From Geodermatophilus marinus (GTDB lineage: Bacteria > Actinomycetota > Actinomycetes > Mycobacteriales > Geodermatophilaceae): a DNA stretch of 64,000 bases. Both the position numbers and the translations under genes were made by a program. Each line of letters opens with the position of its first letter. The first letter of the stretch is position 1. Below, piece after piece: positions 1-64,000 of this stretch. A model generated the notes under the pieces. The model had not been told where the DNA came from, made no database searches, and worked only from the letters and a program-made list of their open reading frames with translations. The stretch lies in the NCBI RefSeq assembly GCF_003428645.1, contig NZ_QVQH01000003.1:1-64000 (forward strand), read 5' to 3'.

Positions 1-131
1 TGCCGGGGATGCGGGGGGTGTACGCGGGGCGGTTGCGCAACGCCGCGCAGGTGGAGGCGTTGACGGTCAACCTGGTGTCGGTCAACCGCCGGTACAAGGC
101 CCACGCCGGCATCCGCGTCACCGACGTCTGA
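1..131 (+). CDS. 3' end of an unidentified gene
   Basis: An open frame enters from the left edge (first complete codon at 3) and stops with TGA at 129-131, leaving about 42 C-terminal residues ending in IRVTDV. The fragment is basic and contains RLRNAAQVEALTVNLVSVNR, with coding-like composition. I do not recognise the family. It is convergent with panB. The 231 bases between the two show no stem-loop or gene I can defend. Confidence 0.55.
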   Translation, partial: PGMRGVYAGRLRNAAQVEALTVNLVSVNRRYKAHAGIRVTDV

Positions 132-362
132 CAGCGAGCCGGACGGCGGCGCCGTGCGGAGCGCCCCGCCGCTGCCCGACGGCTTCCCGGCAGCTACGCC
201 CACGGTCCGCTCGGTCTCGATCAGGCGGCGACCGCCACCCGAGTCGGCACCGACGCGCTCACGGTGCGGCTCGACGCCCTCGGGCACGGGCTGCCGGCCG
301 CCCGCGCCTCCCGCACGCGTCGGGGTGCCCGGAGCCGCCCGGGCCACCGCGGGGCGAAGTGC

Positions 363-1193
363 CTAGTCGAAGGAGTGCTCCGGGCCCGGGAAGGCCCCGC
401 TGCGCACCTCGTCGGCGTACTCCCGCGCGGCCCGCAGCAGCTCGCCCCGCAGGTCGGCGTACCGCTTGACGAAGCGCGGCACCCGCCCGCCGGTCAGCCC
501 GGCCATGTCCGGCCACACCAGCACCTGCGCGTCGCAGTCGACGCCGGCGCCGATGCCGATCGTGGGGATGGCCAGCTCCTTGGTCACCTGCGCGGCGATC
601 GCGGCGGGCACCATCTCCAGGACGACGGCGAACGCCCCGGCGTCCTGGACCGCGTGCGCGTCGGCGAGCAGCTGCTCGGCGCCCGCACCCCGGCCCTGCA
701 CCCGGAAGCCGCCGAGCGCGTGCTCGCTCTGCGGGGTGAACCCGACGTGGGCCATCACCGGGATGCCGTTCTCGGTGAGCGTGCGGATCTGCGGGGCCAC
801 CCGCACGCCGCCCTCGAGCTTGACCGCCTGCGCGCCGCCCTCCTTCATCATCCGCACGGCGGTGGCCAGCGCCTGCTGCGGCGAGGCCTCGTAGCTCCCG
901 AACGGCAGGTCGGCCACGACCAGGGCCCGCTTGGTGGAGCGGGTGACCGCCCTGGTCATCAGCAGGAGGTCCTCGACGGTCACCGGCACGGTCGAGGTGT
1001 GCCCGAGGACGACGTTGCCGGCGGAGTCACCCACCAGCAGGACCGGGATGCCGGCCTCCTCGAACACCGACGCGCTGGTGGTGTCGTAGGCGGTGAGCAT
1101 CGCCCAGCGCTCGCCGCGCTCCTTGGCCTGCTGGAGGTGGTGCACGCGCACCCGGGCGGTCGAACCGCCGCCGTACAGCACCGACTCGGTCAT
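363..1193 (-). CDS. panB: 3-methyl-2-oxobutanoate hydroxymethyltransferase (PanB)
   Basis: First committed enzyme of pantothenate/CoA synthesis: transfers a hydroxymethyl group from 5,10-methylene-tetrahydrofolate to alpha-ketoisovalerate, giving ketopantoate. The 276-residue length is normal for this TIM-barrel family. Recognisable blocks are MLTAYD near residue 32, the metal-binding LLVGDSAGN with Asp56, [10 protein letters not shown] in the middle, and PTIGIGAG late in the protein. The ATG at 1193 overlaps the TGA of nadE (1190-1192) by 3 bases in an ATGA arrangement, so translation is probably coupled and nadE-panB form an operon of cofactor genes. No promoter of its own is visible. Confidence 0.97.
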
Positions 1194-3025
1194 GCCGTCG
1201 CTCCTTCGCGGACCGTGGGCAGCGTCTCCCGCCAGCGGTTGGTGACGGGCAGCCGTCGATCACGTCCGAACGCCTTCAGGCTGATCTTCGTTCCCGGGGC
1301 CGACTGCCGGCGCTTGAACTCGGCGGCGTCCACCAGGCGCAGCACGCGGGCGACCACCTCCGGGTCGTGGCCCCGCTCCAGCAGCTCGGCCATGCCGAGG
1401 TCGCGGTCGACGTAGTCGGCGATCACCGCGTCGAGCTCGTCGTAGGAGGGCAGCGAGTCGGTGTCCACCTGCCCGGGTGCGAGCTCCGCCGACGGCGGCT
1501 TCTCGATCGAGTTGGCCGGGATGGGCTCGGTCTCGCCCCGCTCCCGGGCGTACGCGTTGCGCCAGCGGGCCAGCTCCCAGACCAGGGTCTTGGGCACGTC
1601 CTTGATCGGGGCGAACCCGCCGGCGGAGTCGCCGTAGAGCGTCGAGTAGCCGACCGCGACCTCGCTCTTGTTGCCCGTGGTGAGCAGCAGGTGCCCGTGC
1701 TGGTTGGACAGCCCCATGAGCAGCGTGCCCCGGATGCGCGCCTGCAGGTTCTCCGCGGCCACCCCGTCGAGGTCGACCGACTCGTGGAACGCCTCGACCA
1801 CCGGCTTGATCGGCACCACCGACCAGTGCAGCCCGGTGCGCCGGGCGAGGTCCTCGGCGTCGGCCAGCGAGTGCTCGGTGGACCACTTCGACGGCAACCC
1901 CACCCCGTGCACCCGGTCGGCCCCGAGGGCGTCCACCGCCAGCGCCGCGCAGACGGCCGAGTCGATCCCGCCGGACAGACCGAGGACCACCGAGGGGAAG
2001 CCGTTCTTGTCGATGAAGTCCCGCAGGCCCAGGACGAGGGCCCGCCAGACCTCCTCGGGGTCCGACAGCGGCGCCGCGATCGCCGCCGGGCGCGGGGCGA
2101 AGGCGGCGACGGGCTCCTCCGACAGCACGTGCCGGGTCACCGTCATCGGCCCGATCCGGCCCTCGGTCCGCTCGGGGACCGACGACGGGTCGATCTCCAG
2201 GTCGCAGGTCAGCAGGTGCTCCACGAACTGGGGCGCCCGCCCCAGCAGCTCGCCGTCCGGCGCGACCGCCATCGAGTCGCCGTCGAAGACCAGCTCGTCC
2301 TGGCCGCCCACCTGGTTGCAGTAGACGATCGTGGCGCGGGCCTCGGCCGCGCGGCGGCGGACCAGCGGCAGCCGCAGGTCGTCCTTGGCCCGCTCGTAGG
2401 GGGAGGCGTTCGGGGAGACGACGAGGTCGACGCCGGCCCGGCCGGCCACCCCGCACGGGCCGCCCTCGACCCAGAGGTCCTCGCAGACGGTCAGCGCGAC
2501 GTCCACCCCGTGCAGCCGCACCACGGGCAGCTCCGTGCCGGGCACGAAGTAGCGGGCCTCGTCGAAGACGCCGTAGTTGGGCAGGTGCCGCTTGTAGTAG
2601 CGGACGACGACCTCGCCGCCGTGCAGCAGCGCCGCGGCGTTGCGCGGGGCCCCGCGGCGGGGGTTGGCGTCGGCCGGGCGGTCGTCGTCCACCGGCGGCT
2701 CCTCCACCGGCGCGGGACCGGCGCCCTCGGTGTGCGCCAGGTACCCGACGACCACCGCGAGGTGCCCGAGCCCCTGCTCGGCGAGGGCGCCGGCCAGGTC
2801 GACCAGTGCCCGCTCGCTGGCCTTGGCGAACGACTCGCGGAGCACGAGGTCCTCCGGCGGGTACCCGGTCAGGGTCATCTCGGGGAACACCACGAGGTGG
2901 GCGTCGTCCCCGGCGGCCTCCGCCGTCCAGCGGGTCACCAGCTCGCAGTTGCCCTGGATGTCGCCGACGCGGGTGTCGACCTGGGCCAGGGCCACGCGGA
3001 GCCGTACCGGCGCGTTCTCGGTCAC
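1190..3025 (-). CDS. nadE: Glutamine-dependent NAD+ synthetase (NadE)
   Basis: Last step of NAD synthesis: ATP-dependent amidation of nicotinate adenine dinucleotide, with ammonia released from glutamine. The 611 residues hold two domains. The N-terminal nitrilase-like glutaminase has Glu49 in [13 protein letters not shown], the Lys in [14 protein letters not shown], and the catalytic Cys in [11 protein letters not shown] near residue 181. The C-terminal synthetase has the ATP-grasping SGGIDSA near residue 350 and [18 protein letters not shown]. The GTG at 3025 was chosen because the family N-terminus ([19 protein letters not shown]) begins just inside it and a CAGGAT hexamer lies 6 bases upstream, suggesting a leaderless transcript. 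The frame is open further upstream, but that part has no family resemblance. Confidence 0.95.
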
Positions 3026-3031
3026 CGCCCC

Positions 3032-3037
3032 ATCCTG
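3032..3037 (-). promoter_or_regulatory. -10 element of a probable leaderless nadE transcript
   Basis: On the minus strand CAGGAT stands 6 bases before the nadE GTG, which puts the expected transcription start on or next to the start codon. No ribosome binding site fits in the gap. The same layout recurs at lipA, the DUF4191 gene, the RDD gene and the amidotransferase gene in this window. Confidence 0.4.
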
Positions 3038-3101
3038 GCCGGAGCCGCCGAGCCCCGGCCACCGGGCCCCCGCTCCGGCCCCTCCCCGTCCGCTTCGCGC
3101 G

Positions 3102-3171
3102 GCGATCACGAGGTCCGGGAAGCGGCACACCGGGGAGCACCGGCCTGTCGCTCCCCGGACTTCATGATCGC
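3102..3171. terminator. Imperfect inverted repeat downstream of the GNAT gene
   Basis: Arms 3102-3119 and 3154-3171 pair over 18 bases with two mismatches around a 34-base loop. The right arm contains the TGA of the GNAT acetyltransferase gene. It lies between that gene and nadE, both on the minus strand. A transcription terminator or a REP-like extragenic repeat are both possible; there is no T-run. Confidence 0.45.
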
Positions 3172-3632
3172 GGTGGCAGGGGGCGCCAGACGAAGACGGC
3201 CTTGGTCCGCTGGGTGGCGCCCAGCCGCCGGTAGAGCCGGTGCGCCGCGGTGTTGTCCTCGCGGGCCTCCCACCGGACCACCAGGCCCTCCGCGGCGGCC
3301 AGCGCACCCAGCTCGGCCATGAGCAGCCGCCCGATCCCGGCGTCGCGGTGCCCGTCGCGGACGAACAGGTCGTCCAGCCCCAGGACGTCGGCGCCCAGCC
3401 ACAGGTGCAGCCGGCGGACGGCGGAGACGAAGCCGACCGCGGCGCCGTCCCGCTCGGCGAGCAGCACCAGCACCTCGGGGCGGCCGAGCATCGCCGTCCA
3501 GGTGGGCAGGTCGCTGGCGACGTCGGCCACGTCGCCCTCGTGGGCGGCGATCTCCCGGACCAGCGCGAGCACCGTCGCGGCGTCCTCTGGTCCGGCGCGG
3601 CGGACGGTCACGGGCGGGGCGGTGGCGGTCAT
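3162..3632 (-). CDS. GNAT family N-acetyltransferase
   Basis: A 156-residue single-domain acetyltransferase. The acetyl-CoA binding core is visible as VLGLDDLFVRDGHRDAGIGR (R-x-x-G-x-G/A type loop, here RDAGIG), followed by LLMAELGALAAAEG and the motif B region NTAAHRLYRRLGA typical of GNAT enzymes. The substrate cannot be predicted. The ATG at 3632 is preceded by GAGAGGA at ribosome-binding-site distance. It is the last of three closely spaced minus-strand genes (after the CopZ-like and membrane proteins; gaps of about 33 bases), so it may be transcribed with them although a copper role is not implied. Confidence 0.88.
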   Translation of the reverse strand: MTATAPPVTVRRAGPEDAATVLALVREIAAHEGDVADVASDLPTWTAMLGRPEVLVLLAERDGAAVGFVSAVRRLHLWLGADVLGLDDLFVRDGHRDAGIGRLLMAELGALAAAEGLVVRWEAREDNTAAHRLYRRLGATQRTKAVFVWRPLPPRS

Positions 3633-3665
3633 GCGGTCCTCTCGGTCGGGCGGGGTGGGTCGGGT

Positions 3666-4136
3666 TCAGCAGTGCGCGTACTCGTGCGGGCGGATCGCCA
3701 TCGCGCCGGCCATCGCGACCAGCATCAGGACGTGACCCCAGAGCACCACGCCGCCGGCCGGGACGAGCCCGGCCCACATCGGGACGAACAGCACGAGGAA
3801 CGGCAGGTACATCGCGGCGGCCATCTCGGCGCAGGCGCGCCAGCCGTGGCCGCGCCAGCGCATGACCAGCGTCATCCCGATCGTCATGTTCGTCGCCATG
3901 ACCATCGTCATGGGCTCGGTCGCGTCGAGCACCGCGCCCCAGCCGACGGCGTCCAGCAGGAACGACCACACCGGGTGCAGCGCGACCATGCCGACGGCCA
4001 TCGCGACGACCATCTCGAGGTAGTGCAGGACGAGCTTGCGGCGGCGCGTGCGGCGGTGCGCCGCAGCGGCGGCCCGGTCGGTGCCCCCCGGCGGGACGGC
4101 GGGCTGGGACGGCGGGGCGGTGGGAACGGTGGTCAC
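3666..4136 (-). CDS. Met-rich four-helix membrane protein beside a copper chaperone
   Basis: 156 residues with an N-terminal Pro/Ala/Arg-rich cytoplasmic tail (1-35) and four hydrophobic segments. The second and third are joined by a stretch dense in methionine (MTMVMATNMTIGMTLVM), and a conserved-looking MRWRGHGWRACAEMAAAMY follows. The C-terminus is HEYAHC, adding His and Cys. Met/His/Cys richness inside a membrane protein and a position 34 bases after a CopZ-like gene suggest copper handling, but I do not recognise a characterised family and no transport motif such as a P-type ATPase CPx is present. Function is therefore inferred from context only. Confidence 0.8.
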   Translation of the reverse strand: MTTVPTAPPSQPAVPPGGTDRAAAAAHRRTRRRKLVLHYLEMVVAMAVGMVALHPVWSFLLDAVGWGAVLDATEPMTMVMATNMTIGMTLVMRWRGHGWRACAEMAAAMYLPFLVLFVPMWAGLVPAGGVVLWGHVLMLVAMAGAMAIRPHEYAHC

Positions 4137-4170
4137 GGCGTGCTCCGAGGGTCCTGGACGGGCGGTGGGG

Positions 4171-4392
4171 TCACGGGACGAGGGCGTAGCCGGCCTCGTC
4201 GACGGCCGCGGCGATGTCGGCCCGGTCGACGGTCACGGTGACGGTGCCGCCGGCCAGGTCGACGGTGACGTCGCGGACGCCGGCCACCCGGCTGATCTCC
4301 TCGGTGACCGCCTGCCGGCAGTGGGCGCAGGTCATGCCGGTGACGGCGGAGGTCGTCGTGCCGACGAAGGTGCGGGGGGTGCTGGTCATCAC
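4171..4392 (-). CDS. Heavy-metal-associated (CopZ-like) chaperone
   Basis: A 73-residue HMA-domain protein with the metal site M-T-C-A-H-C near residues 20-25 and the beta-alpha-beta-beta pattern of CopZ/Atx1 (VAGVRDVTVDLAGGTVTVTV). Such proteins carry Cu(I) to a transporter or repressor. Either GTG at 4392 or the ATG immediately after it can serve as start; GTG has the better spacing (7 bases) to a GGGAG upstream. No copper ATPase or CsoR repressor is present in this window, which is unusual because CopZ genes normally sit beside one. Confidence 0.9.
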   Translation of the reverse strand: MMTSTPRTFVGTTTSAVTGMTCAHCRQAVTEEISRVAGVRDVTVDLAGGTVTVTVDRADIAAAVDEAGYALVP

Positions 4393-4512
4393 GGCGGGGC
4401 TCCCGGATCGGGTCGGTGGATCGGACGACCCGAGACTCCGGTCCGGGCCCGGCCGTTCGCGCCGGGAAGACCGCCGGGTCGGTCGCCGGGGTGTCGCCGG
4501 GGTCCGCTGCTG

Positions 4513-5292
4513 TCAGCGGGCCGACCAGCCCCCGTCGGAGGCGATGACCTGGCCGGTGACCCACGCGGCCTCGTCCCCGACCAGCCAGGCGACCAGGGCG
4601 GCGGCGTCCGCCGGGGTGCCCCAGCGCCCGCCGGGGTGGGCCGCCGCCACGGCGGCCCGCAGCTCCGCGTCGGCGTACCCGGTGTCGTTGGGTCCCGGGT
4701 CCACGCAGTTCACCGTGATGCCCCGCGGCACGAGGTGGACCGCCAGGCTGCGGGTCAGCTGGTGCAGCGCGGCCTTGGACGCCACGTAGGGCAGCTCCCC
4801 GGGCATCGCGCCGGCGTACTGCCCGGAGGTGAAGGTGAGCAGGCGGCCGCCGGGCCGGCCGTCGTGCTGCGCGGCGAAGGCCTGCGCCAGCAGGAGGGTC
4901 GACCGGGTGTTGACCGCCCAGGTGAGGTCCAGCTCCGCGGCGGTGAGCTGCTCGAGGGACTGCGCGCTGCTCCGCGCGTGCACGGCGACGAGGGCGTCGA
5001 GGTGGCCGAACGCCTCCCGGGCGGCGTCCACCAGGCTCGCCGGGGCCGCGGGGTCGGCCAGGTCCGCGGCGACGTGCGCCACCTCGGCCCCGGCCGCCCG
5101 CAGCTCGGCGACCAGGGCCTCGGCGCCGCCGGGATCGGCACCCCAGGGCTGCTCCGCGTCGTGCGGGGACCAGGAGTGCAGCAGGACGGCGGCCCCGTCG
5201 GCCACCAGCCGCCGGGCGACCGCCGCGCCGATGCCGATCCGCCGGCTCGCGCCGGTGACCAGGGCCGCCCGCCCGGCCAGCGGGCCGGTCAC
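4513..5292 (-). CDS. Short-chain dehydrogenase/reductase
   Basis: 259-residue SDR-fold NAD(P)-dependent oxidoreductase. The start of the Rossmann fold reads ALVTGASRRIGIGAAVAR (TGxxxGxG form). The catalytic Ser is in LTFTSGQYAGAMPGELPY and the Tyr-x-x-x-Lys is YVASK; VNCVDPGPNDTGY and the C-terminal VTGQVIASDGGWS complete the classical pattern. The closest general class is 3-oxoacyl-ACP-reductase-like SDR; the substrate is unknown. The GTG at 5292 was chosen because the fold begins directly after it and it overlaps the TGA of the upstream DinB-like gene, so the two are translationally coupled. Confidence 0.92.
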   Translation of the reverse strand: MTGPLAGRAALVTGASRRIGIGAAVARRLVADGAAVLLHSWSPHDAEQPWGADPGGAEALVAELRAAGAEVAHVAADLADPAAPASLVDAAREAFGHLDALVAVHARSSAQSLEQLTAAELDLTWAVNTRSTLLLAQAFAAQHDGRPGGRLLTFTSGQYAGAMPGELPYVASKAALHQLTRSLAVHLVPRGITVNCVDPGPNDTGYADAELRAAVAAAHPGGRWGTPADAAALVAWLVGDEAAWVTGQVIASDGGWSAR

Positions 5293-5819
5293 CGGCCGAG
5301 CAGCGCCGCCAGCTGCTCGGCGTGGTCCCGCTGGTGGTCCGGCAGGAACGCGAGGAGGTCGGCCAGGGTCACCGGCCCGTCGACCTCGTGGACGCCGGCA
5401 CGGGTCAGCTCGGCGGGGGGGACCGACGCGACCGCCTCGAACAGCGCGGCCTGCGCCGCCCGCAGCTGCTCGACCAGCTGCACCGGTGCCGTCGCCCGGT
5501 AGCCGGCCAGGCGCTCGGGCGCGTCGGTGACGAAGTCCGGGAGCACCGGCCGCTCCTCGCGCCGCACCCGGTAGACGCGCTCGGTGAACACCAGGGCGCT
5601 GTCCCGCAGGTGCCCGGCGACCTCCCGGGGTGTCCAGTCGAGCTCCGCCGCGTAGGCGGGGAAGTGCCCCTGCCCGACCAGGCGGGCGCGGTCCGCGGCG
5701 GACAGCCGGGCGGTCCAGCCGTCCCCGGCGACGGCGGTGCTCACGAGGGCGTCCACACGGGCCTGCTGCCGGGCCAGCGCCCCGGCCGCGGCGGCCACCT
5801 GTTCCTGTACGGCGGTCAT
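5289..5819 (-). CDS. DinB-like four-helix protein
   Basis: 176 residues resembling the DinB/YfiT-like metal-dependent superfamily: a helical protein with WTPREVAGHLRDS (first His) and a C-terminal LPDHQRDHAEQL (two further His), giving the three-His metal site of that fold. Members include mycothiol-dependent enzymes in actinobacteria, so a thiol-transfer role is possible but unproven. The ATG at 5819 precedes MTAVQEQVAAAAG. It is the first gene of a two-gene operon with the SDR. It is divergent from the flavoprotein gene at 5986, with about 165 bases between them that must hold both promoters. Confidence 0.82.
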   Translation of the reverse strand: MTAVQEQVAAAAGALARQQARVDALVSTAVAGDGWTARLSAADRARLVGQGHFPAYAAELDWTPREVAGHLRDSALVFTERVYRVRREERPVLPDFVTDAPERLAGYRATAPVQLVEQLRAAQAALFEAVASVPPAELTRAGVHEVDGPVTLADLLAFLPDHQRDHAEQLAALLGR

Positions 5820-5985
5820 GGCCGGGCAGCATGACCCGCCCGTACCGGTTCCGACAGGGCCGTTGTCCCCGGCACCACCCGTGGTCCTCGTCACACCGGG
5901 TGGGGCGCGCGGCGGGGCTTCCGCCGTGCCCTTCCCGGCGGGAGGATCGCTGCGATCCCGCGCCGAGCTGAGGACGGACGCCACC

Positions 5986-7221
5986 ATGCCGCAGCCGGAA
6001 CCCGTCGTCGTCGTCGGTGCAGGGCTGGCCGGTGCCAAGGCCGTCGAGACCCTCCGCGACGAGGGCCACGACGGGCCGGTCGTGCTGCTCGGCGCCGAAC
6101 CCGAGCGACCCTACGAGCGGCCGCCGCTGTCCAAGCAGTACCTGTCCGGCGGCGCGCCGCGCGAGGGCGCCTTCGTGCACGACGAGGGGTGGTACGCCGG
6201 GCACGACGTCGAGCTGCGCACCGGCGTCCGCGCCACCGCGCTGGACCCGGCCGACCACCGGCTCGAGCTCGGCACCGGCGAGGTGCTCCGCTACGGGCGG
6301 CTGCTGCTCACCACCGGCGCCGCGCCCCGCCGGCTGGGCGCGCCCGGCGCCGACCTGGCCGGCGTCCGCTACCTGCGCACCCTCCCGGACGCCGACGGGT
6401 TGCGGGCGGAGCTGTCGGCCGGGGACCGACGGGTCGTGGTGGTCGGCGCCGGCTGGATCGGGCTGGAGGTGGCCGCCGCGGCCCGGTCGTACGGCAACGA
6501 GGTCGCGGTCGTCGAGCCGCTCCCCACCCCCCTGCACCGCGTGCTCGGGCCCGAGATGGGGGAGGTGTTCGCGCGGCTGCACCGCGCCCACGGGGTGGAC
6601 CTGCGGACCGGCACCGGGGTGCGGGAGCTCGTCGGGGTCGGCGGGCGGGTGGCCGCGGTGCGGCTCGACCCGGACGGCGAGCTGCCGGCCGACCTCGTCG
6701 TCGTGGGCGTGGGCGTCGTCCCCGAGACGGGGCTGGCCGCCGCGGCCGGGCTCGACGTCGGCGACGGCGTGCTCGTCGACGCCGCGCTGCGCACCTCGGC
6801 ACCGGACGTCTTCGCCGCCGGGGACGTGGCCGCCGCGTTCTCCCCGCTGCACGGCCGGCACGTCCGCGTCGAGCACTGGGCCAACGCGCTCAACCAGGGC
6901 CCCGCCGCGGCGCGCTCCGCGCTGGGCCGGGAGGTCACCTACGACCGCGTGCCCTACTTCTTCACCGACCAGTACGACCTGGGGATGGAGTACTCGGGCC
7001 TCGGGGCGCCCGGGGAGCGGGTGGTGTGCCGCGGCGACCCCGAGGGCGGCGAGTTCGTCGCCTTCTGGCTGGACGCCGAGGACCGGGTCACCGCGGGGAT
7101 GAACGTCAACGTCTGGGACGTCACCGACGCCGTCCAGGCGCTCGTGCGGGCGCGCCAACCGGTGTCCACGGAGCACCTGGCCGACCCGGACGTGCCGCTG
7201 GCCGACCTCGCCGGAGGGTGA
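5986..7221 (+). CDS. FAD/NAD(P)-dependent ferredoxin reductase-type oxidoreductase
   Basis: 411 residues of the class I ferredoxin reductase / rubredoxin reductase family that feeds electrons to monooxygenases. The FAD-binding GxGxxG is at the N-terminus (VVVVGAGLAGAKA), followed by ERPYERPPLSK, typical of this family. The NAD(P)-binding motif is VVVVGAGWIGLEVA near residue 155, and the C-terminal FAD contact is SAPDVFAAGDVA. The C-terminal reductase domain (VPYFFTDQYDLGMEYSG) is intact. No ferredoxin or P450 is adjacent. A tandem repeat of 30-32 bases begins inside its last codons (7211) and continues past the stop. Confidence 0.92.
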   Translation: MPQPEPVVVVGAGLAGAKAVETLRDEGHDGPVVLLGAEPERPYERPPLSKQYLSGGAPREGAFVHDEGWYAGHDVELRTGVRATALDPADHRLELGTGEVLRYGRLLLTTGAAPRRLGAPGADLAGVRYLRTLPDADGLRAELSAGDRRVVVVGAGWIGLEVAAAARSYGNEVAVVEPLPTPLHRVLGPEMGEVFARLHRAHGVDLRTGTGVRELVGVGGRVAAVRLDPDGELPADLVVVGVGVVPETGLAAAAGLDVGDGVLVDAALRTSAPDVFAAGDVAAAFSPLHGRHVRVEHWANALNQGPAAARSALGREVTYDRVPYFFTDQYDLGMEYSGLGAPGERVVCRGDPEGGEFVAFWLDAEDRVTAGMNVNVWDVTDAVQALVRARQPVSTEHLADPDVPLADLAGG

Positions 7222-7336
7222 GCCGCTGGCGGCACGGCGCGCCCGGAGGGTGGGCCGCTGGCGGCACGGCGCCCGGAGGGTGAGCCGCGGGCGGCACGGC
7301 GCGCCCGGAGGGTGAGCCGCGGGCGGTAGGGCGCGC
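7211..7336. repeat. Four tandem copies of a 30-32 bp unit
   Basis: Units begin at 7211, 7243, 7273 and 7305, each starting CCGGAGGGTG and continuing through a GCCGC(T/G)GGCGG block. The second copy is 2 bases shorter. The first copy spans the stop codon of the upstream flavoprotein gene, so copy-number change could alter its C-terminus only if the first unit is affected. The array fills the space ahead of glnA2. Confidence 0.85.
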
Positions 7337-7413
7337 CCCGGCGGTGTGCCGACCCGCCGGACGGGGCAGGCTGTCGGGCGACGTCACCGAGCGGACACGA
7401 CTGGACTTCGATC

Positions 7414-8763
7414 ATGGCGAGCATGGACCGGCAGCAGGAGTTCGTCCTGCGCACCCTCGAGGAACGCGACATCCGCTTCGTGCGGCTGTGGTTCACCGAC
7501 GTCTCCGGCTACCTCAAGGCGGTGGCGGTGGCGCCCGCGGAGATCGAGGCGGCCTTCGCCGAGGGCATCGGCTTCGACGGGTCGGCGATCGAGGGCTTCG
7601 CGCGGGTCTACGAGTCCGACATGCTCGCCAAGCCCGACCCCGGCACGTTCCAGGTGATGCCGGCGGCCAAGGGGCAGGCCAGCGACACCGCGCGGATGTT
7701 CTGCGACCTCACGCTGCCCGACGGCTCGCCGTCCTGGGCCGACCCGCGCCACGTGCTGCGCCGTGCGCTGTCCAAGGCCGCCGACATGGGGTTCACCTTC
7801 TACACCCACCCCGAGGTCGAGTTCTTCCTGCTCAAGGACCTCCCGACCGACGGCGGCCCGCCCGAGCCCGCCGACACCGGCGGCTACTTCGACCTGTCCA
7901 CGCACAACGTGGCCCACGACTTCCGCCGCGAGGCGGTCTTCGCGCTCGAGGCCATGGGCATCTCGGTCGAGTTCAGCCACCACGAGGTGGCCCCCGGCCA
8001 GCAGGAGATCGACCTGCGCTACGCCGACGCCCTCTCCATGGCCGACAACATCATGACGCTGCGGCACGTCGTCCGGGAGGTCGCGCTCGGCCAGGACGTG
8101 CACGCCACCTTCATGCCCAAGCCGTTCACCGAGCTGGCCGGCTCGGCCATGCACACCCACCTGTCGCTGTTCGAGGGCGACCGCAACGCCTTCCACGACC
8201 CCGCCGACCCGATGAAGCTGTCGACCACCGGCAAGCAGTTCATCGCCGGGCTGCTGCACCACGCGCGGGAGTACACCGCCGTCACCAACCAGACGGTGAA
8301 CTCCTACCGGCGGCTGCTCGCCGGCACCGAGGCCCCGACCGCCGCCACCTGGGGCCGGGCCAACCGCTCGGCGCTGGTGCGCCTGCCGTCCTACAAGCCG
8401 AACAAGGGCCAGTCGGCGCGGGTCGAGGTCCGCTCGCCGGACTCGGCGTGCAACCCGTACCTGACCTTCGCCGTCCTGCTGGCGGCCGGCCTGCGCGGCA
8501 TCGAGAAGGGCTACGACCTGCCCCCCGAGGCCGAGGACGACGTGTGGTCGCTCACCGACACCGAGCGGCGCGCGGCCGGCTACGAGGACCTGCCGGTCTC
8601 CCTCGGCGAGGCGCTGACGGCCATGCAGGGCAGCGAGCTGGTCGCCGAGACCCTCGGCGAGCACGTCTTCGAGTTCTTCCTGCGCAACAAGTGGGAGGAG
8701 TTCAACGCCTACCGGCAGAATGTCACGCCCTGGGAGCTGCGCCGCTACCTGCCGGGCATGTAG
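7414..8763 (+). CDS. glnA2: Glutamine synthetase, GlnA2 type
   Basis: 449 residues (start MASMDRQQEF; a second ATG at 7423 is equally plausible) closely matching the actinobacterial GlnA2 line, with FVLRTLEERDIRFVRLWFTD at the N-terminus. Family motifs are intact: GFDGSAIEGF, the metal-binding HPEVEFFLL, AGSAMHTHLSLF, and the ANRSALVRLPSY / RVEVRSPDSACNPY region. Unlike GlnA1 at 59373-60806, the loop that carries the adenylylated Tyr in E. coli has no Tyr here: the stretch after DLPPEAEDD continues VWSL. It may therefore escape control by the adjacent GlnE. GlnA2-type enzymes are non-essential in M. tuberculosis; a polyamine or other gamma-glutamylation role is known for other paralogues and cannot be excluded. 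Confidence 0.93.
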   Translation: MASMDRQQEFVLRTLEERDIRFVRLWFTDVSGYLKAVAVAPAEIEAAFAEGIGFDGSAIEGFARVYESDMLAKPDPGTFQVMPAAKGQASDTARMFCDLTLPDGSPSWADPRHVLRRALSKAADMGFTFYTHPEVEFFLLKDLPTDGGPPEPADTGGYFDLSTHNVAHDFRREAVFALEAMGISVEFSHHEVAPGQQEIDLRYADALSMADNIMTLRHVVREVALGQDVHATFMPKPFTELAGSAMHTHLSLFEGDRNAFHDPADPMKLSTTGKQFIAGLLHHAREYTAVTNQTVNSYRRLLAGTEAPTAATWGRANRSALVRLPSYKPNKGQSARVEVRSPDSACNPYLTFAVLLAAGLRGIEKGYDLPPEAEDDVWSLTDTERRAAGYEDLPVSLGEALTAMQGSELVAETLGEHVFEFFLRNKWEEFNAYRQNVTPWELRRYLPGM

Positions 8764-8765
8764 AA

Positions 8766-8821
8766 GGACCCCCCTGCCCCCCGCGCGTCGCACGCTCGGC
8801 GCGGGTCCCTGCAGGGGGGCC
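8766..8821. terminator. GC-rich stem-loop of a dispersed family, after glnA2
   Basis: Outer arms 8766-8777 and 8811-8821 pair as GACCCCCCTGC with GCAGGGGGGCC (10 of 11), and an inner CCGCGC/GCGCGG stem lies at 8781-8786 and 8799-8804. It starts 2 bases after the glnA2 stop. The same nested design, including the GGGTCCCTGCA block, recurs downstream of lipA at 62298-62355. Confidence 0.6.
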
Positions 8822-8896
8822 ATTCCAGCACGTCACCCGGCTCGGCGCGGGCCCCTGGCGGGTGGTCGCTGCCGGGGCACGGCAACGGGCGGGAAC

Positions 8897-8902
8897 TACG
8901 CT
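8897..8902 (+). promoter_or_regulatory. -10 element of a probable leaderless amidotransferase transcript
   Basis: TACGCT (TAnnnT type) lies 6 bases before the GTG at 8909. The intervening six bases contain no ribosome binding site. It indicates that the amidotransferase-glnE pair has its own promoter after the glnA2 stem-loop. Confidence 0.45.
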
Positions 8903-8908
8903 CGCCGT

Positions 8909-9646
8909 GTGGCCCGTCTGCTCGTCGTCGTCCCCAGCCCGACCGATCCGCCGGAGCGCCTCGGCGAGTGGCTGCGCGCGGCAGGCCTGGAGCTCGACGT
9001 CCGGTCGGTCGGCGAGGGCGACGAGCTACCCGACGACCTCGCCGGCGTCGACGGGCTGGTGGTGCTCGGCGGGCCGCAGTCCTCGCTGGACGACGCGGCG
9101 ACCAGCCCCGAGCTGACCGGCGTCCGGGCGCTGCTGGCGCAGGCGGTGGCCGGCGACGTGCCGACCCTGGCCGTGTGCCTGGGCGCCCAGCTGCTGGCCC
9201 AGGTCGCCGGCGGGCGCATCCGGGTGGGCACCGAGGGCCCCGAGGTCGGCGCCGCGCTGGTCGCCAAGCGGGACGCCGCCGAGCGCGACCCGCTGTTCGG
9301 TCCGCTGCCCATGACCCCGGACGTCGTCCAGTGGCACCACGACGAGGTCAGCGAGCTGCCACCCGGGGCGCTGCTGCTCGCCGCGGGCCCGGTGTACCCG
9401 CACCAGGCCTTCCGCGTGGGGCAGCGGGTCTACGGGCTGCAGTTCCACGTCGAGCCGACGGCCGCGCGGGTCGCGCAGTGGGCGCACGGGGACCCCGCCG
9501 GCGTGGCCGCGAGCCCGTTCGACGCCGACACGCACGCCGAGCGGGTGGCGGCCGTGGCCGACGACCTGGCGGCGGTGTGGGCTCCGTTCGCCGGCCGGTT
9601 CGCCGACCTGGTGCGTGCCCGCGCCGGCGCCGCGGCCCGACCGTGA
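8909..9646 (+). CDS. Class I glutamine amidotransferase domain protein
   Basis: A 245-residue stand-alone type 1 GATase of the GMP-synthase-like kind. The nucleophilic Cys is in LAVCLGAQLLAQVAGG and the His-x-Glu pair in GLQFHVEPTA. It lacks an attached synthetase domain, so it is probably a hydrolase or a gamma-glutamyl peptidase of unknown target. The GTG at 8909 was chosen because the fold begins right after it (ARLLVVVPSP) and a TACGCT lies 6 bases upstream. Its TGA overlaps the GTG of glnE by 4 bases, tying it to nitrogen control; a role in removing glutamine or gamma-glutamyl compounds is attractive but unproven. Confidence 0.9.
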   Translation: MARLLVVVPSPTDPPERLGEWLRAAGLELDVRSVGEGDELPDDLAGVDGLVVLGGPQSSLDDAATSPELTGVRALLAQAVAGDVPTLAVCLGAQLLAQVAGGRIRVGTEGPEVGAALVAKRDAAERDPLFGPLPMTPDVVQWHHDEVSELPPGALLLAAGPVYPHQAFRVGQRVYGLQFHVEPTAARVAQWAHGDPAGVAASPFDADTHAERVAAVADDLAAVWAPFAGRFADLVRARAGAAARP

Positions 9647-12600
9647 CCGCCAGCGACGCACGGGAGATCCCCCGCCGGGCCGTCGTCCGGCTGGTCCGCT
9701 TCGGCTTCCTCGACGGCGAGCGGGCCGCCCGGCTGCTGTCGGAGCCGGAGCTGGGCCTGTGGGACCTCGAGCGCAACGAGCCGGCCGATCCCGAGGCCGG
9801 GCCGGTCGTCTCCGCACTGGCCCGCGCCGGCGACCCCGACCTGGCGGTGCTCTCCCTGCGCCGGCTGGTCGAGGCGCTCGACGCCGCCGACCCCGGCGGC
9901 GGGTCGGCGGCCGCGCTGCTGGCCCGGCTGCGGGGCTCGGCGCTGCTGCGCGCCCGGCTGCTCGCCGTCCTCGGCGCGAGCTCCGGGTTGGCCGACCACC
10001 TCGCCGCGCACCCCGGCGACTGGACCGTCCTCGACGAGGACGGCCGCGGCCCCACCCGGCCGACCCCGCAGGCCCTCGAGCGGCAGATGCTCGTCGCCGT
10101 CGGCGCCGACCCCGACGACCCGCCGTGGGGCGTCCGCCTGGGCCGGGCCGCCCCCGACGCCTCCCCGCAGCGGGTCGCCGCGCTGCGGCTGGCCTACCGC
10201 CGCGCGGTGCTCTCCCTCGCCGGCCGCGACCTCGGCGAGGGGCTCACCTCCGACGAGGTCGCCGCCGAGCTCGCCGACATCGCCGCCGCCGTGCTCACCG
10301 CCGCCCTGGCGGTCGCGGTCGCCGAGCAGCCGGCCGACGCCCCCGCCTGCCGGCTGGCCGTCATCGGGCTGGGCAAGTGCGGCGGCCGGGAGCTCAACTA
10401 CGTCAGCGACGTCGACGTCGTCTTCGTCGCCGAGCCGGTCGAGGCCGGGGAGCCCGACGCGCCGGCCCTGGCCGTCGCCACGCGCGTGGCCGCCGCCCTC
10501 ATGCGCATCTGCACGCAGGCCGCCTGGGAGGTCGACGCCGCGCTGCGCCCGGAGGGCAAGGCCGGCCCGCTCGTGCGCACGCTGGCCGGGCACGCCTCCT
10601 ACTACCGCCAGTGGGCCAGCACGTGGGAGTTCCAGGCGCTGCTGAAGATGCGGCCGGTCGCCGGCGACCCCGACCTCGGCCGGGCCTACGTCGAGGAGCT
10701 CTTCCCGCTGGTCTGGGAGGCCGGGGAGCGCCCCGGCTTCGTCGCCGAGGTGCAGGCGATGCGCCGGCGGGTGCTGGAGAACATCCCGCCCGCCCAGGTC
10801 GAGCGCGAGCTCAAGCTCGGCCGCGGTGGGCTGCGCGACGTGGAGTTCGCCGTCCAGTTGCTGCAGCTGGTGCACGGCCGGGTCGACGTGCGGCTCCGCG
10901 TCGGCGGGACGCTGCCGGCCCTGCACGCGCTGCGGGCCGGTGGCTACGTGGGCCGCGACGACGCCGACACGCTCATCGCCTCGTACCGGTTCCTGCGCAC
11001 CGTCGAGCACCGGCTGCAGCTGCTGCGGCTGCGCCGCACGCACCTGCTGCCCACCGACGAGCAGCAGCTGCGCTGGCTGGCCCGGGCGCTGGGCTACAAG
11101 CCCGACCACCGGGGGGACGCCGTCGCCGTCCTCGACGCCGAGCTGGGCCTGCACACCCGGGAGGTGCGCCGGCTGCACGAGAAGCTCTTCTACCGGCCGC
11201 TGCTGTCGGCCGTGGCCAAGGTGCCGCCGGAGGCCGCGCACCTGGGTTCGAAGGCCGCCGGTGACTGGCTGCGCGCCCTCGGCTTCGCCGATCCCGACGG
11301 CGCGCTCCGGCACATGGGCGCGCTCACCGGCGGGGTCTCCCGCTCCGCGGCGATGCAGAAGTACCTCCTGCCGGTCGTGCTGCAGACCCTCGCCGACTGC
11401 GCCTCGCCCGATGCCGGCCTGCTGGCCTACCGGCAGGTGAGCGAGGCCCTCGGCGGGAACCAGTGGTACCTGCGGCTGCTGCGCGACGAGGGGCACGTGG
11501 CCGAGCGGCTGGCCCAGCTGCTCGGCTCGAGCCAGTACGTGGCCTCGCTGCTCACCCGCACCCCGGAGGCCCTGCGCATCCTCGCCGACGACGACGAGCT
11601 GCGGCCGCGGACCGCCGACGCGCTGGCCGGGGCCTGGCGGCAGGCCGCGGGCCGCGCCGCCGACCCGGCCGACGGCGTCCGCGTGGTGCGCGGGCTGCGC
11701 CGCTCGGAGCTGCTGCGCATCGCCTGCGCGGACCTGCTCGGCCTGCTCGACGTCGTCGAGGTGGGGCGCGCCCTGACCGACGTCGCCGTCGCGACGCTCC
11801 AGGTCGGGGTGGACGCCGCGACCCGGGCGTGGGCGGCCGAGAGCGGCACGGCGCCCGACGACGTGCCGATGGACCTCGCGGTCATCGGCATGGGCCGGCT
11901 CGGCGGCGCGGAGATGGGCTACGGGTCGGACGCCGACGTGCTGTTCGTGCACCGCCCCCGGGCCGGCGCCGAGGAGGGCAGGGCCACCGCGGCGGCGAAC
12001 GCGGTGGCGCACACCCTGCGCCGGCTGCTGGGCGAGCCCGCCCCCGACCCGGCCTTCGAGGTCGACGCCGACCTGCGCCCCGAGGGCCGGCAGGGGGCGC
12101 TGGTGCGCAGCCTCTCGGCCTACCGGGAGTACTACGAGCGCTGGGTGTCGGTCTGGGAGGTGCAGGCCCTGCTGCGGGCGGTGCCGGTGGCCGGGGACGA
12201 GCAGCTGGGGCGGGACTTCGTCGCCCTCGTCGACCCGATCCGCTACCCCGCCGAGGGCCTGACCGACGCGCAGGTGGCCGAGATCCGGCGGATCAAGGCG
12301 CGGGTGGAGCGCGAGCGGCTGCCGCGCGGCGCCGACCCGGCGACGCACACCAAGCTCGGCCGCGGCGGCCTGGCCGACGTCGAGTGGACCGTCCAGCTGC
12401 TCCAGCTGCAGCACGTCGCGCGGGTGCCGTCCCTCCGCGTGCCGGCGACCGTCGCCGGCCTCGCGGCGCTGCGGGAGGCCGGCCTGCTCGACGGCGACGA
12501 CGCCGACAGCCTGCGGACGGCGTGGGAGCTGGCCAGCCGGGCCCGCAACGCGGTCTTCCTGGTCCGCGGCCGGCCCAGCGACCAGCTGCCGCGGCCGGGC

Positions 12601-12747
12601 GTGGAGCTGGCCGGCGTCGCGCGGGCCAGCGGCCGCGGCGCCGACGTCGAGCCGGGTGAGTTCCTCGACGAGTACCGCCGCGCCACGCGGCACGCGCGCG
12701 GTGTCGTGGAGCGGGTGTTCTACGGCTACGAGTCACCCGGCGGCTGA
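9643..12747 (+). CDS. glnE: Bifunctional glutamine synthetase adenylyltransferase/deadenylylase (GlnE)
   Basis: 1034 residues, the expected size for actinobacterial GlnE. Two nucleotidyltransferase domains are visible: N-terminal GLGKCGGRELNYVSDVDVVF with Ser255/Asp256/Asp258 (deadenylylation), and C-terminal GMGRLGGAEMGYGSDADVLF with Ser762/Asp763/Asp765 (adenylylation). Each is followed by an ALRPEGK/DLRPEGRQG block and a KLGRGGL(R/A)DVE regulatory helix region. It attaches AMP to the Tyr of GlnA1 (Tyr405 of the enzyme at 59373-60806), lowering activity in nitrogen excess. Its GTG overlaps the preceding amidotransferase stop. No PII gene is present nearby. Confidence 0.97.
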   Translation: MTASDAREIPRRAVVRLVRFGFLDGERAARLLSEPELGLWDLERNEPADPEAGPVVSALARAGDPDLAVLSLRRLVEALDAADPGGGSAAALLARLRGSALLRARLLAVLGASSGLADHLAAHPGDWTVLDEDGRGPTRPTPQALERQMLVAVGADPDDPPWGVRLGRAAPDASPQRVAALRLAYRRAVLSLAGRDLGEGLTSDEVAAELADIAAAVLTAALAVAVAEQPADAPACRLAVIGLGKCGGRELNYVSDVDVVFVAEPVEAGEPDAPALAVATRVAAALMRICTQAAWEVDAALRPEGKAGPLVRTLAGHASYYRQWASTWEFQALLKMRPVAGDPDLGRAYVEELFPLVWEAGERPGFVAEVQAMRRRVLENIPPAQVERELKLGRGGLRDVEFAVQLLQLVHGRVDVRLRVGGTLPALHALRAGGYVGRDDADTLIASYRFLRTVEHRLQLLRLRRTHLLPTDEQQLRWLARALGYKPDHRGDAVAVLDAELGLHTREVRRLHEKLFYRPLLSAVAKVPPEAAHLGSKAAGDWLRALGFADPDGALRHMGALTGGVSRSAAMQKYLLPVVLQTLADCASPDAGLLAYRQVSEALGGNQWYLRLLRDEGHVAERLAQLLGSSQYVASLLTRTPEALRILADDDELRPRTADALAGAWRQAAGRAADPADGVRVVRGLRRSELLRIACADLLGLLDVVEVGRALTDVAVATLQVGVDAATRAWAAESGTAPDDVPMDLAVIGMGRLGGAEMGYGSDADVLFVHRPRAGAEEGRATAAANAVAHTLRRLLGEPAPDPAFEVDADLRPEGRQGALVRSLSAYREYYERWVSVWEVQALLRAVPVAGDEQLGRDFVALVDPIRYPAEGLTDAQVAEIRRIKARVERERLPRGADPATHTKLGRGGLADVEWTVQLLQLQHVARVPSLRVPATVAGLAALREAGLLDGDDADSLRTAWELASRARNAVFLVRGRPSDQLPRPGVELAGVARASGRGADVEPGEFLDEYRRATRHARGVVERVFYGYESPGG

Positions 12748-12896
12748 CCCGCGGGACCGGGTGGAGGCCCGGCCCGGACCGCGCCGCGGGGCCTGGCGTG
12801 TCGCGGCCGGTTGCGTGCAACCTGTGTCCGACCCGCACCGGAGCTGCCGCCGCGGCGGCGCGGGGGACCGGCTGTGGTCGTCCGGGAGGAGGGGCC

Positions 12897-13727
12897 GTGT
12901 CGCCCACCTTCGTCCGTTCCCTGGGCGCCGAGTTCCTCGGCACCGCCCTGCTGGTGGTCGTCGCGGTGGGCTCGGCCGTGGCCGGGATCGACCAGCTCGG
13001 GCCGACCGGCGTGGCCCTGGCCTTCGGCCTGGTGCTGGTGGCCCTCGCCTACGCCCTCGGCCCGGTGTCGGGCTGCCACATCAACCCGGCCGTCACCCTG
13101 GGCGTCCTGCTCTCGCGCGGCATGACGCTGCCCGAGGCCGTCGGCTACTGGGTCGCGCAGTTCGCCGGCGGGATCGCCGGGGCCGCGGTGCTGCAGCTGC
13201 TCACCAGCGACGTCGGTGAGCTGGTCGACCAGACCGGCGCGCTGGGCAGCAACGCGTACGGCACGACGATCAGCGCCACCGGCGCCTTCGTGCTCGAGGC
13301 GCTGCTCACCGTCGCCTTCGTCCTCGTGGTGCTCCTGGTGACCGGGCGGGCCGCGGCGCCGGGCTTCGCGGGCCTGGCCATCGGCCTGTCCCTCGCCGCC
13401 GTCCACCTGGTGGGGATCCCGCTCACCGGCACCTCGGTCAACCCGGCCCGCTCCCTGGGCCCGGCGGTGTTCGCCGGCGGCGAGTCGCTGGAGCAGGTCT
13501 GGCTGTTCCTGGTGGCCCCGCTGGTCGGGGCGGTCCTCGCCGCCCTCGTCGCCCCGCTGCTCACCGCCCCGGCGGAGCGGCCGGTGGAGGGGCTGCCCGC
13601 CGACCGGACCGGCGCCGAGCTGCCGTCGGAGACCGCACCGCCGGAGAGCGCGCCGCCGGCACCTCGCACGGAGAGCGGGCGCCCGGTGTCCGGCGAGCCG
13701 GGGAGCGGGGCGGCCCGGGGCGGCTGA
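12897..13727 (+). CDS. Aquaporin (MIP family channel)
   Basis: 276 residues; six membrane spans occupy 1-225 and the last 50 residues are a Pro/Glu/Ser-rich, probably disordered cytoplasmic tail. Both pore half-helices keep the Asn-Pro-Ala box: Asn63 in SGCHINPAVTLG and Asn182 in GTSVNPARSLGPA. The latter is followed by Arg, as in water-type filters, so a water channel (AqpZ-like) is more likely than a glycerol facilitator. The GTG at 12897 has GGAGGAGG just upstream. It stands between glnE and a CDGSH protein with no obvious functional link to either. Confidence 0.95.
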   Translation: MSPTFVRSLGAEFLGTALLVVVAVGSAVAGIDQLGPTGVALAFGLVLVALAYALGPVSGCHINPAVTLGVLLSRGMTLPEAVGYWVAQFAGGIAGAAVLQLLTSDVGELVDQTGALGSNAYGTTISATGAFVLEALLTVAFVLVVLLVTGRAAAPGFAGLAIGLSLAAVHLVGIPLTGTSVNPARSLGPAVFAGGESLEQVWLFLVAPLVGAVLAALVAPLLTAPAERPVEGLPADRTGAELPSETAPPESAPPAPRTESGRPVSGEPGSGAARGG

Positions 13728-13770
13728 CCCCGCGCGTGTGCGGCGGGTCGGGGCAGGGCAGGGGAGGGGT

Positions 13771-14115
13771 GTGAGCGCGCTGCCCCTCCCGCCCGACCCC
13801 GACGACCCCGCGGCCCGGCCCGACGACCTCCCCGCCCCGCCCGACGCCGCGCCGGCCGCGCCGGCGGGGCGCGCGACGATCACGCCCTACCGGGACGGGC
13901 CGCTGCTGGTGCGCGGGGACTTCCGGCTGGTCGACCAGGACGGCACCGAGATCGACCCCGGCCGGGAGACGGTCGCGCTCTGCCGGTGCGGCCGGTCGGG
14001 CATCAAGCCCTTCTGCGACGGCACGCACAAGCGGGCCGGGTTCCGCGCGCCCAGCGCCCCCGCCCGACCGCGCCCGGCCGCGCGGATCCGCCGCGAGGAC
14101 GGCGACCGGGCCTGA
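13771..14115 (+). CDS. CDGSH iron-sulfur domain protein
   Basis: 114 residues. The C-terminal half carries the 2Fe-2S site as CRCGRSGIKPFCDGTHK (Cys-x-Cys...Cys-Asp-Gly-x-His), the signature of the mitoNEET/CDGSH family, preceded by an ATITPYRDGPLLVRGDF lead-in seen in bacterial members. The first 40 residues are Pro/Asp-rich and look disordered. The GTG at 13771 follows AGGGGAGGG. These proteins are small electron or cluster carriers; the partner is unknown. It starts 44 bases after the aquaporin gene, so read-through is likely. Confidence 0.92.
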   Translation: MSALPLPPDPDDPAARPDDLPAPPDAAPAAPAGRATITPYRDGPLLVRGDFRLVDQDGTEIDPGRETVALCRCGRSGIKPFCDGTHKRAGFRAPSAPARPRPAARIRREDGDRA

Positions 14116-14266
14116 CGGTGCTCGGCCGGTGGCGGCGACCGCCTCGGCAGGAGCGGTACCGGGTGAGCCGGACGGTCGCCGCGCCGAGGGACACGCTGCC
14201 GCGCGGGGCCCTCCGTGCCCGAGGATGCCGGTCGACGGCGCAGCGGGCGCCGGGACGGAGGTCTCC

Positions 14267-15148
14267 ATGGGATCGGCACTCACCGACCTCGCCCTGCCGG
14301 CGGCGCTCGCCCTGGTCATGCTCGGCCTGGGCCTGTCGCTCACCGTCGGCGACTTCGTCCGCGTCGGCCGCCACCCCCGCGCGGTGACCATCGCCCTGGG
14401 CCTGCAGCTGGTCGTGCTCCCGGCCGTCTGCTTCGGGCTCGTGCTGGCCTTCGGCCTGCCGCCGCTGCTCGCCGTCGGGATGCTGCTCCTGGCCGCGAGC
14501 CCCGGCGGCACGACGGCCAACCTCTTCAGCCACCTGTTCCGGGGCGACGTCGCGCTCAACGTCACGCTCACCGCGGTGAACTCGCTGATCGCGGTGGTCA
14601 CCCTGCCGGTCGTCACGAACCTGGCGATCGCCTGGTTCGACCCGCCCGGCGCCGGCAACCTCGGCCTGCAGTTCGGCAAGACGGTGCAGGTGTTCGCGGT
14701 CGTGCTGGTCCCCGTGGCCGTCGGCATGCTCGTCCGCAACCGCGCGACCGCGTTCGCCGACCGGATGGACACGCCCGTGCGCATCGGCTCCGCGGCCGTG
14801 CTCGCGCTGGTCATCGTCGGCACCGTCGTGGCGGAGCGGGAGAACGTGGGGGAGTACATGGCCGACGTCGGCCTGCCGGCACTGCTGTTCTGCCTGATCA
14901 GCCTGACCGCCGGGTTCCTCGTCCCCCGCGCGTTCGGCGTGGTGCGCAGGCAGGCGGTCGCCAGCGCCTTCGAGATCGGCGTGCACAACGGCACGCTGGC
15001 CATCGCGGTGGCGATCAGCGTGCTGGGCAGCGTGCAGCTCGCCGTCCCCGCGGCGGTCTACAGCGTGCTCATGTTCCCGGCGGCCACCGTCTTCGGCTGG
15101 GCGATCACCCGGGCGGGGCGCGAGCGGGAGGCCGCGGTGCCCGGCTGA
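14267..15148 (+). CDS. Bile acid:sodium symporter (BASS) family transporter
   Basis: 293 residues with nine to ten hydrophobic segments. Family landmarks are the helix-breaking LLAASPGGTTANLFSHLFRGD, the conserved LTAVNSLIAVVTLP, and the second crossover EIGVHNGTLAIAVA. Members import organic acids or bile-type steroids with Na+; the bacterial substrate here is unknown (pantoate and pyruvate are known for some BASS members, which is only suggestive with panB in the window). The ATG at 14267 begins MGSALTDLALPA. Its last 91 bases overlap, tail to tail, the 3' end of the minus-strand diiron protein gene. Confidence 0.9.
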   Translation: MGSALTDLALPAALALVMLGLGLSLTVGDFVRVGRHPRAVTIALGLQLVVLPAVCFGLVLAFGLPPLLAVGMLLLAASPGGTTANLFSHLFRGDVALNVTLTAVNSLIAVVTLPVVTNLAIAWFDPPGAGNLGLQFGKTVQVFAVVLVPVAVGMLVRNRATAFADRMDTPVRIGSAAVLALVIVGTVVAERENVGEYMADVGLPALLFCLISLTAGFLVPRAFGVVRRQAVASAFEIGVHNGTLAIAVAISVLGSVQLAVPAAVYSVLMFPAATVFGWAITRAGREREAAVPG

Positions 15149-16170
15149 CCCGGACGCCGCAGGGCGGAGCCCCCGTCCTCCCACCGGTCGAGCAGGTACC
15201 GGGCGGTCAGCCCGTCGAGGGCCAGCGCGCAGGCGGCACCGAACAGGACGTCGTCGGCCAGAGCGGGGTCCCCGGTGACCAGCGACCCGCACATGTCCAC
15301 CGCGGCGATCTGCTCGTGCACCGCGTCGGCCTCGACGTGCTCGTCGTAGAACACCCGGGTGCCCTCGCCGAACCCGAGCCGGCGCAGCCCGGCCGAGTAG
15401 CGGCGGCTGGGCTCCGACGAGGTCATCTCCACCGCGGTCAGGTGCCCGACGGCGGCCCCGCGCCAGCGGCGGTGCAGGCCGAACAGCGACATCGTGTTCA
15501 CCGACGCGAAGGCCGGTGCGGGCGCGGCGTCCCAGAGCGCCCCGTAGGCGTCGGGCAGGTCGAGGTCGTGGAGCATGCCGGCGAACAGGGTGCTGTGCAT
15601 CCGCGCCGCCGACCCGCCGCCGTACTCGTCGGCCTGGATCTCCACCATCGCGGACTTCGCCCGGCCCTCGAGCCGCGGGATGGCGAAGCTGTGCGGGTCG
15701 CCCTCCTTGAGGTGGTAGACCGACCGCAGCGTCAGGTACTCCCGCCACTGCTCGCGGCTGCCGTCCCGCGCCAGGTACCGCGACAGCGACGGGCCGTCGT
15801 CGGCGGCGACCAGGTCGGCCAGCCGGCTGTCCACCGGCCCCTCGCCGGCGGGCGGTTCACCGACGAGTGCGCGCAGCCCGGCCAGGTGCGCGGCCTCCAG
15901 GCGGGCCCGGAGGGCGAGCAGCGAGGGCTCCCACTCCCAGGCCGGGTCGACGTCGTCGAACCCGCGGTAGTGCAGCTCGTAGCAGACCGCCAGCGACAGC
16001 TGCAGGTCCTCGTCGAGCAGCGGGTCGGCCGCCGCCGCGGCGATCCCGTCGACGGCGCGGGCGGCGAGCTCGGCGGTGGCGGGGTCGACGGCGGACCGCT
16101 CGCGCAGGTCGGTGGCGAGGGCGGCCGAGAGGGGGCCCCGGGGCTCGGGCAGCTGCATGACCGACGCCAT
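15058..16170 (-). CDS. Iron-containing redox enzyme, heme-oxygenase-like diiron (HDO) fold
   Basis: 370 residues, mostly helical. Probable iron ligands are in the helices EIQADEYGGG...RMHSTLFAGMLHDL and VFYDEHVEADAVHEQI; the D-E-H-V-E-A-D-A-V-H spacing is that of heme-oxygenase-like diiron oxidases/oxygenases. Characterised relatives oxidise fatty acids or amino-acid side chains (UndA, SznF type), but substrate cannot be assigned here. The ATG at 16170 opens MASVMQLPEPRGPLSAALATD. The stop lies within the BASS gene, giving a convergent overlap of 91 bases. The last 30 residues are basic and low-complexity and may be a non-conserved extension. Confidence 0.82.
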   Translation of the reverse strand: MASVMQLPEPRGPLSAALATDLRERSAVDPATAELAARAVDGIAAAAADPLLDEDLQLSLAVCYELHYRGFDDVDPAWEWEPSLLALRARLEAAHLAGLRALVGEPPAGEGPVDSRLADLVAADDGPSLSRYLARDGSREQWREYLTLRSVYHLKEGDPHSFAIPRLEGRAKSAMVEIQADEYGGGSAARMHSTLFAGMLHDLDLPDAYGALWDAAPAPAFASVNTMSLFGLHRRWRGAAVGHLTAVEMTSSEPSRRYSAGLRRLGFGEGTRVFYDEHVEADAVHEQIAAVDMCGSLVTGDPALADDVLFGAACALALDGLTARYLLDRWEDGGSALRRPGQPGTAASRSRPARVIAQPKTVAAGNMSTL

Positions 16171-16301
16171 GCCCAGGTGGACGCGGTCCGATGCGTGCGC
16201 CCCGGTGGCGCGTCACACACCCGGGTGCCGCGTGGTTCGGCCTCCGCCCGGCTGGGCAGGGAGGGGAGGTCACCGACCCCGACCCGGAAGGCGGCCACCT
16301 C

Positions 16302-16907
16302 GTGCGGCAGCTCCTCCCCGGTGCCGGCCTCGCCGTGCTGGCCCTGACCGCGTGCACCTCCTCGCTGAGCGGTGGCGCGCCCCTGCCCGCTGCCGCCCCG
16401 GCCGGGGTGGGTGCCGCCGCGGCGACCCCCGCCACCGCGGCTGCGACGCCGGACGACACCTCGTCGGTGACCTGCAGCAACCCCGAGGGCTTCACCGTCG
16501 CGCTCCCGGCGGACTGGTCGACCAACGCGGCCGGCGTGCTGCCCGCCTGCAGCTGGTTCGGCCCCGGCCCGTTCGAGGTCCCCGAGGCCTCCGACGTGCG
16601 CACCGCCCCGATCTCCTTCGAGGTGCTGCCCGTGCCGCCGGCGGAGGCCGGCGACCCCGGCGCCGCGGTGGTGGACTCGACCGAGGGGACCGTCGACGGC
16701 CGGGCGGCCGTGCGCGAGGAGCTGCGGACCGGTCCCGGCCTGTGGCCGACCGGGACCCCGGTCACCCAGCACCGCGTCGACCTGGGCGGCGGCCGCACGC
16801 TGGTCGCGACCGCGGTGGGCCTGCCCGGCACCGACCACCCGCGCGACGTCGCCGTCCTCGACGAGATGGTGGCCTCCCTCGAGCTGGACGGCGCCGGCCT
16901 CGCCTGA
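16302..16907 (+). CDS. Lipoprotein sharing a domain with its downstream neighbour
   Basis: 201 residues. The short N-terminus (VRQLLPGAGLAVLALTAC) is a lipoprotein signal with lipobox L-T-A-C at residues 15-18. An Ala/Thr-rich linker runs to about residue 55 and a 130-residue domain follows. That domain begins VTCSNPEGFTVALPADWS and ends VAVLDEMVASLELD. The same domain forms the C-terminus of the protein at 17056-18603 (ATCTSPGRWTVDHPADWS ... TAVLDSMVRTLDLD). The GTG at 16302 was preferred over an upstream ATG because GGAAGG stands 10 bases before it and it alone exposes the lipobox. Function unknown; cell-surface location is predicted. Confidence 0.85.
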   Translation: MRQLLPGAGLAVLALTACTSSLSGGAPLPAAAPAGVGAAAATPATAAATPDDTSSVTCSNPEGFTVALPADWSTNAAGVLPACSWFGPGPFEVPEASDVRTAPISFEVLPVPPAEAGDPGAAVVDSTEGTVDGRAAVREELRTGPGLWPTGTPVTQHRVDLGGGRTLVATAVGLPGTDHPRDVAVLDEMVASLELDGAGLA

Positions 16908-16922
16908 CCCGCCCCGGCGCAC

Positions 16923-16964
16923 GTCGCGGTCACCACGCCGCGGTCACCACGTTGCGATCACGTG
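16923..16964 (+). repeat. Three tandem 14-bp units upstream of the AMIN-domain gene
   Basis: GTCGCGGTCACCAC, GCCGCGGTCACCAC and GTTGCGATCACGTG follow one another exactly end to end. The first two differ at one base and the third is diverged. They lie 92 bases before the next start codon and could be a multi-site operator for the exported-protein gene. Confidence 0.6.
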
Positions 16965-17055
16965 GAGAACGCACGACCGGCGTTCGGCCGCCCGGAGGTC
17001 GCGGGCAGGGCCCTCGGGGACGACGTCCCCGAGACCCGGGAGGTGCGGGATCGCG

Positions 17056-18603
17056 ATGGTGCGAACCCTCGTCGCCGGGCTGGGCGCCGGAGCGCTGATC
17101 GCCGCTCCCGTGCCGGCCGCGGCGCACACCCAGTCCACGACCACGACCACCGCGACCACCACGGTCGCGACCACCACCGCGGCACCGCGGCCCGTCGGCG
17201 AGGCCGGGACCGACCCCGTCGTGACCGACGGGTACCCCGGCTCCGGCCCGACCGCCCACCTGGCCGACGCGCGGGCCGCCGGCCACGACGGCTTCGACCG
17301 CTTCGTCCTGGAGTTCGAGCGCGACGCGCTGCCCGGCTACCGGGTCGAGTACGTCGAGCCCCCGGTCACCGAGGACCCCTCCGGGCGGGAGGTGGCCCTG
17401 GCCGGCCGGGCGGTGCTGCGCGTGCAGGCCGCCCCGGCCAGCGGCGTGGACCTCTCCGGCGACGAGCCGCGGACCACCTACCCCGACCGTGGCGTGGTCA
17501 ACGTCCCCGACGGCGAGGTGCTCCTCGAGGCGGTGCAGACCGGGGACTTCGAGGGCGTCCTCACCTGGCACCTGGGGCTCGAGGAGCGCGTCCCGTTCGG
17601 CGTGACCACCCTGCAGGACCCGGCGCGGCTGGTCGTCGACGTCCGGCACCCGGGGGGCAGCCCGGGAGGCCTCGAGCCGTTCGGCCCGGGCGGCACCGAC
17701 GAGGTCACCGCCGACGTCGACGGTCAGCCGGTGGTGCTCACCGACGTCCGGCTCGGCGCCCACGACGGCTTCGACCGCGTCGTGTTCGAGACGGCCGGCG
17801 GCGGCGAGGCCGGCTACGCGGTCGGCTACACCGACGACCCGCGCAGCCAGGGCTCGGGCGCACCCGTCGAGGTCCCGGGTGACGCCACCCTCGGGATCAC
17901 GCTGACCGGCGTCACGCTGCCCCGTGACGCGCCCGAGGGCACCGAGCCCTGGGCCGGCCCGGAGCGGCTGGAGGTCGCCGGCACGGAGGCGCTGCGGGCG
18001 TTGGTCACCGACGGCCTGTACGAGGGCCGGTACGCGTTCTTCGCCGGGCTGGACGAACGCCGGCCGTTCGCGGTGACCCGGCTCGAGGACCCCGCGCGCA
18101 TCGTCGTCGACGTGCTGACCACGCCTCCCGACGAGGTGCGGCTGGCGGCCACGTGCACCAGCCCCGGCCGGTGGACGGTCGACCACCCCGCCGACTGGTC
18201 GGTCAACCCCGGCGACGTGGTGCCCCCCTGCAGCCGCTTCGCGCGGGACGACCTCGACCTGGAGGCGGGCACCGACGCCCGCGTCGCGCCCGTCGTGCTC
18301 CGCGTGGAACCGGCGCCGTTCGAGCGGGTCACCGAGCCGCGGGCCGGTGAGCGGGAGCGCGTGGAGCTCACCCTCGACGGCCGACCGGCCGTGCGCACCT
18401 TCACCGGGACCGAGGGGCAGGGGCTGTACCCGGCCGGCACGCTCATCACCTCCTACGCCGTCGAGCTCGCCCCCGGGCCGGACGGGCCGCGCACGCTGGT
18501 CGCCGACGCGGTGCAGCGGCCGGGCTCCGACCACGGGTACGACACCGCCGTCCTGGACTCGATGGTGCGCACCCTGGACCTCGACCCGGCGCTGACCGGC
18601 TGA
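17056..18603 (+). CDS. Exported protein with two AMIN-like domains and a shared C-terminal domain
   Basis: 515 residues. A signal peptide (MVRTLVAGLGAGALIAAPVP, cleavage near AAA-HT) is followed by a Thr-rich linker. Two homologous domains of about 145 residues follow. Each starts near a HDGFDR(F/V)V block (about 75 and 235), contains a GYxVxY strand, and ends ERxPFxVTxLxDPARxVVDV (about 190 and 345). This fits AMIN-like domains that bind peptidoglycan or anchor proteins in the envelope. The last 150 residues are homologous to the domain of the lipoprotein encoded just upstream. The pair is probably co-expressed and may interact at the envelope. No catalytic motif is visible. Confidence 0.85.
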   Translation: MVRTLVAGLGAGALIAAPVPAAAHTQSTTTTTATTTVATTTAAPRPVGEAGTDPVVTDGYPGSGPTAHLADARAAGHDGFDRFVLEFERDALPGYRVEYVEPPVTEDPSGREVALAGRAVLRVQAAPASGVDLSGDEPRTTYPDRGVVNVPDGEVLLEAVQTGDFEGVLTWHLGLEERVPFGVTTLQDPARLVVDVRHPGGSPGGLEPFGPGGTDEVTADVDGQPVVLTDVRLGAHDGFDRVVFETAGGGEAGYAVGYTDDPRSQGSGAPVEVPGDATLGITLTGVTLPRDAPEGTEPWAGPERLEVAGTEALRALVTDGLYEGRYAFFAGLDERRPFAVTRLEDPARIVVDVLTTPPDEVRLAATCTSPGRWTVDHPADWSVNPGDVVPPCSRFARDDLDLEAGTDARVAPVVLRVEPAPFERVTEPRAGERERVELTLDGRPAVRTFTGTEGQGLYPAGTLITSYAVELAPGPDGPRTLVADAVQRPGSDHGYDTAVLDSMVRTLDLDPALTG

Positions 18604-18737
18604 CGCCGCCGCGGTGGGCGCAGTCCCCGCGGCCGGCGGTGCGGACGGCGACCACGCGACCCCCGGAGGGGGGCAGGACGACGCCCGTCCGGGCGCGGTC
18701 CCTGGTCTGCGGGCCCGCGGGCTGGGATCGTGCGCGG

Positions 18738-19598
18738 GTGGACTTCCTCCAGCCGGCGACCTGGTCGGAGGCGCTCGCGCTGCGGGCCGAGCGCCCCGAC
18801 GCCCTGCCGCTGGCCGGCGGCACCGACGTCATGGTCGACCTGACCTTCGACCGCCGGCGCCCGGCCGCCCTGCTCGACCTCACCCGCGTCCCGGACCTGC
18901 AGGAGTGGGCGCTGGAGGGCGACCGGGTGCGGCTGGGCGCCGGCGTCCCCTACGCCCGCGTGCTGACCGAGCTGGCCGGCCGGCTGCCCGGGCTGGCGAT
19001 CGCCGCCCGCACCGTCGGGTCGCCGCAGATCCGCACCCGCGGGACCGTCGGCGGCAACCTGGGCTCGGCGTCGCCGGCCGGGGACGCGCACCCGCCGCTG
19101 CTGGCCGCCGGCGCCGAGGTCGAGCTGGCCTCCGCCGCCCGGGGCACCCGCCGCCTGCCGGTCGCCGACTTCTTCACCGGCCCCAAGCGCAGCGCGCTGG
19201 CCGCCGACGAGCTCATCGCCGCGGTGCTCGTCCCGGTGGCCGCCGGGCCGCAGCAGTTCTGCAAGGTCGGCACCCGCAACGCGATGGTGATCGCCGTGAC
19301 GTCGGTCGCCGTCGCCCTGCACCCCGATCGCCGCGCGGTCGGCACCGGCATCGGCTCGGCCGCCCCCACCCCCCGCCGGGCCCCGAAGGCCGAGCAGCTG
19401 GTGGCCGAGGAGCTGGACTGGGCCGGCCGCACGGCGCTGGACGACGGCCTGGCCGCGGAGTTCGGCCACCGGGTCGCCGCTGCGGCCGCGCCCATCGACG
19501 ACGTCCGGGGCAGCGCGGCCTACCGCCGCCACGCGCTGGCGGTCATGGCCCGGCGCGCGCTCACCTGGGCGTGGGACGACCTGAGGAGGGCGGCCTGA
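18738..19598 (+). CDS. Molybdenum hydroxylase FAD subunit (xanthine dehydrogenase family)
   Basis: 286 residues of the CoxM/XdhB type. It carries the FAD-binding LPLAGGTDVMVDL near residue 30 and TVGSPQIRTRGTVGGNLGSASPAGD near residue 95, then the CO-dehydrogenase flavoprotein C-terminal domain. It passes electrons from the 2Fe-2S subunit to NAD+ or another acceptor. The GTG at 18738 opens VDFLQPATWSEAL, the canonical start of this family, and GATCGT stands 6 bases upstream as a possible leaderless -10. Its TGA overlaps the ATG of the next subunit by one base. Order FAD, FeS, molybdopterin matches the pucC-pucE-pucD order of purine catabolism clusters. Confidence 0.93.
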   Translation: MDFLQPATWSEALALRAERPDALPLAGGTDVMVDLTFDRRRPAALLDLTRVPDLQEWALEGDRVRLGAGVPYARVLTELAGRLPGLAIAARTVGSPQIRTRGTVGGNLGSASPAGDAHPPLLAAGAEVELASAARGTRRLPVADFFTGPKRSALAADELIAAVLVPVAAGPQQFCKVGTRNAMVIAVTSVAVALHPDRRAVGTGIGSAAPTPRRAPKAEQLVAEELDWAGRTALDDGLAAEFGHRVAAAAAPIDDVRGSAAYRRHALAVMARRALTWAWDDLRRAA

Positions 19599-20074
19599 TG
19601 CGGGTCACCGTGACCGTCAACGGCACCGAACGGACCGCGGACGACGTCTGGCCGGGGGAGAGCCTGCTGTACCTGCTCCGCGAGCGGCTCGGCCTGCCCG
19701 GCGCCAAGAACGCCTGCGAGCAGGGCGAGTGCGGCTCCTGCACGGTCTACCTCGACGGCGAGGTCGTCTGCTCCTGCCTGGTCGCGGCCGGGCAGGTCGC
19801 CGGCCGCGAGGTCACCACGGTCGAGGGCCTGACCGGTGCAGGAGGGGCCGGGCTGCACCCCGTGCAGCAGGCCTTCGTCGACGCCGGCGCGGTGCAGTGC
19901 GGTTTCTGCACGCCGGGCCTGGTCGTCGCGGCGCACGACCTGCTCGCGCGGGTCCCCGAGCCCGCCGACCCCGAGATCCGCGAGGCGCTGGCCGGCAACC
20001 TGTGCCGCTGCACCGGCTACGAGAAGATCCTCGACGCGGTCCGGCTGGCCGCCCGGCGGCAGGCGGGGCGATGA
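19598..20074 (+). CDS. Molybdenum hydroxylase 2Fe-2S subunit
   Basis: 158 residues with both iron-sulfur sites of the XDH/CODH small subunit. The plant-type site is [11 protein letters not shown] with Cys40, Cys45 and Cys48, and the fourth ligand is in the CSC at 58-60. The helical C-terminal site is QCGFCTPG and [11 protein letters not shown]. It relays electrons from the molybdenum centre to the FAD subunit. It begins with one base of overlap with the FAD-subunit stop and its own TGA overlaps the ATG of the large subunit in ATGA, so the three subunits are made from one coupled message. Confidence 0.95.
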
Positions 20075-22362
20075 CGGCCACCACCACCGCCGCGCCGGCC
20101 ACCACCGGCACCGGCCGGATCGGCGAGAACGCCGTCCGGCCGGACGGCACGCTCAAGGTGACCGGCGAGTTCGCCTACGCCAGCGACCTCTGGCACGACG
20201 ACATGGTCTGGGGCGTCACGCTGCGCAGCCCGCACCCGCACGCCCGCATCCGCGGCATCGACGTCGCCGAGGCGCTCGCGGTGCCGGGGGTGACCGCGGT
20301 GCTGACCGCCGACGACGTCCCGGGCGAGAACGCCTTCGGGCTCGAGCACGCCGACCAGCCGGTGCTGGCCGCCGACGTGGTCCGCTACGAGGGCGAGCCG
20401 GTGGCGCTGGTCGCCGCCGACCACCCCGAGACCGCCCGCCGCGCGGCCCGGCGGATCCGCGTCGACTACGAGGTCCTGCCCGCGCTCACCGACCCGCTGC
20501 GGGCCCTCGACGGCGACGCCCCGCAGGTGCACCCCGGGGGCAACCTGGTCCGCCACCTGCGGCTGCGCCGGGGCGAGCCGCGACCGGAGGCGCCCGTCGT
20601 CGTCTCGCTCGACGTCGAGGTCGGCATGCAGGACCAGGCCTTCCTCGGCCCGGAGTCCGGCCTGGCCGTGCCCGACGGCGAGGGCGGGGTCGACCTCTAC
20701 GTGGCCACGCAGTGGCTGCACGTCGACCAGCGCCAGGTGTGCCTGGCCCTCGGCCTGCCGCCGGAGCGGGTGCGGCTCACCCTCGCGGGCGTGGGCGGCG
20801 CGTTCGGCGGCCGCGAGGACCTCTCGGTGCACGTGCACGCCTGCCTGCTGGCGCTGCGCACCGGGCGGCCGGTGAAGATGAGCTACGGCCGGGAGGAGTC
20901 CTTCTACGGCCACGTGCACCGGCACCCGGCGTGGATGACCTACGAGTTCGGCGCCGAGCGCGACGGCACGCTGGTCCACGGCCGGGCGCGGACGGTGCTC
21001 GACGGCGGCGCCTACGCGTCCTCCACGGCCGCGGTCGTCGGCAACGCCGGCACGCTCGGGCTCGGGCCCTACCGGTTCGGCTCGGTCGAGGTCGACGTGT
21101 ACGGGGTGTTCACCCACAACCCGCCGTGCGGCGCGATGCGCGGTTTCGGCTGCGTGCAGACCGCCTTCGCCGTCGAGGCGCTGATGGACCGGTTGGCCGA
21201 GGCGGTCGGCCTCGACCCGGTCGAGATCCGGCGCCGCAACGGCCTGCGGGAGGGCGACCGGAACATCACCGGCCAGGTGGTCGACTCCGCCGCGCCGGTC
21301 GCCGAGCTGGTCGAGCGGGTGGCCGCCATGCCGCTGCCCCCGCCCGCCGACCCCGGTGACCCGCGGGCCCGGCCCGGGGCGGTCGGGAACACCACCCGCG
21401 GCGAGGGCGTGCGCCGGGGCGTCGGGTACGCGGTGACGTACAAGAACGTCGGCTTCTCCGAGGGCTTCGACGACTACTCGACCGCCCGCGTGCGCCTGCA
21501 GGTCACCGCCGGGGAGCCGGTGGCAGCCGTGCACACCGCGGCCGCCGAGGTCGGCCAGGGGCTGGTCACCGTGCAGCAGCAGATCGCCCGCACCGAGCTC
21601 GGCGTGGACCGGGTGGTCGTCGTCCCGGCCGACACCTCGGTCGGCTCCGCCGGGTCGACGTCGGCGTCCCGGCAGACCTACGTGACCGGCGGCGCGGTCA
21701 GGGCCGCGTGCGAGGCCGTGCGCGCCGCCGTGCTGCGCCGGGCCGCGGTCGCCCTGGACGTGGCCGTCGACGGGCTGCGGCTGGACGGCGGCAAGGTGCT
21801 GGCCGCCGACGGCGCGGTGCTGGCCGCCCTGGCCGACGTGCTGGGGGACGACGCGGTCGAGGAGACCGTGGAGTGGCGGCACCGGCCCACCCACGCGATC
21901 GACCCGGAGACCGGCCAGGGCGACGCCCACGTGCAGTTCGCCTTCTCCGCGCACCGGGCGGTGGTCGACGTGGACGTCGAGCTGGGCCTGGTGAAGGTGG
22001 TCGCGCTCGACACCGCCCAGGACGTCGGGCGCGCGCTGAACCCGGACGCCGTCGTCGGCCAGATCCACGGCGGCAGCGCCCAGGGGCTGGGGCTGGCGCT
22101 CATGGAGGAGGTCGTGGTGACCGACGGCCACGTGCGCAACCCGTCGTTCACCGACTACCTGCTGCCCACGGTGCTGGACATGCCCCCGATGCGGGTGGAG
22201 GTGCTCGAGTACGCCGACCCGCACGCGCCCTACGGGGTGCGCGGGGTGGGGGAGCCGCCGACGATCTCCTCGGGCCCGGCGGTGGCCGCCGCCGTCCGGG
22301 CCGCCTGCGGGCGGCCGCTGACCCGGTTGCCGATCCGCCCCGAGCACATCACCGGGACCTGA
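20071..22362 (+). CDS. Molybdenum hydroxylase large (molybdopterin) subunit, PucD-like
   Basis: 763 residues, the catalytic subunit of a xanthine-dehydrogenase-type enzyme. The aldehyde-oxidase a/b hammerhead is at the N-terminus (GTLKVTGEFAYASDLW). Molybdopterin-binding segments include GVGGAFGGRED, PPCGAMRGFGCVQ and the Ser/Thr-rich GSAGSTSASRQTYVTGGA. The catalytic base Glu is in the terminal GVRGVGEPPTISSGP. The closest described type I recall is PucD of purine degradation; related nicotinate or CO enzymes are less likely from the motifs. No XdhC-type maturation factor follows, unlike many xdh operons. Confidence 0.93.
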   Translation: MTATTTAAPATTGTGRIGENAVRPDGTLKVTGEFAYASDLWHDDMVWGVTLRSPHPHARIRGIDVAEALAVPGVTAVLTADDVPGENAFGLEHADQPVLAADVVRYEGEPVALVAADHPETARRAARRIRVDYEVLPALTDPLRALDGDAPQVHPGGNLVRHLRLRRGEPRPEAPVVVSLDVEVGMQDQAFLGPESGLAVPDGEGGVDLYVATQWLHVDQRQVCLALGLPPERVRLTLAGVGGAFGGREDLSVHVHACLLALRTGRPVKMSYGREESFYGHVHRHPAWMTYEFGAERDGTLVHGRARTVLDGGAYASSTAAVVGNAGTLGLGPYRFGSVEVDVYGVFTHNPPCGAMRGFGCVQTAFAVEALMDRLAEAVGLDPVEIRRRNGLREGDRNITGQVVDSAAPVAELVERVAAMPLPPPADPGDPRARPGAVGNTTRGEGVRRGVGYAVTYKNVGFSEGFDDYSTARVRLQVTAGEPVAAVHTAAAEVGQGLVTVQQQIARTELGVDRVVVVPADTSVGSAGSTSASRQTYVTGGAVRAACEAVRAAVLRRAAVALDVAVDGLRLDGGKVLAADGAVLAALADVLGDDAVEETVEWRHRPTHAIDPETGQGDAHVQFAFSAHRAVVDVDVELGLVKVVALDTAQDVGRALNPDAVVGQIHGGSAQGLGLALMEEVVVTDGHVRNPSFTDYLLPTVLDMPPMRVEVLEYADPHAPYGVRGVGEPPTISSGPAVAAAVRAACGRPLTRLPIRPEHITGT

Positions 22363-22380
22363 GGGCACAGGAAGCTTGTC

Positions 22381-23454
22381 ATGCGTCCTGGGGCCGAGAA
22401 CGTGGGGAAAGCCTCCTCTGCCTCGGGCGGCGGCGAGGTGCCCGTCCCGACGCTGGTCGCGCGGAGCGTGCTGGTCGAGGACGACGCCGTCCGCATCCTC
22501 GACCGCCGGGTCTTCCCGTTCGAGCGCACCTGGGTGACCTGCCGGGACGTCGAGGACGTCGCCCGCGCGATCGAGGACATGGTCACCCAGAGCCTCGGCC
22601 CCTGGTTCGCCGCCGCCGGGGGCATGGTGCTCGCCGCCCGGGCGGCCGACCGGCTGCCGGCCGCGGCGGCCCGGCGGGACCACCTCGCCGCCGCCGCGGG
22701 CCGGCTGGTGGCCACCCGGCCGACCAACAACGGCATCCGGGACGTCGTCGCCGGGCTGCTGGCGGCCGCGGAGCCGGCGCTGGCCGACGGCGCGCCCGTG
22801 GGGCCCGCGGTCGAGCGGGCCGCGCGCGAGGCCGGCGACCGCGTCCGCGCCGGCCACCGACGGCTGGGTGAGCACGCCGCCGCGCTCGTGCCGGACGGCG
22901 CCACGCTGCTCACCCACTGCTGGGCCGAGACCTACCTGACCGAGACGGTGGCCGCGGCGCTGCGAGCCGGCAAGCACCTCGACGCGGTCTGCACCGAGAC
23001 CCGGCCGTACCTGCAGGGCGCCCGGCTCACCGCGGAGTCGCTCGCCGAGATGGGCGTGCCCACCCGGCTGATCACCGACGGGATGGCGGCGCACCTGATG
23101 AGCCGCGGGGACGTCGGCGTCTTCGTCACCGGCGCCGACCGGGTGGCGATGGACGGCTCGGTGGTCAACAAGGTCGGCACGCTGCAGATCGCGGTGGCCG
23201 CGCACGCGTTCGGCGTCCCGTACCTGGCGCTGGTGCAGGCGCCCGACCCGCAGGCGGCGACGGCCGCCGACGTCGAGCTCGAGGACCGGGACGGCGCCGA
23301 GGTGCTGCACTGCCTGGGCCGGCGCACCGGTTCGGCGCGGGCCACCGGCGTCTACCCGGCCTTCGACGTCACCCCGCCGCGGTTCGTCAGCGTCGTGGTC
23401 ACCGACCGCGGCCGGTTCGCCCCCGCCGACGTCGCGTCGTACTGGTCGGCGTGA
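22381..23454 (+). CDS. mtnA: S-methyl-5-thioribose-1-phosphate isomerase family (MtnA/aIF2B-like)
   Basis: 357 residues. MtnA landmarks: TRPTNNGIRDV (substrate loop), LLTHCWAET with the catalytic Cys position, VCTETRPYLQGARLTAESL, TDGMAAHLM and GADRVAMDGSVVNKVGT with the catalytic Asp. It would isomerise a 5-substituted ribose-1-phosphate to the ribulose form. With the class II aldolase next door this fits the DHAP shunt, which disposes of methylthioribose or 5-deoxyribose left by SAM chemistry; no sugar kinase is present to complete it. AGGAAG six bases before the ATG at 22381 supports that start over the internal GTG. Confidence 0.85.
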   Translation: MRPGAENVGKASSASGGGEVPVPTLVARSVLVEDDAVRILDRRVFPFERTWVTCRDVEDVARAIEDMVTQSLGPWFAAAGGMVLAARAADRLPAAAARRDHLAAAAGRLVATRPTNNGIRDVVAGLLAAAEPALADGAPVGPAVERAAREAGDRVRAGHRRLGEHAAALVPDGATLLTHCWAETYLTETVAAALRAGKHLDAVCTETRPYLQGARLTAESLAEMGVPTRLITDGMAAHLMSRGDVGVFVTGADRVAMDGSVVNKVGTLQIAVAAHAFGVPYLALVQAPDPQAATAADVELEDRDGAEVLHCLGRRTGSARATGVYPAFDVTPPRFVSVVVTDRGRFAPADVASYWSA

Positions 23455-23464
23455 GGGCGGCGGG

Positions 23465-24100
23465 ATGGGACCGGCACGGACCCGGGAGGAGCTGGTCGAC
23501 CGGCTCGTCGAGGTGGGCGCCTCGGCGGTGGCCCGCGGCCTGGTGCTGGCCAGCGGCGGCAACCTCTCGGCGCGGCTGCCCGGCACGGCGGGGTTCGTGG
23601 TCACCGCCGCCGGCACCTGGCTGGACCGGCTGACGCCGGCGGACTTCAGCGTGGTCACCCTGGACGGCGCGGTCACCGGCGGGGCCCCGCGCCCGTCGAC
23701 CGAGTGGAGGCTGCACCAGCGCACCTACCGCGCCCGCCCCGACGTCGGCGCGGTCGTGCACCTGCACCCGCAGCACGCCGTGCTCGTCGACGCGCTCGGC
23801 CACCGCATCCGGCTGATCACGCTCGACCACGTCGCCCACGTCCGCTCGGTGGGCGTCGTGCCCTACCTGCCGACCGGCTCCGACGAGCTCGCCGACGCCG
23901 CGGCGGAGGCCGCCCGCGCGCACGACTGCATCGTGCTGGCCCACCACGGCTGCTCGGCCCTCGGCCCGGACGTGGGCACGGCCTACCGGCGGGCGCTCAA
24001 CCTGGAGGAGGCCGCCGTCGCCACCTACCGCGCGCTGCTGCTCGGGGACACGACGACCGCGTTCCCGGCCGGGCACGGTCCCGGGGTGCACGGCGGCTGA
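23465..24100 (+). CDS. Class II aldolase/adducin family protein
   Basis: 211 residues of the fuculose-1-phosphate aldolase type. Zinc ligands are the His pair in GAVVHLHPQHA and the late His in LAHHGCSALG; LVLASGGNLSARLPG is the phosphate-binding segment. Paired with the MtnA-like isomerase 10 bases upstream, it is best read as a 5-(methylthio)ribulose- or 5-deoxyribulose-1-phosphate aldolase, yielding DHAP and a small aldehyde. This is inference from context; the family also contains ribulose-phosphate epimerase-like members. A G-rich ribosome site overlaps the gap before the ATG. Confidence 0.88.
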   Translation: MGPARTREELVDRLVEVGASAVARGLVLASGGNLSARLPGTAGFVVTAAGTWLDRLTPADFSVVTLDGAVTGGAPRPSTEWRLHQRTYRARPDVGAVVHLHPQHAVLVDALGHRIRLITLDHVAHVRSVGVVPYLPTGSDELADAAAEAARAHDCIVLAHHGCSALGPDVGTAYRRALNLEEAAVATYRALLLGDTTTAFPAGHGPGVHGG

Positions 24101-24150
24101 GCCCGGCGGGCCGCCGGCGGCGGGCGGGGGGCGGGCTCCCGGACGCGGCA

Positions 24151-24174
24151 CGGCCCCGACCCCGCGAGGGGCCG
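24151..24174. terminator. Stem-loop after the class II aldolase gene
   Basis: CGGCCCC (24151-24157) pairs with GGGGCCG (24168-24174) around a 10-base loop. It sits between the convergent aldolase gene and the small minus-strand gene ending at 24216, so it could serve both. Confidence 0.4.
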
Positions 24175-24215
24175 AGGCCGCGCCCTGCGTGCGGGCACGC
24201 CCGCACCGGCGGATC

Positions 24216-24299
24216 TCAGTAGCGGCGGCGGCCACCGAAGAACCGGTTCAGCAGCTTGCTGAGGACGGCGCCCTTGAACAGACCCGACACGAGTCCCAT
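24216..24299 (-). CDS. 27-residue basic small protein
   Basis: A short frame beginning MGLVSGLFKGAVLSKLL and ending in an arginine-rich GGRRRY. It could form an amphipathic helix followed by a cationic tail. It is preceded by a near-perfect ribosome binding site, GGAGGGAGGG, 4 bases before the ATG, which is much stronger than those of most genes here. It fills an otherwise gene-free 315-base gap and is divergent from the MetE-like gene. I recognise no family. A membrane-active or toxin-like peptide is possible, but nothing in the sequence proves it, and no partner antitoxin is visible. Confidence 0.5.
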   Translation of the reverse strand: MGLVSGLFKGAVLSKLLNRFFGGRRRY

Positions 24300-24415
24300 G
24301 ATCCCTCCCTCCACGGTGCTGCCCGACCACCCTCCGGTACCCGGGAACGTGCAGGTCATGCCGGCCGTCGCCGGTGGGGCTGCGCCGGAGGAGCGGCTGC
24401 ACCAAGCTGCTGGAC

Positions 24416-25552
24416 ATGAGTGACGTCTCCGGCCCGCCGTTCCGCGCCGACCACGTCGGCAGCCTCCTGCGCCCCGCCGACCTGCTCGACGCCCGCACCC
24501 GCGCCGCCGCCGGCGAGATCGGTGCCGACGAGCTGCGCGCGGTGGAGGACGCCGCGATCGCCGATGCCGTCCGCCTGCAGCGCGACGTCGGCCTGCACAC
24601 CGCCACGGACGGCGAGTTCCGCCGCGCCACCTGGCACATGGACTTCATCTACGCGATCGGCGGCATCACCAAGGTGGAGGGCGAGGGCCGGCCGGTCCAC
24701 TTCCACAACGCCAACGGGGACATCGACTGGGTGCCCGCCGGGCTGCACGTCGACGGGCCGCTGTCGATCGACGAGCGGGCGCCGATCTTCGGGGACCACT
24801 TCCGGTACCTGCAGTCGCAGACCGGGGAGGGGCAGACGGCGAAGCTGACGATCCCCTCGCCGTCGATGGTCCACTACCGCGGGGGCGCTGCCGCGATCGA
24901 CCCGGCCGTCTACCCCGACGAGGACGCGTTCTGGGACGCCCTGTCGGCCGCCTACCGGCAGGAGGTGCGCGGCCTGGCCGCCCTCGGCTGCACCTACCTG
25001 CAGCTGGACGACACCAGCCTGGCCTACCTCAACGACCCCGCCCAGCGGGCCGAGCTGGCCGAGCAGGGCCGCGACGCCGAGCACCAGCACGAGCGCTACA
25101 TCCGGCAGATCAACGCGGCCCTCGCCGACCGGCCCGCGGGGCTGACCGTCACCACCCACATGTGCCGGGGCAACTTCCGCTCCTCCTGGGCGGCCGAGGG
25201 CGGCTACGACTTCGTCGCCGAGGCGCTCTTCGGCGGCCTCGAGGTCGACGGCTTCTTCCTCGAGTACGACGACGCCCGCTCGGGGGGTTTCGAGCCGCTG
25301 CGGTTCGTCCCGCCGGGCAAGCGGGTCGTCCTCGGCCTGGTCACCAGCAAGCGGCCGGAGCTCGAGGACAAGGACGTCCTCAAGCGGCGCATCGACGAGG
25401 CGTCGAGGTTCGTGCCGCTGGAGCAGCTGTGCCTCTCGCCCCAGTGCGGGTTCTCCTCCACGGTGGAGGGCAACGCGCTGACCCGCGAGGACCAGATCGC
25501 CAAGCTCGCGCTCGTCGTCGAGGTCGCCCAGGAGGTCTGGGGCTACGCCTGA
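24416..25552 (+). CDS. MetE-like cobalamin-independent methionine synthase C-terminal family protein
   Basis: 378 residues matching the single-domain MetE C-terminal (UROD/MetE-like barrel) proteins such as Bacillus YxjG/YxjH. It starts FRADHVGSLLRPADLL, and the zinc-binding region includes TVTTHMCRGNF and a late LSPQCGFSSTVEGN Cys. Without the N-terminal MetE half, such proteins use alternative methyl donors or transfer other thiol groups. The ATG at 24416 lacks a good ribosome site (GGAGGAG is 26 bases away), so a GTG at 24374 is an alternative start. The gene ends before a large palindrome. Confidence 0.88.
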   Translation: MSDVSGPPFRADHVGSLLRPADLLDARTRAAAGEIGADELRAVEDAAIADAVRLQRDVGLHTATDGEFRRATWHMDFIYAIGGITKVEGEGRPVHFHNANGDIDWVPAGLHVDGPLSIDERAPIFGDHFRYLQSQTGEGQTAKLTIPSPSMVHYRGGAAAIDPAVYPDEDAFWDALSAAYRQEVRGLAALGCTYLQLDDTSLAYLNDPAQRAELAEQGRDAEHQHERYIRQINAALADRPAGLTVTTHMCRGNFRSSWAAEGGYDFVAEALFGGLEVDGFFLEYDDARSGGFEPLRFVPPGKRVVLGLVTSKRPELEDKDVLKRRIDEASRFVPLEQLCLSPQCGFSSTVEGNALTREDQIAKLALVVEVAQEVWGYA

Positions 25553-25569
25553 CCCGGCACCCCCCCGAT

Positions 25570-25649
25570 GATCAGGTGACCTGGTCGTTGCCGGTCCTGG
25601 CTCACCACCGGTGGTGAGCCAGGACCGGCAAGGGTGATCTGACCTGATC
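25570..25649. terminator. Nested palindrome between convergent genes
   Basis: A perfect 22-bp inverted repeat with no loop occupies 25588-25631 (left arm TTGCCGGTCCTGGCTCACC... ending at 25609). An outer GATCAGGT / ACCTGATC pair at 25570-25577 and 25642-25649 is exactly concentric with it. It separates the plus-strand MetE-like gene and the minus-strand acyl-CoA ligase gene, as expected for a bidirectional terminator. Confidence 0.75.
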
Positions 25650-25664
25650 GTCGGCCGGCCCGGG

Positions 25665-27368
25665 TCAGCCGCGCAGGGCCGGGAACTGGTCGTCGCGCCA
25701 CTCGCCGGGGTGGGCCCCGCTCCCGGCCAGCTCCTCCTCCCGGCCGCGCAGCTCGACCCGGCGGATCTTCCCCGAGATGGTCTTCGGCAGCTCCGCGAAC
25801 TCCAGCCGGCGCACCCGCTGGAACGGGGCCAGGTGCTCCCGGGCGTAGCGGAGGATGTCGAAGGCCGTCTGCTCGCTCGGCTCGTGCCCCGGCGCCAGGC
25901 TGACGTAGGCCTTGGGCACGGCCAGGCGCACCGGGTCCGGCGCCGGGACGACGGCGGCCTCGGCGACCGCCGGGTGCTCGATCAGCACCGACTCCAGCTC
26001 GAACGGGCTGATCTTGTAGTCGGAGGCCTTGAAGACGTCGTCGGTCCGCCCGACGTAGGTGATGTACCCGTCGGCGTCCCGGGAGGCGATGTCACCGGTG
26101 TGGTAGTACCCGCCGGCCATCGCCTCCGCGTCGCGGGCGGGGTCGTCCCGGTAGCCGGTCATCAGCGGCAGCGGCCGCTCGGCCAGGTCCAGGCAGATCT
26201 CGCCCTCGCCCGGGCCCTCGACCAGGGTGCCGGTCAGCGGGTCGACGAGCACCACGGGGACGCCGGGCAGCGGGCGGCCCATCGACCCGGGCCGCACCTC
26301 CGACCCGGGGGTGTTGCCGACCTGGGCGGTGGTCTCGGTCTGCCCGTAGCCGTCGCGGACGGTGAGCCCCCAGGCCCGACGGACCTGCTCGATCACCTCG
26401 GGGTTGAGCGGCTCCCCGGCCCCGATCACCTCGCGCAGCGCGCCGGGCCCGCCGGAGAGGTCGGCGTTGACCAGCATCCGCCACACCGTGGGCGGCGCGC
26501 AGAACGACGTCACCCCGTGCTCGCGGATGCGGTCGAGCAGCACGACCGGGTCCAGCCGGGTGTAGGCGTACTGGAAGACCGTGGCCTCGGCGATCCAGGG
26601 GGCGAAGAAGCAGGACCAGGCGTGCTTGGCCCACCCGGGCGAGGAGACGTTGAGGTGCACGTCGCCGGGCTGCAGCCCCAGCCAGTACGCCGTCGTCAGG
26701 TGGCCCACGGGGTAGGAGACCTGGGTGTGCTCGACCAGCTTGGGCCGCGACGTCGTCCCGGAGGTGAAGTAGAGCAGCAGCGGGTCGCCCGGTGCGGTGC
26801 CCGGGTGCGGCGCGGGGCCGGCCTCGAGGGCGTAGCCCTCGTGCAGGTCGGCCCAGCCCTCGACCGGCCCGACGCTGATCCGGTCGTAGCCGCCGGGCAC
26901 GTCGGCGAACTTGGCCGCGTCGGCGGGGTTGCAGACGACGTACCCTGCGCCGCCGCGGGCGACCCGGTCGGTGAGGTCGGCCGGGCCCAGCGCGGTCGTG
27001 GTCGGCAGGATCACCGCGCCGAGCTTCACGACCGCCAGCATCGACTCCCACAGCTCGACCTGGTTGCCGAGCATGAGCAGCACCCGGTCGCCGCGGCCGA
27101 CGCCCCGGCCGGCCAGCCACGCGGCCAGCCGGTCGGAGCGCCGGCACATCTCGGCATAGCTGCGGGTGGTGGTACCCCCGTCCTCGTCGACGAGCACGAG
27201 GGCCGGCCGGTCGCTGTCCCGGCCGACCGCGTCGAACCAGTCGACGGCCCAGTTGAACCGGTCGCCGACGTCGGGCCAGCGGAACGCGGTGAGCGCGCGG
27301 TCGTGCTCCCCGCGCAGGGCGAGCAGCTGGTCGCGGGCGGCACGGTAGGCATCTGTGGCGGTGGTCAC
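25665..27368 (-). CDS. AMP-dependent acyl-CoA synthetase/ligase
   Basis: 567 residues of the ANL superfamily. ATP-binding loop LLYFTSGTTSRPKLVEH, A5 motif VRDGYGQTETT, and the adenylate-forming Lys in ELPKTISGKIRRVEL are all intact; YHTGDIASRDADGYITYVGR is the hinge region. The medium-chain/aryl-CoA ligase subgroup fits best. In this locus it probably activates the acid formed from an amine by the copper amine oxidase and an aldehyde dehydrogenase encoded elsewhere. The GTG at 27368 overlaps the stop of the small membrane protein gene by 4 bases, whereas the longer open frame upstream is out of family. Confidence 0.93.
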   Translation of the reverse strand: MTTATDAYRAARDQLLALRGEHDRALTAFRWPDVGDRFNWAVDWFDAVGRDSDRPALVLVDEDGGTTTRSYAEMCRRSDRLAAWLAGRGVGRGDRVLLMLGNQVELWESMLAVVKLGAVILPTTTALGPADLTDRVARGGAGYVVCNPADAAKFADVPGGYDRISVGPVEGWADLHEGYALEAGPAPHPGTAPGDPLLLYFTSGTTSRPKLVEHTQVSYPVGHLTTAYWLGLQPGDVHLNVSSPGWAKHAWSCFFAPWIAEATVFQYAYTRLDPVVLLDRIREHGVTSFCAPPTVWRMLVNADLSGGPGALREVIGAGEPLNPEVIEQVRRAWGLTVRDGYGQTETTAQVGNTPGSEVRPGSMGRPLPGVPVVLVDPLTGTLVEGPGEGEICLDLAERPLPLMTGYRDDPARDAEAMAGGYYHTGDIASRDADGYITYVGRTDDVFKASDYKISPFELESVLIEHPAVAEAAVVPAPDPVRLAVPKAYVSLAPGHEPSEQTAFDILRYAREHLAPFQRVRRLEFAELPKTISGKIRRVELRGREEELAGSGAHPGEWRDDQFPALRG

Positions 27369-27775
27369 GGACCGAGAGCCTCCCGGGTCGCGGCCCGGTC
27401 CGCACCCCGTCCGCGCGCGAGGACGGCGAGCCCGACCAGCAGCGACGCGGTGACCAGGACCAGGCCGGGCCAGGGGGAGGCGGCGCCGTGGTGGTGCGCG
27501 CCGGCGGCCATCGGCGCGTGAACGGCGAGCATCCCGACATCCACGGCGACGGTCACCGCCCACACCGACCGGGTCGGCGCCCGCCACAGGTGCCAGGCGC
27601 ACGGCAGGCAGGCCAGCGCCATCGCGGCGATCGCCAGCGAGGCCAGCGACGCGGCGTCCACGGCCGCCACGTGCGCGACCGCGGAGCCGAGCGCCAGCAC
27701 CGCCGCGACCCGGCCGGTGGCCCGCTCGGCCACCGGCCCGGCCGCGATCCCCGGGGGGAGGGCGGCGCTGGTCAT
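27365..27775 (-). CDS. Small four-helix membrane protein in the amine locus
   Basis: 136 residues with four hydrophobic segments and a His-rich loop (HAPMAAGAHHHGAASPW) between the third and fourth. I recognise no family. Its ATG shares one base with the TGA of the copper amine oxidase gene upstream, and its own stop overlaps the acyl-CoA ligase start, so it is translated as the middle member of a tightly coupled trio. The His cluster and position next to a copper enzyme make a copper-supply role worth considering, without direct evidence. Confidence 0.82.
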   Translation of the reverse strand: MTSAALPPGIAAGPVAERATGRVAAVLALGSAVAHVAAVDAASLASLAIAAMALACLPCAWHLWRAPTRSVWAVTVAVDVGMLAVHAPMAAGAHHHGAASPWPGLVLVTASLLVGLAVLARGRGADRAATREALGP

Positions 27776-29688
27776 CACTCGTGCGACGAGCAGTGGGACG
27801 ACGCCGACGGCGGCACCCCGAGGGCCGGGTTGCGGTCGAAGAAGCCGACCGGCTTGAGGGTGAAGCCGGTGTAGTCGGTGGGCATGACCGGCCAGTCCTC
27901 CGGGCGCGGGAAGTGGGTGAGCCCAAAGGTGTGCCAGACCACGACGTCGGCGTCCTCGATCGGGGCGTCGTCGGCGACGAACGCCGGCAGCCCGCCCGAG
28001 CCGGGGTGCTGGTTGACGAAGTCGCCGGCGGCGTAGCGCTCGGTCGGGTCGTAGGCGGTGACCCACAGGCTCTTCGTCGAGAAGGTCGCCCGCTGGTGGA
28101 TCGAGGATCCCGGGTCGGCGAGCAGCAGCGGTGAGTTCTGCGGGTGCAGGGCGTAGCCGACCGGCTGGCCGAGCCGGTTGGTCTTCGACGGGTTGACCAC
28201 GTGCCAGGTCCGCCCGACGGTCGCGTCGGCCACCCGGGCGGCCTCGGACTCCCGGGTGAGCGGGGTGCTGCTGCGGCGGAACGAGTTGCCGTAGGGGTTC
28301 TGCGGGCCCATGGGCTCCCGCACGGCCTCCACCTCGTGCACGGTGTTGCCGGTCCCGTCGACGGCCATGTCCAGCCGAGCGGAGAACAGGTGCTGGTGGA
28401 ACGGCGCGCCGAGGCCGGGGGCGATCTCGGTGGCGTAGGGGTGCTCGTCGCCCCGGTAGGCCGAGGTGAAGACGATGCCGGTCGCCTTGGACTCCAGCTG
28501 GATGGTGCCGTCGAGGTAGAGGTACCAGTAGAAGCCGTAGTCGTAGTTGCCGATCGTGGTGAAGAAGCTGATCACCAGCCGGCGGGAGCGGCGGGTCTCG
28601 GCCATGCCGTTGAACAGGTCGGTGTGCTTCCACCCCACGCCGTAGTCCTCCTCGTGGAGGCAGATGGCGTTGCGGATGGCGCGCGGGTTGCCGTCCTCGT
28701 CGGCGATGGTGGCGTCGAAGTAGTGGATCTCGCCGAGGCAGTCGCAGCCCAGCTCGAGGGAGTTGGTGTAGCGGGCGAAGAGGTACTCGCCGGTGTCGAA
28801 GTAGTTCTGCCAGAACCGCACCGGGGAGGGGTCGGCGTAGGGGACGACCATCTCCGAGATCGAGGCCCGGTAGACGACCGACCGGCCGTCGACGGAGACC
28901 TGGTGCAGGGTGAGGCCCTCGCGCATGTCGAAGCCGACCCGCACCTCCCAGCCGGCCCAGCGGACGACGTCGTCCTCCACGGTGAAGGTCGGCCCCTCGG
29001 GCTGGGTGATCTCCAGGGGCTTGAGGTCGCGGACCGGGTGCGGGTGGGTGGCCTGGTCGAGGTCGCCCCGCTCGGCCGGCACGGGCAGGTCGAAGTGGTC
29101 GTGCACCGCGGTCACCACGCCCTGGGTGATGTCGACGTAGGCGACGACGCCGTCCACCGGGTGCGCCCACGGGAGGTCGGCCTCGTCGGCCTGGTGGAAG
29201 CCGAGCACGCGGACCACCCGGTGCCCGAACTCCTCCGGGAAGTACGAGCCGGCCGACAGCGGCACGGCCCGGACGGTCGCGACGTCCAGCCCGCGCTTGG
29301 CCATCGCGGCGACCCAGCGCTCGTCGACGGCGAGGATCGGCTCGATCGCCTCGAACTCGGCGTCCAGGATGGGCACCTGCCCGTCGGCGACGCCGTCGAT
29401 GGCGGCCACGCGGACCACCTCGCGGCCGGTGACCGAGACGGTGAGGTCCCTGCCCTGGCCGGTGGTCTGGTCCAGCAGGAGCACCCGCAGCCGCCGCTCG
29501 AGCGGGTCGCCGGGCGACCAGGCCAGCACGTCGGCCTTGTGCGGCTCCTCGAGGCCGACGTACACGAACTTGGTCCGCTCGCCGACCAGGCCGGCGGCGG
29601 CGACGACCTCCCGGGCGGTGTCGATCTCCGCGGCCGTCATGCGCGCCAGCGGGTGGGTGACGGTGGTGGTGGGCTCGGTCAGCGTCAT
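27775..29688 (-). CDS. Copper amine oxidase (primary-amine oxidase)
   Basis: 637 residues, the usual size for cytosolic-type actinobacterial enzymes such as Arthrobacter AGAO. It oxidises a primary amine (phenylethylamine, tyramine or histamine type) to aldehyde, ammonia and peroxide. The topaquinone precursor is Tyr382 in TIGNYDYGF, the same residue number as in AGAO. Copper ligands are the His pair in FHQHLFSARLD and the late His in LTHFPRPEDWPVMP; the catalytic Asp region is YADPSPVRFW. No signal peptide is visible. It is followed directly by the membrane protein and CoA ligase genes, and preceded 13 bases away by an APC permease gene. Confidence 0.97.
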   Translation of the reverse strand: MTLTEPTTTVTHPLARMTAAEIDTAREVVAAAGLVGERTKFVYVGLEEPHKADVLAWSPGDPLERRLRVLLLDQTTGQGRDLTVSVTGREVVRVAAIDGVADGQVPILDAEFEAIEPILAVDERWVAAMAKRGLDVATVRAVPLSAGSYFPEEFGHRVVRVLGFHQADEADLPWAHPVDGVVAYVDITQGVVTAVHDHFDLPVPAERGDLDQATHPHPVRDLKPLEITQPEGPTFTVEDDVVRWAGWEVRVGFDMREGLTLHQVSVDGRSVVYRASISEMVVPYADPSPVRFWQNYFDTGEYLFARYTNSLELGCDCLGEIHYFDATIADEDGNPRAIRNAICLHEEDYGVGWKHTDLFNGMAETRRSRRLVISFFTTIGNYDYGFYWYLYLDGTIQLESKATGIVFTSAYRGDEHPYATEIAPGLGAPFHQHLFSARLDMAVDGTGNTVHEVEAVREPMGPQNPYGNSFRRSSTPLTRESEAARVADATVGRTWHVVNPSKTNRLGQPVGYALHPQNSPLLLADPGSSIHQRATFSTKSLWVTAYDPTERYAAGDFVNQHPGSGGLPAFVADDAPIEDADVVVWHTFGLTHFPRPEDWPVMPTDYTGFTLKPVGFFDRNPALGVPPSASSHCSSHE

Positions 29689-29701
29689 GGTGCTCCTTCG
29701 G

Positions 29702-31177
29702 TCAGATCTGCGGGGCGGAGTCGGCGGGGGTGGCGGCGGCGAGGTCCCGCGCCGCCTGCGGTCGGGCGGCGGCCAGCGGCCAGCCGGCGGCGAGGGCGAC
29801 GGCGAGGAGGACCCCGGCCCCGACGCCCAGCGCGGTGGAGCCGCCCATGAGCAGCGGCAGGTTCTCGACGAGCAGCACGAGGATGGCGGCCAGCCCGAGC
29901 AGGCCCAGGGCGGGCGCGACGAGGGTCTGCCACGGGCGGCGGTCCCGGCCGGTGCGGCGGAAGAAGACGAGGACCGCCAGGCAGGCCAGCAGCATGAGCA
30001 GCACGATGCCGACGCTGGCGATGCCGGCCAGCCAGGTGAAGACCTCGAGCACCGGGTCCAGGCCGGCGAGCGCGCAGACCGCCATGAGCAGCCCGCCCGC
30101 GGCCGAGGTGAGCAGGGAGGCGACGTGCGGCGAGGCGTGCCGGGTGTGGCTGCGGCCGCAGACGCCGGGCAGCACGCCGGTGTTGCCGAGCGAGAACACG
30201 TACCGGGCGAGCACGTTGTGGAAGGCCAGGATCGCGGCGAACAGGCTGGTCACGAAGAGCACGGTCATCACGTCGGCCGCGACCGTGCCGACGTACTGCT
30301 CGGCGGTGGCGACGACGATGCCACCCGGGTCCGCGGCCGCGGCCTCGACGATCCGGCTGTCGCCCCATGCACTCACGATGGCCCATGCGGAGACGGTGTA
30401 GAAGACCCCGATGATGGCCAGCGCCGCGTAGGTCGCGCGGGGGACGGTGCGGTCGGGGTCGCGGGCCTCGTCGCGGAAGATCGCGGTGGCCTCGAACCCG
30501 ATGAACCCGGCGATGGCGAACATCAGCCCGATGCCCGGCGCGCCGGCGAGCACCTCGCCGGGGGTGAGGAACGCCGTCGAGAGCCCCTCCTCGCCACCGC
30601 CGCGGCCGATCACCGCGGCGTCCAGGACCAGCACGATGCCGACCTCGGCGACCAGGAGGACGGCGAGCACCTTGCTGGACAGCTCGATGTGCCGGTACCC
30701 CAGCAGGCCGGTGACCGCCAGCGCCAGCGCGGTCCACAGCCACCAGGGCAGCGCGGGCCCGCCCCACCCGGCCACCAGGTCGCCGAGCAGGAACCCGATG
30801 TAGCCGTAGACGGCGCCCTGCACGGTCACGTAGCTGATCAGCGCGACCAGCGCGCTGCCCAGGCCCGGCGCCCGGCCGAGCCCGGTGCCCACGTAGGAGT
30901 AGAACGCGCCCGCGTTGGGGACGTGGCGGGTCATGGCGGTGAACCCGACCGCGAAGAACATCAGGACGACCGCCGCGACGACGTACATCGCCGGGTAGCC
31001 CGGGCCGTTGCCGGCCGCGATGCCGATGGGCACCGAGCCGGCCACGACGGTCAGCGGGGCGGCGGCGGCGACCACCATGAAGACGATCGCGGCCGGGCCG
31101 AGGGCGCCGCGGAGCCGGTGGGCACCCGCGGCGGCAGGGGTGGCGGTCGCGGTCGGTGGCGGGTCGGAGACGGCCAT
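29702..31177 (-). CDS. APC family amino acid/amine permease
   Basis: 491 residues with about twelve membrane spans. The APC signature is near the start (LGPAAIVFMVVAAAAPLTVVAG), and the conserved GFIGFEATAIFRDEARDPDRTVPRA joins helices 6 and 7. As first gene of the amine-oxidase operon it probably imports the amine substrate. The ATG at 31177 was chosen for GGGAGGT just upstream; the longer frame lacks membrane character. It is divergent from a second permease, with 235 bases of regulatory DNA between. Confidence 0.93.
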   Translation of the reverse strand: MAVSDPPPTATATPAAAGAHRLRGALGPAAIVFMVVAAAAPLTVVAGSVPIGIAAGNGPGYPAMYVVAAVVLMFFAVGFTAMTRHVPNAGAFYSYVGTGLGRAPGLGSALVALISYVTVQGAVYGYIGFLLGDLVAGWGGPALPWWLWTALALAVTGLLGYRHIELSSKVLAVLLVAEVGIVLVLDAAVIGRGGGEEGLSTAFLTPGEVLAGAPGIGLMFAIAGFIGFEATAIFRDEARDPDRTVPRATYAALAIIGVFYTVSAWAIVSAWGDSRIVEAAAADPGGIVVATAEQYVGTVAADVMTVLFVTSLFAAILAFHNVLARYVFSLGNTGVLPGVCGRSHTRHASPHVASLLTSAAGGLLMAVCALAGLDPVLEVFTWLAGIASVGIVLLMLLACLAVLVFFRRTGRDRRPWQTLVAPALGLLGLAAILVLLVENLPLLMGGSTALGVGAGVLLAVALAAGWPLAAARPQAARDLAAATPADSAPQI

Positions 31178-31296
31178 GGGACCTCCCGGGGACGGCGGCG
31201 CGCGGCCGCCGGGGACGTGGGTGGTGCCACCCTGGCCGCCGTCCCGACCGGTCCGGTCACCCGGCCGTAACGTCTCGGAAACATCCACGTAACCCC

Positions 31297-31327
31297 GAAT
31301 GAGAGCTGGCTCACCCTTTTCTCATTC
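31297..31327. promoter_or_regulatory. Candidate IclR operator between divergent permease genes
   Basis: GAATGAGA (31297-31304) and TCTCATTC (31320-31327) form a perfect 8-bp inverted repeat with 23 bases between half-site starts, about two helical turns. The surrounding segment is clearly richer in A+T than the window average. The position between two permease promoters, with an IclR gene in one of the operons, makes it the obvious operator. Confidence 0.5.
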
Positions 31328-31412
31328 GACCGCCCCTCCGGACGAGGGCCCCTTGAGGGTGGCGCAGTGGCTACGCTCGCCGACCATCGGGCAGGCCGGC
31401 GGCGGGAGGGCG

Positions 31413-32879
31413 ATGGGGCAGCGGAGCGTTCCCAGCCGGCTGCCCACCCGCTCCCCGGTGGCCGGGCTGCGCCGGCGCGGGCTGAGCTTCCCCGAGGTGC
31501 TGGCGCAGTCGGTGTCGGCGCTGGCGCCCTCGGCGGCCATCGTCGTCGTGCCCTCCATCGTGCTGGTCGAGTCCGGGGCGGCCACGCTGCCGGCGTTCGT
31601 CGTGGCCACGCTGCTGGTCCTGCTCGTCGGCTGGTGCCTCACCCAGTTCGGCCGGCGGATGGCCGCGGTCGGCGGCACCTACAGCTACACCGCCAAGGGG
31701 CTGGGCCCGGTGGGCGCGCTGGTCGGCGGGTGGGCCCTGCTGGTCGGCTACGCCGCGGTGGCGATGTCGGCCCTCACCGGCGCGGCGGTCTACACCGCCG
31801 GGCTGCTGGGGGCGCGCCCCACGCCCGGGGTCGTCGCCGTCCTGGCCGCGGGGCTCGGCGTCCTGGCCACGCTGTGCACCGTCCGCGGCATCCAGCTCTC
31901 CGCCCGGGTGGCCCTCGCCCTCGAGGTGCTCTCCATCGGGGTGGTCCTGGCCGTGCTGGGCGTGCTGCTGCTCGGCGCGCGGGGCGGGCCGGGGTCCGCC
32001 GCCCCCGTGGTCGACGCCCCGGTGACCTGGGGCGGCGTCGCGGTGGCGGTCGTGCTGGGGGTCACCGGGTTCATGGGCTTCGAGAGCGCGGCGACCCTCG
32101 GCGTGGAGGCCCGCCGCCCGCTGGTCGCCGTCCCGCGCGCGGTGCTGTGGACCCCCGCCGTCGCGGGGCTGCTGTTCGTCGCCGCGACCGCCGCCCAGGT
32201 GGTGCTGCTGCGGGCCGCGCCGCTCGACGTGCTCACCAGCCCGGTGCCGGTGGCCGAGCTCGCCGACCGGGAGGGGCTCGTGCTGCTGCGGCGCGTGCTC
32301 GACCTCGGCATCGCCGCCTCGTTCCTGGCCTGCGTGACCGGGTCGACCAACGCGCTGGGCCGGGTGCTGTTCTCCATGGGCCGCGAGGGGGTCCTGCCCG
32401 CGCGGCTCGGCCGCACCCACGACCGGTTCGAGACGCCGCACGTGGCGCTGGCCGTCGTCCTGCCGGCCGTGGTGGGGGTGCCGGTGGTGGCCCTGCTGGC
32501 CGGCGGCGGCCCCCGGGCGGTGCTCACCGCCTCGCTCACCGTGTCGGCCTTCGGCTACGTCGTGGCCTACGTGCTGGCCTGCCTGGCCATGCCGCTGTTC
32601 CTGCGCCGCATCGGCGAGCTGACCGCGCCGGCGGCGGCCGGCGGCCTGGTGGCCGGCGGCGGCGGGCTGGTCGTCCTGGTGGGCGCGATGGCCGGCATCA
32701 CCGTGTCCGGGGACCGGGCTGTGGTCGTCGTCTTCCTCGCCGCCATGCTGCCGGGGCTGGCCTGGACGGCGTGGCTGCGGCTGCGCGACCCGGGGCGGCT
32801 GCGCCCGGTCGGCGTCTACGACACCGCGACGGCGAGCAGCGTGCTCCCGGGCAGCGTCCCGGCCGGGCGGCGGCGGTGA
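31413..32879 (+). CDS. APC family permease (second transporter of the amine locus)
   Basis: 488 residues, about twelve membrane spans. Family motifs: FPEVLAQSVSALAPSAAIVVVPS at helix 1, the GVTGFMGFESAATLGVEARR loop, and STNALGRVLFSMGREGVLP near helix 8. It shares the general plan of the permease at 29702-31177 but is not a close copy. The ATG at 31413 has GGGAGGG 2-3 bases upstream and a TACGCT hexamer about 35 bases further back. Its stop overlaps the GTG of the IclR gene by 4 bases, so regulator and transporter are produced together. Confidence 0.92.
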   Translation: MGQRSVPSRLPTRSPVAGLRRRGLSFPEVLAQSVSALAPSAAIVVVPSIVLVESGAATLPAFVVATLLVLLVGWCLTQFGRRMAAVGGTYSYTAKGLGPVGALVGGWALLVGYAAVAMSALTGAAVYTAGLLGARPTPGVVAVLAAGLGVLATLCTVRGIQLSARVALALEVLSIGVVLAVLGVLLLGARGGPGSAAPVVDAPVTWGGVAVAVVLGVTGFMGFESAATLGVEARRPLVAVPRAVLWTPAVAGLLFVAATAAQVVLLRAAPLDVLTSPVPVAELADREGLVLLRRVLDLGIAASFLACVTGSTNALGRVLFSMGREGVLPARLGRTHDRFETPHVALAVVLPAVVGVPVVALLAGGGPRAVLTASLTVSAFGYVVAYVLACLAMPLFLRRIGELTAPAAAGGLVAGGGGLVVLVGAMAGITVSGDRAVVVVFLAAMLPGLAWTAWLRLRDPGRLRPVGVYDTATASSVLPGSVPAGRRR

Positions 32880-33628
32880 GCCCGGTCGACCGGGGGATCA
32901 CCGGGCGGCAGCCCAAGGCCGTGCAGAGCGCGCTGGCCGTCCTCGAGTCGGTGGCGCGGGCCGGTGCCGGCGTCACCGCCAAGGAGGTCTGCGAGGACCT
33001 CGGCCTGCCGCCGGCCACCACCTACCGGCTGCTCAACCTGCTGGTGGGGGAGGAGTACCTGGTGCGCCTGCCCGACCTGCACGGCTTCGCGCTCGGCCGC
33101 AAGGTGGCCGGGCTGGCGGGCTGGGCCAGCCCCGCGCAGGTGCCGACGGCGGCCCGGGAGGTGGTCGCCGACCTGCGCGGCCGGGTGCGCCACGCCGTCC
33201 ACCTGGTGGTGTACTCCGGGCCGGTGCTGCGCTGCGTGGACGTCGACCCGGACCACCCGCTGCGCTCGGTCGAGGCCGTGGAGCGGCACCTGCACGCCTC
33301 GGCCGTCGGCAAGCTGCTGCTGGCCGAGCAGCCGGACTGGCGCGAGGTCGTCCACCCCCGCCGGATGCACGCGCTGACCCCGCGCACCGTCACCCGCCCG
33401 GCGGACCTCGACGCCGAGCTGCGCGCGGTCCGGGCGACCGGGCTCGCGACCCAGGCCGGGCAGCTGCACGAGGGCGTGTCCTGCGCCGCGGTGGCCGTGC
33501 GCTCGCCGTCCGACGTGCTCGTCGGTGCCCTCGCGGTCTCCGTCGCGGGGGAGGACGCCGCGCTGGCCGCCGCCCGCGCCGAGGGCGCCCGCGACCACGC
33601 CCGGCAGCTGGGCCCGCTGCTCGGCTGA
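32876..33628 (+). CDS. IclR family transcriptional regulator
   Basis: 250 residues. The N-terminal winged helix-turn-helix begins PKAVQSALAVLESVARAGAG, with recognition helix region GLPPATTYRLLNLLVGEEYLVR; a GAF-like effector domain follows, including HLHASAVGKLLLAE and the C-terminal SCAAVAVRSPSDVLVGALAVSV. IclR proteins usually regulate adjacent catabolic genes in response to an aromatic or acid inducer. It is placed to control both divergent permease operons through the inverted repeat at 31297-31327. The start overlaps the permease stop, supporting GTG 32876. Confidence 0.93.
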   Translation: MSPVDRGITGRQPKAVQSALAVLESVARAGAGVTAKEVCEDLGLPPATTYRLLNLLVGEEYLVRLPDLHGFALGRKVAGLAGWASPAQVPTAAREVVADLRGRVRHAVHLVVYSGPVLRCVDVDPDHPLRSVEAVERHLHASAVGKLLLAEQPDWREVVHPRRMHALTPRTVTRPADLDAELRAVRATGLATQAGQLHEGVSCAAVAVRSPSDVLVGALAVSVAGEDAALAAARAEGARDHARQLGPLLG

Positions 33629-33670
33629 GCCCGAGCGGCCGGGCCGCGGCGCTGCACCGGGGGGCACCCC

Positions 33671-33746
33671 CACCCGGGAACGGGGGGTGCGGCCGCCGGA
33701 TCCGGGGGGTGGCTCGATGGCCCGGTGGCCGCCGCGGCACGACGCT
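33671..33746 (+). promoter_or_regulatory. Shared upstream element, copy A
   Basis: CACCCGGGAACGGGGGG at 33671-33687, then CCGGGGGGTGGCTCGATGG with CGAT at 33715-33718, then GACGCT starting 22 bases after CGAT (33741-33746). The same parts and the same CGAT-N22-hexamer spacing occur before the sigma-factor gene (49633-49708) and before the operon at 41861. It lies 66 bases before the small gene at 33813. Confidence 0.55.
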
Positions 33747-33812
33747 GTTCCCGAGTCCACCAGCGGGGCGCCGACCGGGAGCCCCGCACCGGCGATCCCC
33801 GAGGAGTGCACC

Positions 33813-34034
33813 GTGACCACCATCCTGACGGCGACCGTCCCTCCCGCCGGGGCCACCGGCGCCGGCATCCGCGACGTCCTCGAGGCCGACTTCGCCCGCG
33901 CGTGCACCGAGTGGTCCGCGGCCCGGTCCCGGCAGGCCGCCAAGGACACGCCGGCCCACCGGGCCGCCGTCGCCGGGTGCCGCGCCCGGATCGACGCCGT
34001 CCTGGACATGCACCTCGACGCCCGGGGCCGTTGA
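33813..34034 (+). CDS. Small hypothetical protein (73 aa)
   Basis: 73 residues, soluble, mostly helical after an N-terminal TTILTATVPPAG segment: GAGIRDVLEADFARACTEWS is followed by a basic-acidic helix ending IDAVLDMHLDARG. It has two Cys and no known motif. GAGGAG six bases before the GTG at 33813 is a strong ribosome site. It is the only gene driven by shared element copy A, so it may belong to the same regulon as the sigma factor and the lipase/MMPL operon. I recognise no family; it is divergent in sense from, and 20 bases from, the end of the Hsp70-propeller gene. Confidence 0.7.
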   Translation: MTTILTATVPPAGATGAGIRDVLEADFARACTEWSAARSRQAAKDTPAHRAAVAGCRARIDAVLDMHLDARGR

Positions 34035-34053
34035 CCGGCCCGCCGGCGCTCCC

Positions 34054-36537
34054 TCAGCCGGCGAGGTCGAGCGGCACGAGCCGGCCCTCGTGGAGGATGC
34101 TGACGAAGGCGCGGCTGCCGTCGGGCAGCACCGCGACCGACGTCGGGCCGTCACCCACCGGCAGCCGGGCGGTGACCTCGAAGGTCTCGGCGTTGATCAC
34201 CGACACCGAGTCGTCGGTCACGTTGGCCGTGTAGGCGAACCGACCGTCGGCCGACCAGGTGATGTCCTGCGGGTTCGCCCCCACCGGCACGGTCGCGACC
34301 ACCGTGTGCGTGGTCGTGTCGATCATCGTCACCGAGGCCGAGTCGTAGTTCACGTTGGCGACCAGCGGCCGGGTCGGGTGGACCGCGACGCTGTGCGGGC
34401 TGACCTCGACGGGCACCTCGGCGACCACCGCGAGGGTCTCGGGGTCGAGCGCGGTCACCACGTTCGACTCGTGGTTGGCCACGTAGGCCCGCGAGCCGTC
34501 GGGGGTGAACTCGATCCAGTGCGGGTTGGCCGGCACCTGGACCTCGTCGACGACCGCGTCGGTGGTGCTGTCGATCACCGAGATCGACCCCGAGTCGTGG
34601 TTCGGCACGAACAGCCGCGACCCGTCGGGGGTGACCGCGCCGAGGTACGGGCGGGTGCGCACCGGGACGGTGGTGACCTCGCTGTTGTCCGACGTGTCCA
34701 GCACGGTGACCGCGGCGATGGTGCGGGCGTCGTCGAACACGCTGACGTACAGCCGGCTCCCGTCGGGGGAGAAGGTGAGGAACTGCGGCGGCCCGGCGGC
34801 GATCGGGATGGTGGCGGTGACCGCGTCGACGGCCGTGTCCACCACCGTGACCACCCCCGCGGCCCGGTTGGCGACGTAGAGCTGGCGGCCGTTGGGGGAG
34901 ACCGCGACGAACCCCGACGTGGGCCCGACGTCGATCGGCGCACCGATGGTCGGGATCGGGACGGCCGCCTCCGGCTCGGCCGGCGCCGGTGCCGGCCCCG
35001 GCTCCTGCTGCGCCTCCGCCGACGGCCCGCCCCCACCGGCGGTCCCCGGGTCCGGGTCGTCCCCGAGCAGGAGCCCGCCGAGCACCGCGCCCAGCACCAC
35101 CACCACGACCAGGACGGCGGCACCGATGAGCAGCCCGCGGCGCCGTGGCCGGCCACGCCGCGGGAGCGCCGGTGGCGGCGCCGGGGGCGCGCCGGCCCAG
35201 GCCCCGGCGGCCGCGCCCGGCCACGGGGGAGCGCCGGTGCCCCGGCCGTGCCCGTTGCCGCCCGCCTCGGGCGGTCCGGCCGGGGACGGCGGCCTGCCCG
35301 GGGCGCCCGGCGCCCCGGCGGGGGGCGGGGCCTCGGCCGGGGCGCCGACGGCCGCCTCCACCCGGGCCGGCGCGGCGGCGCGGGGCGGGGGCAGGGGAGC
35401 GGGTGGCGCCGTCCCGGCGGCGCCGGCCACGGCCGTGGGCACCTCCTCGTCCCGGGCGCCCGGCCCGCCGACGCCGGCGTGCGTCTGGGCGAGGATGGCC
35501 GCCCCCAGCGCGACCGCGTGCTTGGGGTGCGCGTCGACGACGACCGGGCGCTGCAACTCCGCGGCGATCGTCTGGCCGATCAGCGGGATGCGCGAGGAGC
35601 CGCCCACCAGCAGCACCGCCGAGAGCCGATCCGGCGGCACCTCCGCGGTCCGCAGGGCCCGGCTGAGGGTGCCGATCGTCGACTCGACCGGCGCCCGGAT
35701 CATGTCCTCGAACTGCGCACGCGTGAGCCGCACGTCGAGGTGCCGGCCGGGCAGGAACACCGGGATGACGGTCTCGGTGTCGACCGACAGCGCCTCCTTG
35801 GCCAGCACGCAGTCCTGCCGCAGCCGGGCCAGCGCCATGACCGTCCGGGGATCGCCGAGGTCGAGCTCCGACAGCGCGCCGCCCGCCGCGTGGTTGACGT
35901 GGGCCAGCACCGCCTCGTCGAAGTCGGCGCCGCCCAGCCGCTCGATGCCCTCCGGGGCGCCGAGGATCTCGATGCCGTGGGAGGTGCGCTGCAGGACCGT
36001 GGCGTCGAACGTGCCCCCGCCGAGGTCGTAGACCGCGATGACCTCGCCCTCGCCCAGTCGCCGCACGGTCGCGTAGAAGGCCGCGGCGGCCTCCGGCTCG
36101 GTGACGGTGAGCGCCGAGGAGAGGCCCGCGTACCGCGGCACCTCCTCGAACAGCTCCCGCCGGAAGGGTCCCCAGTTGGCCGGGTGGGTGAGGACGACCT
36201 CCTCCGGCGGGCCGCCCCGCTCCTCGCCGACCCGGGCGAGGACGTCGCGCAGCAGCGCGCCGAGCAGGTCGGTCACCGGGTAGGAGGTGCCGCCGAGCAG
36301 CACCGGGGTGGGGTCGCCCAGCCGGCGCTTGAACTCGGTGGCGACCCGGTCGGGACTGCTCACCGCGCGGCGGGCCGCGGCGTCGCCGGTCACGAGGACG
36401 CCGTCGTCCCGGACGTGGACCGCGGCGGGCATGACCGTCGCCCGGTCGCCCAGGACGACCATCTCGACGCTGGTGTCGTGCGCGATCGCCGCGGCCACGA
36501 ACGTGGTACCGAGGTCGACTCCCAGGCAGTAGCTCAC
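34054..36537 (-). CDS. Hsp70-like ATPase fused through a membrane helix to a seven-bladed propeller
   Basis: 827 residues in four parts. Residues 1-370 are an actin/Hsp70-fold ATPase: GVDLGTTFVAAAI (phosphate 1), VYDLGGGTFDATVL (phosphate 2), LLVGGSSRIPLIGQ (adenosine). The DnaK substrate-binding domain is absent and replaced by about 90 Pro/Ala/Gly-rich residues. A membrane helix lies at about 467-490 (RRGLLIGAAVLVVVVVLGAV), then an acidic Pro-rich linker, then seven YVTN/NHL-type blades (515-827), each with a V-x-P/SPDG turn. Predicted topology: ATPase inside, propeller outside. It is divergent from a kinase/regulator pair, suggesting an envelope-sensing role. GTG 36537 has GGGAGG upstream. 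Confidence 0.9.
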   Translation of the reverse strand: MSYCLGVDLGTTFVAAAIAHDTSVEMVVLGDRATVMPAAVHVRDDGVLVTGDAAARRAVSSPDRVATEFKRRLGDPTPVLLGGTSYPVTDLLGALLRDVLARVGEERGGPPEEVVLTHPANWGPFRRELFEEVPRYAGLSSALTVTEPEAAAAFYATVRRLGEGEVIAVYDLGGGTFDATVLQRTSHGIEILGAPEGIERLGGADFDEAVLAHVNHAAGGALSELDLGDPRTVMALARLRQDCVLAKEALSVDTETVIPVFLPGRHLDVRLTRAQFEDMIRAPVESTIGTLSRALRTAEVPPDRLSAVLLVGGSSRIPLIGQTIAAELQRPVVVDAHPKHAVALGAAILAQTHAGVGGPGARDEEVPTAVAGAAGTAPPAPLPPPRAAAPARVEAAVGAPAEAPPPAGAPGAPGRPPSPAGPPEAGGNGHGRGTGAPPWPGAAAGAWAGAPPAPPPALPRRGRPRRRGLLIGAAVLVVVVVLGAVLGGLLLGDDPDPGTAGGGGPSAEAQQEPGPAPAPAEPEAAVPIPTIGAPIDVGPTSGFVAVSPNGRQLYVANRAAGVVTVVDTAVDAVTATIPIAAGPPQFLTFSPDGSRLYVSVFDDARTIAAVTVLDTSDNSEVTTVPVRTRPYLGAVTPDGSRLFVPNHDSGSISVIDSTTDAVVDEVQVPANPHWIEFTPDGSRAYVANHESNVVTALDPETLAVVAEVPVEVSPHSVAVHPTRPLVANVNYDSASVTMIDTTTHTVVATVPVGANPQDITWSADGRFAYTANVTDDSVSVINAETFEVTARLPVGDGPTSVAVLPDGSRAFVSILHEGRLVPLDLAG

Positions 36538-36738
36538 CGCGCCTCCCGGACACGCCGGAGTGCGCACGGGCGATCTCCCGTGACGGGAGCAAGGAAGCAC
36601 CGCACGCATCCGGTTGGCAACGCCCCGTCCCGCGCCGCCGGTGCGTCGGACACGGACGGGGGGACAACCCCACCTCTGGGTAGGGGCGGCACCCTTCCCC
36701 GGGCGGTCCGCTGCCGCGACCCTGCAGGGGTGACGTCG

Positions 36739-37389
36739 ATGCCTGCCTCGTCCGCGGGCGACCCGCCGGCCGCGGCCGGCCCGGCGCACGCCGACGGTCC
36801 GCCCGCTGCCGCGTCGCCCCGGCCGTCGCGGTTCGAGCGCGAGCACTGGCAGCGACGGCTGCGGCTGCAGCGGCAGCTGCACGACGGGGCCTCGCTGCGG
36901 ATCTCCGCGTTGGTGCCCCAGCTGGGCGTCGTCCGCAACCGGGTGCCTGCCGCGCACCGGGACCTCGACGCGTCGATCGAGGGGCTGCAGGACCAGCTGC
37001 ACACGGTGCTGCAGGAGCTGCGCGAGATCGCCCGCGCCATCTACCCGCCGCTGCTCGACGAGGCCGGCCTGGGCCCGGCGTTGCGCGAGTGCGCCGAGCG
37101 GGCCGAGGTCCCGGTCCGCGTCGACGTCGCCCCCGGGCGGTACGGCGCCGCCGTCGAGGGCGCCGCCTACTTCGCGGTCGCCGACTGCCTCGCCGCTCTC
37201 CTCCCGGGTTCCCCGCCGGTGCTCGTCACCGCCCGGCGGGACGGCGACGAGCTGGTCGTGGCCCTGTCCGGGGTGCCGACGCGGCTGGCCGCCGGCGTCC
37301 GCGACCACGTCGGCGGCCTCGGCGGGCAGGTCCGCGCCGACGGGGGACCGGACACCGGGACGATCGAGGCGAGGATCCCGTGCGCGTAG
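36739..37389 (+). CDS. Small NarL-type histidine kinase-like protein
   Basis: 216 residues, no membrane segment. A Pro/Ala-rich start leads to a HisKA_3 dimerisation helix RRLRLQRQLHDGASLRISAL with His48 as phosphoacceptor. Then comes a shortened ATPase region with only a weak G-box (HVGGLGGQVRADGG) and no clear N-box Asn-x-x-x-His. It may be a phosphotransfer or degenerate kinase. AGGGGTG precedes the ATG at 36739; a GTG at 36730 in the same frame is an alternative. It overlaps the response regulator gene by 10 bases. Divergent from the Hsp70-propeller gene with 201 bases between. Confidence 0.82.
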   Translation: MPASSAGDPPAAAGPAHADGPPAAASPRPSRFEREHWQRRLRLQRQLHDGASLRISALVPQLGVVRNRVPAAHRDLDASIEGLQDQLHTVLQELREIARAIYPPLLDEAGLGPALRECAERAEVPVRVDVAPGRYGAAVEGAAYFAVADCLAALLPGSPPVLVTARRDGDELVVALSGVPTRLAAGVRDHVGGLGGQVRADGGPDTGTIEARIPCA

Positions 37390-38048
37390 CCCTGGCCGAG
37401 GACGGCGCCCTGTTCCGCGAGGGCCTGCTCCTGCTGCTCGAGGCCGCCGGCCACGAGGTCGTCGGCTGCACCGCCGACGGCGACGCCCTGGTGCGGCTGT
37501 TGGCCGAGCAGCCGGCGGACATCGCCGTCCTGGACATCCGGATGCCCCCCGAGCCCGACGGCGGGCTGGTCACCGCCGAGCGGTTGCGGGCCGCCCACCC
37601 GGCCATGGGGCTGCTGTTCCTGTCCCACTACGCCGAGACGCACTACCTGATGCGGATCCTGGAGATCGGCACCGAGGCGATCGGCTACCGGCTCAAGGAG
37701 AAGGTCGGCAGCGTCGACGTCCTCACCGACACCCTCGACCGGATCGCCGCCGGCGAGATCGTCATCGAGCCGGTGCTGGCCAAGCGGCTCGTCGAGCGGC
37801 CGCGCGGGGACCGCAAGGAGGTCGTCGACCAGCTCTCGCCCCGGGAGCTCGACGTGCTGCGGCTGATGGCCGAGGGCCGGTCCAACAACGGCATCGCGGG
37901 GCAGTTGTTCGTGACGCCCAAGGCGGTGGAGAAGCACATCGCGAACATCTTCGCCAAGTTCGGCCTGCAGGAGGAGGGGTCCGAGCACCACCGCCGGGTG
38001 CTCGCCGTCCTGACCTACCTCCGCTCCCAGCGGGCGGCCCGGTCCTGA
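37380..38048 (+). CDS. LuxR/NarL family response regulator
   Basis: 222 residues. Receiver domain with the phosphoacceptor Asp52 in AVLDIRMPPEPDGG and acidic Glu/Asp near the start (ALAEDGALFREG); C-terminal LuxR-type helix-turn-helix with LSPRELDVLRLMAEGRSNNGIAGQ and KAVEKHIANIFAKFGL. It is translated from a GTG inside the end of the kinase-like gene, so they are a pair. Two further kinases lie directly downstream without regulators of their own, so all three may feed this one. Confidence 0.93.
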   Translation: MRVALAEDGALFREGLLLLLEAAGHEVVGCTADGDALVRLLAEQPADIAVLDIRMPPEPDGGLVTAERLRAAHPAMGLLFLSHYAETHYLMRILEIGTEAIGYRLKEKVGSVDVLTDTLDRIAAGEIVIEPVLAKRLVERPRGDRKEVVDQLSPRELDVLRLMAEGRSNNGIAGQLFVTPKAVEKHIANIFAKFGLQEEGSEHHRRVLAVLTYLRSQRAARS

Positions 38049-38077
38049 CCGGTCCCCGCCGGGCGCGCGGACCGCCC

Positions 38078-38106
38078 TTGGCCCGGGCCGGTGCCCGGCC
38101 TAGCGT
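38078..38106 (+). promoter_or_regulatory. Candidate promoter of the GAF kinase gene
   Basis: TTGGCC at 38078-38083 and TAGCGT at 38101-38106 are separated by 17 bases, a sigma-70-type layout, about 50 bases before the ATG at 38156. It suggests the two downstream kinases can be transcribed separately from the response regulator. Confidence 0.4.
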
Positions 38107-38155
38107 GACCGCACGCGACCGTGCGGTTCGGCGGGTCGAGGGGCCGGTGGTGGGG

Positions 38156-39487
38156 ATGACCCGGGCGATGTCCTCCGGCGTCGTGCGCGGTCTGCTCGTG
38201 GCCGGCGGGGTGGCCGCGGTCCTGGCCCTCGTGGTGCAGGGCGGCGGCCGGGCCGCGGGCGCCGCGGTGCCCGCCGCCGTCTGGCCGTTCGTCGGCGGCG
38301 CGGTCGCGGCCGCCGGCGTGCACCTGGCCGTCGGCCGCGCGCGCACCCGGCGCTCCGGCGGGGCGGGCGGGCGGTACCCCGCGCTGGCCGAGGCCGCCCG
38401 GAGGCTGCAGTCGGGGACCCTCGAGGAGGCACTGCCCGGCCTGGCGCAGGTGGTGGCCGAGGGCACCGGCGCCGACCGGGCGGTGGTGTGGCTGGCGGTC
38501 GGGGACCGGCTGGTGGCCGCGGCGCGGTACCCGCCCGACCCCGCGGCGGGGGAGGAGTCGGTGCCCGACCTGGCCGCCGTGCTCACCCGGCCCGGCACCG
38601 ACCACGTCGTCCCGGTGGTGGACGCCACGGTGCTGCGCGCGGCCCTGGCCATCACCAAGCCGGCCCCGGTCACCGCCGCCGACCGGCAGCTCATGCAGGA
38701 CGTCGCCAACGGGGCGAGCCTGCTCCTCCGGGTGGTCGCGCTCAACGCCGAGCTGGCCGAGCGGGTGCAGCGCGCCGCCGACCTCGCCGAGGAGCTCTCG
38801 GCCTCGCGCGGGCGGCTGGCCTCCGCCCGCGCGGCCGAGCGCCGCCGGCTGGTCGCCGAGCTGGCCCACGCCACCGGGGACCGGCTGGACGGGCTCCGGG
38901 CCCAGCTCGCGACCGCTTCCGCCGGGCTCGCCCCCGCCACGGCGGACCCCCGGGCGGCGCGGGAGGCCCTGGCCGGCGCCCGGGCCGACCTCGACGACCT
39001 CCTCGACCGCTTCCGCACCGTCGCCCGGGGCGTGTACCCGGCGGTGCTGCGCGACCACGGGCCGGCCGCGGCCCTCGACGAGGTGGTCGCCGACCTGCCC
39101 CGCGACGTGCGGCTCACCGGGGACCTGGGCGGTCGGTTGCCGTGGGAGCTGGAGTCGGGCCTCTACTACGTCGCGGCGACCGCCGTCCGGGCACTGGCCG
39201 GGAAGCCCGGCGAGACCCCGCTGCTGGTCCGGCTGGAGCACACCGGTGGTCGGATCGGCGTCACCGTCGAGGACACCGCGCCACCGCTGCCGCCGGACCG
39301 GCTGCGCGCGCTCCTGGCCGACGACGGCGACCGGCTGGCCGCGCTCGGCGGCGGGGTGGCGCTCGACCCCGCCCCCCCGGCGGCGGGCCCGGACCCGAGC
39401 GGCCCGCTGCTGGTGTCGGCCTGGCTGCCCGACCGGGTGGAGCCGGTCGTCGTCGACACCACCGGGACCGAGGTCGCGGTCCGGTGA
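38156..39487 (+). CDS. Membrane-linked GAF-domain histidine kinase, degenerate ATPase
   Basis: 443 residues. Two hydrophobic spans (about 8-60), a GAF-like domain (about 85-200), and a dimerisation helix AERRRLVAELAHATGDRL with His238 where the usual R-E-L-H-D is changed to A-E-L-A-H-A. The C-terminal ATPase region keeps little of the N, G1 or G2 boxes (TPLLVRLEHTGGRIGVTVED is the recognisable strand pair), so kinase activity is doubtful. Its GTGA overlap with the next gene suggests it works as a heteromeric partner of the intact kinase encoded there. Confidence 0.78.
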   Translation: MTRAMSSGVVRGLLVAGGVAAVLALVVQGGGRAAGAAVPAAVWPFVGGAVAAAGVHLAVGRARTRRSGGAGGRYPALAEAARRLQSGTLEEALPGLAQVVAEGTGADRAVVWLAVGDRLVAAARYPPDPAAGEESVPDLAAVLTRPGTDHVVPVVDATVLRAALAITKPAPVTAADRQLMQDVANGASLLLRVVALNAELAERVQRAADLAEELSASRGRLASARAAERRRLVAELAHATGDRLDGLRAQLATASAGLAPATADPRAAREALAGARADLDDLLDRFRTVARGVYPAVLRDHGPAAALDEVVADLPRDVRLTGDLGGRLPWELESGLYYVAATAVRALAGKPGETPLLVRLEHTGGRIGVTVEDTAPPLPPDRLRALLADDGDRLAALGGGVALDPAPPAAGPDPSGPLLVSAWLPDRVEPVVVDTTGTEVAVR

Positions 39488-41679
39488 GCGGGTGGCGGCC
39501 GGGTGGGTCCGCGGCGTTGCTCCCGATCGCCGTGGTCACCGCCGTCGTCGGGGGTGCGTACCTCGCCGTGGCCGCAGCCGCCGGGGCGCTGACCGGCCCG
39601 GCGGTCGCCGCGGCGGCAGCCACGGCGGTCGCCGCGGCCCTCGCCCTGCCCGCGTACCTCGGGGCCCGGCGCCTCGCCGACCTGCCGGCCCCGCGCGAGC
39701 CCCCGGCCGGCTACCGGGTGCTGGCCCAGCTGGCGGCGCAGCCCCCGCCGTCGCCCGGCGGCGTCCCCGACCTGGGGGCGGTCGTCGCGGCCGTGGGCCG
39801 GGGCCTGGGCGCGGGGCTGTGCATGCTGACCGTGCGGCGACCCGGGCTGCGCGACCGGGTGGTGACGTGGACCCGGGACGACGCGGAGGTCGCGCCGGCC
39901 CGCGAGGAGGTGCCCGTCCGGCACGGTGGGGTGGACGTCGGCCTGCTGACCGTCGACCGGGTGTCCGTGCCGGGGACCGAAGCGGAGCGACGGCGGCTGC
40001 TGGAGGCGGTCGCCAGCAGCCTCGGGGTGGTGCTGCAGGCGACGCGCTCCGGCATCGAGCTCGAGCGCCAGCTCCGGGCCGCGCTGGCGCACGCCACCGA
40101 CATCGCCGCCGCCCGCCGCCGGGCGGTCGCCGAGTCCGACAGCGAGCGCCGCCGCATCGAACGCGACCTGCACGACGGGGCCCAGCACCACCTGGTCTCG
40201 CTGAGCCTGGCCCTGGGGCTGGTGGAGCACGCCGTGACCGGCGGCCGGCTCGAGGACGCCCGCACCGGGCTGACCCGGCTGGCCGGGCAGGTCGACGCGG
40301 TGGAGGAGCTGCTGGGCCGCACCACGGCCGGGATGAGCTCCCGGGTGCTCGCAGAGGCAGGCCTGGTCGCCGCGCTGCGCGCCGAGCTCGGCGCCGAGGA
40401 CCCGCCGGTCGACCTCGAGCTCCCGGACCGCGCCGACCTCCCGCAGGACCTCCCGGTGGACATCGCCGCCGCCGTCTACTTCTGCTGCCTGGAGGCGGTG
40501 AGCAACACGCGCAAGCATGCGCCGGGCGCCCGCGCCCGGGTCCGGGTCGCGGTCGAGGACGACCGGTTGCGTTTCGCGGTGCACGACGACGGCCCGGGCC
40601 TGGACCCCGCGTCGGGGACCGCCTCCGCGGGGCGCGGCCTGCGCAACGTCGCCGCCCGGGTCGCCGCGGTCGGTGGCGAGGTGGAGGTGCGGGCGCAGCC
40701 GGGCAGGGGTACGAGCGTCGAGGGGGCCGTTCCCCTGCCCGCGACCACCTCCGCCCGCCCGGCCGCCGGCGGGCCGGTGGGGCCGGGCCTGCTGGACCAG
40801 GTGCGCACGCTCGTGCGGTCGGCCCGCGACGCCTGCCACGGCACCCCGCAGGCCGACCGGTTGGAGGCGCTCGCGCGGACGCTCGACGACCCGCTGCGGG
40901 TCTGCGTCACCGGACCGCCCGGCGCGCCGCTCGCCCGCGTCGCGCGGGCCCTCACCGCCCGACCCACCCCCGGCGTCCAGTACCTCACGGCGGAGCCGGC
41001 GGCCTCCGAACGCCCGGCGCCCACGCCGGCGGACGCCTACGTGCTCGTCCTCGACGGCGCCGGTGCCGACGACCCTGACCTGTTCCTGTGCCTGCCCGGG
41101 CGGGTCCGCCCCACCCAGGCCGTCGGCGTGCTCGTGGGGGAGGGGCCCGCACCCGCACTGCACCGGCTCTGCTCGGCCGTCGTGGCCGTCCCGCGCGACG
41201 GCGCGGAGGGCGCGCTCGCCCCGGTGCAGGACCTCGTCGGCATCCGGCTCGCCGCACGGGCCGGGGCGCTGCGCGCCCGCGCCGTCCTGGCCGTGCTCGA
41301 GGTCGTCCTGCAGGCCGCGCCCGCCCGGAGGGCCACGTGGTCGCTGCGCTACCGGGCCGACGAGCTCCGGTCCGGCGCCGCCGAGCTCGCCGAGCTCGAC
41401 CTCCTCGACGCGCTGTGGTCGGGGGAACTGGCCGTCCCGGACGAGCAGCGGCGGGCCGCGGAGCGGCTGCTCGGCGCCGAGGGCGTGGACCCGGCCGCCC
41501 GCCTCGGCTGCCCCGCGGACGCCGGTGCCGACGACCTGGCGCGCGCCGCCGGCGAGGCGCTGGCCGCGTGGCAGCGGCTCGCCACCTCCCCGGCCTCCGG
41601 CGCCGGTACCCGCCGGCTGGCCGCGGCGCTGGTGCTGGCCTGCGAGCGGCTGCTCGCGGCGACGCCCGCCCCGGCCTGA
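39484..41679 (+). CDS. Histidine kinase fused to a degenerate dynamin-type GTPase domain
   Basis: 731 residues. Two membrane spans (about 8-60), a GAF domain (90-195), a full NarL-type kinase core with RRRIERDLHDGAQHHLVSLS and His230, N-box EAVSNTRKHAPG, and G-boxes HDDGPGLDP and GRGLRNVAARV. From about 430 an extra 300-residue domain follows. I judge it to be a dynamin-family GTPase remnant. DDPLRVCVTGPPGAPLARVAR (about 468-488) sits where such proteins have EPLRVAVAGRxxAGKST, and the helical part (RARAVLAVLEVVLQ, LDLLDALWSGELAVPDEQR, RLLGAEGVDPAARLG) matches their C-terminal half as I remember it. The P-loop Lys-Ser is lost. Confidence 0.85.
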   Translation: MSGWRPGGSAALLPIAVVTAVVGGAYLAVAAAAGALTGPAVAAAAATAVAAALALPAYLGARRLADLPAPREPPAGYRVLAQLAAQPPPSPGGVPDLGAVVAAVGRGLGAGLCMLTVRRPGLRDRVVTWTRDDAEVAPAREEVPVRHGGVDVGLLTVDRVSVPGTEAERRRLLEAVASSLGVVLQATRSGIELERQLRAALAHATDIAAARRRAVAESDSERRRIERDLHDGAQHHLVSLSLALGLVEHAVTGGRLEDARTGLTRLAGQVDAVEELLGRTTAGMSSRVLAEAGLVAALRAELGAEDPPVDLELPDRADLPQDLPVDIAAAVYFCCLEAVSNTRKHAPGARARVRVAVEDDRLRFAVHDDGPGLDPASGTASAGRGLRNVAARVAAVGGEVEVRAQPGRGTSVEGAVPLPATTSARPAAGGPVGPGLLDQVRTLVRSARDACHGTPQADRLEALARTLDDPLRVCVTGPPGAPLARVARALTARPTPGVQYLTAEPAASERPAPTPADAYVLVLDGAGADDPDLFLCLPGRVRPTQAVGVLVGEGPAPALHRLCSAVVAVPRDGAEGALAPVQDLVGIRLAARAGALRARAVLAVLEVVLQAAPARRATWSLRYRADELRSGAAELAELDLLDALWSGELAVPDEQRRAAERLLGAEGVDPAARLGCPADAGADDLARAAGEALAAWQRLATSPASGAGTRRLAAALVLACERLLAATPAPA

Positions 41680-41756
41680 CCACCCGCGCCGGAGCCCGAC
41701 CCCCGGGCGGGGGTGGGGCGGACCCCACCCGCGGTCCGGGGGCTGCGCACGTGGAA

Positions 41757-41802
41757 GACGGGGGTGTGCTCGATCGTCCCCGCGCCGCCGGACCGCGACG
41801 CT
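41757..41802 (+). promoter_or_regulatory. Shared upstream element, copy C
   Basis: GACGGGGGTGTGCTCGATCG (41757-41776) is followed, 22 bases after CGAT (41771-41774), by GACGCT (41797-41802). The order and spacing match copies at 33671-33746 and 49633-49708. It lies 58 bases before the first gene of the lipase/MMPL operon. An adjacent GGTGGGG/CCCCACC inverted repeat at about 41712-41729 may be an operator. Confidence 0.55.
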
Positions 41803-41860
41803 TCTCCCACAGCGCACCACACCCGGGCAGCAGGCCGGGACTCCAGGAAGAAGGAAGACG

Positions 41861-42052
41861 ATGTCCGCTCCGCGCCCGTGCTACCGCCACTCCGGCCGCT
41901 GGATGGCCTACTGCGACGACTGCACCAGCTGGCACCTCTCCCGCGCGATCGCCGCCCGCGACGCCGCCGGGCACGACCACACCGCCTCCACGGCCGCCGT
42001 CGTGACCCTGCGGCCGGCTCCGCGCCGCGCGGTCCTCGCGCTGGTCGCCTGA
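41861..42052 (+). CDS. 63-residue Cys/His microprotein
   Basis: The N-terminal third contains Cys7, His10, Cys18, Cys21 and His25 (core YCDDCTSWH), an arrangement suited to binding one zinc. The rest is a helix rich in Ala and His (HDHTASTAAVV) with a basic, hydrophobic tail. It is the first gene after shared element copy C, preceded by AAGGAAG, and 42 bases before the lipase gene. I recognise no family. Position at the head of the operon would suit a regulator or anti-sigma-like metal sensor, but there is no direct evidence for that. Confidence 0.7.
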   Translation: MSAPRPCYRHSGRWMAYCDDCTSWHLSRAIAARDAAGHDHTASTAAVVTLRPAPRRAVLALVA

Positions 42053-42094
42053 CCCGCCCCGACCCCGACCACCGGACCCACCGAGGAGGCCCGC

Positions 42095-42901
42095 GTGCAC
42101 GCCCCGTCACCGCTGCCGGCAGCGGCTCTCGAGGCCCTCGGTGCCACCCAGGGGACGGCGGTGGCGGACCTCCTCCACCCGTTCGGCTCGCCCACCCTGC
42201 CCCGACCGCCCGCGCTGCACGGGCGGACCCCGGTCCCGGCCGCCGGGACGCCCGGGCACCGGACGCCGGTCGTCCTCGTCCACGGCTACGGGGGCGGCCG
42301 GGCCACCTGGTGGGCCCTGCGGAGCCGGCTGGCCGGTGCGGGGTTCACCGACCTGCACGTCATGACCTACAGCCCTCTCGCGCCCTGCGTCACCGAGATC
42401 GCAGGGACCCTGGCCCGCGAGTGCACCGACGCGATGGAGCGGGCCGGTACCGACCGGGTGCACCTCATCGGGCACAGCCTCGGCGGGGTCGTCGTCCGCT
42501 ACGCGGTCCAGGAGCTCGGGCTGCACGCCCACGCGCGGACCGCGGTCACCGTCGCCGCCCCCCACCGGGGGACGCTGACCGCGCTGCTGGGCCGCGGGTC
42601 GCTGGTGGCGCAGCTGCGTCCCGGCTCCCGGGTCCTCGACGACCTGCGGCGCCGGGCCCGGCCCTCCGCCGTCCGCTGGGTCTCCTACTGGTCGGACCGC
42701 GACTTCGTCGTCCGTCCCCACTCCGCCCGGCTCGACGAGGAGGCTCTCCGCGCCACCAACGTCCTGGTGCGCGGCGCCGGGCACCTCGGCATCGTGCGCG
42801 ACCCGCAGTTCCTCGGCTCGGTCGTGCACCTGCTGACCCACGGCACGCCGTTCGCGACGGCCGTGCCCACCGTCCGCGACCGCCCGCCGGTCGCCGCCTG
42901 A
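42095..42901 (+). CDS. Alpha/beta hydrolase, triacylglycerol lipase-like
   Basis: 268 residues. PVVLVHGYGGG forms the oxyanion strand-turn, Ser128 in LIGHSLGGVVVRYAV is the nucleophile (G-x-S-x-G), and the late GAGHLGIVRDPQ supplies the His; the Asp is probably in SYWSDRDFVVRP. It belongs to the LipA/PGAP1-like lipase group that acts on acyl esters. No signal peptide is apparent, so it may be cytoplasmic. Second gene of the operon; spacer to the next gene 86 bases. Likely supplies or removes fatty acyl groups for the other enzymes here. Confidence 0.9.
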   Translation: MHAPSPLPAAALEALGATQGTAVADLLHPFGSPTLPRPPALHGRTPVPAAGTPGHRTPVVLVHGYGGGRATWWALRSRLAGAGFTDLHVMTYSPLAPCVTEIAGTLARECTDAMERAGTDRVHLIGHSLGGVVVRYAVQELGLHAHARTAVTVAAPHRGTLTALLGRGSLVAQLRPGSRVLDDLRRRARPSAVRWVSYWSDRDFVVRPHSARLDEEALRATNVLVRGAGHLGIVRDPQFLGSVVHLLTHGTPFATAVPTVRDRPPVAA

Positions 42902-42987
42902 CCCGGCGCACCCGCGCCGCGCACCGCCCCGGTGCCGCCGGACCGCCAGGTCCGGCGATCCCCCCACCCCGAGATCGAGGTCCCGCC

Positions 42988-43383
42988 ATGCCCGCGTTCA
43001 CGTCCCAGGCCCAGGCCGCCGCCGTCTTCCCGCAGCTGTTCGAGATCCTCCTCGAGGACCCCCAGTTCGGGGCGATCGTGCGGGACCGCGGGCTGTCGGT
43101 GCGCTTCGTGCACACCAAGCCCGACCTCCAGCTGCACGTCGACGCCGACGGCGTCCGGGTCGGCGGCCCGCCCGCGCCCGCCTCGTTGACGATCACGATG
43201 TCCTGCGACACCGCGGACGCCCTGTGGACCGGCCGGCTGCTCATGCCCGTCGCGGTCGCCACCGGCCGGATCCGGATCAAGGGCAGCGTCGCCACCGTCG
43301 TCGAGTTCGTGCCGCTGCTGCGGCCGGCCTTCGACCGCTACCCCGAGCTCGCCGCGGCCGCCGGCGTGCCCGCCGCCTCCTGA
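42988..43383 (+). CDS. SCP2-like sterol/lipid carrier domain protein
   Basis: 131 residues consisting of one SCP2-like domain: an N-terminal helix (FPQLFEILLEDPQFGAIV), beta strands (VRFVHTKPDLQLHVDADG), then LTITMSCDTADALWTGRL and VATGRIRIKGSVATVVEF, the hallmark stretch of SCP2/alkyl-sulfatase C-terminal domains. These bind hydrophobic ligands such as acyl-CoAs or sterols. Between a lipase and an acyl-CoA dehydrogenase it would carry the acyl intermediate. No catalytic site is expected. Confidence 0.83.
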   Translation: MPAFTSQAQAAAVFPQLFEILLEDPQFGAIVRDRGLSVRFVHTKPDLQLHVDADGVRVGGPPAPASLTITMSCDTADALWTGRLLMPVAVATGRIRIKGSVATVVEFVPLLRPAFDRYPELAAAAGVPAAS

Positions 43384-43420
43384 CCGACCCCCACCTGCAC
43401 CCCCGAGGAGCGACCCCACC

Positions 43421-44644
43421 GTGCTCGACCTGACCGTCCCCGGGACCGCCGTCCCCACGTTCACCTCCCTGCCCCCGCACGTCGAGGAGCTGCGCGACCG
43501 CGTCCGCGCCTTCGCCCAGGAGCGGCTGCGCCCCGCCGTCCGCCGGCTCGACCAGGCCGACGCCGCCGACTTCGACTGGGAGCTGGTGACCGAGGGGCAC
43601 CAGCTCGGCCTGACCCGCCTGGTCATCTCCCGCCAGCACGGCGGCCTGGGCTACGGCGAGCTCGGCGTCGCCGTGGCCCTGGAGGAGCTCGCCGCCGTCG
43701 ACGCCGGCTACGCGCTGGTCTTCGGGGCGACCATGCTCGGCCAGGCGCCGCTGCTGCTGTCGGGTGACCCCGCGCTGCAGGCCCGCTTCCTGCCGTTGTT
43801 CGCCGGCGACGAGCCGGTCCTGGCGTGCAACGCCATCACCGAGGACCAGGCCGGCTGCGACCTGCTGATCCCCGAGAACGCCGTGCACGCCCGTGACGTC
43901 ATGCGGGCCCGCCGGGACGGCGACCACTACGTGCTCGACGGGGCCAAGAAGTTCATCACCAACGGCAAGGTCGCCCGCTACGCGACGGTGTTCGCCGCCG
44001 TCGAGGGCACCCCGGGGGCGAGCGCGCTGACCTGCTTCGTCGTCCCGCTCGACTCGCCCGGCGTGGAGCTCGGCGCGGTGGCGGACAAGATGGGCTACCG
44101 CGCCTGCCTGGGCACCGAGATGGCCTTCACCGGCGTCCGGGTGCCGGCCGAGAACGTGATCGGCGGCGAGGGCGGCGGTGTGTTCGTCAACGTCCAGCAG
44201 ATGAACATGGCCCGCGCGGCCGTGGCCGCGATCTCCACCGGCGTCGCGCGCGGCGCCCTGGAGCTGGCCCGGCAGTGGTGCGGCGAGCGCGTCCAGGGTG
44301 GGGTGCCGCTGTACAGGCACCAGTTCACCGCCCGCAAGCTGGCCGAGATGTCGATGAAGGTCGACGCCGCCCGGCTGCTGTACCTGCGGGCCGCCCAGCT
44401 GGCCGACACCGAGATCCCCGCCCCGGCCTACGAGCCCGCCGTCGCCAAGCTCTTCGCCGACCGGATCGCCATCGAGGTCGCCGAGGAGGCGATGTCCCTC
44501 ATGGGCGCCCGCGGCTACGTCCGCGACTGGGTCATGGAGAAGTACCTGCGCGAGGCGCTGGGCGCCCGCATCTACGAGGGCACGCCCGAGGTGCTGGCCC
44601 TGGCCATCACCGAGTCCCTGTACGCCGACGACGACGACCTCTGA
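43421..44644 (+). CDS. Acyl-CoA dehydrogenase
   Basis: 407 residues, a complete ACAD: N-terminal helical domain, central FAD-binding beta domain with ACNAITEDQAGCDL and YVLDGAKKFITNGKVA, and C-terminal helices with MGYRACLGTEMAF, the substrate loop, and ARIYEGTPEVLALAITESLY. The family introduces an alpha-beta double bond into acyl-CoA. Cys in the FAD motif (EDQAGCD) departs from the common G-S-D. Whether it acts on CoA or carrier-protein thioesters cannot be seen; in this operon it may tailor the acyl chain of a secreted product. Confidence 0.94.
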   Translation: MLDLTVPGTAVPTFTSLPPHVEELRDRVRAFAQERLRPAVRRLDQADAADFDWELVTEGHQLGLTRLVISRQHGGLGYGELGVAVALEELAAVDAGYALVFGATMLGQAPLLLSGDPALQARFLPLFAGDEPVLACNAITEDQAGCDLLIPENAVHARDVMRARRDGDHYVLDGAKKFITNGKVARYATVFAAVEGTPGASALTCFVVPLDSPGVELGAVADKMGYRACLGTEMAFTGVRVPAENVIGGEGGGVFVNVQQMNMARAAVAAISTGVARGALELARQWCGERVQGGVPLYRHQFTARKLAEMSMKVDAARLLYLRAAQLADTEIPAPAYEPAVAKLFADRIAIEVAEEAMSLMGARGYVRDWVMEKYLREALGARIYEGTPEVLALAITESLYADDDDL

Positions 44645-44674
44645 CCGGCACCCCCGAGACCCAGGAGCCGAGCC

Positions 44675-45586
44675 GTGTGCACCACGCCGACCAGCCCCAC
44701 CACCCGCCGGTACGCCGCCGACATCGTGGCGATGCACGACCGGATGACCTACGCCCGCCTGCTGGACCACCTGCCGCAGGACGACCTCCCGCACCTCGCC
44801 GTCCGCGGTGACGGGCTCGTGACCGTCGCGGCGACCACCGAGCAGCTGCCGCACCGCTACCTGCTCGGCCTGCAGGGCTTCCGCCTGGCCCAGTACCTGC
44901 AGCTCGGGTGGGCCTGCGAGGAGGCGCTGCACCGCAGTGCCGGGTTCTGCGAGCCCCTGCAGGCGCTGCACCCCGACGACGTGCACGTGCTGACCGCGAG
45001 CAGCCGGACCGGGCGGATCCTCGGCTACCTCAGCCTCACCACCTCGGGGGACGTCGCACCGCGGGAGCTGCGCGACCCGGACCGGGCGCGGTTCCCCGTC
45101 GAGGCCGCCCACCGGATCGACCTGTTCGACCGGGTCCCCGCCCCGGAGGGGGTGCGCAGCGACGGGGTGCGCGAGCTCAAGCGGTTCGTGCACGCGCGGA
45201 CGCTCACCGACCGGGCGCAGCGCCTGCGGGTGACCCTCGAGCTGCTGCTCGGCGCCGGGCGCACGCTGCTCGCGGTCGAGCCGGCCGTGCAGGTCCTCGT
45301 CGGGGACGTCGAGGAGGACGTCGCGCTGCGGCACCTGCTGCTGGCCGGTCTGGAGGTGCACCTCGTCGAGGACACCGAGCCGTGGCTGCCCGACGACGAC
45401 CTGCTGCACCTGGCCTACACCCGCCGCGGCGCGGTGAAGCCCTTCGTGGCGGGCGTCCCCGACGTCGCGGAGCTGCGGCAGCGCATCGAGCTGCTGGAGG
45501 CCACCCTCGCCTCCGAGGACCTCTTCGAGGCCGCCGACGCCTTCGCCGGCGCGGTCCGCGGCGCCACCCGGCGGGTCGCCGCCTGA
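44675..45586 (+). CDS. Unrecognised protein with possible autoinducer-synthase-like GNAT fold
   Basis: 303 residues, no signal or membrane segment. The central part has the order of elements seen in LuxI-type synthases: an N-terminal R/F/W region (GFRLAQYLQLGWACEEAL), acidic PDDVHVL, a Gly-x-x-x-Gly-Tyr strand turn (RTGRILGYLSLTT), and then VRELKRFVHARTL in place of the E-x-S-R-F block. A second half (LLAVEPAVQVLVGDVEEDVA ... EVHLVEDTEP) could be the second half of a GNAT fold. This is fold-level pattern matching by eye and might be wrong. Flanked by an acyl-CoA dehydrogenase and a DivIVA-like protein; it could acylate an amine or amino acid. Confidence 0.6.
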   Translation: MCTTPTSPTTRRYAADIVAMHDRMTYARLLDHLPQDDLPHLAVRGDGLVTVAATTEQLPHRYLLGLQGFRLAQYLQLGWACEEALHRSAGFCEPLQALHPDDVHVLTASSRTGRILGYLSLTTSGDVAPRELRDPDRARFPVEAAHRIDLFDRVPAPEGVRSDGVRELKRFVHARTLTDRAQRLRVTLELLLGAGRTLLAVEPAVQVLVGDVEEDVALRHLLLAGLEVHLVEDTEPWLPDDDLLHLAYTRRGAVKPFVAGVPDVAELRQRIELLEATLASEDLFEAADAFAGAVRGATRRVAA

Positions 45587-45615
45587 CCGTCCCCGCCCGA
45601 CCCCGAGGAGCCCCC

Positions 45616-46206
45616 GTGCCCATCGACCCCGCCGCCCTCCGGTCCCAGCAGTTCCGGGTGGTCTTCCGCGGCTACGACGTCGAGGAGGTCGACGCCTTCC
45701 TCGACCGGCTGGAGGAGCAGCTGGCCCGCCCGGCCGAGGTCCCCACCGCGCCGGAGGACGACGGCCCGGGCGGCCTCCCCGGCCGCGCGGTGCGCACGCT
45801 GCTGCACGCCGAGCAGATGGCCGAGCAGGTGCTCGCCGAGGCCACCGCGGAGGCCACCGCCGTCCGCACGCGGGCGCAGGAGGAGGCCGAGGCGATCCTG
45901 GCCGACGCCCGCGCCCGGGCCGCGCAGCTCACCGCCGGGGCCCACCTCCGGTCGGCCTCGGAGGTCGACGAGCTCGTCGCCCGCGGCCGCCGGCTGCGGG
46001 CCGAGCTCGACCGTCTCGAGGAGTCCGAGCGCCGCTGCCGCGAGGAGCTGCACGGCTGGCTCGACGCGCACGGCCGGCTGCGCGAGCCCCGACCGCCGGC
46101 GCCGGCGGTCCCGGAGCCACCGGCCCGCACCCCCGTCCAGCGCGACACCCCGCTCCCCGCCGTCCGCCGGGTCGTCACGACCCTCCCGATGTCCGCCGTC
46201 CGCTGA
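45616..46206 (+). CDS. DivIVA-domain coiled-coil protein
   Basis: 196 residues. The N-terminus VPIDPAALRSQQFRVVFRGY and DVEEVDAFLDRLEEQL match the DivIVA membrane-binding domain consensus. An Ala/Glu/Arg-rich coiled coil (about 60-150) and a Pro-rich tail follow. Small DivIVA-domain proteins localise partners to curved or polar membrane. It is not the essential Wag31 of this organism, since no ftsZ/sepF cluster is near and the domain is short. It could place the biosynthetic complex or the MMPL exporter. Confidence 0.85.
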   Translation: MPIDPAALRSQQFRVVFRGYDVEEVDAFLDRLEEQLARPAEVPTAPEDDGPGGLPGRAVRTLLHAEQMAEQVLAEATAEATAVRTRAQEEAEAILADARARAAQLTAGAHLRSASEVDELVARGRRLRAELDRLEESERRCREELHGWLDAHGRLREPRPPAPAVPEPPARTPVQRDTPLPAVRRVVTTLPMSAVR

Positions 46207-46243
46207 CCCCCGCCCCCGCCCCCCGCTCCCGGAAGGCACCGCC

Positions 46244-47134
46244 ATGACCCCGCAGGCCACCGACCTCTACGACGAGCTCACCTGCCGCAACCGCGGCTTC
46301 CTCCCGCCGGAGACCCAGGGGCGGCTGCGCGCGGCGACCGTGCTGGTCGCCGGCTGCGGGTCCACCGGCGGGGCCGCGGTCGAGCCGCTCGTCCGGCTGG
46401 GGGTGCAGGACTTCGTCCTCGCCGACAACGGCACCTACGAGCTGAACAACCTCAACCGGCAGAGCGCCGCGCAGGCCGACGTCGGCGCGTACAAGGCCGA
46501 GGTCTGCGCCCGGCACGTGGCCGAGGTCAACCCGCACGCCCGCACCCGGGTGGACACCGACGGCATCCGGCCCGGCACCGTCCGCGGGATGGTGGCCGCC
46601 TGCGACGTGGTCATCGACGGCGTCGACGTCACCGAGGCCGCCGGGTGGCGCGCCAAGTACGCGCTGCACGAGGCCGCCGCGGAGCTGGGACGCCCGGTGA
46701 TCTCGGGCTACGACATGGCCGGCACCCAGTACGTGCGGTTCTACGACTACCGCCGCACCTCGGCGCCGTTCGACGGCGCGGTCACCCGGGAGCAGGTCGA
46801 GGCCGGGGCGACGTGGCGCCTGCTGCGGCAGGCGGTGCCCCTGCGCGTGGTCCCGGTCGAGATGCTCGAGAGCGCTCGCCGCGCGGTCGCCTCCGGGGAC
46901 GGGTCGGTCTCCCAGCTGGTCTACACCTCCATGCTGTTCGGCGCCCTGGCCTCGCGGATGGTCGTCGACGTCCTCGACGGCCGCCCGGTCCGCCGGCACA
47001 CCGTGGTCGACGTGCACCGCGCGGTGCGCCCGCCGGCGTCCGCCCTGCGCGCCCGGCTGCGCAAGCCGTGGGTCGCGGCGCTGGCCCTGCGGGACCTGGC
47101 GGTCCTCGAGCGCGGCCCCGGCCGCCGCCGGTGA
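46244..47134 (+). CDS. E1-like (ThiF/MoeB family) adenylyltransferase
   Basis: 296 residues. The Rossmann start VLVAGCGSTGGAAVEPLVRLG and DNGTYELNNLNRQ(S) followed by GAYKAEV are the ATP-binding features of ThiF/MoeB/E1 enzymes. ATP-contacting acidic DGVDVTE also fits. It lacks the zinc-binding CxxC pairs of MoeB/ThiF and has no obvious conserved catalytic Cys, as in E1-like enzymes that modify peptide or amide C-termini. No ThiS/MoaD-like partner ends in Gly-Gly nearby. It overlaps the MMPL gene by 4 bases (GTGA), which ties it to the export step. Confidence 0.85.
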   Translation: MTPQATDLYDELTCRNRGFLPPETQGRLRAATVLVAGCGSTGGAAVEPLVRLGVQDFVLADNGTYELNNLNRQSAAQADVGAYKAEVCARHVAEVNPHARTRVDTDGIRPGTVRGMVAACDVVIDGVDVTEAAGWRAKYALHEAAAELGRPVISGYDMAGTQYVRFYDYRRTSAPFDGAVTREQVEAGATWRLLRQAVPLRVVPVEMLESARRAVASGDGSVSQLVYTSMLFGALASRMVVDVLDGRPVRRHTVVDVHRAVRPPASALRARLRKPWVAALALRDLAVLERGPGRRR

Positions 47135-49590
47135 TCGCCCGCTTCGCCTCGTTCACCCGCCGGGCCCGCTGGGCGATCGCGGTCGTCTGGGTGCTCGCCG
47201 TGGCCGGGGCGGCCGTCGTGGCCACGACCCTCCCCGGCAAGCTCAGCGGCGGCGGGTGGGACGTCGAGGGCTCGCAGTCCGCGGCCGTCGAGGCGGCGCT
47301 GCGGGAGGGCTTCGCCGGTCGTGGCGAGAGCACCCTCACCGTCGTCGTCCGGGACCGGCAGCACACGGTCGACCAGGAGCCGTTCGACGGCCGGGTGCGG
47401 GAGGTGCTGACGGCGGTGGCCGAGGAGCCGGCGCTGGACGTGCGCAGCAGCTACGGCTGGTCGACCCTCGGCCCGGACGCGCGGGCCGCGTTCGTCGGTG
47501 CGGACCGGCGCACCGTGACCGAGGTCGTGGGTCTCGGCGTCGACGACGGCCACGCGCGGCAGGAGCTGCCCGAGGTGCAGGACCGGCTGCGCGAGCGGTT
47601 CGCCGAGCAGGGCCTGGACGTCTCGGTGGTCGGCGCGGCCGCGTTCTGGGGCGAGGTGAACGAGCTCAGCGAGCAGGGCCTGGTCCGCGCCGAGCTGATC
47701 ACGCTGCCGCTGGTCGTGCTCGTGGTGGTGCTGCTGTTCGGCGGCGTGGTGGCGGCGCTGGTGGCGCTGTCGGTCGGGGTGACCTCGATCGCGTTCACCC
47801 TGGCGCTGCTGAGCGTGCTGGCCGGCTCCGTCGAGCTGTCGCTGTTCGTTCAGAACACCGCCACCATGCTGGGCCTGGGCGTCGGCATCGACTACTCGCT
47901 GTTCGTCATCGCCCGCTTCAAGGAGGAGCTGGCCGCCGGCCGCGACGTCGAGAGCGCGATCGCCACCACGCTGCGCACCGCGGGGGAGACGGTGGTCTCC
48001 TCCGGTGTCACCGTCGTCGCCGCCATGTGCACGCTGTTCCTGGTGCCGCTCGGGGTCATCGGCTCGATCGCGCTCGGCGCGGTCGTCGTCGTCGCCTTCT
48101 CCGTGCTCACCAGCGTGCTGCTGCTCCCGGTGCTCCTGCAGCTGCTCGGTCGGCGCGTCGACCGGTGGGTGGTCGTCGTCCGCAAGGGCACCCACCGCCG
48201 CCCGGCCGCCGCGCGCTGGGCCGCGTTCGCCGGCCGCGTCATGCGCCGGCCGGTGGCGTTCCTCACCGCCTGCGTCGCCGGCCTGCTCCTGCTCGCCGCC
48301 CCGTCGCTGGGCCTGGCCACGTTCACGCCCGACGCCCGGATCATCCCGGCCGGTGAGCCGGTGCGGGCCGGCTACGCGCTGGTGCAGGACCAGTTCGGGG
48401 TCGGCTCGACGGCCCCGCTGCAGGTCCTGGTCAGCTCACCGGAGCCGCTCGGCCCCGACGACGGCGCCGCGGTCACCGACCTGGCGCAGCGGCTGCAGGA
48501 GCTGCCGTCGGTGGTCCGGGTGGACTCCGCGCTGCCGGCGCTGGCCGCCGCGGTCCCGGGCGACCCGCTGGCCGCGCTGGCGCCCGACGCCCGGGCGGCG
48601 CTGCCCCCGGACCCGCGCCGGACCGTCGACCACTTCGTCTCCGCCGACGGGCGGCGGCTCCTGCTCAGCGTCGTCCCCGACGGGCCGGCCGCCGCCGAGC
48701 GCACCCAGGAGCTGCTGGGGGAGGTGCGGGCCGAGGCCGCCCGGACCGCGGCCCCGGGGCTGGCGGTCGACGTCGGCGGCGAGACCGCGCAGGGGGTGGA
48801 CAGCAACGACACCATCACCGAGAACATGCCGCGGGTGGTGCTGGCGATGCTGGCGGTCATCTACCTGTTCCTGCTGGTCGCCTTCCGGTCGCTGTTCCTG
48901 CCGCTCAAGGCGATCCTCATCAACCTGCTGTCGGTCGCGGCCACCTACGGCGCCCTCGTGCTGGTCTTCCAGCACGGCCTCGGCGCCGACCTGCTGGGCT
49001 TCGAGGAGACCGGGTACGTGCAGAACTTCGTCCCGGTGCTGCTGCTGACCCTGCTGTTCAGCCTCAGCACCGACTACGAGGTCTTCCTGCTCAGCCGGGT
49101 GCGCGAGGAGCACCGGCGGACCGGTGACGACGCCGGCAGCGTCGCCACGGGGCTCGCTCGGACCGCACCGCTCATCTCCGGCGCGGCGCTGCTCATGGTC
49201 GTGGTGTTCGGGGCCTTCTCCTTCGCCGGCATCCTGCCGATGAAGCAGCTCGGCTTCGGCATGGCCGTCGCCATCGCGCTGGACGCCACCGTCATCCGGC
49301 TGGTCGTCGTCCCCGCATCGATGCGGCTCATGGGTGCCTGCAACTGGTGGATGCCCCTGCAGCGGCACACCCGGGCCCGGCGCGCGGCACCCCGCCGCCC
49401 AACCCGGGGGCACCCGACGGAGGCATCCCGGCCGGCCGTTCCCGGGGCGGCCGCCCGCCCGGCCCCCGCCCGCGCCACCGCTCCCGCCCGTGCCACCGCT
49501 CCCGCCCGTGCCACCGCTCCCGCCCGTGCCACCGCTCCCGCCCGTGCCACCGCTCCCGCCCGTGCCACCGCCCCCGTCGCAGGTGCCTGA
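47131..49590 (+). CDS. MMPL family RND-type exporter
   Basis: 819 residues with the MMPL duplicated layout: helix 1, a large periplasmic domain, helices 2-6 (with GLGVGIDYSLFVIARFKEEL), second domain, and helices 8-12 with LFSLSTDYEVFLLSRVREEH. The two Asp-Tyr motifs carry the proton relay. MMPL proteins flip or export lipids and acylated metabolites. Being coupled to the E1-like gene and preceded by acyl enzymes, it is the likely exporter of the operon's product. The C-terminus is unusual: an Arg/Ala/Pro tail that includes six copies of Pro-Ala-Arg-Ala-Thr-Ala. Confidence 0.93.
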   Translation: MIARFASFTRRARWAIAVVWVLAVAGAAVVATTLPGKLSGGGWDVEGSQSAAVEAALREGFAGRGESTLTVVVRDRQHTVDQEPFDGRVREVLTAVAEEPALDVRSSYGWSTLGPDARAAFVGADRRTVTEVVGLGVDDGHARQELPEVQDRLRERFAEQGLDVSVVGAAAFWGEVNELSEQGLVRAELITLPLVVLVVVLLFGGVVAALVALSVGVTSIAFTLALLSVLAGSVELSLFVQNTATMLGLGVGIDYSLFVIARFKEELAAGRDVESAIATTLRTAGETVVSSGVTVVAAMCTLFLVPLGVIGSIALGAVVVVAFSVLTSVLLLPVLLQLLGRRVDRWVVVVRKGTHRRPAAARWAAFAGRVMRRPVAFLTACVAGLLLLAAPSLGLATFTPDARIIPAGEPVRAGYALVQDQFGVGSTAPLQVLVSSPEPLGPDDGAAVTDLAQRLQELPSVVRVDSALPALAAAVPGDPLAALAPDARAALPPDPRRTVDHFVSADGRRLLLSVVPDGPAAAERTQELLGEVRAEAARTAAPGLAVDVGGETAQGVDSNDTITENMPRVVLAMLAVIYLFLLVAFRSLFLPLKAILINLLSVAATYGALVLVFQHGLGADLLGFEETGYVQNFVPVLLLTLLFSLSTDYEVFLLSRVREEHRRTGDDAGSVATGLARTAPLISGAALLMVVVFGAFSFAGILPMKQLGFGMAVAIALDATVIRLVVVPASMRLMGACNWWMPLQRHTRARRAAPRRPTRGHPTEASRPAVPGAAARPAPARATAPARATAPARATAPARATAPARATAPARATAPVAGA
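49465..49572 (+). repeat. Six in-frame 18-bp repeats in the MMPL tail
   Basis: Each unit encodes Pro-Ala-Arg-Ala-Thr-Ala. Copies 2-6 are almost identical at DNA level (CCCGCCCGTGCCACCGCT); the first has a CGC for CGT and the last diverges at its end. Identical third positions point to recent slippage rather than selection on the protein. Confidence 0.9.
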
Positions 49591-49632
49591 CCCGTGGGGC
49601 GGGATCTCCCCCGTCCGCGGGCGGGTCCGCCC

Positions 49633-49708
49633 CACCCCGGGAACGGGGGGAGAGGGCGGCGGACCGGGGGGCTGCCCGATCGTCCCGGGCCGGCCGCGCC
49701 ACCAGGCT
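49633..49708 (+). promoter_or_regulatory. Shared upstream element, copy B (sigma-factor gene)
   Basis: CACCCCGGGAACGGGGGG (49633-49650), then CCGGGGGGCTGCCCGATCG with CGAT at 49677-49680, then CAGGCT starting 22 bases later (49703-49708). It shares the exact 15-mer CCCGGGAACGGGGGG with copy A and TGCnCGATCGTCCC with copy C. It lies 59 bases before the sigma-factor ATG, so the sigma factor may drive itself and the other two units. Confidence 0.55.
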
Positions 49709-49767
49709 CGGTGTCGAGGAACCCGGCAGCGCGCCGTCCCTCCGGCGCCGACGAGACGAGGCACGAC

Positions 49768-50475
49768 ATGACCGTCAGCCCGCGCGAGCCCACCCGCCCC
49801 CGCGGCGCAGCCACCGGCAGGACCCGCCGACCGGACGCCGTCCGGCCGGTGCCGGTGCCCGCGCCGCGGCCGGGGACCCCGGCGGACCGCCGCGCGGGCC
49901 ACCGGGCCACGGCCGAGCTGCTCCGGAGGGCGGCCCACGGCGACCGGACCGCCTGGCAGCACGTCGTCGAGCGGTACGGACCGCTGGTGTGGTCGGTCGT
50001 GCACGGCTTCCGGCTGCCCGAGGCCCAGGCCGCGGACGCGGTGCAGACCACCTGGCTCAGGCTGTTCGAGCACGCCGGGGCGATCCGCGAGCCGGAGCGG
50101 CTGCCCGGCTGGCTGCGCACCACCGCGCGTCGCGCCTGCCTCGAGGGGATCGGCCGGGCCCGCCGCGAGCAGCCGTGGAACCCGCACGGCCGGCAGGGCC
50201 TGGGCCGCGAGCGCGCGTGCGAGCGGATCGACGGCGACCCCGAGGCCAGCCTGCTCCGCCGCGAGCAGCTGGCATCGGTCCGGTCCGCCGTCCGGGAGCT
50301 GCCCGAGCGTTCCCAGCGGCTGCTGGAGCTGCTGGTCGCGTCCCCACCGCTGAGCTACGAGGAGATCGGGGGCCGGCTCGGCATGCCGGTCGGCAGCATC
50401 GGCCCGACCCGCGCCCGCCTGCTGGCCCGCCTGCGCACGGACCTCGCAGCGGCCGGCCTGACCGACGCCGCCTGA
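49768..50475 (+). CDS. RNA polymerase sigma-70 family (ECF-like) sigma factor
   Basis: 235 residues. Region 2 runs from AAHGDRTAWQHVVERYGPLV through VQTTWLRLFEHAGAI; region 4 has ERSQRLLELLVASPPLSYEE, IGGRLGMPVGSIGPTRARLL, the helix-turn-helix that reads the -35. A Pro/Arg-rich N-terminal tail (1-45) is extra. No anti-sigma factor gene is adjacent, which is unusual for an ECF factor. GAGACGAGG precedes the ATG at 49768. The upstream region carries copy B of the shared element, so autoregulation is likely. Confidence 0.92.
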   Translation: MTVSPREPTRPRGAATGRTRRPDAVRPVPVPAPRPGTPADRRAGHRATAELLRRAAHGDRTAWQHVVERYGPLVWSVVHGFRLPEAQAADAVQTTWLRLFEHAGAIREPERLPGWLRTTARRACLEGIGRARREQPWNPHGRQGLGRERACERIDGDPEASLLRREQLASVRSAVRELPERSQRLLELLVASPPLSYEEIGGRLGMPVGSIGPTRARLLARLRTDLAAAGLTDAA

Positions 50476-50565
50476 GCGAGAGCACCACGTATCAGGCCGC
50501 CGCCCCGCCCCTCCTGACACCACCGCCGTCCCCGCCGTGGGACACCCAGCCGAGAGGAACAGCCC

Positions 50566-52206
50566 GTGCCCGCAGAGCCCCCCGAGTTCCGCCGCCCCGC
50601 CCCTGCCGGGCCCGACCCCCGGCAGCCCGGCTACGACGCCATCGTCACCGGGGCCGGCGCCGGCGGCCTCACCACCGCACTCACCCTGGCGCAGCAGGGC
50701 GCCCGCACGTTGGTCCTGGAGAAGAACCCCTACGTCGGCGGCTACGCCCACGGCGACGGCGAGCAGGGCTTCCGCTGGGACCACGGCGGGCACGTCCTGC
50801 TCGGCTACCGGCTCGGGATGCCCACCCGCCGGGTGTTCGAGCGGCTCGGCATCGACCGGCGCATCGCGATGGTCCCGGACCTGCAGACCTTCCAGTGCGT
50901 CTTCCCCGACGAGCGGACCGAGATCCCGGCCGACCTGACGACGGCCGCCGAGCGGCTGTCCGAGCAGTACCCGGCCGAGCGGGACGGGATCACCCGGCTC
51001 CTGCTGGTCATGGAGCGGATGGTCGCCGACCTCGACGTCGTCGTGCCCTCCTTCCGGATCGCCGACCACCCCGGTGAGCGCCGCCTCCTCGACGGCCTGC
51101 TCGAGCAGTTCCAGCGACCGTGGCTGGGCGACGCCGTCGCGCCGCTGGCCGGCCGGCTGCGCCTGCCGGGGCACACGCTGCTGACGTACCAGACCCGGAC
51201 GCTGCAGCAGCTGCTCGACGAGCACCTGCGCGACCCGGCCCTCAAGGCGACCCTGTCCATGCTCTGCGTCGGGATCGGCACCGCGCCCTCGGAGCTGTCC
51301 GCCGTCATCGCGTCGGTCTTCCTGGTGCACGCGCTGCGGCCCATGTGGATGCCGGAGGGCGGCTTCGGCCGGCTGGCCGAGGTGCTGCGCGCCATGTTCC
51401 TCGAGGCCGGAGGCACGATCGTCACCGGGGCGGAGGTGGAGCGGGTGCTGGTCACCGGCGGCCGGGTCCACGGCGTGCGCACCGTCGACGGCCGCGAGTA
51501 CCGGGCCCGCGCGGTCGTCTGCGCCTCCGACGCCCGTCGTCTCTACACCGAGCAGCTGCCCGCCGGCGTCGTCCCCCGCAGGCTGCGCTCCGACGTGGGG
51601 ACCGCGCCGACCACGCCGGCGTTCTTCCAGGTCCAGCTCGGCATCGACACCGACCTGGCCGAGCACGCCGCCTCGGTCAAGCGGCTGAACTTCGTGTACC
51701 CGCACCGCGACATCGACAAGGCGATGGCCAACTTCCCGCTGGGCAACGTCGAGGAGGCGGCGTACTACCTGTACGTCGCCACCTTCCACCAGCCCGAGCT
51801 GGCCCCGACCGGCATGCACTCGATCAAGCTGGAGTGCCCCACCCGGCTCGACAGCGTCGGCATCGACTGGGATCGGGACAAGGACGCCATCGCCGACGTC
51901 TTCATCCGCCGCACCGAGGAGCTGATCCCCGATCTGCGCCGGCACGTCGTCGTCCGGCGGGTGGTCACGCCGCTGGACATGGCGCGGCGGACCAACAACT
52001 CCGACGGTGCCTTCGCCGGGTGGGCCTTCGTGCCGCAGATGCTCACCCGCGGCCGGCCGCAGCAGCGCTCGCCGCTACCGGGTCTGTACCTGGCCGGGCA
52101 CTGGACGACGCCCGCGGCCGGGCTGCCGTGGGTGGTGCTGTCGGGCTACAACACCGCGGGCATGGTGCTCGCCGACGCCGGAGGGCACCCCCGGTGGGCG
52201 CACTGA
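50566..52206 (+). CDS. CrtI-like FAD-dependent oxidoreductase (phytoene desaturase family)
   Basis: 546 residues. N-terminal dinucleotide-binding YDAIVTGAGAGGLTTALTLA and LEKNPYVGGYAHG; C-terminal LYLAGHWTTPAAGLPWVVLSGYNTA is the FAD-binding tail typical of carotenoid desaturases and isomerases. No phytoene synthase is adjacent, so the substrate is unknown; oxidation of a polyene or other lipid is plausible. It follows the sigma-factor gene by 90 bases with no terminator. The next gene overlaps its end by 13 bases. Confidence 0.9.
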   Translation: MPAEPPEFRRPAPAGPDPRQPGYDAIVTGAGAGGLTTALTLAQQGARTLVLEKNPYVGGYAHGDGEQGFRWDHGGHVLLGYRLGMPTRRVFERLGIDRRIAMVPDLQTFQCVFPDERTEIPADLTTAAERLSEQYPAERDGITRLLLVMERMVADLDVVVPSFRIADHPGERRLLDGLLEQFQRPWLGDAVAPLAGRLRLPGHTLLTYQTRTLQQLLDEHLRDPALKATLSMLCVGIGTAPSELSAVIASVFLVHALRPMWMPEGGFGRLAEVLRAMFLEAGGTIVTGAEVERVLVTGGRVHGVRTVDGREYRARAVVCASDARRLYTEQLPAGVVPRRLRSDVGTAPTTPAFFQVQLGIDTDLAEHAASVKRLNFVYPHRDIDKAMANFPLGNVEEAAYYLYVATFHQPELAPTGMHSIKLECPTRLDSVGIDWDRDKDAIADVFIRRTEELIPDLRRHVVVRRVVTPLDMARRTNNSDGAFAGWAFVPQMLTRGRPQQRSPLPGLYLAGHWTTPAAGLPWVVLSGYNTAGMVLADAGGHPRWAH

Positions 52207-52769
52207 CCCCGACCGAGAGGCGCAACCTCGCCACGATGGCGGCGGTGGTACCGCACTGGAACCGGCGCGACGTCGCCGGGATCCTGTCCCACTACGACGA
52301 GGCCATCACCTGGCACGACCGGGCCCGCGGGCGGAGCTACCACGGCAAGGCCGAGGTCGGCCGCTTCCTCGCCGCCCTCTTCGCCGCCGTCCCCGATCTC
52401 CGGCTGGACCTCACCAGCCGGGTGCCGCACGGGGACCGGGTCGCCGAGGAGTACACGATCACGGGCACCCACCTGGGGCCGCTGTTCGGCCTCCCGCCGA
52501 CCGGCCGGCCGCTGCGCATCCAGGCGGTGAGCTTCGTGCGGTTGCGGGACGGACGGCTCGCCGAGGACACCTTCTACGTCGACCTCGCGGGCGTGCTGGG
52601 GCAGATGGGGCTGTTCCCGCCGCTGGACGTGGCCGACACCCGCTGGGGACGGCGGGCCCTGCAGGTGGCCGTCGTGCTCCGCTCGCCGCGGCGGGCGCTC
52701 GCCGTCCGCCGGGCCCGAGGCCCGGCCGGCGGGCCGGCTCCGGGCCGATCCCGCCGCTGGACCCGGTGA
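52194..52769 (+). CDS. SnoaL-like polyketide cyclase family protein
   Basis: 191 residues. One NTF2-like/SnoaL domain: NLATMAAVVPHWNRRDVAGI, a Gly-Lys turn after WHDRARGRSYHGKAEV, then LTSRVPHGDRVAEEYTITGT and the LLFGLPPTG(R)PL loop and SFVRLRDGRLAEDTFYVD. Such domains cyclise or hydrate ring systems or simply bind ligands. A basic, Pro-rich C-terminal extension (160-191) is extra. Overlap with the oxidoreductase gene suggests the pair acts on one substrate. The gene ends before a strong stem-loop. Confidence 0.88.
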   Translation: MGALTPTERRNLATMAAVVPHWNRRDVAGILSHYDEAITWHDRARGRSYHGKAEVGRFLAALFAAVPDLRLDLTSRVPHGDRVAEEYTITGTHLGPLFGLPPTGRPLRIQAVSFVRLRDGRLAEDTFYVDLAGVLGQMGLFPPLDVADTRWGRRALQVAVVLRSPRRALAVRRARGPAGGPAPGRSRRWTR

Positions 52770-52803
52770 CCAGGCGTGCACGGACCCGTCCTGCCGGGAC
52801 GCA

Positions 52804-52841
52804 CCGCGGCCCCCGCCCCGGGGAGGGGACGGGGGCCGCGG
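52804..52841. terminator. Bidirectional stem-loop terminator
   Basis: Perfect 12-bp stem CCGCGGCCCCCG (52804-52815) with 52830-52841 around a 14-base loop, between the convergent SnoaL-like gene and the 5'-nucleotidase-like gene. Confidence 0.65.
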
Positions 52842-52854
52842 GCCGCGCCAGGGG

Positions 52855-54669
52855 TCAGCCGACCGCCGTGATGCGGCCCTCGCCGCCCACCGGGTAGTCG
52901 GCGGCGGGCACCGTGCCCGCCAGGTCCTCGACGAGGTAGTTCTCCAGGGCCTCCTGGTAGGTCACCGGCAGGACGGTGAAGTCCACCCCCTCGAACGGGT
53001 AGCCGTCGCCGCCGCGCAGCAGGAAGTCGATCGTCGCCAGCGAGACGGTCGCCGAGGGGTCGGCCACCAGATCGCCACCCGCGACGACCACCGTGCCGTC
53101 GTCGAGGGTCAGGTCCACCACCCGCGAGCCGACCTCCTGCGCGGGGTCGTAGGTGACCGTGAACCCGGCGACCTGCGCGAACTGGCCGGCCGGCTGCAGC
53201 ACGCCGTCGACCACGTCCCCGGAGAGCCCGTTCTCGACCGCGGCCACGAACGTCTCGATCGGCGTCTCCGGGGCGACGGCGACGAAGTTCGCGAACGGCA
53301 GCACGTCGAAGGTGTCCAGGGCGGTGAGGTCGCCCGCCTCGAGGACCGAGTCGTTGCGGATGCCCCCGCCGTTCTGCAGCGCGACCACCGGCGCGGCCAC
53401 GCCGGCGGCGTCGGCCTGGTCCTGGCCGGCGTCGAGCAGCGCGTCGGCCACGAGGTCGCCGAGGTTGGTCTCCCGGCTGCGCACCTCGGCGCGGATCCCG
53501 TCGAGCGGCACCGCGGTGGTGGCGACCACGGTCTCGGCCAGGGCGGCCACCGCGGCCGCGACCGGCTCCTCGACCTGGGTGCGCACGGTCTCGTCGGGCT
53601 CGACCGCATCCGGGCCCTGGGCGGCGACGACCAGCGGGCGGGAGGCCTCCTCGTCGATCGAGAGCAGCTCGCCCTGCGCGTCGAAGGTGACCACCAGCCG
53701 GCCGACGTAGCCGTACAGGCCCGGCGTGGTGACGACGGGCACGACCTCCCCGTCGGCGTCGAGGGCGTCGATCGGGTAGGAGTCGTACACCTCGGTGCCG
53801 TCGGGGGCGAGCGGGTCGCCCTCGTCGGCGAGCAGCTCGCCGCCGCCGGCGCCGATGATGACGTCGACCCCGGAGAGGTCGGCGGCCAGCGCCACCTCGT
53901 TGTCGATGTCCTGCAGGTGCGAGACCAGGACGACCTTGTCGACGCCCTCGGCGGCGTAGGCGGCGGCCTGCGCGTTGGCGATGCCGGCGAGGTCCGGGTC
54001 GACGGTGACCTCGCCCAGGCTGGTGAGCTGGGGCAGCTCGGGCGTGGTCAGGCCGATGATGCCGATCCGCTCGCCCGTCACCCGCTCCACGTGGGCGGTG
54101 ACGATCGTGCCGTCCTCCACCTGCGCCAGCAGCGCCGGCTCCTCGTCGAAGCCGAGGTTGTCCGACACGAACGGCGTCCCGTCGCCGATGTCCTCCAGGA
54201 ACCGGCCGAGGAAGTCCGGTGTCCGGTCGAAGTCGTGGTTGCCCAGGATGGCGACGTCCCAGCCGGCCTCGGTGAAGGCGACCGCGTCGTAGATGCGCCC
54301 GCCGGAGGCGTCGCTGGCGGCCAGCTGCGGGCCCGGCAGGAAGTGGTCACCCGCCGAGACGGTCAGCACACCGCGCTTGCCGGCTTGGCCGGGCGCGGGC
54401 CGCCCCGTGCCGGCCGCGTCCCGCTGCTGCTGGAGCAGCTCGGTGAACAGCGCGGCGCCGGCGTAGGTGCCGCCGTCCTCGCCGGTCACCGGCAGCAGCG
54501 CGGACTCCTGGTCGTTGCCGTGCAGGAGTGTGAGCGTGAAGTCGGGGCGCTCGGCCGCGGGCGTACCAGCGGGCGGGCCGGCGACGGCGGTGCCGGTGAG
54601 GCCGCCGGCGGCGGTGGCGCCCGCCGCGGTGAGGACGACGGCGCCACGGCGCAGGAGGAGGAAGGACAT
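52855..54669 (-). CDS. Exported 5'-nucleotidase/metallophosphatase family protein
   Basis: 604 residues. Signal peptide (LLLRRGAVVLTAAGATAAGG...), then a calcineurin-like domain and a 5'-nucleotidase C-terminal domain (VRSRETNLGDLVADAL, VVALQNGGGIRND, FDVLPFANFV). The N-terminal metal site is altered from UshA: HGNDQES replaces NDxHG, and IIGAGGGELL replaces the GHTH block, while AGDHF and GNHDFDR remain. These changes look like a recognised sub-branch (SDQEAG type), so one metal site may differ. It would release phosphate or nucleosides outside the membrane. The ATG at 54669 has GGAG upstream; the longer frame adds an unlikely leader. Confidence 0.9.
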   Translation of the reverse strand: MSFLLLRRGAVVLTAAGATAAGGLTGTAVAGPPAGTPAAERPDFTLTLLHGNDQESALLPVTGEDGGTYAGAALFTELLQQQRDAAGTGRPAPGQAGKRGVLTVSAGDHFLPGPQLAASDASGGRIYDAVAFTEAGWDVAILGNHDFDRTPDFLGRFLEDIGDGTPFVSDNLGFDEEPALLAQVEDGTIVTAHVERVTGERIGIIGLTTPELPQLTSLGEVTVDPDLAGIANAQAAAYAAEGVDKVVLVSHLQDIDNEVALAADLSGVDVIIGAGGGELLADEGDPLAPDGTEVYDSYPIDALDADGEVVPVVTTPGLYGYVGRLVVTFDAQGELLSIDEEASRPLVVAAQGPDAVEPDETVRTQVEEPVAAAVAALAETVVATTAVPLDGIRAEVRSRETNLGDLVADALLDAGQDQADAAGVAAPVVALQNGGGIRNDSVLEAGDLTALDTFDVLPFANFVAVAPETPIETFVAAVENGLSGDVVDGVLQPAGQFAQVAGFTVTYDPAQEVGSRVVDLTLDDGTVVVAGGDLVADPSATVSLATIDFLLRGGDGYPFEGVDFTVLPVTYQEALENYLVEDLAGTVPAADYPVGGEGRITAVG

Positions 54670-55021
54670 GGTTCTCCGGGGTCGGGGACTGCTGAGCACT
54701 GCGAAGGGAACAGTCGGAACGTAACGAGCGAGTGACGCCCTGCCGAGGTCGACATGTCGACTCCGGGGGCGCCCGGCGTCCCCCTATCGGGCGACCGGCG
54801 GGCCCGACACGGTCGGTGATCGGACCCCCACCCGCCGCACCTGCCCGGGCGGGAGCCGCGTTGCGGTCGGGTCGGTGCTGGCGCGGCCGGGGTCGCCGAT
54901 GCACCGGATCCGGGTCGGCGCCGGCCGCGGCGGCGGGGCGCTGCGCCGGTCGGGTGCCCGGCAGCGTCGCTACCGGGCGGGTGGCAGCGCAGCACGCGCA
55001 CCACCCACGGCGGTCACCGGC
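54670..55021. other. 352-base gene-free region upstream of the 5'-nucleotidase-like gene
   Basis: No gene is visible on either strand. It holds a perfect 14-bp palindrome, GTCGACATGTCGAC (54748-54761), about 80 bases before the nucleotidase start, which could be an operator. Sequence near 54930-55020 is GC-rich without clear structure and may carry the end of the response-regulator transcript. Confidence 0.6.
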
Positions 55022-55681
55022 CTACTCGTGGTCCCGCTGGACGAAGCCGGTCCGGTAGGCCCACACCACCGCCTGGGTGCGGTCCCGCACGCCCAGCTTG
55101 CCGAGGATGGCCTTGACGTGGGTCTTGACGGTCTCCGGTGACAGCCAGACCTGGCCGGCGATCTCGGCGTTGGACAGACCCTCGGCCAGCGCGCAGAGCA
55201 CCTCCGTCTCCCGCTCGGTCAACGCGGCCGCCAACGCGAGCTGCTCCCGGTCGGGCGGCCGGTGGGCGGCGTGGGCGGCGAGCAACCGGCGGGTCACCGC
55301 CGGGGCGACCAGCGCGTCACCGGCCTGCACGGTGCGGATGCCGTCGATCAACTGCTCCGGCGTCGACCGCTTGAGCAGGAAGCCGTCGGCGCCGGCGCCC
55401 AGCGCGTCGTCGACCACCTCGTCGAGGTCGAAGGTGGTGAGGACGAGCACCCGGGGCCGGCGCGGCCAGGTCATGATCTCGCGCGTGGCGGCCACCCCGT
55501 CGACACGGGGCATGCGCACGTCCATGACCACGACGTCCGGCCGCAGCTCCCGGGCGCGCGCGACCGCCTCCCGGCCGTCGGCGGCCTCCCCGACGACGCT
55601 GAGGTCGTCCTCGGCGTCGAGCAGGGCCCGCAGGCCGCTGCGCACCAGTCGGTCGTCGTCGGCGAGCAGCACCCGGATCAC
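55022..55681 (-). CDS. LuxR/NarL family response regulator
   Basis: 219 residues. Receiver domain with acidic pocket LLADDDRLVRSG and phosphoacceptor Asp54 in VVVMDVRMPRVDG; then an effector helix-turn-helix LTERETEVLCALAEGLSNAE / SPETVKTHVKAILGKLGV. The GTG at 55681 overlaps the kinase gene stop by 4 bases, so this is the cognate partner. Divergent location from the membrane protein and serine hydrolase genes beyond suggests those may be its targets. Confidence 0.95.
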   Translation of the reverse strand: MIRVLLADDDRLVRSGLRALLDAEDDLSVVGEAADGREAVARARELRPDVVVMDVRMPRVDGVAATREIMTWPRRPRVLVLTTFDLDEVVDDALGAGADGFLLKRSTPEQLIDGIRTVQAGDALVAPAVTRRLLAAHAAHRPPDREQLALAAALTERETEVLCALAEGLSNAEIAGQVWLSPETVKTHVKAILGKLGVRDRTQAVVWAYRTGFVQRDHE

Positions 55682-56835
55682 GCCGGCACCATCGTTCCGG
55701 CCGGCAGGTGCGCGCGCACCCGGAACCGGCCGTCCACGGGGCCGGCCTCCAGGTCACCGCCCTCGGCCCGGGCGCGCTCCCGCATGTTGACCAGCCCGCG
55801 GCCGGGCGCGACGTCGTCCGCCGGGGCGCCCTCGCTCGTGACGTCGAGCAGCACCCGGTCGGCCTCCTGGCGGACCTCGACCCGGATGGGTCCGGCCTGG
55901 CTGTGCCGGACGGCGTTGGTCAGCGCCTCCTGCACGATCCGGTACAGCGCCCGCGCGCTCCCGGCGGTCAGCTGCACCCCGTCCGCGCGCAGCTCCACCG
56001 GGCGGCCGGTTGCCCGTATCCGCTCGACCAGCTCCTCCAGATCGGCGACCGTCGGCGCGAACGGCCCGGTCCGGGCCCTCCGTTCGTCGGGCTGCAGGAC
56101 CCGCAGCAGTCGGTCCAGCTCGTCGAGCGCCGTGCGCCCGACCGTCTCGATCGACTCCAGCGCCTCGCGCGCGAAGGCCGGGTTGTCGGCGAACACCCGC
56201 CGGCCCACCCCGGCCTGCATGACCATCACGTTGACCGTGTGGCCCAGCGAGTCGTGCAGTTCACGGGCCAGCCGACCGCGCTCCTGCAGCAGGAGCCGTT
56301 CAGCGGCCAGCGCCTGCGCCCGGCTCTCGGCGGCCTCGCGGGCCTCGGCGGCCGCCGCGCGGGTCCGCCGGTGGCTGATCTCGCCGGCCGCGATGGCGAC
56401 CAGCGAGGTCATCCCGATGTACGGCAGCGCGTCGACGGTGTCGACGGGGTCGAAGGCCACGTAGGCGGCCACGACGGGGACGGCGATCGCGACGGCCGCT
56501 CCCCGCACGCGGCTTCCGCCGGCGGCGAAGCAGCTGAACAGCGCGATCCACGACGGCCAGGCCAGGAAGCCGACCGTGTAGCCGGCGGCGGCGTTGACGA
56601 CCAGCACCGCATCGGCCGCCACCAGCGACACCAGTGGTGCGGCCGACCGCCACAGCAGCGCCAGCGGCCCGGCAGCGGCCAGCGCCACGGCCGCGGCGTC
56701 CACGGGCCGGTAGGGCGGACCGACGGGCATCGCCAGGACGAGCGCGACCCCGGCGACCACCAGGGCACCGGCGAGCGCGGCATCGGTACGGCTCAGGGCC
56801 TCGAGCCGGAGCGGGCGGAGCAGGGACGACGACAC
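55678..56835 (-). CDS. NarL-type sensor histidine kinase
   Basis: 385 residues. About five membrane spans in 20-150 with no large external sensor, then a coiled linker and the HisKA_3 motif RLARELHDSLGHTVNVMV with His194. The ATPase part is intact: IVQEALTNAVRHSQAG (N-box), a shortened G1 (TSEGAPADD) and GRGLVNMRERARAEGG (G2). It probably senses membrane state, as DesK/LiaS-type kinases do. Start GTG 56835 has GGGAA upstream. Same operon as the response regulator that follows. Confidence 0.94.
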   Translation of the reverse strand: MSSSLLRPLRLEALSRTDAALAGALVVAGVALVLAMPVGPPYRPVDAAAVALAAAGPLALLWRSAAPLVSLVAADAVLVVNAAAGYTVGFLAWPSWIALFSCFAAGGSRVRGAAVAIAVPVVAAYVAFDPVDTVDALPYIGMTSLVAIAAGEISHRRTRAAAAEAREAAESRAQALAAERLLLQERGRLARELHDSLGHTVNVMVMQAGVGRRVFADNPAFAREALESIETVGRTALDELDRLLRVLQPDERRARTGPFAPTVADLEELVERIRATGRPVELRADGVQLTAGSARALYRIVQEALTNAVRHSQAGPIRVEVRQEADRVLLDVTSEGAPADDVAPGRGLVNMRERARAEGGDLEAGPVDGRFRVRAHLPAGTMVPA

Positions 56836-57067
56836 TTCCCATCATCCCGCCGGGCGGAAACCGAGGGGAGCCCTCGCACGGGTCGTCCCGTCTGCCTCCC
56901 GCGAGGGAGTCGCGGTCCCCCGCCAGGGCGCTGGCAGGACTTCGCGGACCACTCATCCCGGCACGCATCCGCCCCCGCGCGGGGCTCGTGCCCGGCGTTG
57001 CGTCGGCAGCAGGCTGCGACCGCCCCACGCCGCGGGAGCGGCGACCCCCTTCCCCCGGAGGTCTCCC

Positions 57068-57844
57068 ATGACCGACGTCCGACGAGCCACGTCGAGCACA
57101 CCGCCCCGCCGAGCGAGCCGCAGCGGACGTGCTGCCGCGCTCGTCCTCGGCGTGCTGCTCCTGCTGCCCGGCCTGGGCCTGCTGGCCGGGGGTGGGGCCC
57201 TGCTGTGGGCCCACCACCTGCACCGCGCCGACGGCTTCGTCGTCAGCCCGGAGGAGCGCTTCACCTCCCCCGGCCATGCCCTGGTCAGCGACCGGATCGA
57301 CCTGGGCGCCGGCGCCGACCGGCTGCTGCGGGCCGCCCCGGTGGGCACCGCCCGGATCGAGATCACGCCGGACCCGGCGGATCGGGTCTTCGTCGGGATC
57401 GCCCCGGCCGCCGAGGCCCAGGCCTACCTGGACGGCGTCGCGCGGACCGCCGTCGACGCGCTCGGATTCGACACCCCGGCCGACGCCGAGGACGAGGTCC
57501 CCGGAGGTGCGCCCCCAGGGGCACCCGCCGACCAGGACTTCTGGACCGCCCAGGCCTCCGGCGCAGGCCCGCAGCAGCTGACCTGGGATCCGGCCGGCGG
57601 CAGGTGGGCGTTCGTGGTGATGAACGCCGACGGCTCGGCAGGGATCGACGTCCGGGGCCGGATCGGCGCGGAGCTGCCCTCGCTCGGCGGCATCGGCTGG
57701 GCGGTGATCGGCGCCGGCCTGGTGGTGATCCTGCTGGCCGGGCTGCTGCTCCGCCCGGCGCTGCGGCGGGACACCGACGACCGGCCCGACGTCCGCACGC
57801 TCCCCGGCCGACCACCCGCTGACCACCCGCTGACCACCCGCTGA
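57068..57844 (+). CDS. Hypothetical membrane protein (two spans, external domain)
   Basis: 258 residues. Span 1 (about 24-48, LGVLLLLPGLGLLAGGGALLW) and span 2 (about 210-232, AVIGAGLVVILLAGLLL) bracket a roughly 160-residue external domain with no recognised motif (DGFVVSPEERFTSPGHALVS, ARIEITPDPADRVFVGIA). The short basic/acidic tail ends in a tandem repeat. GGAGG stands near the ATG at 57068. It is divergent from the sensor kinase gene and precedes a serine hydrolase lipoprotein, so it is a good candidate for control by that two-component system. Confidence 0.8.
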   Translation: MTDVRRATSSTPPRRASRSGRAAALVLGVLLLLPGLGLLAGGGALLWAHHLHRADGFVVSPEERFTSPGHALVSDRIDLGAGADRLLRAAPVGTARIEITPDPADRVFVGIAPAAEAQAYLDGVARTAVDALGFDTPADAEDEVPGGAPPGAPADQDFWTAQASGAGPQQLTWDPAGGRWAFVVMNADGSAGIDVRGRIGAELPSLGGIGWAVIGAGLVVILLAGLLLRPALRRDTDDRPDVRTLPGRPPADHPLTTR

Positions 57845-57848
57845 CCAC
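57810..57848 (+). repeat. Three and a half copies of an 11-bp unit at a gene end
   Basis: GACCACCCGCT is repeated three times followed by GACCAC, crossing the stop codon of the membrane protein gene (57842-57844). The 11-base unit is out of phase with codons, so slippage would change the C-terminal reading frame. Confidence 0.8.
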
Positions 57849-57877
57849 AGAGCTCCCCACGCCAGGAGGGAACCACC

Positions 57878-59107
57878 ATGACCACCACCTCGACCGCGAC
57901 CACCGACCGCGGACGCATACCGGCTGTCCCGGCGCCGCCCACTCCCGCGACCCGCCGCCGCTGGAGGCGGACCGTGGCGGCGACCGGCCTGCTCGCCGCG
58001 CTGATCGCTTCCGCGGCGTGCGGCGGAGCCGACGAGACCGCCGCCATCCCCACCCCTACCGCCACGAGGCCGAGCGGCCCGACGGCGCCGCCGGCCGCCG
58101 ACTCCGACCTCCAGCAGACGATGACCGGCATCCTCGAGGCGCACCGAGCGGACGACGAGTTCGTCGGCGCCGTCCTCGCCCTGCGCACGGCGGACGGGAC
58201 CGCCGTCACGACCACGGCGGGCGCGCAGTCACTGGACGTCGACAGCGACCCGGTCGACCCGGACGTCCCCTGGAACATCGGCAGCGCCACGAAACCGTTC
58301 GTCGCCGTCGTCGTCCTGCAACTCGCCGAGGAGGGCCGTCTCGACCTCGACACCGGCATCGAGGACTTCCTGCCCGATCTCGCCGGCGCCGACCGGATCA
58401 CCCCCCGTCAGCTCCTCCAGCACACCAGCGGGCTCGGCGACTACATCCACCAACCCGCCGTGCTGGACGACGCCCGGCGCGAATGGACCCCGGCGGAACT
58501 GATCGCCCTCGCCGAGACCGCCGGGCGGACCGGAGGACCCGGGGGCCCGCACTCCTACTCCAACACCAACTACACCGTGCTCGGCGAGATCATCGAGCAG
58601 GTGACCGGCAACCCGTGGACCGACGAGGTCCACGAGCGGATCGTCGAACCGCTCGACCTGCAGGGCACGCGGCTCGGCAGCCTGCGCGGTGTCCCGGGAT
58701 ACGTCGTCGACGAGGGGCGCCTCGTCGAGGCGACCGACCGCTGGCACCCCAGTGTCGGCGGCGCCGCGGGAGCGCTCGAGTCGACAGCTGCGGACCTGCT
58801 CGTGTTCACCGAGGCACTGCGCGACGGCCGGCTGCTGTCCGAGCAGAGCCAGGCCGAGATGGGCACGTTCATCCCGGCCGAGGACCTCTCGCAGTTCGGC
58901 ATCGACCACCGGTACGGCCTCGGGTTCGAGGAGTACGCCAGCGAGCAGCTCACCGTCCACGGCCACCTGGGTAGCGGCTCCGTCCACTCCGCGTTCTTCG
59001 GGTTCGATCCGGACAGCGGGGCCGCGGTAGCGGTGCTGATGAACGTCGAGACCTCCGGCCCGCAGGCCTTCGTGGCCTTCGAGGCGCTCGCTGCGGTCCA
59101 CGGGTGA
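57878..59107 (+). CDS. Lipoprotein serine hydrolase (beta-lactamase/PBP fold)
   Basis: 409 residues. A long Arg-rich n-region (TPATRRRWRRT) and a lipobox at A-S-A-A-C give a membrane-anchored lipoprotein. The class C beta-lactamase/D-peptidase motifs are present: Ser136-x-x-Lys139 in IGSATKPF, Tyr-x-Asn in HSYSNTNYT, and HxG as HGHLGSG. Such enzymes hydrolyse D-Ala peptides or esters; true beta-lactamase activity is not implied. It follows the membrane protein gene with AGGAGGGAACC close to the ATG and is probably co-transcribed. Confidence 0.92.
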   Translation: MTTTSTATTDRGRIPAVPAPPTPATRRRWRRTVAATGLLAALIASAACGGADETAAIPTPTATRPSGPTAPPAADSDLQQTMTGILEAHRADDEFVGAVLALRTADGTAVTTTAGAQSLDVDSDPVDPDVPWNIGSATKPFVAVVVLQLAEEGRLDLDTGIEDFLPDLAGADRITPRQLLQHTSGLGDYIHQPAVLDDARREWTPAELIALAETAGRTGGPGGPHSYSNTNYTVLGEIIEQVTGNPWTDEVHERIVEPLDLQGTRLGSLRGVPGYVVDEGRLVEATDRWHPSVGGAAGALESTAADLLVFTEALRDGRLLSEQSQAEMGTFIPAEDLSQFGIDHRYGLGFEEYASEQLTVHGHLGSGSVHSAFFGFDPDSGAAVAVLMNVETSGPQAFVAFEALAAVHG

Positions 59108-59263
59108 GCGAGGCCGCCGGGTTGCCAGCGCGGCGCGCACCACGACGGGGTGGGCGAGCGCCGGGTCGTCGTGCCCGCGCCCGGGGCAGACCGTGGTCGC
59201 TCCCCGTCCTTCCCGGCTGGACGCCCCCGCCGGGTATGACGCGGTCCACACGTGGCCGGACAG

Positions 59264-59321
59264 CGACGAGTCCCCACGGGCCGCCGTTGCTGCTGCGCTG
59301 GCGGCCCGTGGGGACTCGTCG
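59264..59321. terminator. 22-bp stem-loop between convergent genes
   Basis: Perfect arms at 59264-59285 and 59300-59321 (CGACGAGTCCCCACGGG... with its complement) around a 14-base loop. It separates the serine hydrolase and glnA1 genes, as a bidirectional terminator would. Confidence 0.75.
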
Positions 59322-59372
59322 GGGACTGCTGCCGCCTCCCGGAGACCTGCTCGGGTCAGCGATGGGTCGAGC

Positions 59373-60806
59373 TCAGATGTCGTAGTACATCGCGAACTCG
59401 TGGGGGTGCGGGCGCAGGCGGATCGGGTCGATCTCGAACTCCCGCTTGTACTCGATCCACGTCTCGATCAGGTCGGGCGTGAACACCCCGCCGTCGACGA
59501 GGTACTCGTGGTCGGTCTCGAGCCGGTCGAGGACGGCGTCCAGCGACGCGGGCACCTTCTCGATGCCCAGGGCCTCCTCGGGCGGCAGCTCGTAGAGGTC
59601 CTTGTCGACCGGGGCCGGCGGCTCGATCTTGTTCTTGATGCCGTCGAGGCCGGCCATCAGCATCGCCGAGAAGGCGAGGTAGGGGTTGGCCGAGGGGTCG
59701 GGCACGCGGAACTCGATGCGCTTGGCCTTCGGGCTGTCACCGGAGATCGGGATGCGGCAGCAGGCCGAGCGGTTGCGGGCCGAGTAGACCAGGTTGATCG
59801 GCGCCTCGTACCCGGGCACGAGCCGGTGGTAGCTGTTGGTGGTCGGGTTGGTGAAGGCCAGCAGCGAGGGGGCATGGGTCAGCAGGCCGCCGATGTAGTG
59901 CCGGGCGGTGTCGGACAGGCCCGCGTAGCCGGTCTCGGCGTGGAAGAGCGGCTCGCCGTCCTTCCAGAGGCTCTGGTGGCAGTGCATGCCCGAGCCGTTG
60001 TCGCCGAACAGCGGCTTCGGCATGAAGGTGACGCTCTTGCCGGCCGCCCAGGCGGTGTTCTTGATGACGTACTTGAACAGCATCAGGCTGTCCGCGGCGC
60101 GCAGCAGGGTGTCGAACTTGTAGTTGATCTCCGCCTGGCCGGCGGTGCCCACCTCGTGGTGACCGCGCTCGAGCTCGAGCCCGACGTTGGTCAGGTTCTG
60201 CATCATCGCCGCGCGCAGGTCGCTGTAGTGGTCGTAGGGCTCGACGGGGAAGTAGCCGCCCTTGGCGCGGGTCTTGTAGCCGAGGTTGGGGCCGCCGTTC
60301 TCGCCGGTCAGCGCGCCCGAGTTCCAGGCGCCCTCGACCGAGTCGATGTGGTAGTAGCCCTCGTTGATGCCGGTCGAGTGCCGGATCGAGTCGAAGATGT
60401 AGAACTCCGCCTCCGGGCCGAAGTAGGCGGTGTCGGCGATGCCGCTGCTGGCCAGGTACGCCTCGGCCTTCTTCGCCACGTTGCGCGGGTCGCGGCTGTA
60501 GGCCTCCCGCGTGATCGGGTCGTGGATGAAGAAGTTGACGTTGAGCGTCTTGTGCTTGCGGAACGGGTCCACGAAGGCGCTGTTGGCGTCCGGCAGGAGC
60601 AGCATGTCGGACTCGTTGATCGCCTGGAACCCGCGGATCGAGGAGCCGTCGAAGCCGAGCCCGTCGGAGAAGGTGTCCTCACCGAAGCTCGACGCCGGGA
60701 CCGTGAAGTGCTGCATGACTCCGGGCAGGTCGCAGAAGCGGACGTCGACGAACTCGACGTCGTTGTCGCGGATGTAGGCGGCGACCTCGTCGGGACTGGT
60801 GAACAT
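59373..60806 (-). CDS. glnA: Glutamine synthetase type I (GlnA1)
   Basis: 477 residues, the main assimilatory enzyme converting glutamate, ammonia and ATP to glutamine. Motifs are complete: [45 protein letters not shown] and [14 protein letters not shown]. The adenylylation loop reads [10 protein letters not shown] with Tyr405, the target of GlnE, unlike GlnA2 at 7414-8763. GGAGG stands 4 bases before the ATG. A GlnR-type operator and a TAGGTT -10 lie just upstream, so both transcription and activity respond to nitrogen. Confidence 0.98.
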
Positions 60807-60856
60807 CGATCCTCCGGGAGTGGGCGGACAGCCGACCGGGAACCTACGAGCGGGGT

Positions 60857-60894
60857 TTTGCCCCGCGGTGTCCCGGTTGTTTCGGGGCGGTAAA
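60857..60894 (-). promoter_or_regulatory. GlnR operator upstream of glnA1
   Basis: Read on the minus strand: TTTAC, six bases, GAAAC, six bases, GACAC, six bases, GCAAA. The 11-base period and alternating gTnAC / GaAAC boxes match the actinobacterial GlnR consensus (boxes at 60890-60894, 60879-60883, 60868-60872, 60857-60861). TAGGTT at 60841-60846 is a suitable -10 just downstream. Confidence 0.7.
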
Positions 60895-60959
60895 TCGGGC
60901 TCCGGCGTGTCGCCGGCCCGGCGCCGTCCCGGCCGGACGGGTCGGCTGCGGACGGGTCA

Positions 60960-60965
60960 TACGCT
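60960..60965 (+). promoter_or_regulatory. -10 element of a probable leaderless RDD-gene transcript
   Basis: TACGCT lies 7 bases before the ATG at 60973, with no ribosome binding site in the gap. The hexamer is identical to that before the amidotransferase gene at 8909. Confidence 0.45.
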
Positions 60966-60972
60966 GGCTGGC

Positions 60973-61392
60973 ATGGTCAGGGACGTGCCGTCAGCCTCTC
61001 AGGAACGCCCGCGCGGTGCCGCCCTGGGGTTGCCCGCCGAGGGGCCGGGGTCGCTGGCCGGCTTCTCCGGCCGGGTCGCGGCCTTCGCCGTCGACGCGCT
61101 GGCCTCGGCGCTGGTCGCCGGCCTGTTCACCGCACCGGCGCTGCCGGGCAACTGGAGCCTGGTGGCCTTCGCGGCGATCACCGTCGTGAGCCTGACCCTG
61201 GTCGGGCAGACCCCCGGCATGCGGCTGCTCGGCCTGCGGCTGGCGCACCCGAGGGAGGGAGCCCGGCTGGCACCCTGGCGGGCCGTCGTCCGCACGGCGC
61301 TGCTGTGCCTGCTCGTGCCCGCGCTGCTGGTCGACTCCGACGGCCGCGGGTTGCACGACCGGGTGGCGGGGACGGCCGTCGTCCGCGGGTGA
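60973..61392 (+). CDS. RDD family membrane protein
   Basis: 139 residues with three hydrophobic segments. Arg and Asp of the RDD motif appear in FSGRVAAFAVDALA (R near 41, D near 48), and QTPGMRLLGLRLAHP and GLHDRVAGTAVV are the conserved later blocks. Function of the family is unclear; some members are Na+(K+)/H+ antiporters. An RDD gene next to glnA1, DUF4191 and lipA is the same order as in M. tuberculosis (Rv2218-Rv2220). Confidence 0.92.
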   Translation: MVRDVPSASQERPRGAALGLPAEGPGSLAGFSGRVAAFAVDALASALVAGLFTAPALPGNWSLVAFAAITVVSLTLVGQTPGMRLLGLRLAHPREGARLAPWRAVVRTALLCLLVPALLVDSDGRGLHDRVAGTAVVRG

Positions 61393-61454
61393 GGTGGGCG
61401 GCGTGCCCGGGACGAGGTCTCCTCGCCCGCGGCACTCCGCTCGGCCCCGGGTGG

Positions 61455-62279
61455 TCAGCGCCGGCGGACCTGCCGCTGGCTGACCGACATCTGCCGGCCG
61501 CCCGGGAGCGGGCCGCCGGGGACGGGCATGCGCGGGCCGCCCAGCGCGGACAGCCGCTTGCGCAGCGCGTTGAGCTCCGCGCCGGAGAGGTTGCGCGGCA
61601 GCTTCATCACGTGCGGGGAGAGCTTGCGCAGCGGGACCTGGCCCTGCTCGTCCCCGACCAGCAGGTCGTAGATGGGGGCGTCGCCGGCGATCCGCGCGAC
61701 CTTCTTCTTCTCCTGCGCCATCAGGGGCCGCACCCGGGAGGGCACGCCCTCGCCGACGAGGATGATCCCGGGCCGGCCGGTGACCCGGTGGACGGCGTCC
61801 ATCTGCGTGGTCGCGGCGACCCCGGAGGAGACCTGCCAGTCGCCCCGCATGCCCTCGAGCACCCAGGCCGCCGCCCCCGGCTGGCCCTCCACCTGGCGGT
61901 AGGCCGAGCCCTGCGCCCGCCGACCGAAGACGATCATGGCCGCCAGCAGACCGAACAGGACGGCGATCGGGAGGAACAGGAACGGCGAGCCGAAGAGGAC
62001 GGCGACCAGCTCGACGACGGCGGCCACCGCCACGAAGGCGATGAGCATGACCCAGGGCAGCTTCGGGTCGTTCTTGCGCGTCAGCGAGTAGGCCTGCTTG
62101 ATCATGCGGGCCTGGTTGCCGATCCGCTTCAGCCGGCCGCCGCGGGCCTTCTCCGGCTTGCCGGCGCCGCTCTTGCCACCGGCCGCAGTCGCCCCCGACC
62201 GGCCGCGGGCGCCGGCGCCCGGTCCCCGGCCGGCCTTGCCGGTGGGCGCGGAGGGGTCAGTGGGCTTGCTGCGTGCCAT
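61455..62279 (-). CDS. DUF4191 membrane protein
   Basis: 274 residues. A Pro/Gly/Lys-rich cytoplasmic start (1-50), GRLKRIGNQARMIKQAYSLT, two membrane spans (about 74-115) and a soluble domain with TRPGIILVGEGVPSRVRPLM and KLSPHVMKLPRNLSG. This matches the actinobacterial DUF4191 family (Rv2219 type). Function unknown; the constant position beside lipA suggests a role near lipoate metabolism or membrane housekeeping. A TATCCT hexamer 6 bases before the ATG suggests a leaderless message. Confidence 0.93.
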   Translation of the reverse strand: MARSKPTDPSAPTGKAGRGPGAGARGRSGATAAGGKSGAGKPEKARGGRLKRIGNQARMIKQAYSLTRKNDPKLPWVMLIAFVAVAAVVELVAVLFGSPFLFLPIAVLFGLLAAMIVFGRRAQGSAYRQVEGQPGAAAWVLEGMRGDWQVSSGVAATTQMDAVHRVTGRPGIILVGEGVPSRVRPLMAQEKKKVARIAGDAPIYDLLVGDEQGQVPLRKLSPHVMKLPRNLSGAELNALRKRLSALGGPRMPVPGGPLPGGRQMSVSQRQVRRR

Positions 62280-62285
62280 GCCCCC

Positions 62286-62291
62286 AGGATA
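62286..62291 (-). promoter_or_regulatory. -10 element of a probable leaderless DUF4191 transcript
   Basis: On the minus strand TATCCT lies 6 bases before the ATG at 62279; the gap is GGGGGC. Confidence 0.45.
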
Positions 62292-62297
62292 GGGAAA

Positions 62298-62355
62298 GGA
62301 CCCCGGTGCCCCCTACGCCGCGCTGACGCGCACCGCGGGTCCCTGCACCGGGGCC
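62298..62355. terminator. GC-rich stem-loop of the dispersed family, after lipA
   Basis: Arms GGACCCCGGTGC (62298-62309) and GCACCGGGGCC (62345-62355) enclose an inner GC stem, with the block GGGTCCCTGCA before the right arm. It is the same nested layout as 8766-8821, with the two arms changed together to keep pairing. It ends 6 bases from the lipA stop and would terminate that transcript. Confidence 0.6.
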
Positions 62356-62361
62356 GGCGGA

Positions 62362-63336
62362 TCAGCTCGGCGCGGTGATCCCTCGAGCCGCCACGGCCTG
62401 CTGGTAGAGCCGCCCGGCGCGGTAGGAGCTGCGCACCAGCGGCCCGGCGAGGACGCCGGGGAAGCCGATCTCCTCCGCCTGCTGCTGGAACCCGACGAAC
62501 TCGTCGGGCTTCACCCAGCGGACCACCGGGTGGTGCCGCGGGGATGGCCGCAGGTACTGGGTGATGGTGAGCAGGTCGCAGCCGGCCTCGTGCAGGGCCC
62601 GCATCGTCTCGACGACCTCGTCGGGCTCCTCGCCCATGCCGAGGATGAGGTTGGACTTGGTGACCAGGCCGGCCTCGCGGGCGGCGGTGAGCACGGCCAG
62701 CGAGCGCTCGAACCGGAACCCGGGCCGGATCCGCTTGAAGATGCGCGGCACGGTCTCGACGTTGTGCGCCAGGACCTCCGGCCGGGAGGAGAAGACCTCG
62801 GCGAGCTGATCGGGGTCGGCGTTGAAGTCGGGGATGAGCAGCTCGACGCCGCACCCGGGGACGGCGGCGTGGATCTGCCGGACCGTCTCGGCGTAGAGCC
62901 ACGCGCCGCCGTCGGGCAGGTCGTCGCGGGCGACCCCGGTGACGGTCGCGTACCGCAGCTGCATCGTCGCGACGCTCTCGGCCACGCGGCGGGGCTCGTC
63001 GGCGTCGAAGTCGGCGGGCTTGCCGGTGTCGATCTGGCAGAAGTCGCAGCGCCGGGTGCACTGGTCCCCGCCGATGAGGAACGTGGCCTCGCGGTCCTCC
63101 CAGCACTCGTAGATGTTGGGGCAGCCGGCCTCCTCGCAGACCGTGTGCAGCCCCTCGCGGCGGACCAGCGACTTGAGCTCGGTGTACTCGGGGCCGGTCT
63201 TCAAGCGCGTCTTGATCCACTCGGGCTTGCGCTCGATGGGGACCTGGCTGTTGCGGACCTCGAGGCGCAGCAGCTTGCGGCCGCCGGGCGCGAGGGGCGT
63301 GTCGGACGAGGGGGTCGGGGCCACCGTCTCGCTCAT
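62362..63336 (-). CDS. lipA: Lipoyl synthase (LipA)
   Basis: 324 residues. Radical SAM enzyme that inserts two sulfurs into protein-bound octanoate. Auxiliary cluster Cys67, Cys72 and Cys78 ([13 protein letters not shown]), radical SAM cluster Cys93, Cys97 and Cys100 (CTRRCDFC), and the C-terminal serine ligand in LVRSSYRAG. The ATG at 63336 begins [20 protein letters not shown] stands 8 bases upstream, pointing to a leaderless message. lipB is not in the window and may lie outside it. Confidence 0.98.
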
Positions 63337-63344
63337 GATCGCCC

Positions 63345-63350
63345 ACGGTA
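63345..63350 (-). promoter_or_regulatory. -10 element of a probable leaderless lipA transcript
   Basis: On the minus strand TACCGT lies 8 bases before the lipA ATG. The 8-base gap contains no good ribosome binding site. Confidence 0.35.
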
Positions 63351-63378
63351 CCCCTCGGGCCGGACCTGGCCCGGACGT

Positions 63379-63416
63379 GCGACGGCGCCCGCCCCTGCGG
63401 GGGCGGGCGCCGTCGC
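63379..63416. terminator. 17-bp stem-loop upstream of lipA
   Basis: Perfect arms GCGACGGCGCCCGCCCC (63379-63395) and its complement (63400-63416) around a 4-base loop. It follows the gene ending at 63438 and precedes lipA, separating two same-strand transcripts. Confidence 0.75.
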
Positions 63417-63437
63417 GTGCCGCGGGTGCGGGTCTGC

Positions 63438-64000
63438 TCAGGTGGCCGGGTTGCGCGGGTCCTCGGCGTCCGAGCCCTGGCCGCTGCTGGCCGTCTGCGG
63501 CCGGTCGGTCGGCGACGCGGTCGCCGTGTCCAGCGCCGGGTCGTTCGGGGTGGTGGTGGCCGTCCCGGGGGTGGCGGAGTTCTCCGCGTCCCCGTAGGCC
63601 ATCTGCTGCGGCTGCTCGCCCAGGTCGCTGTCGGGCGGGGTCGCGTCTCCGGCGGTCTCCTGGGCGGTGGAGACCGACTTCTCCGAGTTGCTGGGGGAAC
63701 TGGGCACGGGGTCCTCTCGGTAGCTGGGCACGGGCCCGTCCCCGGCGGGGGCGGGGGTCCACAGGTCGTCGTCCTTGCGGCGGCGCAGCAGCGAGAAGGC
63801 GACGGCGCCGACGGCGAGGAGGAGGACCGCCCACGGCCAGCGGCGCGGCGGGGACTCCAGGCCGGCCCGCCGCTTGGCCGCCGTGGTGCCCTTCGACACC
63901 TTCCGGCCCTGCTTGGCGGCCCGCTTCTCCAGGGCCCGGCGGCGCTTGGCGACCTGCTTGCGCGCCTTGTCCGTGCCGGCGGCCAGCTCCTCGCGCCGCA
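63438..64000 (-). CDS. Hypothetical single-span membrane protein (5' end outside the window)
   Basis: The frame is open to the right edge of the window, so the true start is beyond 64000. The visible part begins with a Lys/Arg-rich segment ([20 protein letters not shown]), has one membrane span in [20 protein letters not shown], and a 100-residue acidic Ser/Thr/Pro-rich tail. A GTG at 63899 gives a shorter 153-residue reading, but the basic stretch upstream continues in frame with similar composition. I recognise no family; the basic heptad-like part suggests binding to DNA, RNA or a partner. Confidence 0.7.

Follow-up and report, generated by a model that had tools for sequence, protein, structure and literature searches.

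A patchily distributed actinobacterial gene module combining a ThiF-like enzyme, an acyl-CoA dehydrogenase and an MmpL3-like transporter: a tentative comparison with acyl-oxazolone systems

Introduction

As described in the portions of the reports drawn on here, the acyl-oxazolone systems tyz, trz and oxz bring together an acyltransferase with a flavin desaturase and a ThiF-like cyclase (PMC10404671, PMC12856293). The mmpL9 gene flanks tyz, and the authors of that work suggest that it may be involved in tyrazolone transport (PMC10404671); in trz, replacement of an Asp of the ThiF motif of TrzS by alanine (D217A) abolished cyclisation (PMC12856293).

In our window, a stretch of 64,000 bases, eight genes running in one direction include those for an acyl-CoA dehydrogenase (ACAD), a protein of 303 amino acids (p303), an E1/ThiF-like enzyme (E1), a relative of the enzyme with which ubiquitin tagging begins, and an MMPL transporter. 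With the tyrazolone system, tyzACB, this array shares a lipid-handling set, ThiF-like and flavin enzymes, a candidate acyltransferase and an mmpL gene nearby; it differs in that the flavin enzyme here is ACAD, whereas tyz, in the portion of its report used here, has a nitroreductase-family FDO (PMC10404671), in that p303 has no sequence link to FeeM or TrzA-type rows (TyzA itself lying outside this comparison), and in that SCP2, SnoaL and CrtI proteins are the partners here and the genes for MMPL and E1 overlap. The likeness to the tryptazolone system, trzAS, lies in an ATP-dependent ThiF domain with the motif Asp and in an acyltransferase gene adjoining the cyclase gene; TrzS, however, is described in the cited part of its report as a cyclase-FDO fusion, whereas E1 stands alone in an array without FDO (PMC12856293). 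Clusters for N-acyl dehydrotyrosines (stieleriacine, thalassotalic and kyonggic acids) are similarly tight groups of acyltransferase, ThiF-family and oxidoreductase genes, but their nitroreductases and NAS enzymes are recognised by homology, and the part of the source considered here names no MMPL exporter (PMC12479983).

A sequence-only reading of the array could name no earlier description of such a set, and in the open-licence literature searched this exact combination is indeed undescribed, although tyz, trz and oxz combine similar enzyme types in the cited portions of their reports (PMC10404671, PMC12856293). Pfam gave no nitroreductase-family match among ten array and neighbour proteins, whose flavin enzymes are ACAD and a CrtI-like protein, so that an FDO of the oxazolone-system kind was not found among them. 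Because the array has no nitroreductase and an acyltransferase fold of p303 is only putative, we do not assign the module to acyl-oxazolone systems.

Results

Layout of the array

The eight same-strand genes and the short spacing claimed by the sequence-only reading are both there: the ORFs at 41861-49590 on the + strand each have a third-position GC of 0.95-0.99, and they are separated by 29-86 bases, with one 4-base overlap (Table 1). Of its family calls, those of a hydrolase, an acyl-CoA dehydrogenase, DivIVA, ThiF/E1 and MMPL were borne out by Pfam, SCP2 is marginal, just below the cut-off, and the autoinducer-synthase-like one was not confirmed. Gene membership had to be redrawn, because the microprotein, kept in a relative without the module, belongs to the resident flank, and the CrtI-like and SnoaL-like genes that follow the sigma gene are associated with the module. 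Predicted sigma-70 promoters numbered 0 (0.1 in shuffles) and terminator-like sites 1 (0.9 in shuffles). Base composition was rejected as an indicator of foreign origin, the module being not distinct in 1.5-kb steps.

Table 1. Features of the module and its flanks (window coordinates)
Feature	Position	Strand	Gap to next gene (bases)	Details
Shared upstream element GGGGNNNGCYCGATCGTCC, copy 1	41761..41779	+		100 bases upstream of microprotein start
Cys/His-rich 63-aa microprotein	41861..42052	+	42	resident, ahead of module; no Pfam/NCBIfam family
Stretch missing from empty site	42070..49607	+		7,538 bases here vs 56 bases in G054
Alpha/beta hydrolase, lipase/esterase-like, GHSLGG motif	42095..42901	+	86	accessory; Abhydrolase_1 41.6 bits, 1.5e-10; Lipase_2 4.2e-5
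SCP2-like small lipid-binding protein	42988..43383	+	37	core; SCP2 20.8 bits, marginal (cut-off 21.3)
Acyl-CoA dehydrogenase family flavoprotein (ACAD)	43421..44644	+	30	core; Acyl-CoA_dh_1 126.3 bits; Pfam N, M, C domains
p303, orphan 303-aa protein	44675..45586	+	29	core; candidate acyltransferase; no family
DivIVA-domain coiled-coil protein	45616..46206	+	37	accessory; DivIVA 42.6 bits, 7.2e-11
E1/ThiF-like adenylating enzyme	46244..47134	+	-4 (overlap GTGA)	core; ThiF 99.2 bits, 2.7e-28
MMPL/RND transporter, MmpL3-like	47131..49590	+		core; MMPL 287.7 bits, 1.3e-85, two stretches
Shared upstream element, copy 2	49667..49685	+		101 bases upstream of sigma start
ECF-type sigma factor	49768..50475	+		resident; Sigma70_r2 3.2e-12; TIGR02937 72.8 bits
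CrtI/phytoene-desaturase-like flavoprotein	50566..52206	+		travels with module in window's genus; Amino_oxidase 6.4e-28
SnoaL/NTF2-like protein	52194..52769 (start uncertain)	+		SnoaL 3.6e-25, scanned from 52203

Distribution and empty site

The module is patchily distributed and is found in a few soil actinobacteria. It was present in 3 of the 26 genomes of the window's genus (one of the three partial, in a broken assembly), and E1 (>80% identity) and a CrtI-like gene (E<=1e-60) co-occur in these same three. Humibacillus keeps the arrangement SCP2-ACAD-p303-x-E1-MMPL at 57-78% identity, together with a SnoaL gene; since it belongs to another taxonomic order (Micrococcales in the NCBI taxonomy, the window's nearest named relative falling in Geodermatophilales), the conserved core arrangement is more than chance. 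Alignment by blastn of window positions 41500-50600 with locus L062 of a further genome, G054, revealed an empty site, whose limits are the alignment ends and from which all seven genes from the lipase to MMPL are missing together. The core genes travel together, and most genomes of the genus are without them, one of these with the empty site.

Independent scattering among relatives had been named in the sequence-only reading as what would speak against it, and the core does not scatter, either by its order in Humibacillus or within the genus. The idea of one dedicated system is upheld for SCP2, ACAD, p303, E1 and MMPL, kept together in order, and by the shared occurrence of E1 and the CrtI-like gene, whereas the lipase and DivIVA protein look accessory. 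We regard these two so because tblastn, at a limit of E<=1e-3, matched neither of them, nor the microprotein, within the Humibacillus locus of 20.9 kb. The DivIVA slot is occupied there by a gene for a 569-aa SBP_bac_11 and VWA protein, and two hydrolase-like ORFs past the Humibacillus MMPL look unrelated (E 0.017 for the better blastp match with the lipase). Lipid release, proposed as a step of the pathway, thus looks accessory too. In relatives, the lipase shows 69% identity (G. poikilotrophus), and the DivIVA protein 54-58% (G. poikilotrophus) and 60% (genome G044).

The microprotein is encoded at the G054 empty site (L062 7616-7801, 55% identity), and is thus resident and not of the module by origin; its G. 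poikilotrophus counterpart is 56% identical over residues 2-50. The ECF sigma gene is also kept at the empty site. The 19-base upstream element has 2 exact matches in the genome of 5,227,744 bases (0 for a reversed control pattern), and of these only two exact copies the first stands ahead of the module and the second ahead of the ECF sigma gene and, beyond it, the CrtI-SnoaL companion of the module. Its layout is the same in G. poikilotrophus and G054, some copies having a mismatch. The CrtI-like protein matches crtI_fam at 1.7e-49, below the model cut-off, and the SnoaL homologue of the Humibacillus locus (52% identity) is divergent to SCP2.

Core proteins

The SCP2-like protein is 77% identical in G. 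poikilotrophus and 60% in Humibacillus, the latter copy having no Pfam match at E<=0.01. ACAD (88% and 78% in the same two) possesses all three domains of its family and matches PDB 4u83 at 3.8e-61 with the YEGT motif aligned, the Glu of which is presumably the catalytic base. At E<=1e-110 it was detected in 1 of 394 class genomes, the window's own, which argues against a housekeeping form. The transporter (81% and 59% identity in relatives) is closest among solved structures to MmpL3 (~1e-75, against ~1e-35 for MmpL4/5), and its translation contains the paired D-Y motifs GIDYSLF and STDYEVF, which are expected of MMPL/RND transporters. It differs from MmpL3 in reaching 313 bits with the NCBIfam MmpL3 model, whose cut-off is 1400, and in the linkage of its gene to that of E1.

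The orphan p303 is 82% identical in G. poikilotrophus and 57% in Humibacillus. At E up to 10 none of the three homologues matched a Pfam or NCBIfam family, and a three-row profile matched no PDB sequence at the same limit. The earlier name, autoinducer-synthase-like, is left unproven, and the case for an autoinducer synthase by sequence was set aside as such, 0/3 homologues matching PF00765 (Autoind_synth). Comparison with FeeM by hhalign gave a score of 15.8, which column shuffling equalled or exceeded 23 times in 150; as positive control, the TrzA-type profile scored 23.2 with FeeM (0 of 100 shuffles as high), and TrzA-type against p303 gave an E of 0.37. Plasmids yielded no credible match (one at E 4) and viral contigs none. 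Partial matches in G014 (E 2.4e-4, 36% over 91 aa), G167 (E 0.0016) and G460 (E 0.0076) are weak and were not counted.

E1 and its relatives

E1 has 81%, 83% and 60% identity in three relatives, and its best NCBIfam model is PRK08223 (3.6e-26, below cut-off). D61, N69, R72, K84 and D128, which we take to be ATP-site residues, are all present. Its RN motif and N71 are common to TrzS-type, Rhizobiaceae and FeeM-linked rows and absent from MoeB rows; Q73 is lacking in TrzS-type rows. D128 aligns with an Asp in TrzS-type rows, where FeeM-linked rows have Glu, and it would be the counterpart of TrzS D217. A first tree placed the module E1s beside TrzS-type rows (80/89) and a second did not keep this sisterhood; both gave long-branch warnings and were built without TyzB and OxzB themselves.

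Among the 29 best E1 matches that came back as class loci, self excluded, 19 have within the 1.5-kb flank a TrzA-type ORF, so named for its position ahead of a ThiF-flavin fusion gene; the E1s next in rank (L019-L021) have other neighbours in 3/3 cases. Two of the three best phylum matches outside the module adjoin acyltransferase genes: an overlapping FeeM gene on the same strand (55.5 bits, L071) and a convergent Acetyltransf_5 gene (40.6 bits, L069). The third, in G632, has neither a FeeM nor a TrzA-type neighbour; judged by eye, it is set among genes for a protein with a condensation domain, a PLP enzyme and a phosphopantetheinyl transferase. In one Rhizobium and one Ensifer plasmid, E1 relatives of 37-40% identity stand with GNAT and nitroreductase-like genes. 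The frequent location of E1-related ThiF-like enzymes near N-acyltransferase-type genes points to acyl-amino-acid chemistry. A general pairing of FeeM with E1 was not borne out, an E1 ORF being present in 0 of 6 FeeM loci (3.2-3.5 kb each) from a search of 198 phylum genomes that was not exhaustive, as it missed the FeeM gene of G548.

Discussion

By analogy we tentatively suggest that the module may make and export a small acylated, desaturated and carboxyl-activated lipid, working like acyl-oxazolone (azlactone) pathways, the reading we prefer though far from assured. In such a pathway p303 would couple an amine (probably an amino acid) with an acyl-CoA; ACAD, perhaps aided by the CrtI-like flavoprotein, would introduce a double bond into either the acyl chain or the amino-acid moiety; E1, judged by its ATP-site residues, would adenylate a carboxylate for cyclisation or coupling. 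SCP2-like and SnoaL-like proteins, by their families, could carry the hydrophobic intermediate, and transport to or across the envelope could fall to the MmpL3-like pump. Acyl-CoA dehydrogenases normally act on thioesters, and ACAD may for this reason have its role in supplying acyl-CoA instead of acting on the amino-acid part.

The core order with a SnoaL gene in Humibacillus, the RN motif, N71 and D128 common to TrzS-type rows, the acyltransferase-type neighbours of class and phylum E1 relatives, the Rhizobium and Ensifer neighbourhoods, mmpL9 by tyz and the first tree argue for the oxazolone-like reading. Against it stand the lack of a nitroreductase match among the ten proteins scanned, p303 without detectable similarity to FeeM or TrzA-type proteins, the second tree and the long-branch warnings of both, Glu in place of D128 in FeeM-linked rows, absence of Q73 from TrzS-type rows, the neighbours at L019-L021 and in G632, the six FeeM loci without an E1 ORF and the usual thioester substrates of acyl-CoA dehydrogenases.

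It is also conceivable, if somewhat doubtful, that the module tailors an envelope lipid, with ACAD, SCP2 and SnoaL proteins modifying an acyl lipid, E1 activating a fatty acid to be attached to a glycolipid or protein and the pump flipping the acyl lipid to the outer envelope; neither an amino acid nor an oxazolone would take part. MmpL3 is the trehalose monomycolate exporter, and the pump is far closer to it than to MmpL4/5; long hydrophobic substrates would also fit the SCP2-like and CrtI-like partners. Pfam, however, found no glycosyl- or mycolyltransferase among ten proteins scanned, and the N-acyltransferase-type surroundings of E1 relatives in class and phylum loci speak for other chemistry.

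Lipase, SCP2 and ACAD families are common in fatty-acid breakdown, and a catabolic operon followed by unrelated genes by chance could be imagined; it is quite improbable and already weakened, as SCP2 and ACAD are accompanied by E1, p303 and MMPL in the Humibacillus locus, where the hydrolase found no match, ACAD is not a housekeeping form and seven genes are jointly missing at the empty site. We consider equally improbable a maker of a small molecule or peptide, in which E1 would adenylate a peptide or carrier-bound acid (an MccB-like or nonribosomal-peptide context) and p303 would be an unrelated tailoring enzyme: the solved structures that resemble E1 include TcdA and MccB, a 63-aa protein heads the array and the G632 relative has, by eye, a nonribosomal-peptide-like setting, but the microprotein, a resident that is also present where the module is absent, is unmatched in the Humibacillus locus, and no peptide synthetase was found among the ten proteins (Pfam). 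Ubiquitin-like conjugation or anti-phage defence, suggested by the ThiF/E1 domain and PADLOC E1-E2 matches (best 1.5e-15), is very improbable and was rejected, since these matches are partial (44-160 residues of 426-778 profiles, the E1 part only), Pfam revealed neither a Ubl nor an E2 or JAB domain in the ten proteins and the partner genes encode lipid proteins.

Returning to the oxazolone-like reading, an extended form of it would see here a new branch of such lipids, with p303 as an acyltransferase family without sequence relatives outside the module in these searches, ACAD in place of nitroreductase desaturation, a ThiF-like cyclase that stands alone and a dedicated exporter of the MmpL3-like kind, the block having been gained behind a resident ECF-sigma promoter pair and its product being a secreted signal or envelope lipid. 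We regard this extension as unlikely, and both it and the parent reading were weighed lower in view of the G632 neighbours and the FeeM loci without an E1 ORF.

p303 would be a protein family without a described relative. Oxazolone lipids are recent, their export and role are still open questions, and mmpL9 at tyz is only a suggestion in the cited part of its report (PMC10404671). With the pump gene overlapping the E1 gene in what seems to be a soil genus, the substrate of a ThiF-like enzyme and MmpL export become directly testable here.

Organisation of the array

The eight-gene array described in the sequence-only reading is present in this genome of 5.23 Mb, with six positive gaps and one overlap of 4 bases. 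Among the gene families that had been read from motifs, the hydrolase, acyl-CoA dehydrogenase (ACAD), DivIVA, ThiF-like (E1) and MMPL genes have Pfam backing, the SCP2-like protein is marginal (20.8 bits, slightly below the cut-off of 21.3), and the 303-aa protein (p303), as well as the microprotein, found no match in the Pfam search of the array proteins. An ECF-type sigma gene follows 177 bases past the array, and then come, by Pfam and NCBIfam, genes for a CrtI-like flavoprotein and a SnoaL-like protein. We refer to the genes from hydrolase to MMPL as the module. The 3' end of the MMPL gene carries an 18-base tandem repeat (49465-49576; 6.2 copies, 97% matches) encoding repeated APARAT, and on the minus strand, at 34054-36537, a Hsp70-like domain is fused to a beta-propeller, adjoining a two-component gene set.

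Coordinates of the array, its shared elements and the compared loci
Feature	Location	Remarks
Array, eight genes	window 41861-49590	gaps 42, 86, 37, 30, 29, 37, -4 bases in gene order
Shared element, copy 1	window 41761-41779	100 bases upstream of microprotein start codon
Shared element, copy 2	window 49667-49685	101 bases upstream of ECF sigma start codon
Segment before empty site	window 41521-42069	matches L062 (G054) 7275-7818
Segment after empty site	window 49608-49799	matches L062 (G054) 7875-8060
Solute-binding and VWA protein, 569 aa	L013 10911-12620	Humibacillus; DivIVA slot, between p303 and E1
ThiF-like genes adjoining FeeM/PEP-CTERM-type acyltransferase genes	L069 7361-8915; L071 7787-9279	two phylum genomes (G536, G548)
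ThiF-like gene locus	L070 2625-9380	G632; ThiF-like gene 7743-8555; by eye beside condensation-domain protein, PLP enzyme, phosphopantetheinyl transferase
Five-gene sets	L016 9036-14056; L017 9042-14184	Rhizobium and Ensifer plasmids; hypothetical, ThiF, hypothetical, GNAT, nitroreductase-like

Conserved core and distribution of the module

Geodermatophilus poikilotrophus DSM 44209 is the closest named relative carrying the array; its synteny carries less weight, since the shared order extends to the two-component genes upstream. When about 85,000 species genomes were scanned with exact 8-residue peptides, which reach near relatives only, p303 turned up in two named contigs, those of G. poikilotrophus and Humibacillus sp. 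DSM 29435 (Micrococcales, Intrasporangiaceae). By whole-genome search p303 occurs in the window's genome and G051, of the same genus, among 112 family genomes (one marginal match set aside); of 394 class genomes, the window's own is the sole carrier (two marginal matches set aside).

The Humibacillus locus has, in order, SCP2 (60%), ACAD (78%), p303 (57%), a 569-aa protein, E1 (60%) and MMPL (59%), with a divergent SnoaL gene (52%) at its head. Hydrolase, microprotein, DivIVA, sigma and CrtI were all unmatched in its 20.9 kb, and two hydrolase-like ORFs past MMPL show at best a faint likeness to the window's lipase (E 0.017). The expectation that the set travels together thus holds for SCP2, ACAD, p303, E1 and MMPL, but not at that locus for hydrolase, microprotein and DivIVA. 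Since Humibacillus keeps SCP2-ACAD-p303-E1-MMPL and SnoaL without a match to hydrolase or DivIVA, the former constitute the conserved core, and the latter two look like local additions.

Within the family, E1 is found at 81-100% identity in three of 112 genomes (the window's, G044 and G051), the remaining matches, among those listed, not exceeding 41%; the CrtI-like gene (E<=1e-60) marks the identical set, 3 of 26 genus genomes. In G044, DivIVA, E1 and most of MMPL lie on contig C195 (3,852 bases), C279 starts at CrtI, and C34 ends some 130 bases after the histidine kinase; because these contigs break off around the module, its missing genes are taken to fall in assembly gaps. Another genome of the genus, G054, has the two-component genes, microprotein and sigma gene without the module, with an empty site of 56 bases against 7,538 in the window, and its 17 kb show no match at E<=1e-6 to any module gene, CrtI or SnoaL. 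As three of the 26 genomes carry the module, gain is the simpler reading of its distribution, loss being also possible. The Pfam-scanned genes showed none of mobile-element type. A microprotein-like gene (55% identity) also lies ahead of the two-component set in G057 (L063 484-651).

A shared upstream element

The 19-base element GGGGNNNGCYCGATCGTCC has exactly two exact copies genome-wide and the reversed control pattern none. With up to two mismatches there are three matches within the window against 1.05 expected, a number reached in 7 of 100 shuffles. A shorter form with at most one mismatch gives three matches in the G054 locus (reached in 7 of 200 shuffles) and seven in the G. poikilotrophus locus (0 of 100); in both, one element stands before the microprotein and one before the sigma gene, one per pair being mismatched, and extra matches lie elsewhere. 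The flanks of six copies can be aligned at 54% mean identity, the element core and a CCCCAC box being kept. Copy 1 precedes the module and copy 2 precedes CrtI-SnoaL, and from this arrangement we infer that one regulator may serve both, possibly the ECF sigma factor.

Relatives of the ThiF-like enzyme

The best NCBIfam model for E1 is PRK08223 (3.6e-26, under its cut-off), followed by ThiF, MoeB and the Rv1355c (TrzS) family. At class level, 59 of 296 genomes had a match at E<=1e-15, and among the 30 loci listed, 19 of the 29 non-window ones have an ORF resembling one that we call TrzA-type, from its position before a ThiF-flavin fusion gene in locus L051. This ORF had no match in a Pfam search, and its profile likeness to the FeeM N-acyltransferase family exceeds that of shuffles. 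TrzS-type is also our label, the sole row annotated as Rv1355c family being the Rhodococcus copy (L065). The surroundings of the best three class matches (L019-L021) differ and, judged by eye, contain either genes of the nitrate-reductase type or an aminotransferase with a peptidase and a short GNAT-like ORF.

Across the phylum, a search of 396 genomes at E<=1e-21 gave matches in four: the window's, G536, G548 and G632. E1 overlaps a FeeM gene on the same strand in G548, and in G536 it faces a GNAT/PEP-CTERM-type acyltransferase gene in convergent orientation; at the G632 locus neither kind of gene adjoins it. None of six FeeM loci from 198 phylum genomes has an E1 ORF. The plasmid search matched 121 records, with gene content inspected in Rhizobium, Ensifer and one further record; the Rhizobium and Ensifer five-gene sets look like oxazolone-type clusters, their nitroreductase-like gene scoring 27.8 bits in Ensifer, above the cut-off, and 16.9 in Rhizobium, below it.

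In a residue comparison with one row per label (rows with labels sharing eight letters merged), R15-N16 and N71 are common to the module E1, TrzS-type, Rhizobiaceae and FeeM-linked rows and distinguish them from MoeB rows, while position D128 is Asp in TrzS-type and Glu in FeeM-linked rows. A first tree (25 rows, every second TrzS-type row left out, long-branch warning) placed the module E1 beside TrzS-type rows at 80/89, a placement lost in a second one (21 rows, with TrzS-type reduced to 6, a long row removed and two FeeM-linked rows newly included; again with a long-branch warning). E1 is therefore likely related to oxazolone cyclases as far as gene context and motif go, phylogeny not settling the relation.

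Candidate steps and proposed relation to acyl-oxazolone systems

By eye, p303 has a strand-helix order and a stretch, VRELKRFV, reminiscent of FeeM and AHL-synthase proteins. Its best local profile alignment with four FeeM-type rows includes this stretch; with seven rows the alignment is down to 34 columns, ahead of it. The profile score of 15.8 was equalled or passed in 23 of 150 column shuffles and is not significant, and the positive comparison, TrzA-type with FeeM, scored 23.2, with none of 100 shuffles as high. We propose p303 as a candidate acyltransferase. ACAD retains a YEGT motif, and its substrate may be unusual because, aligned with 4u83, it has 8 additional residues following its AG-D motif; it had no further match at E<=1e-110 in the 394 class genomes. 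Among solved structures, MmpL3 is the nearest to MMPL.

In the tyz and trz pathways, as described in two publications (PMC10404671, PMC12856293), an amino acid is acylated, desaturated in a flavin-dependent step and cyclised with ATP by a ThiF homologue. Rhodococcus jostii RHA1 served as laboratory host for both. Oxazolones are prone to hydrolysis, and acid and alcohol are kept out when extracts are quenched in acetonitrile (PMC12856293). Their gene sets include a nitroreductase, which was looked for in the module and is absent, and for this reason we do not file the module among the oxazolone systems. With one candidate each for acylation, desaturation and cyclisation, plus a pump, it would nevertheless, by analogy, work like them.
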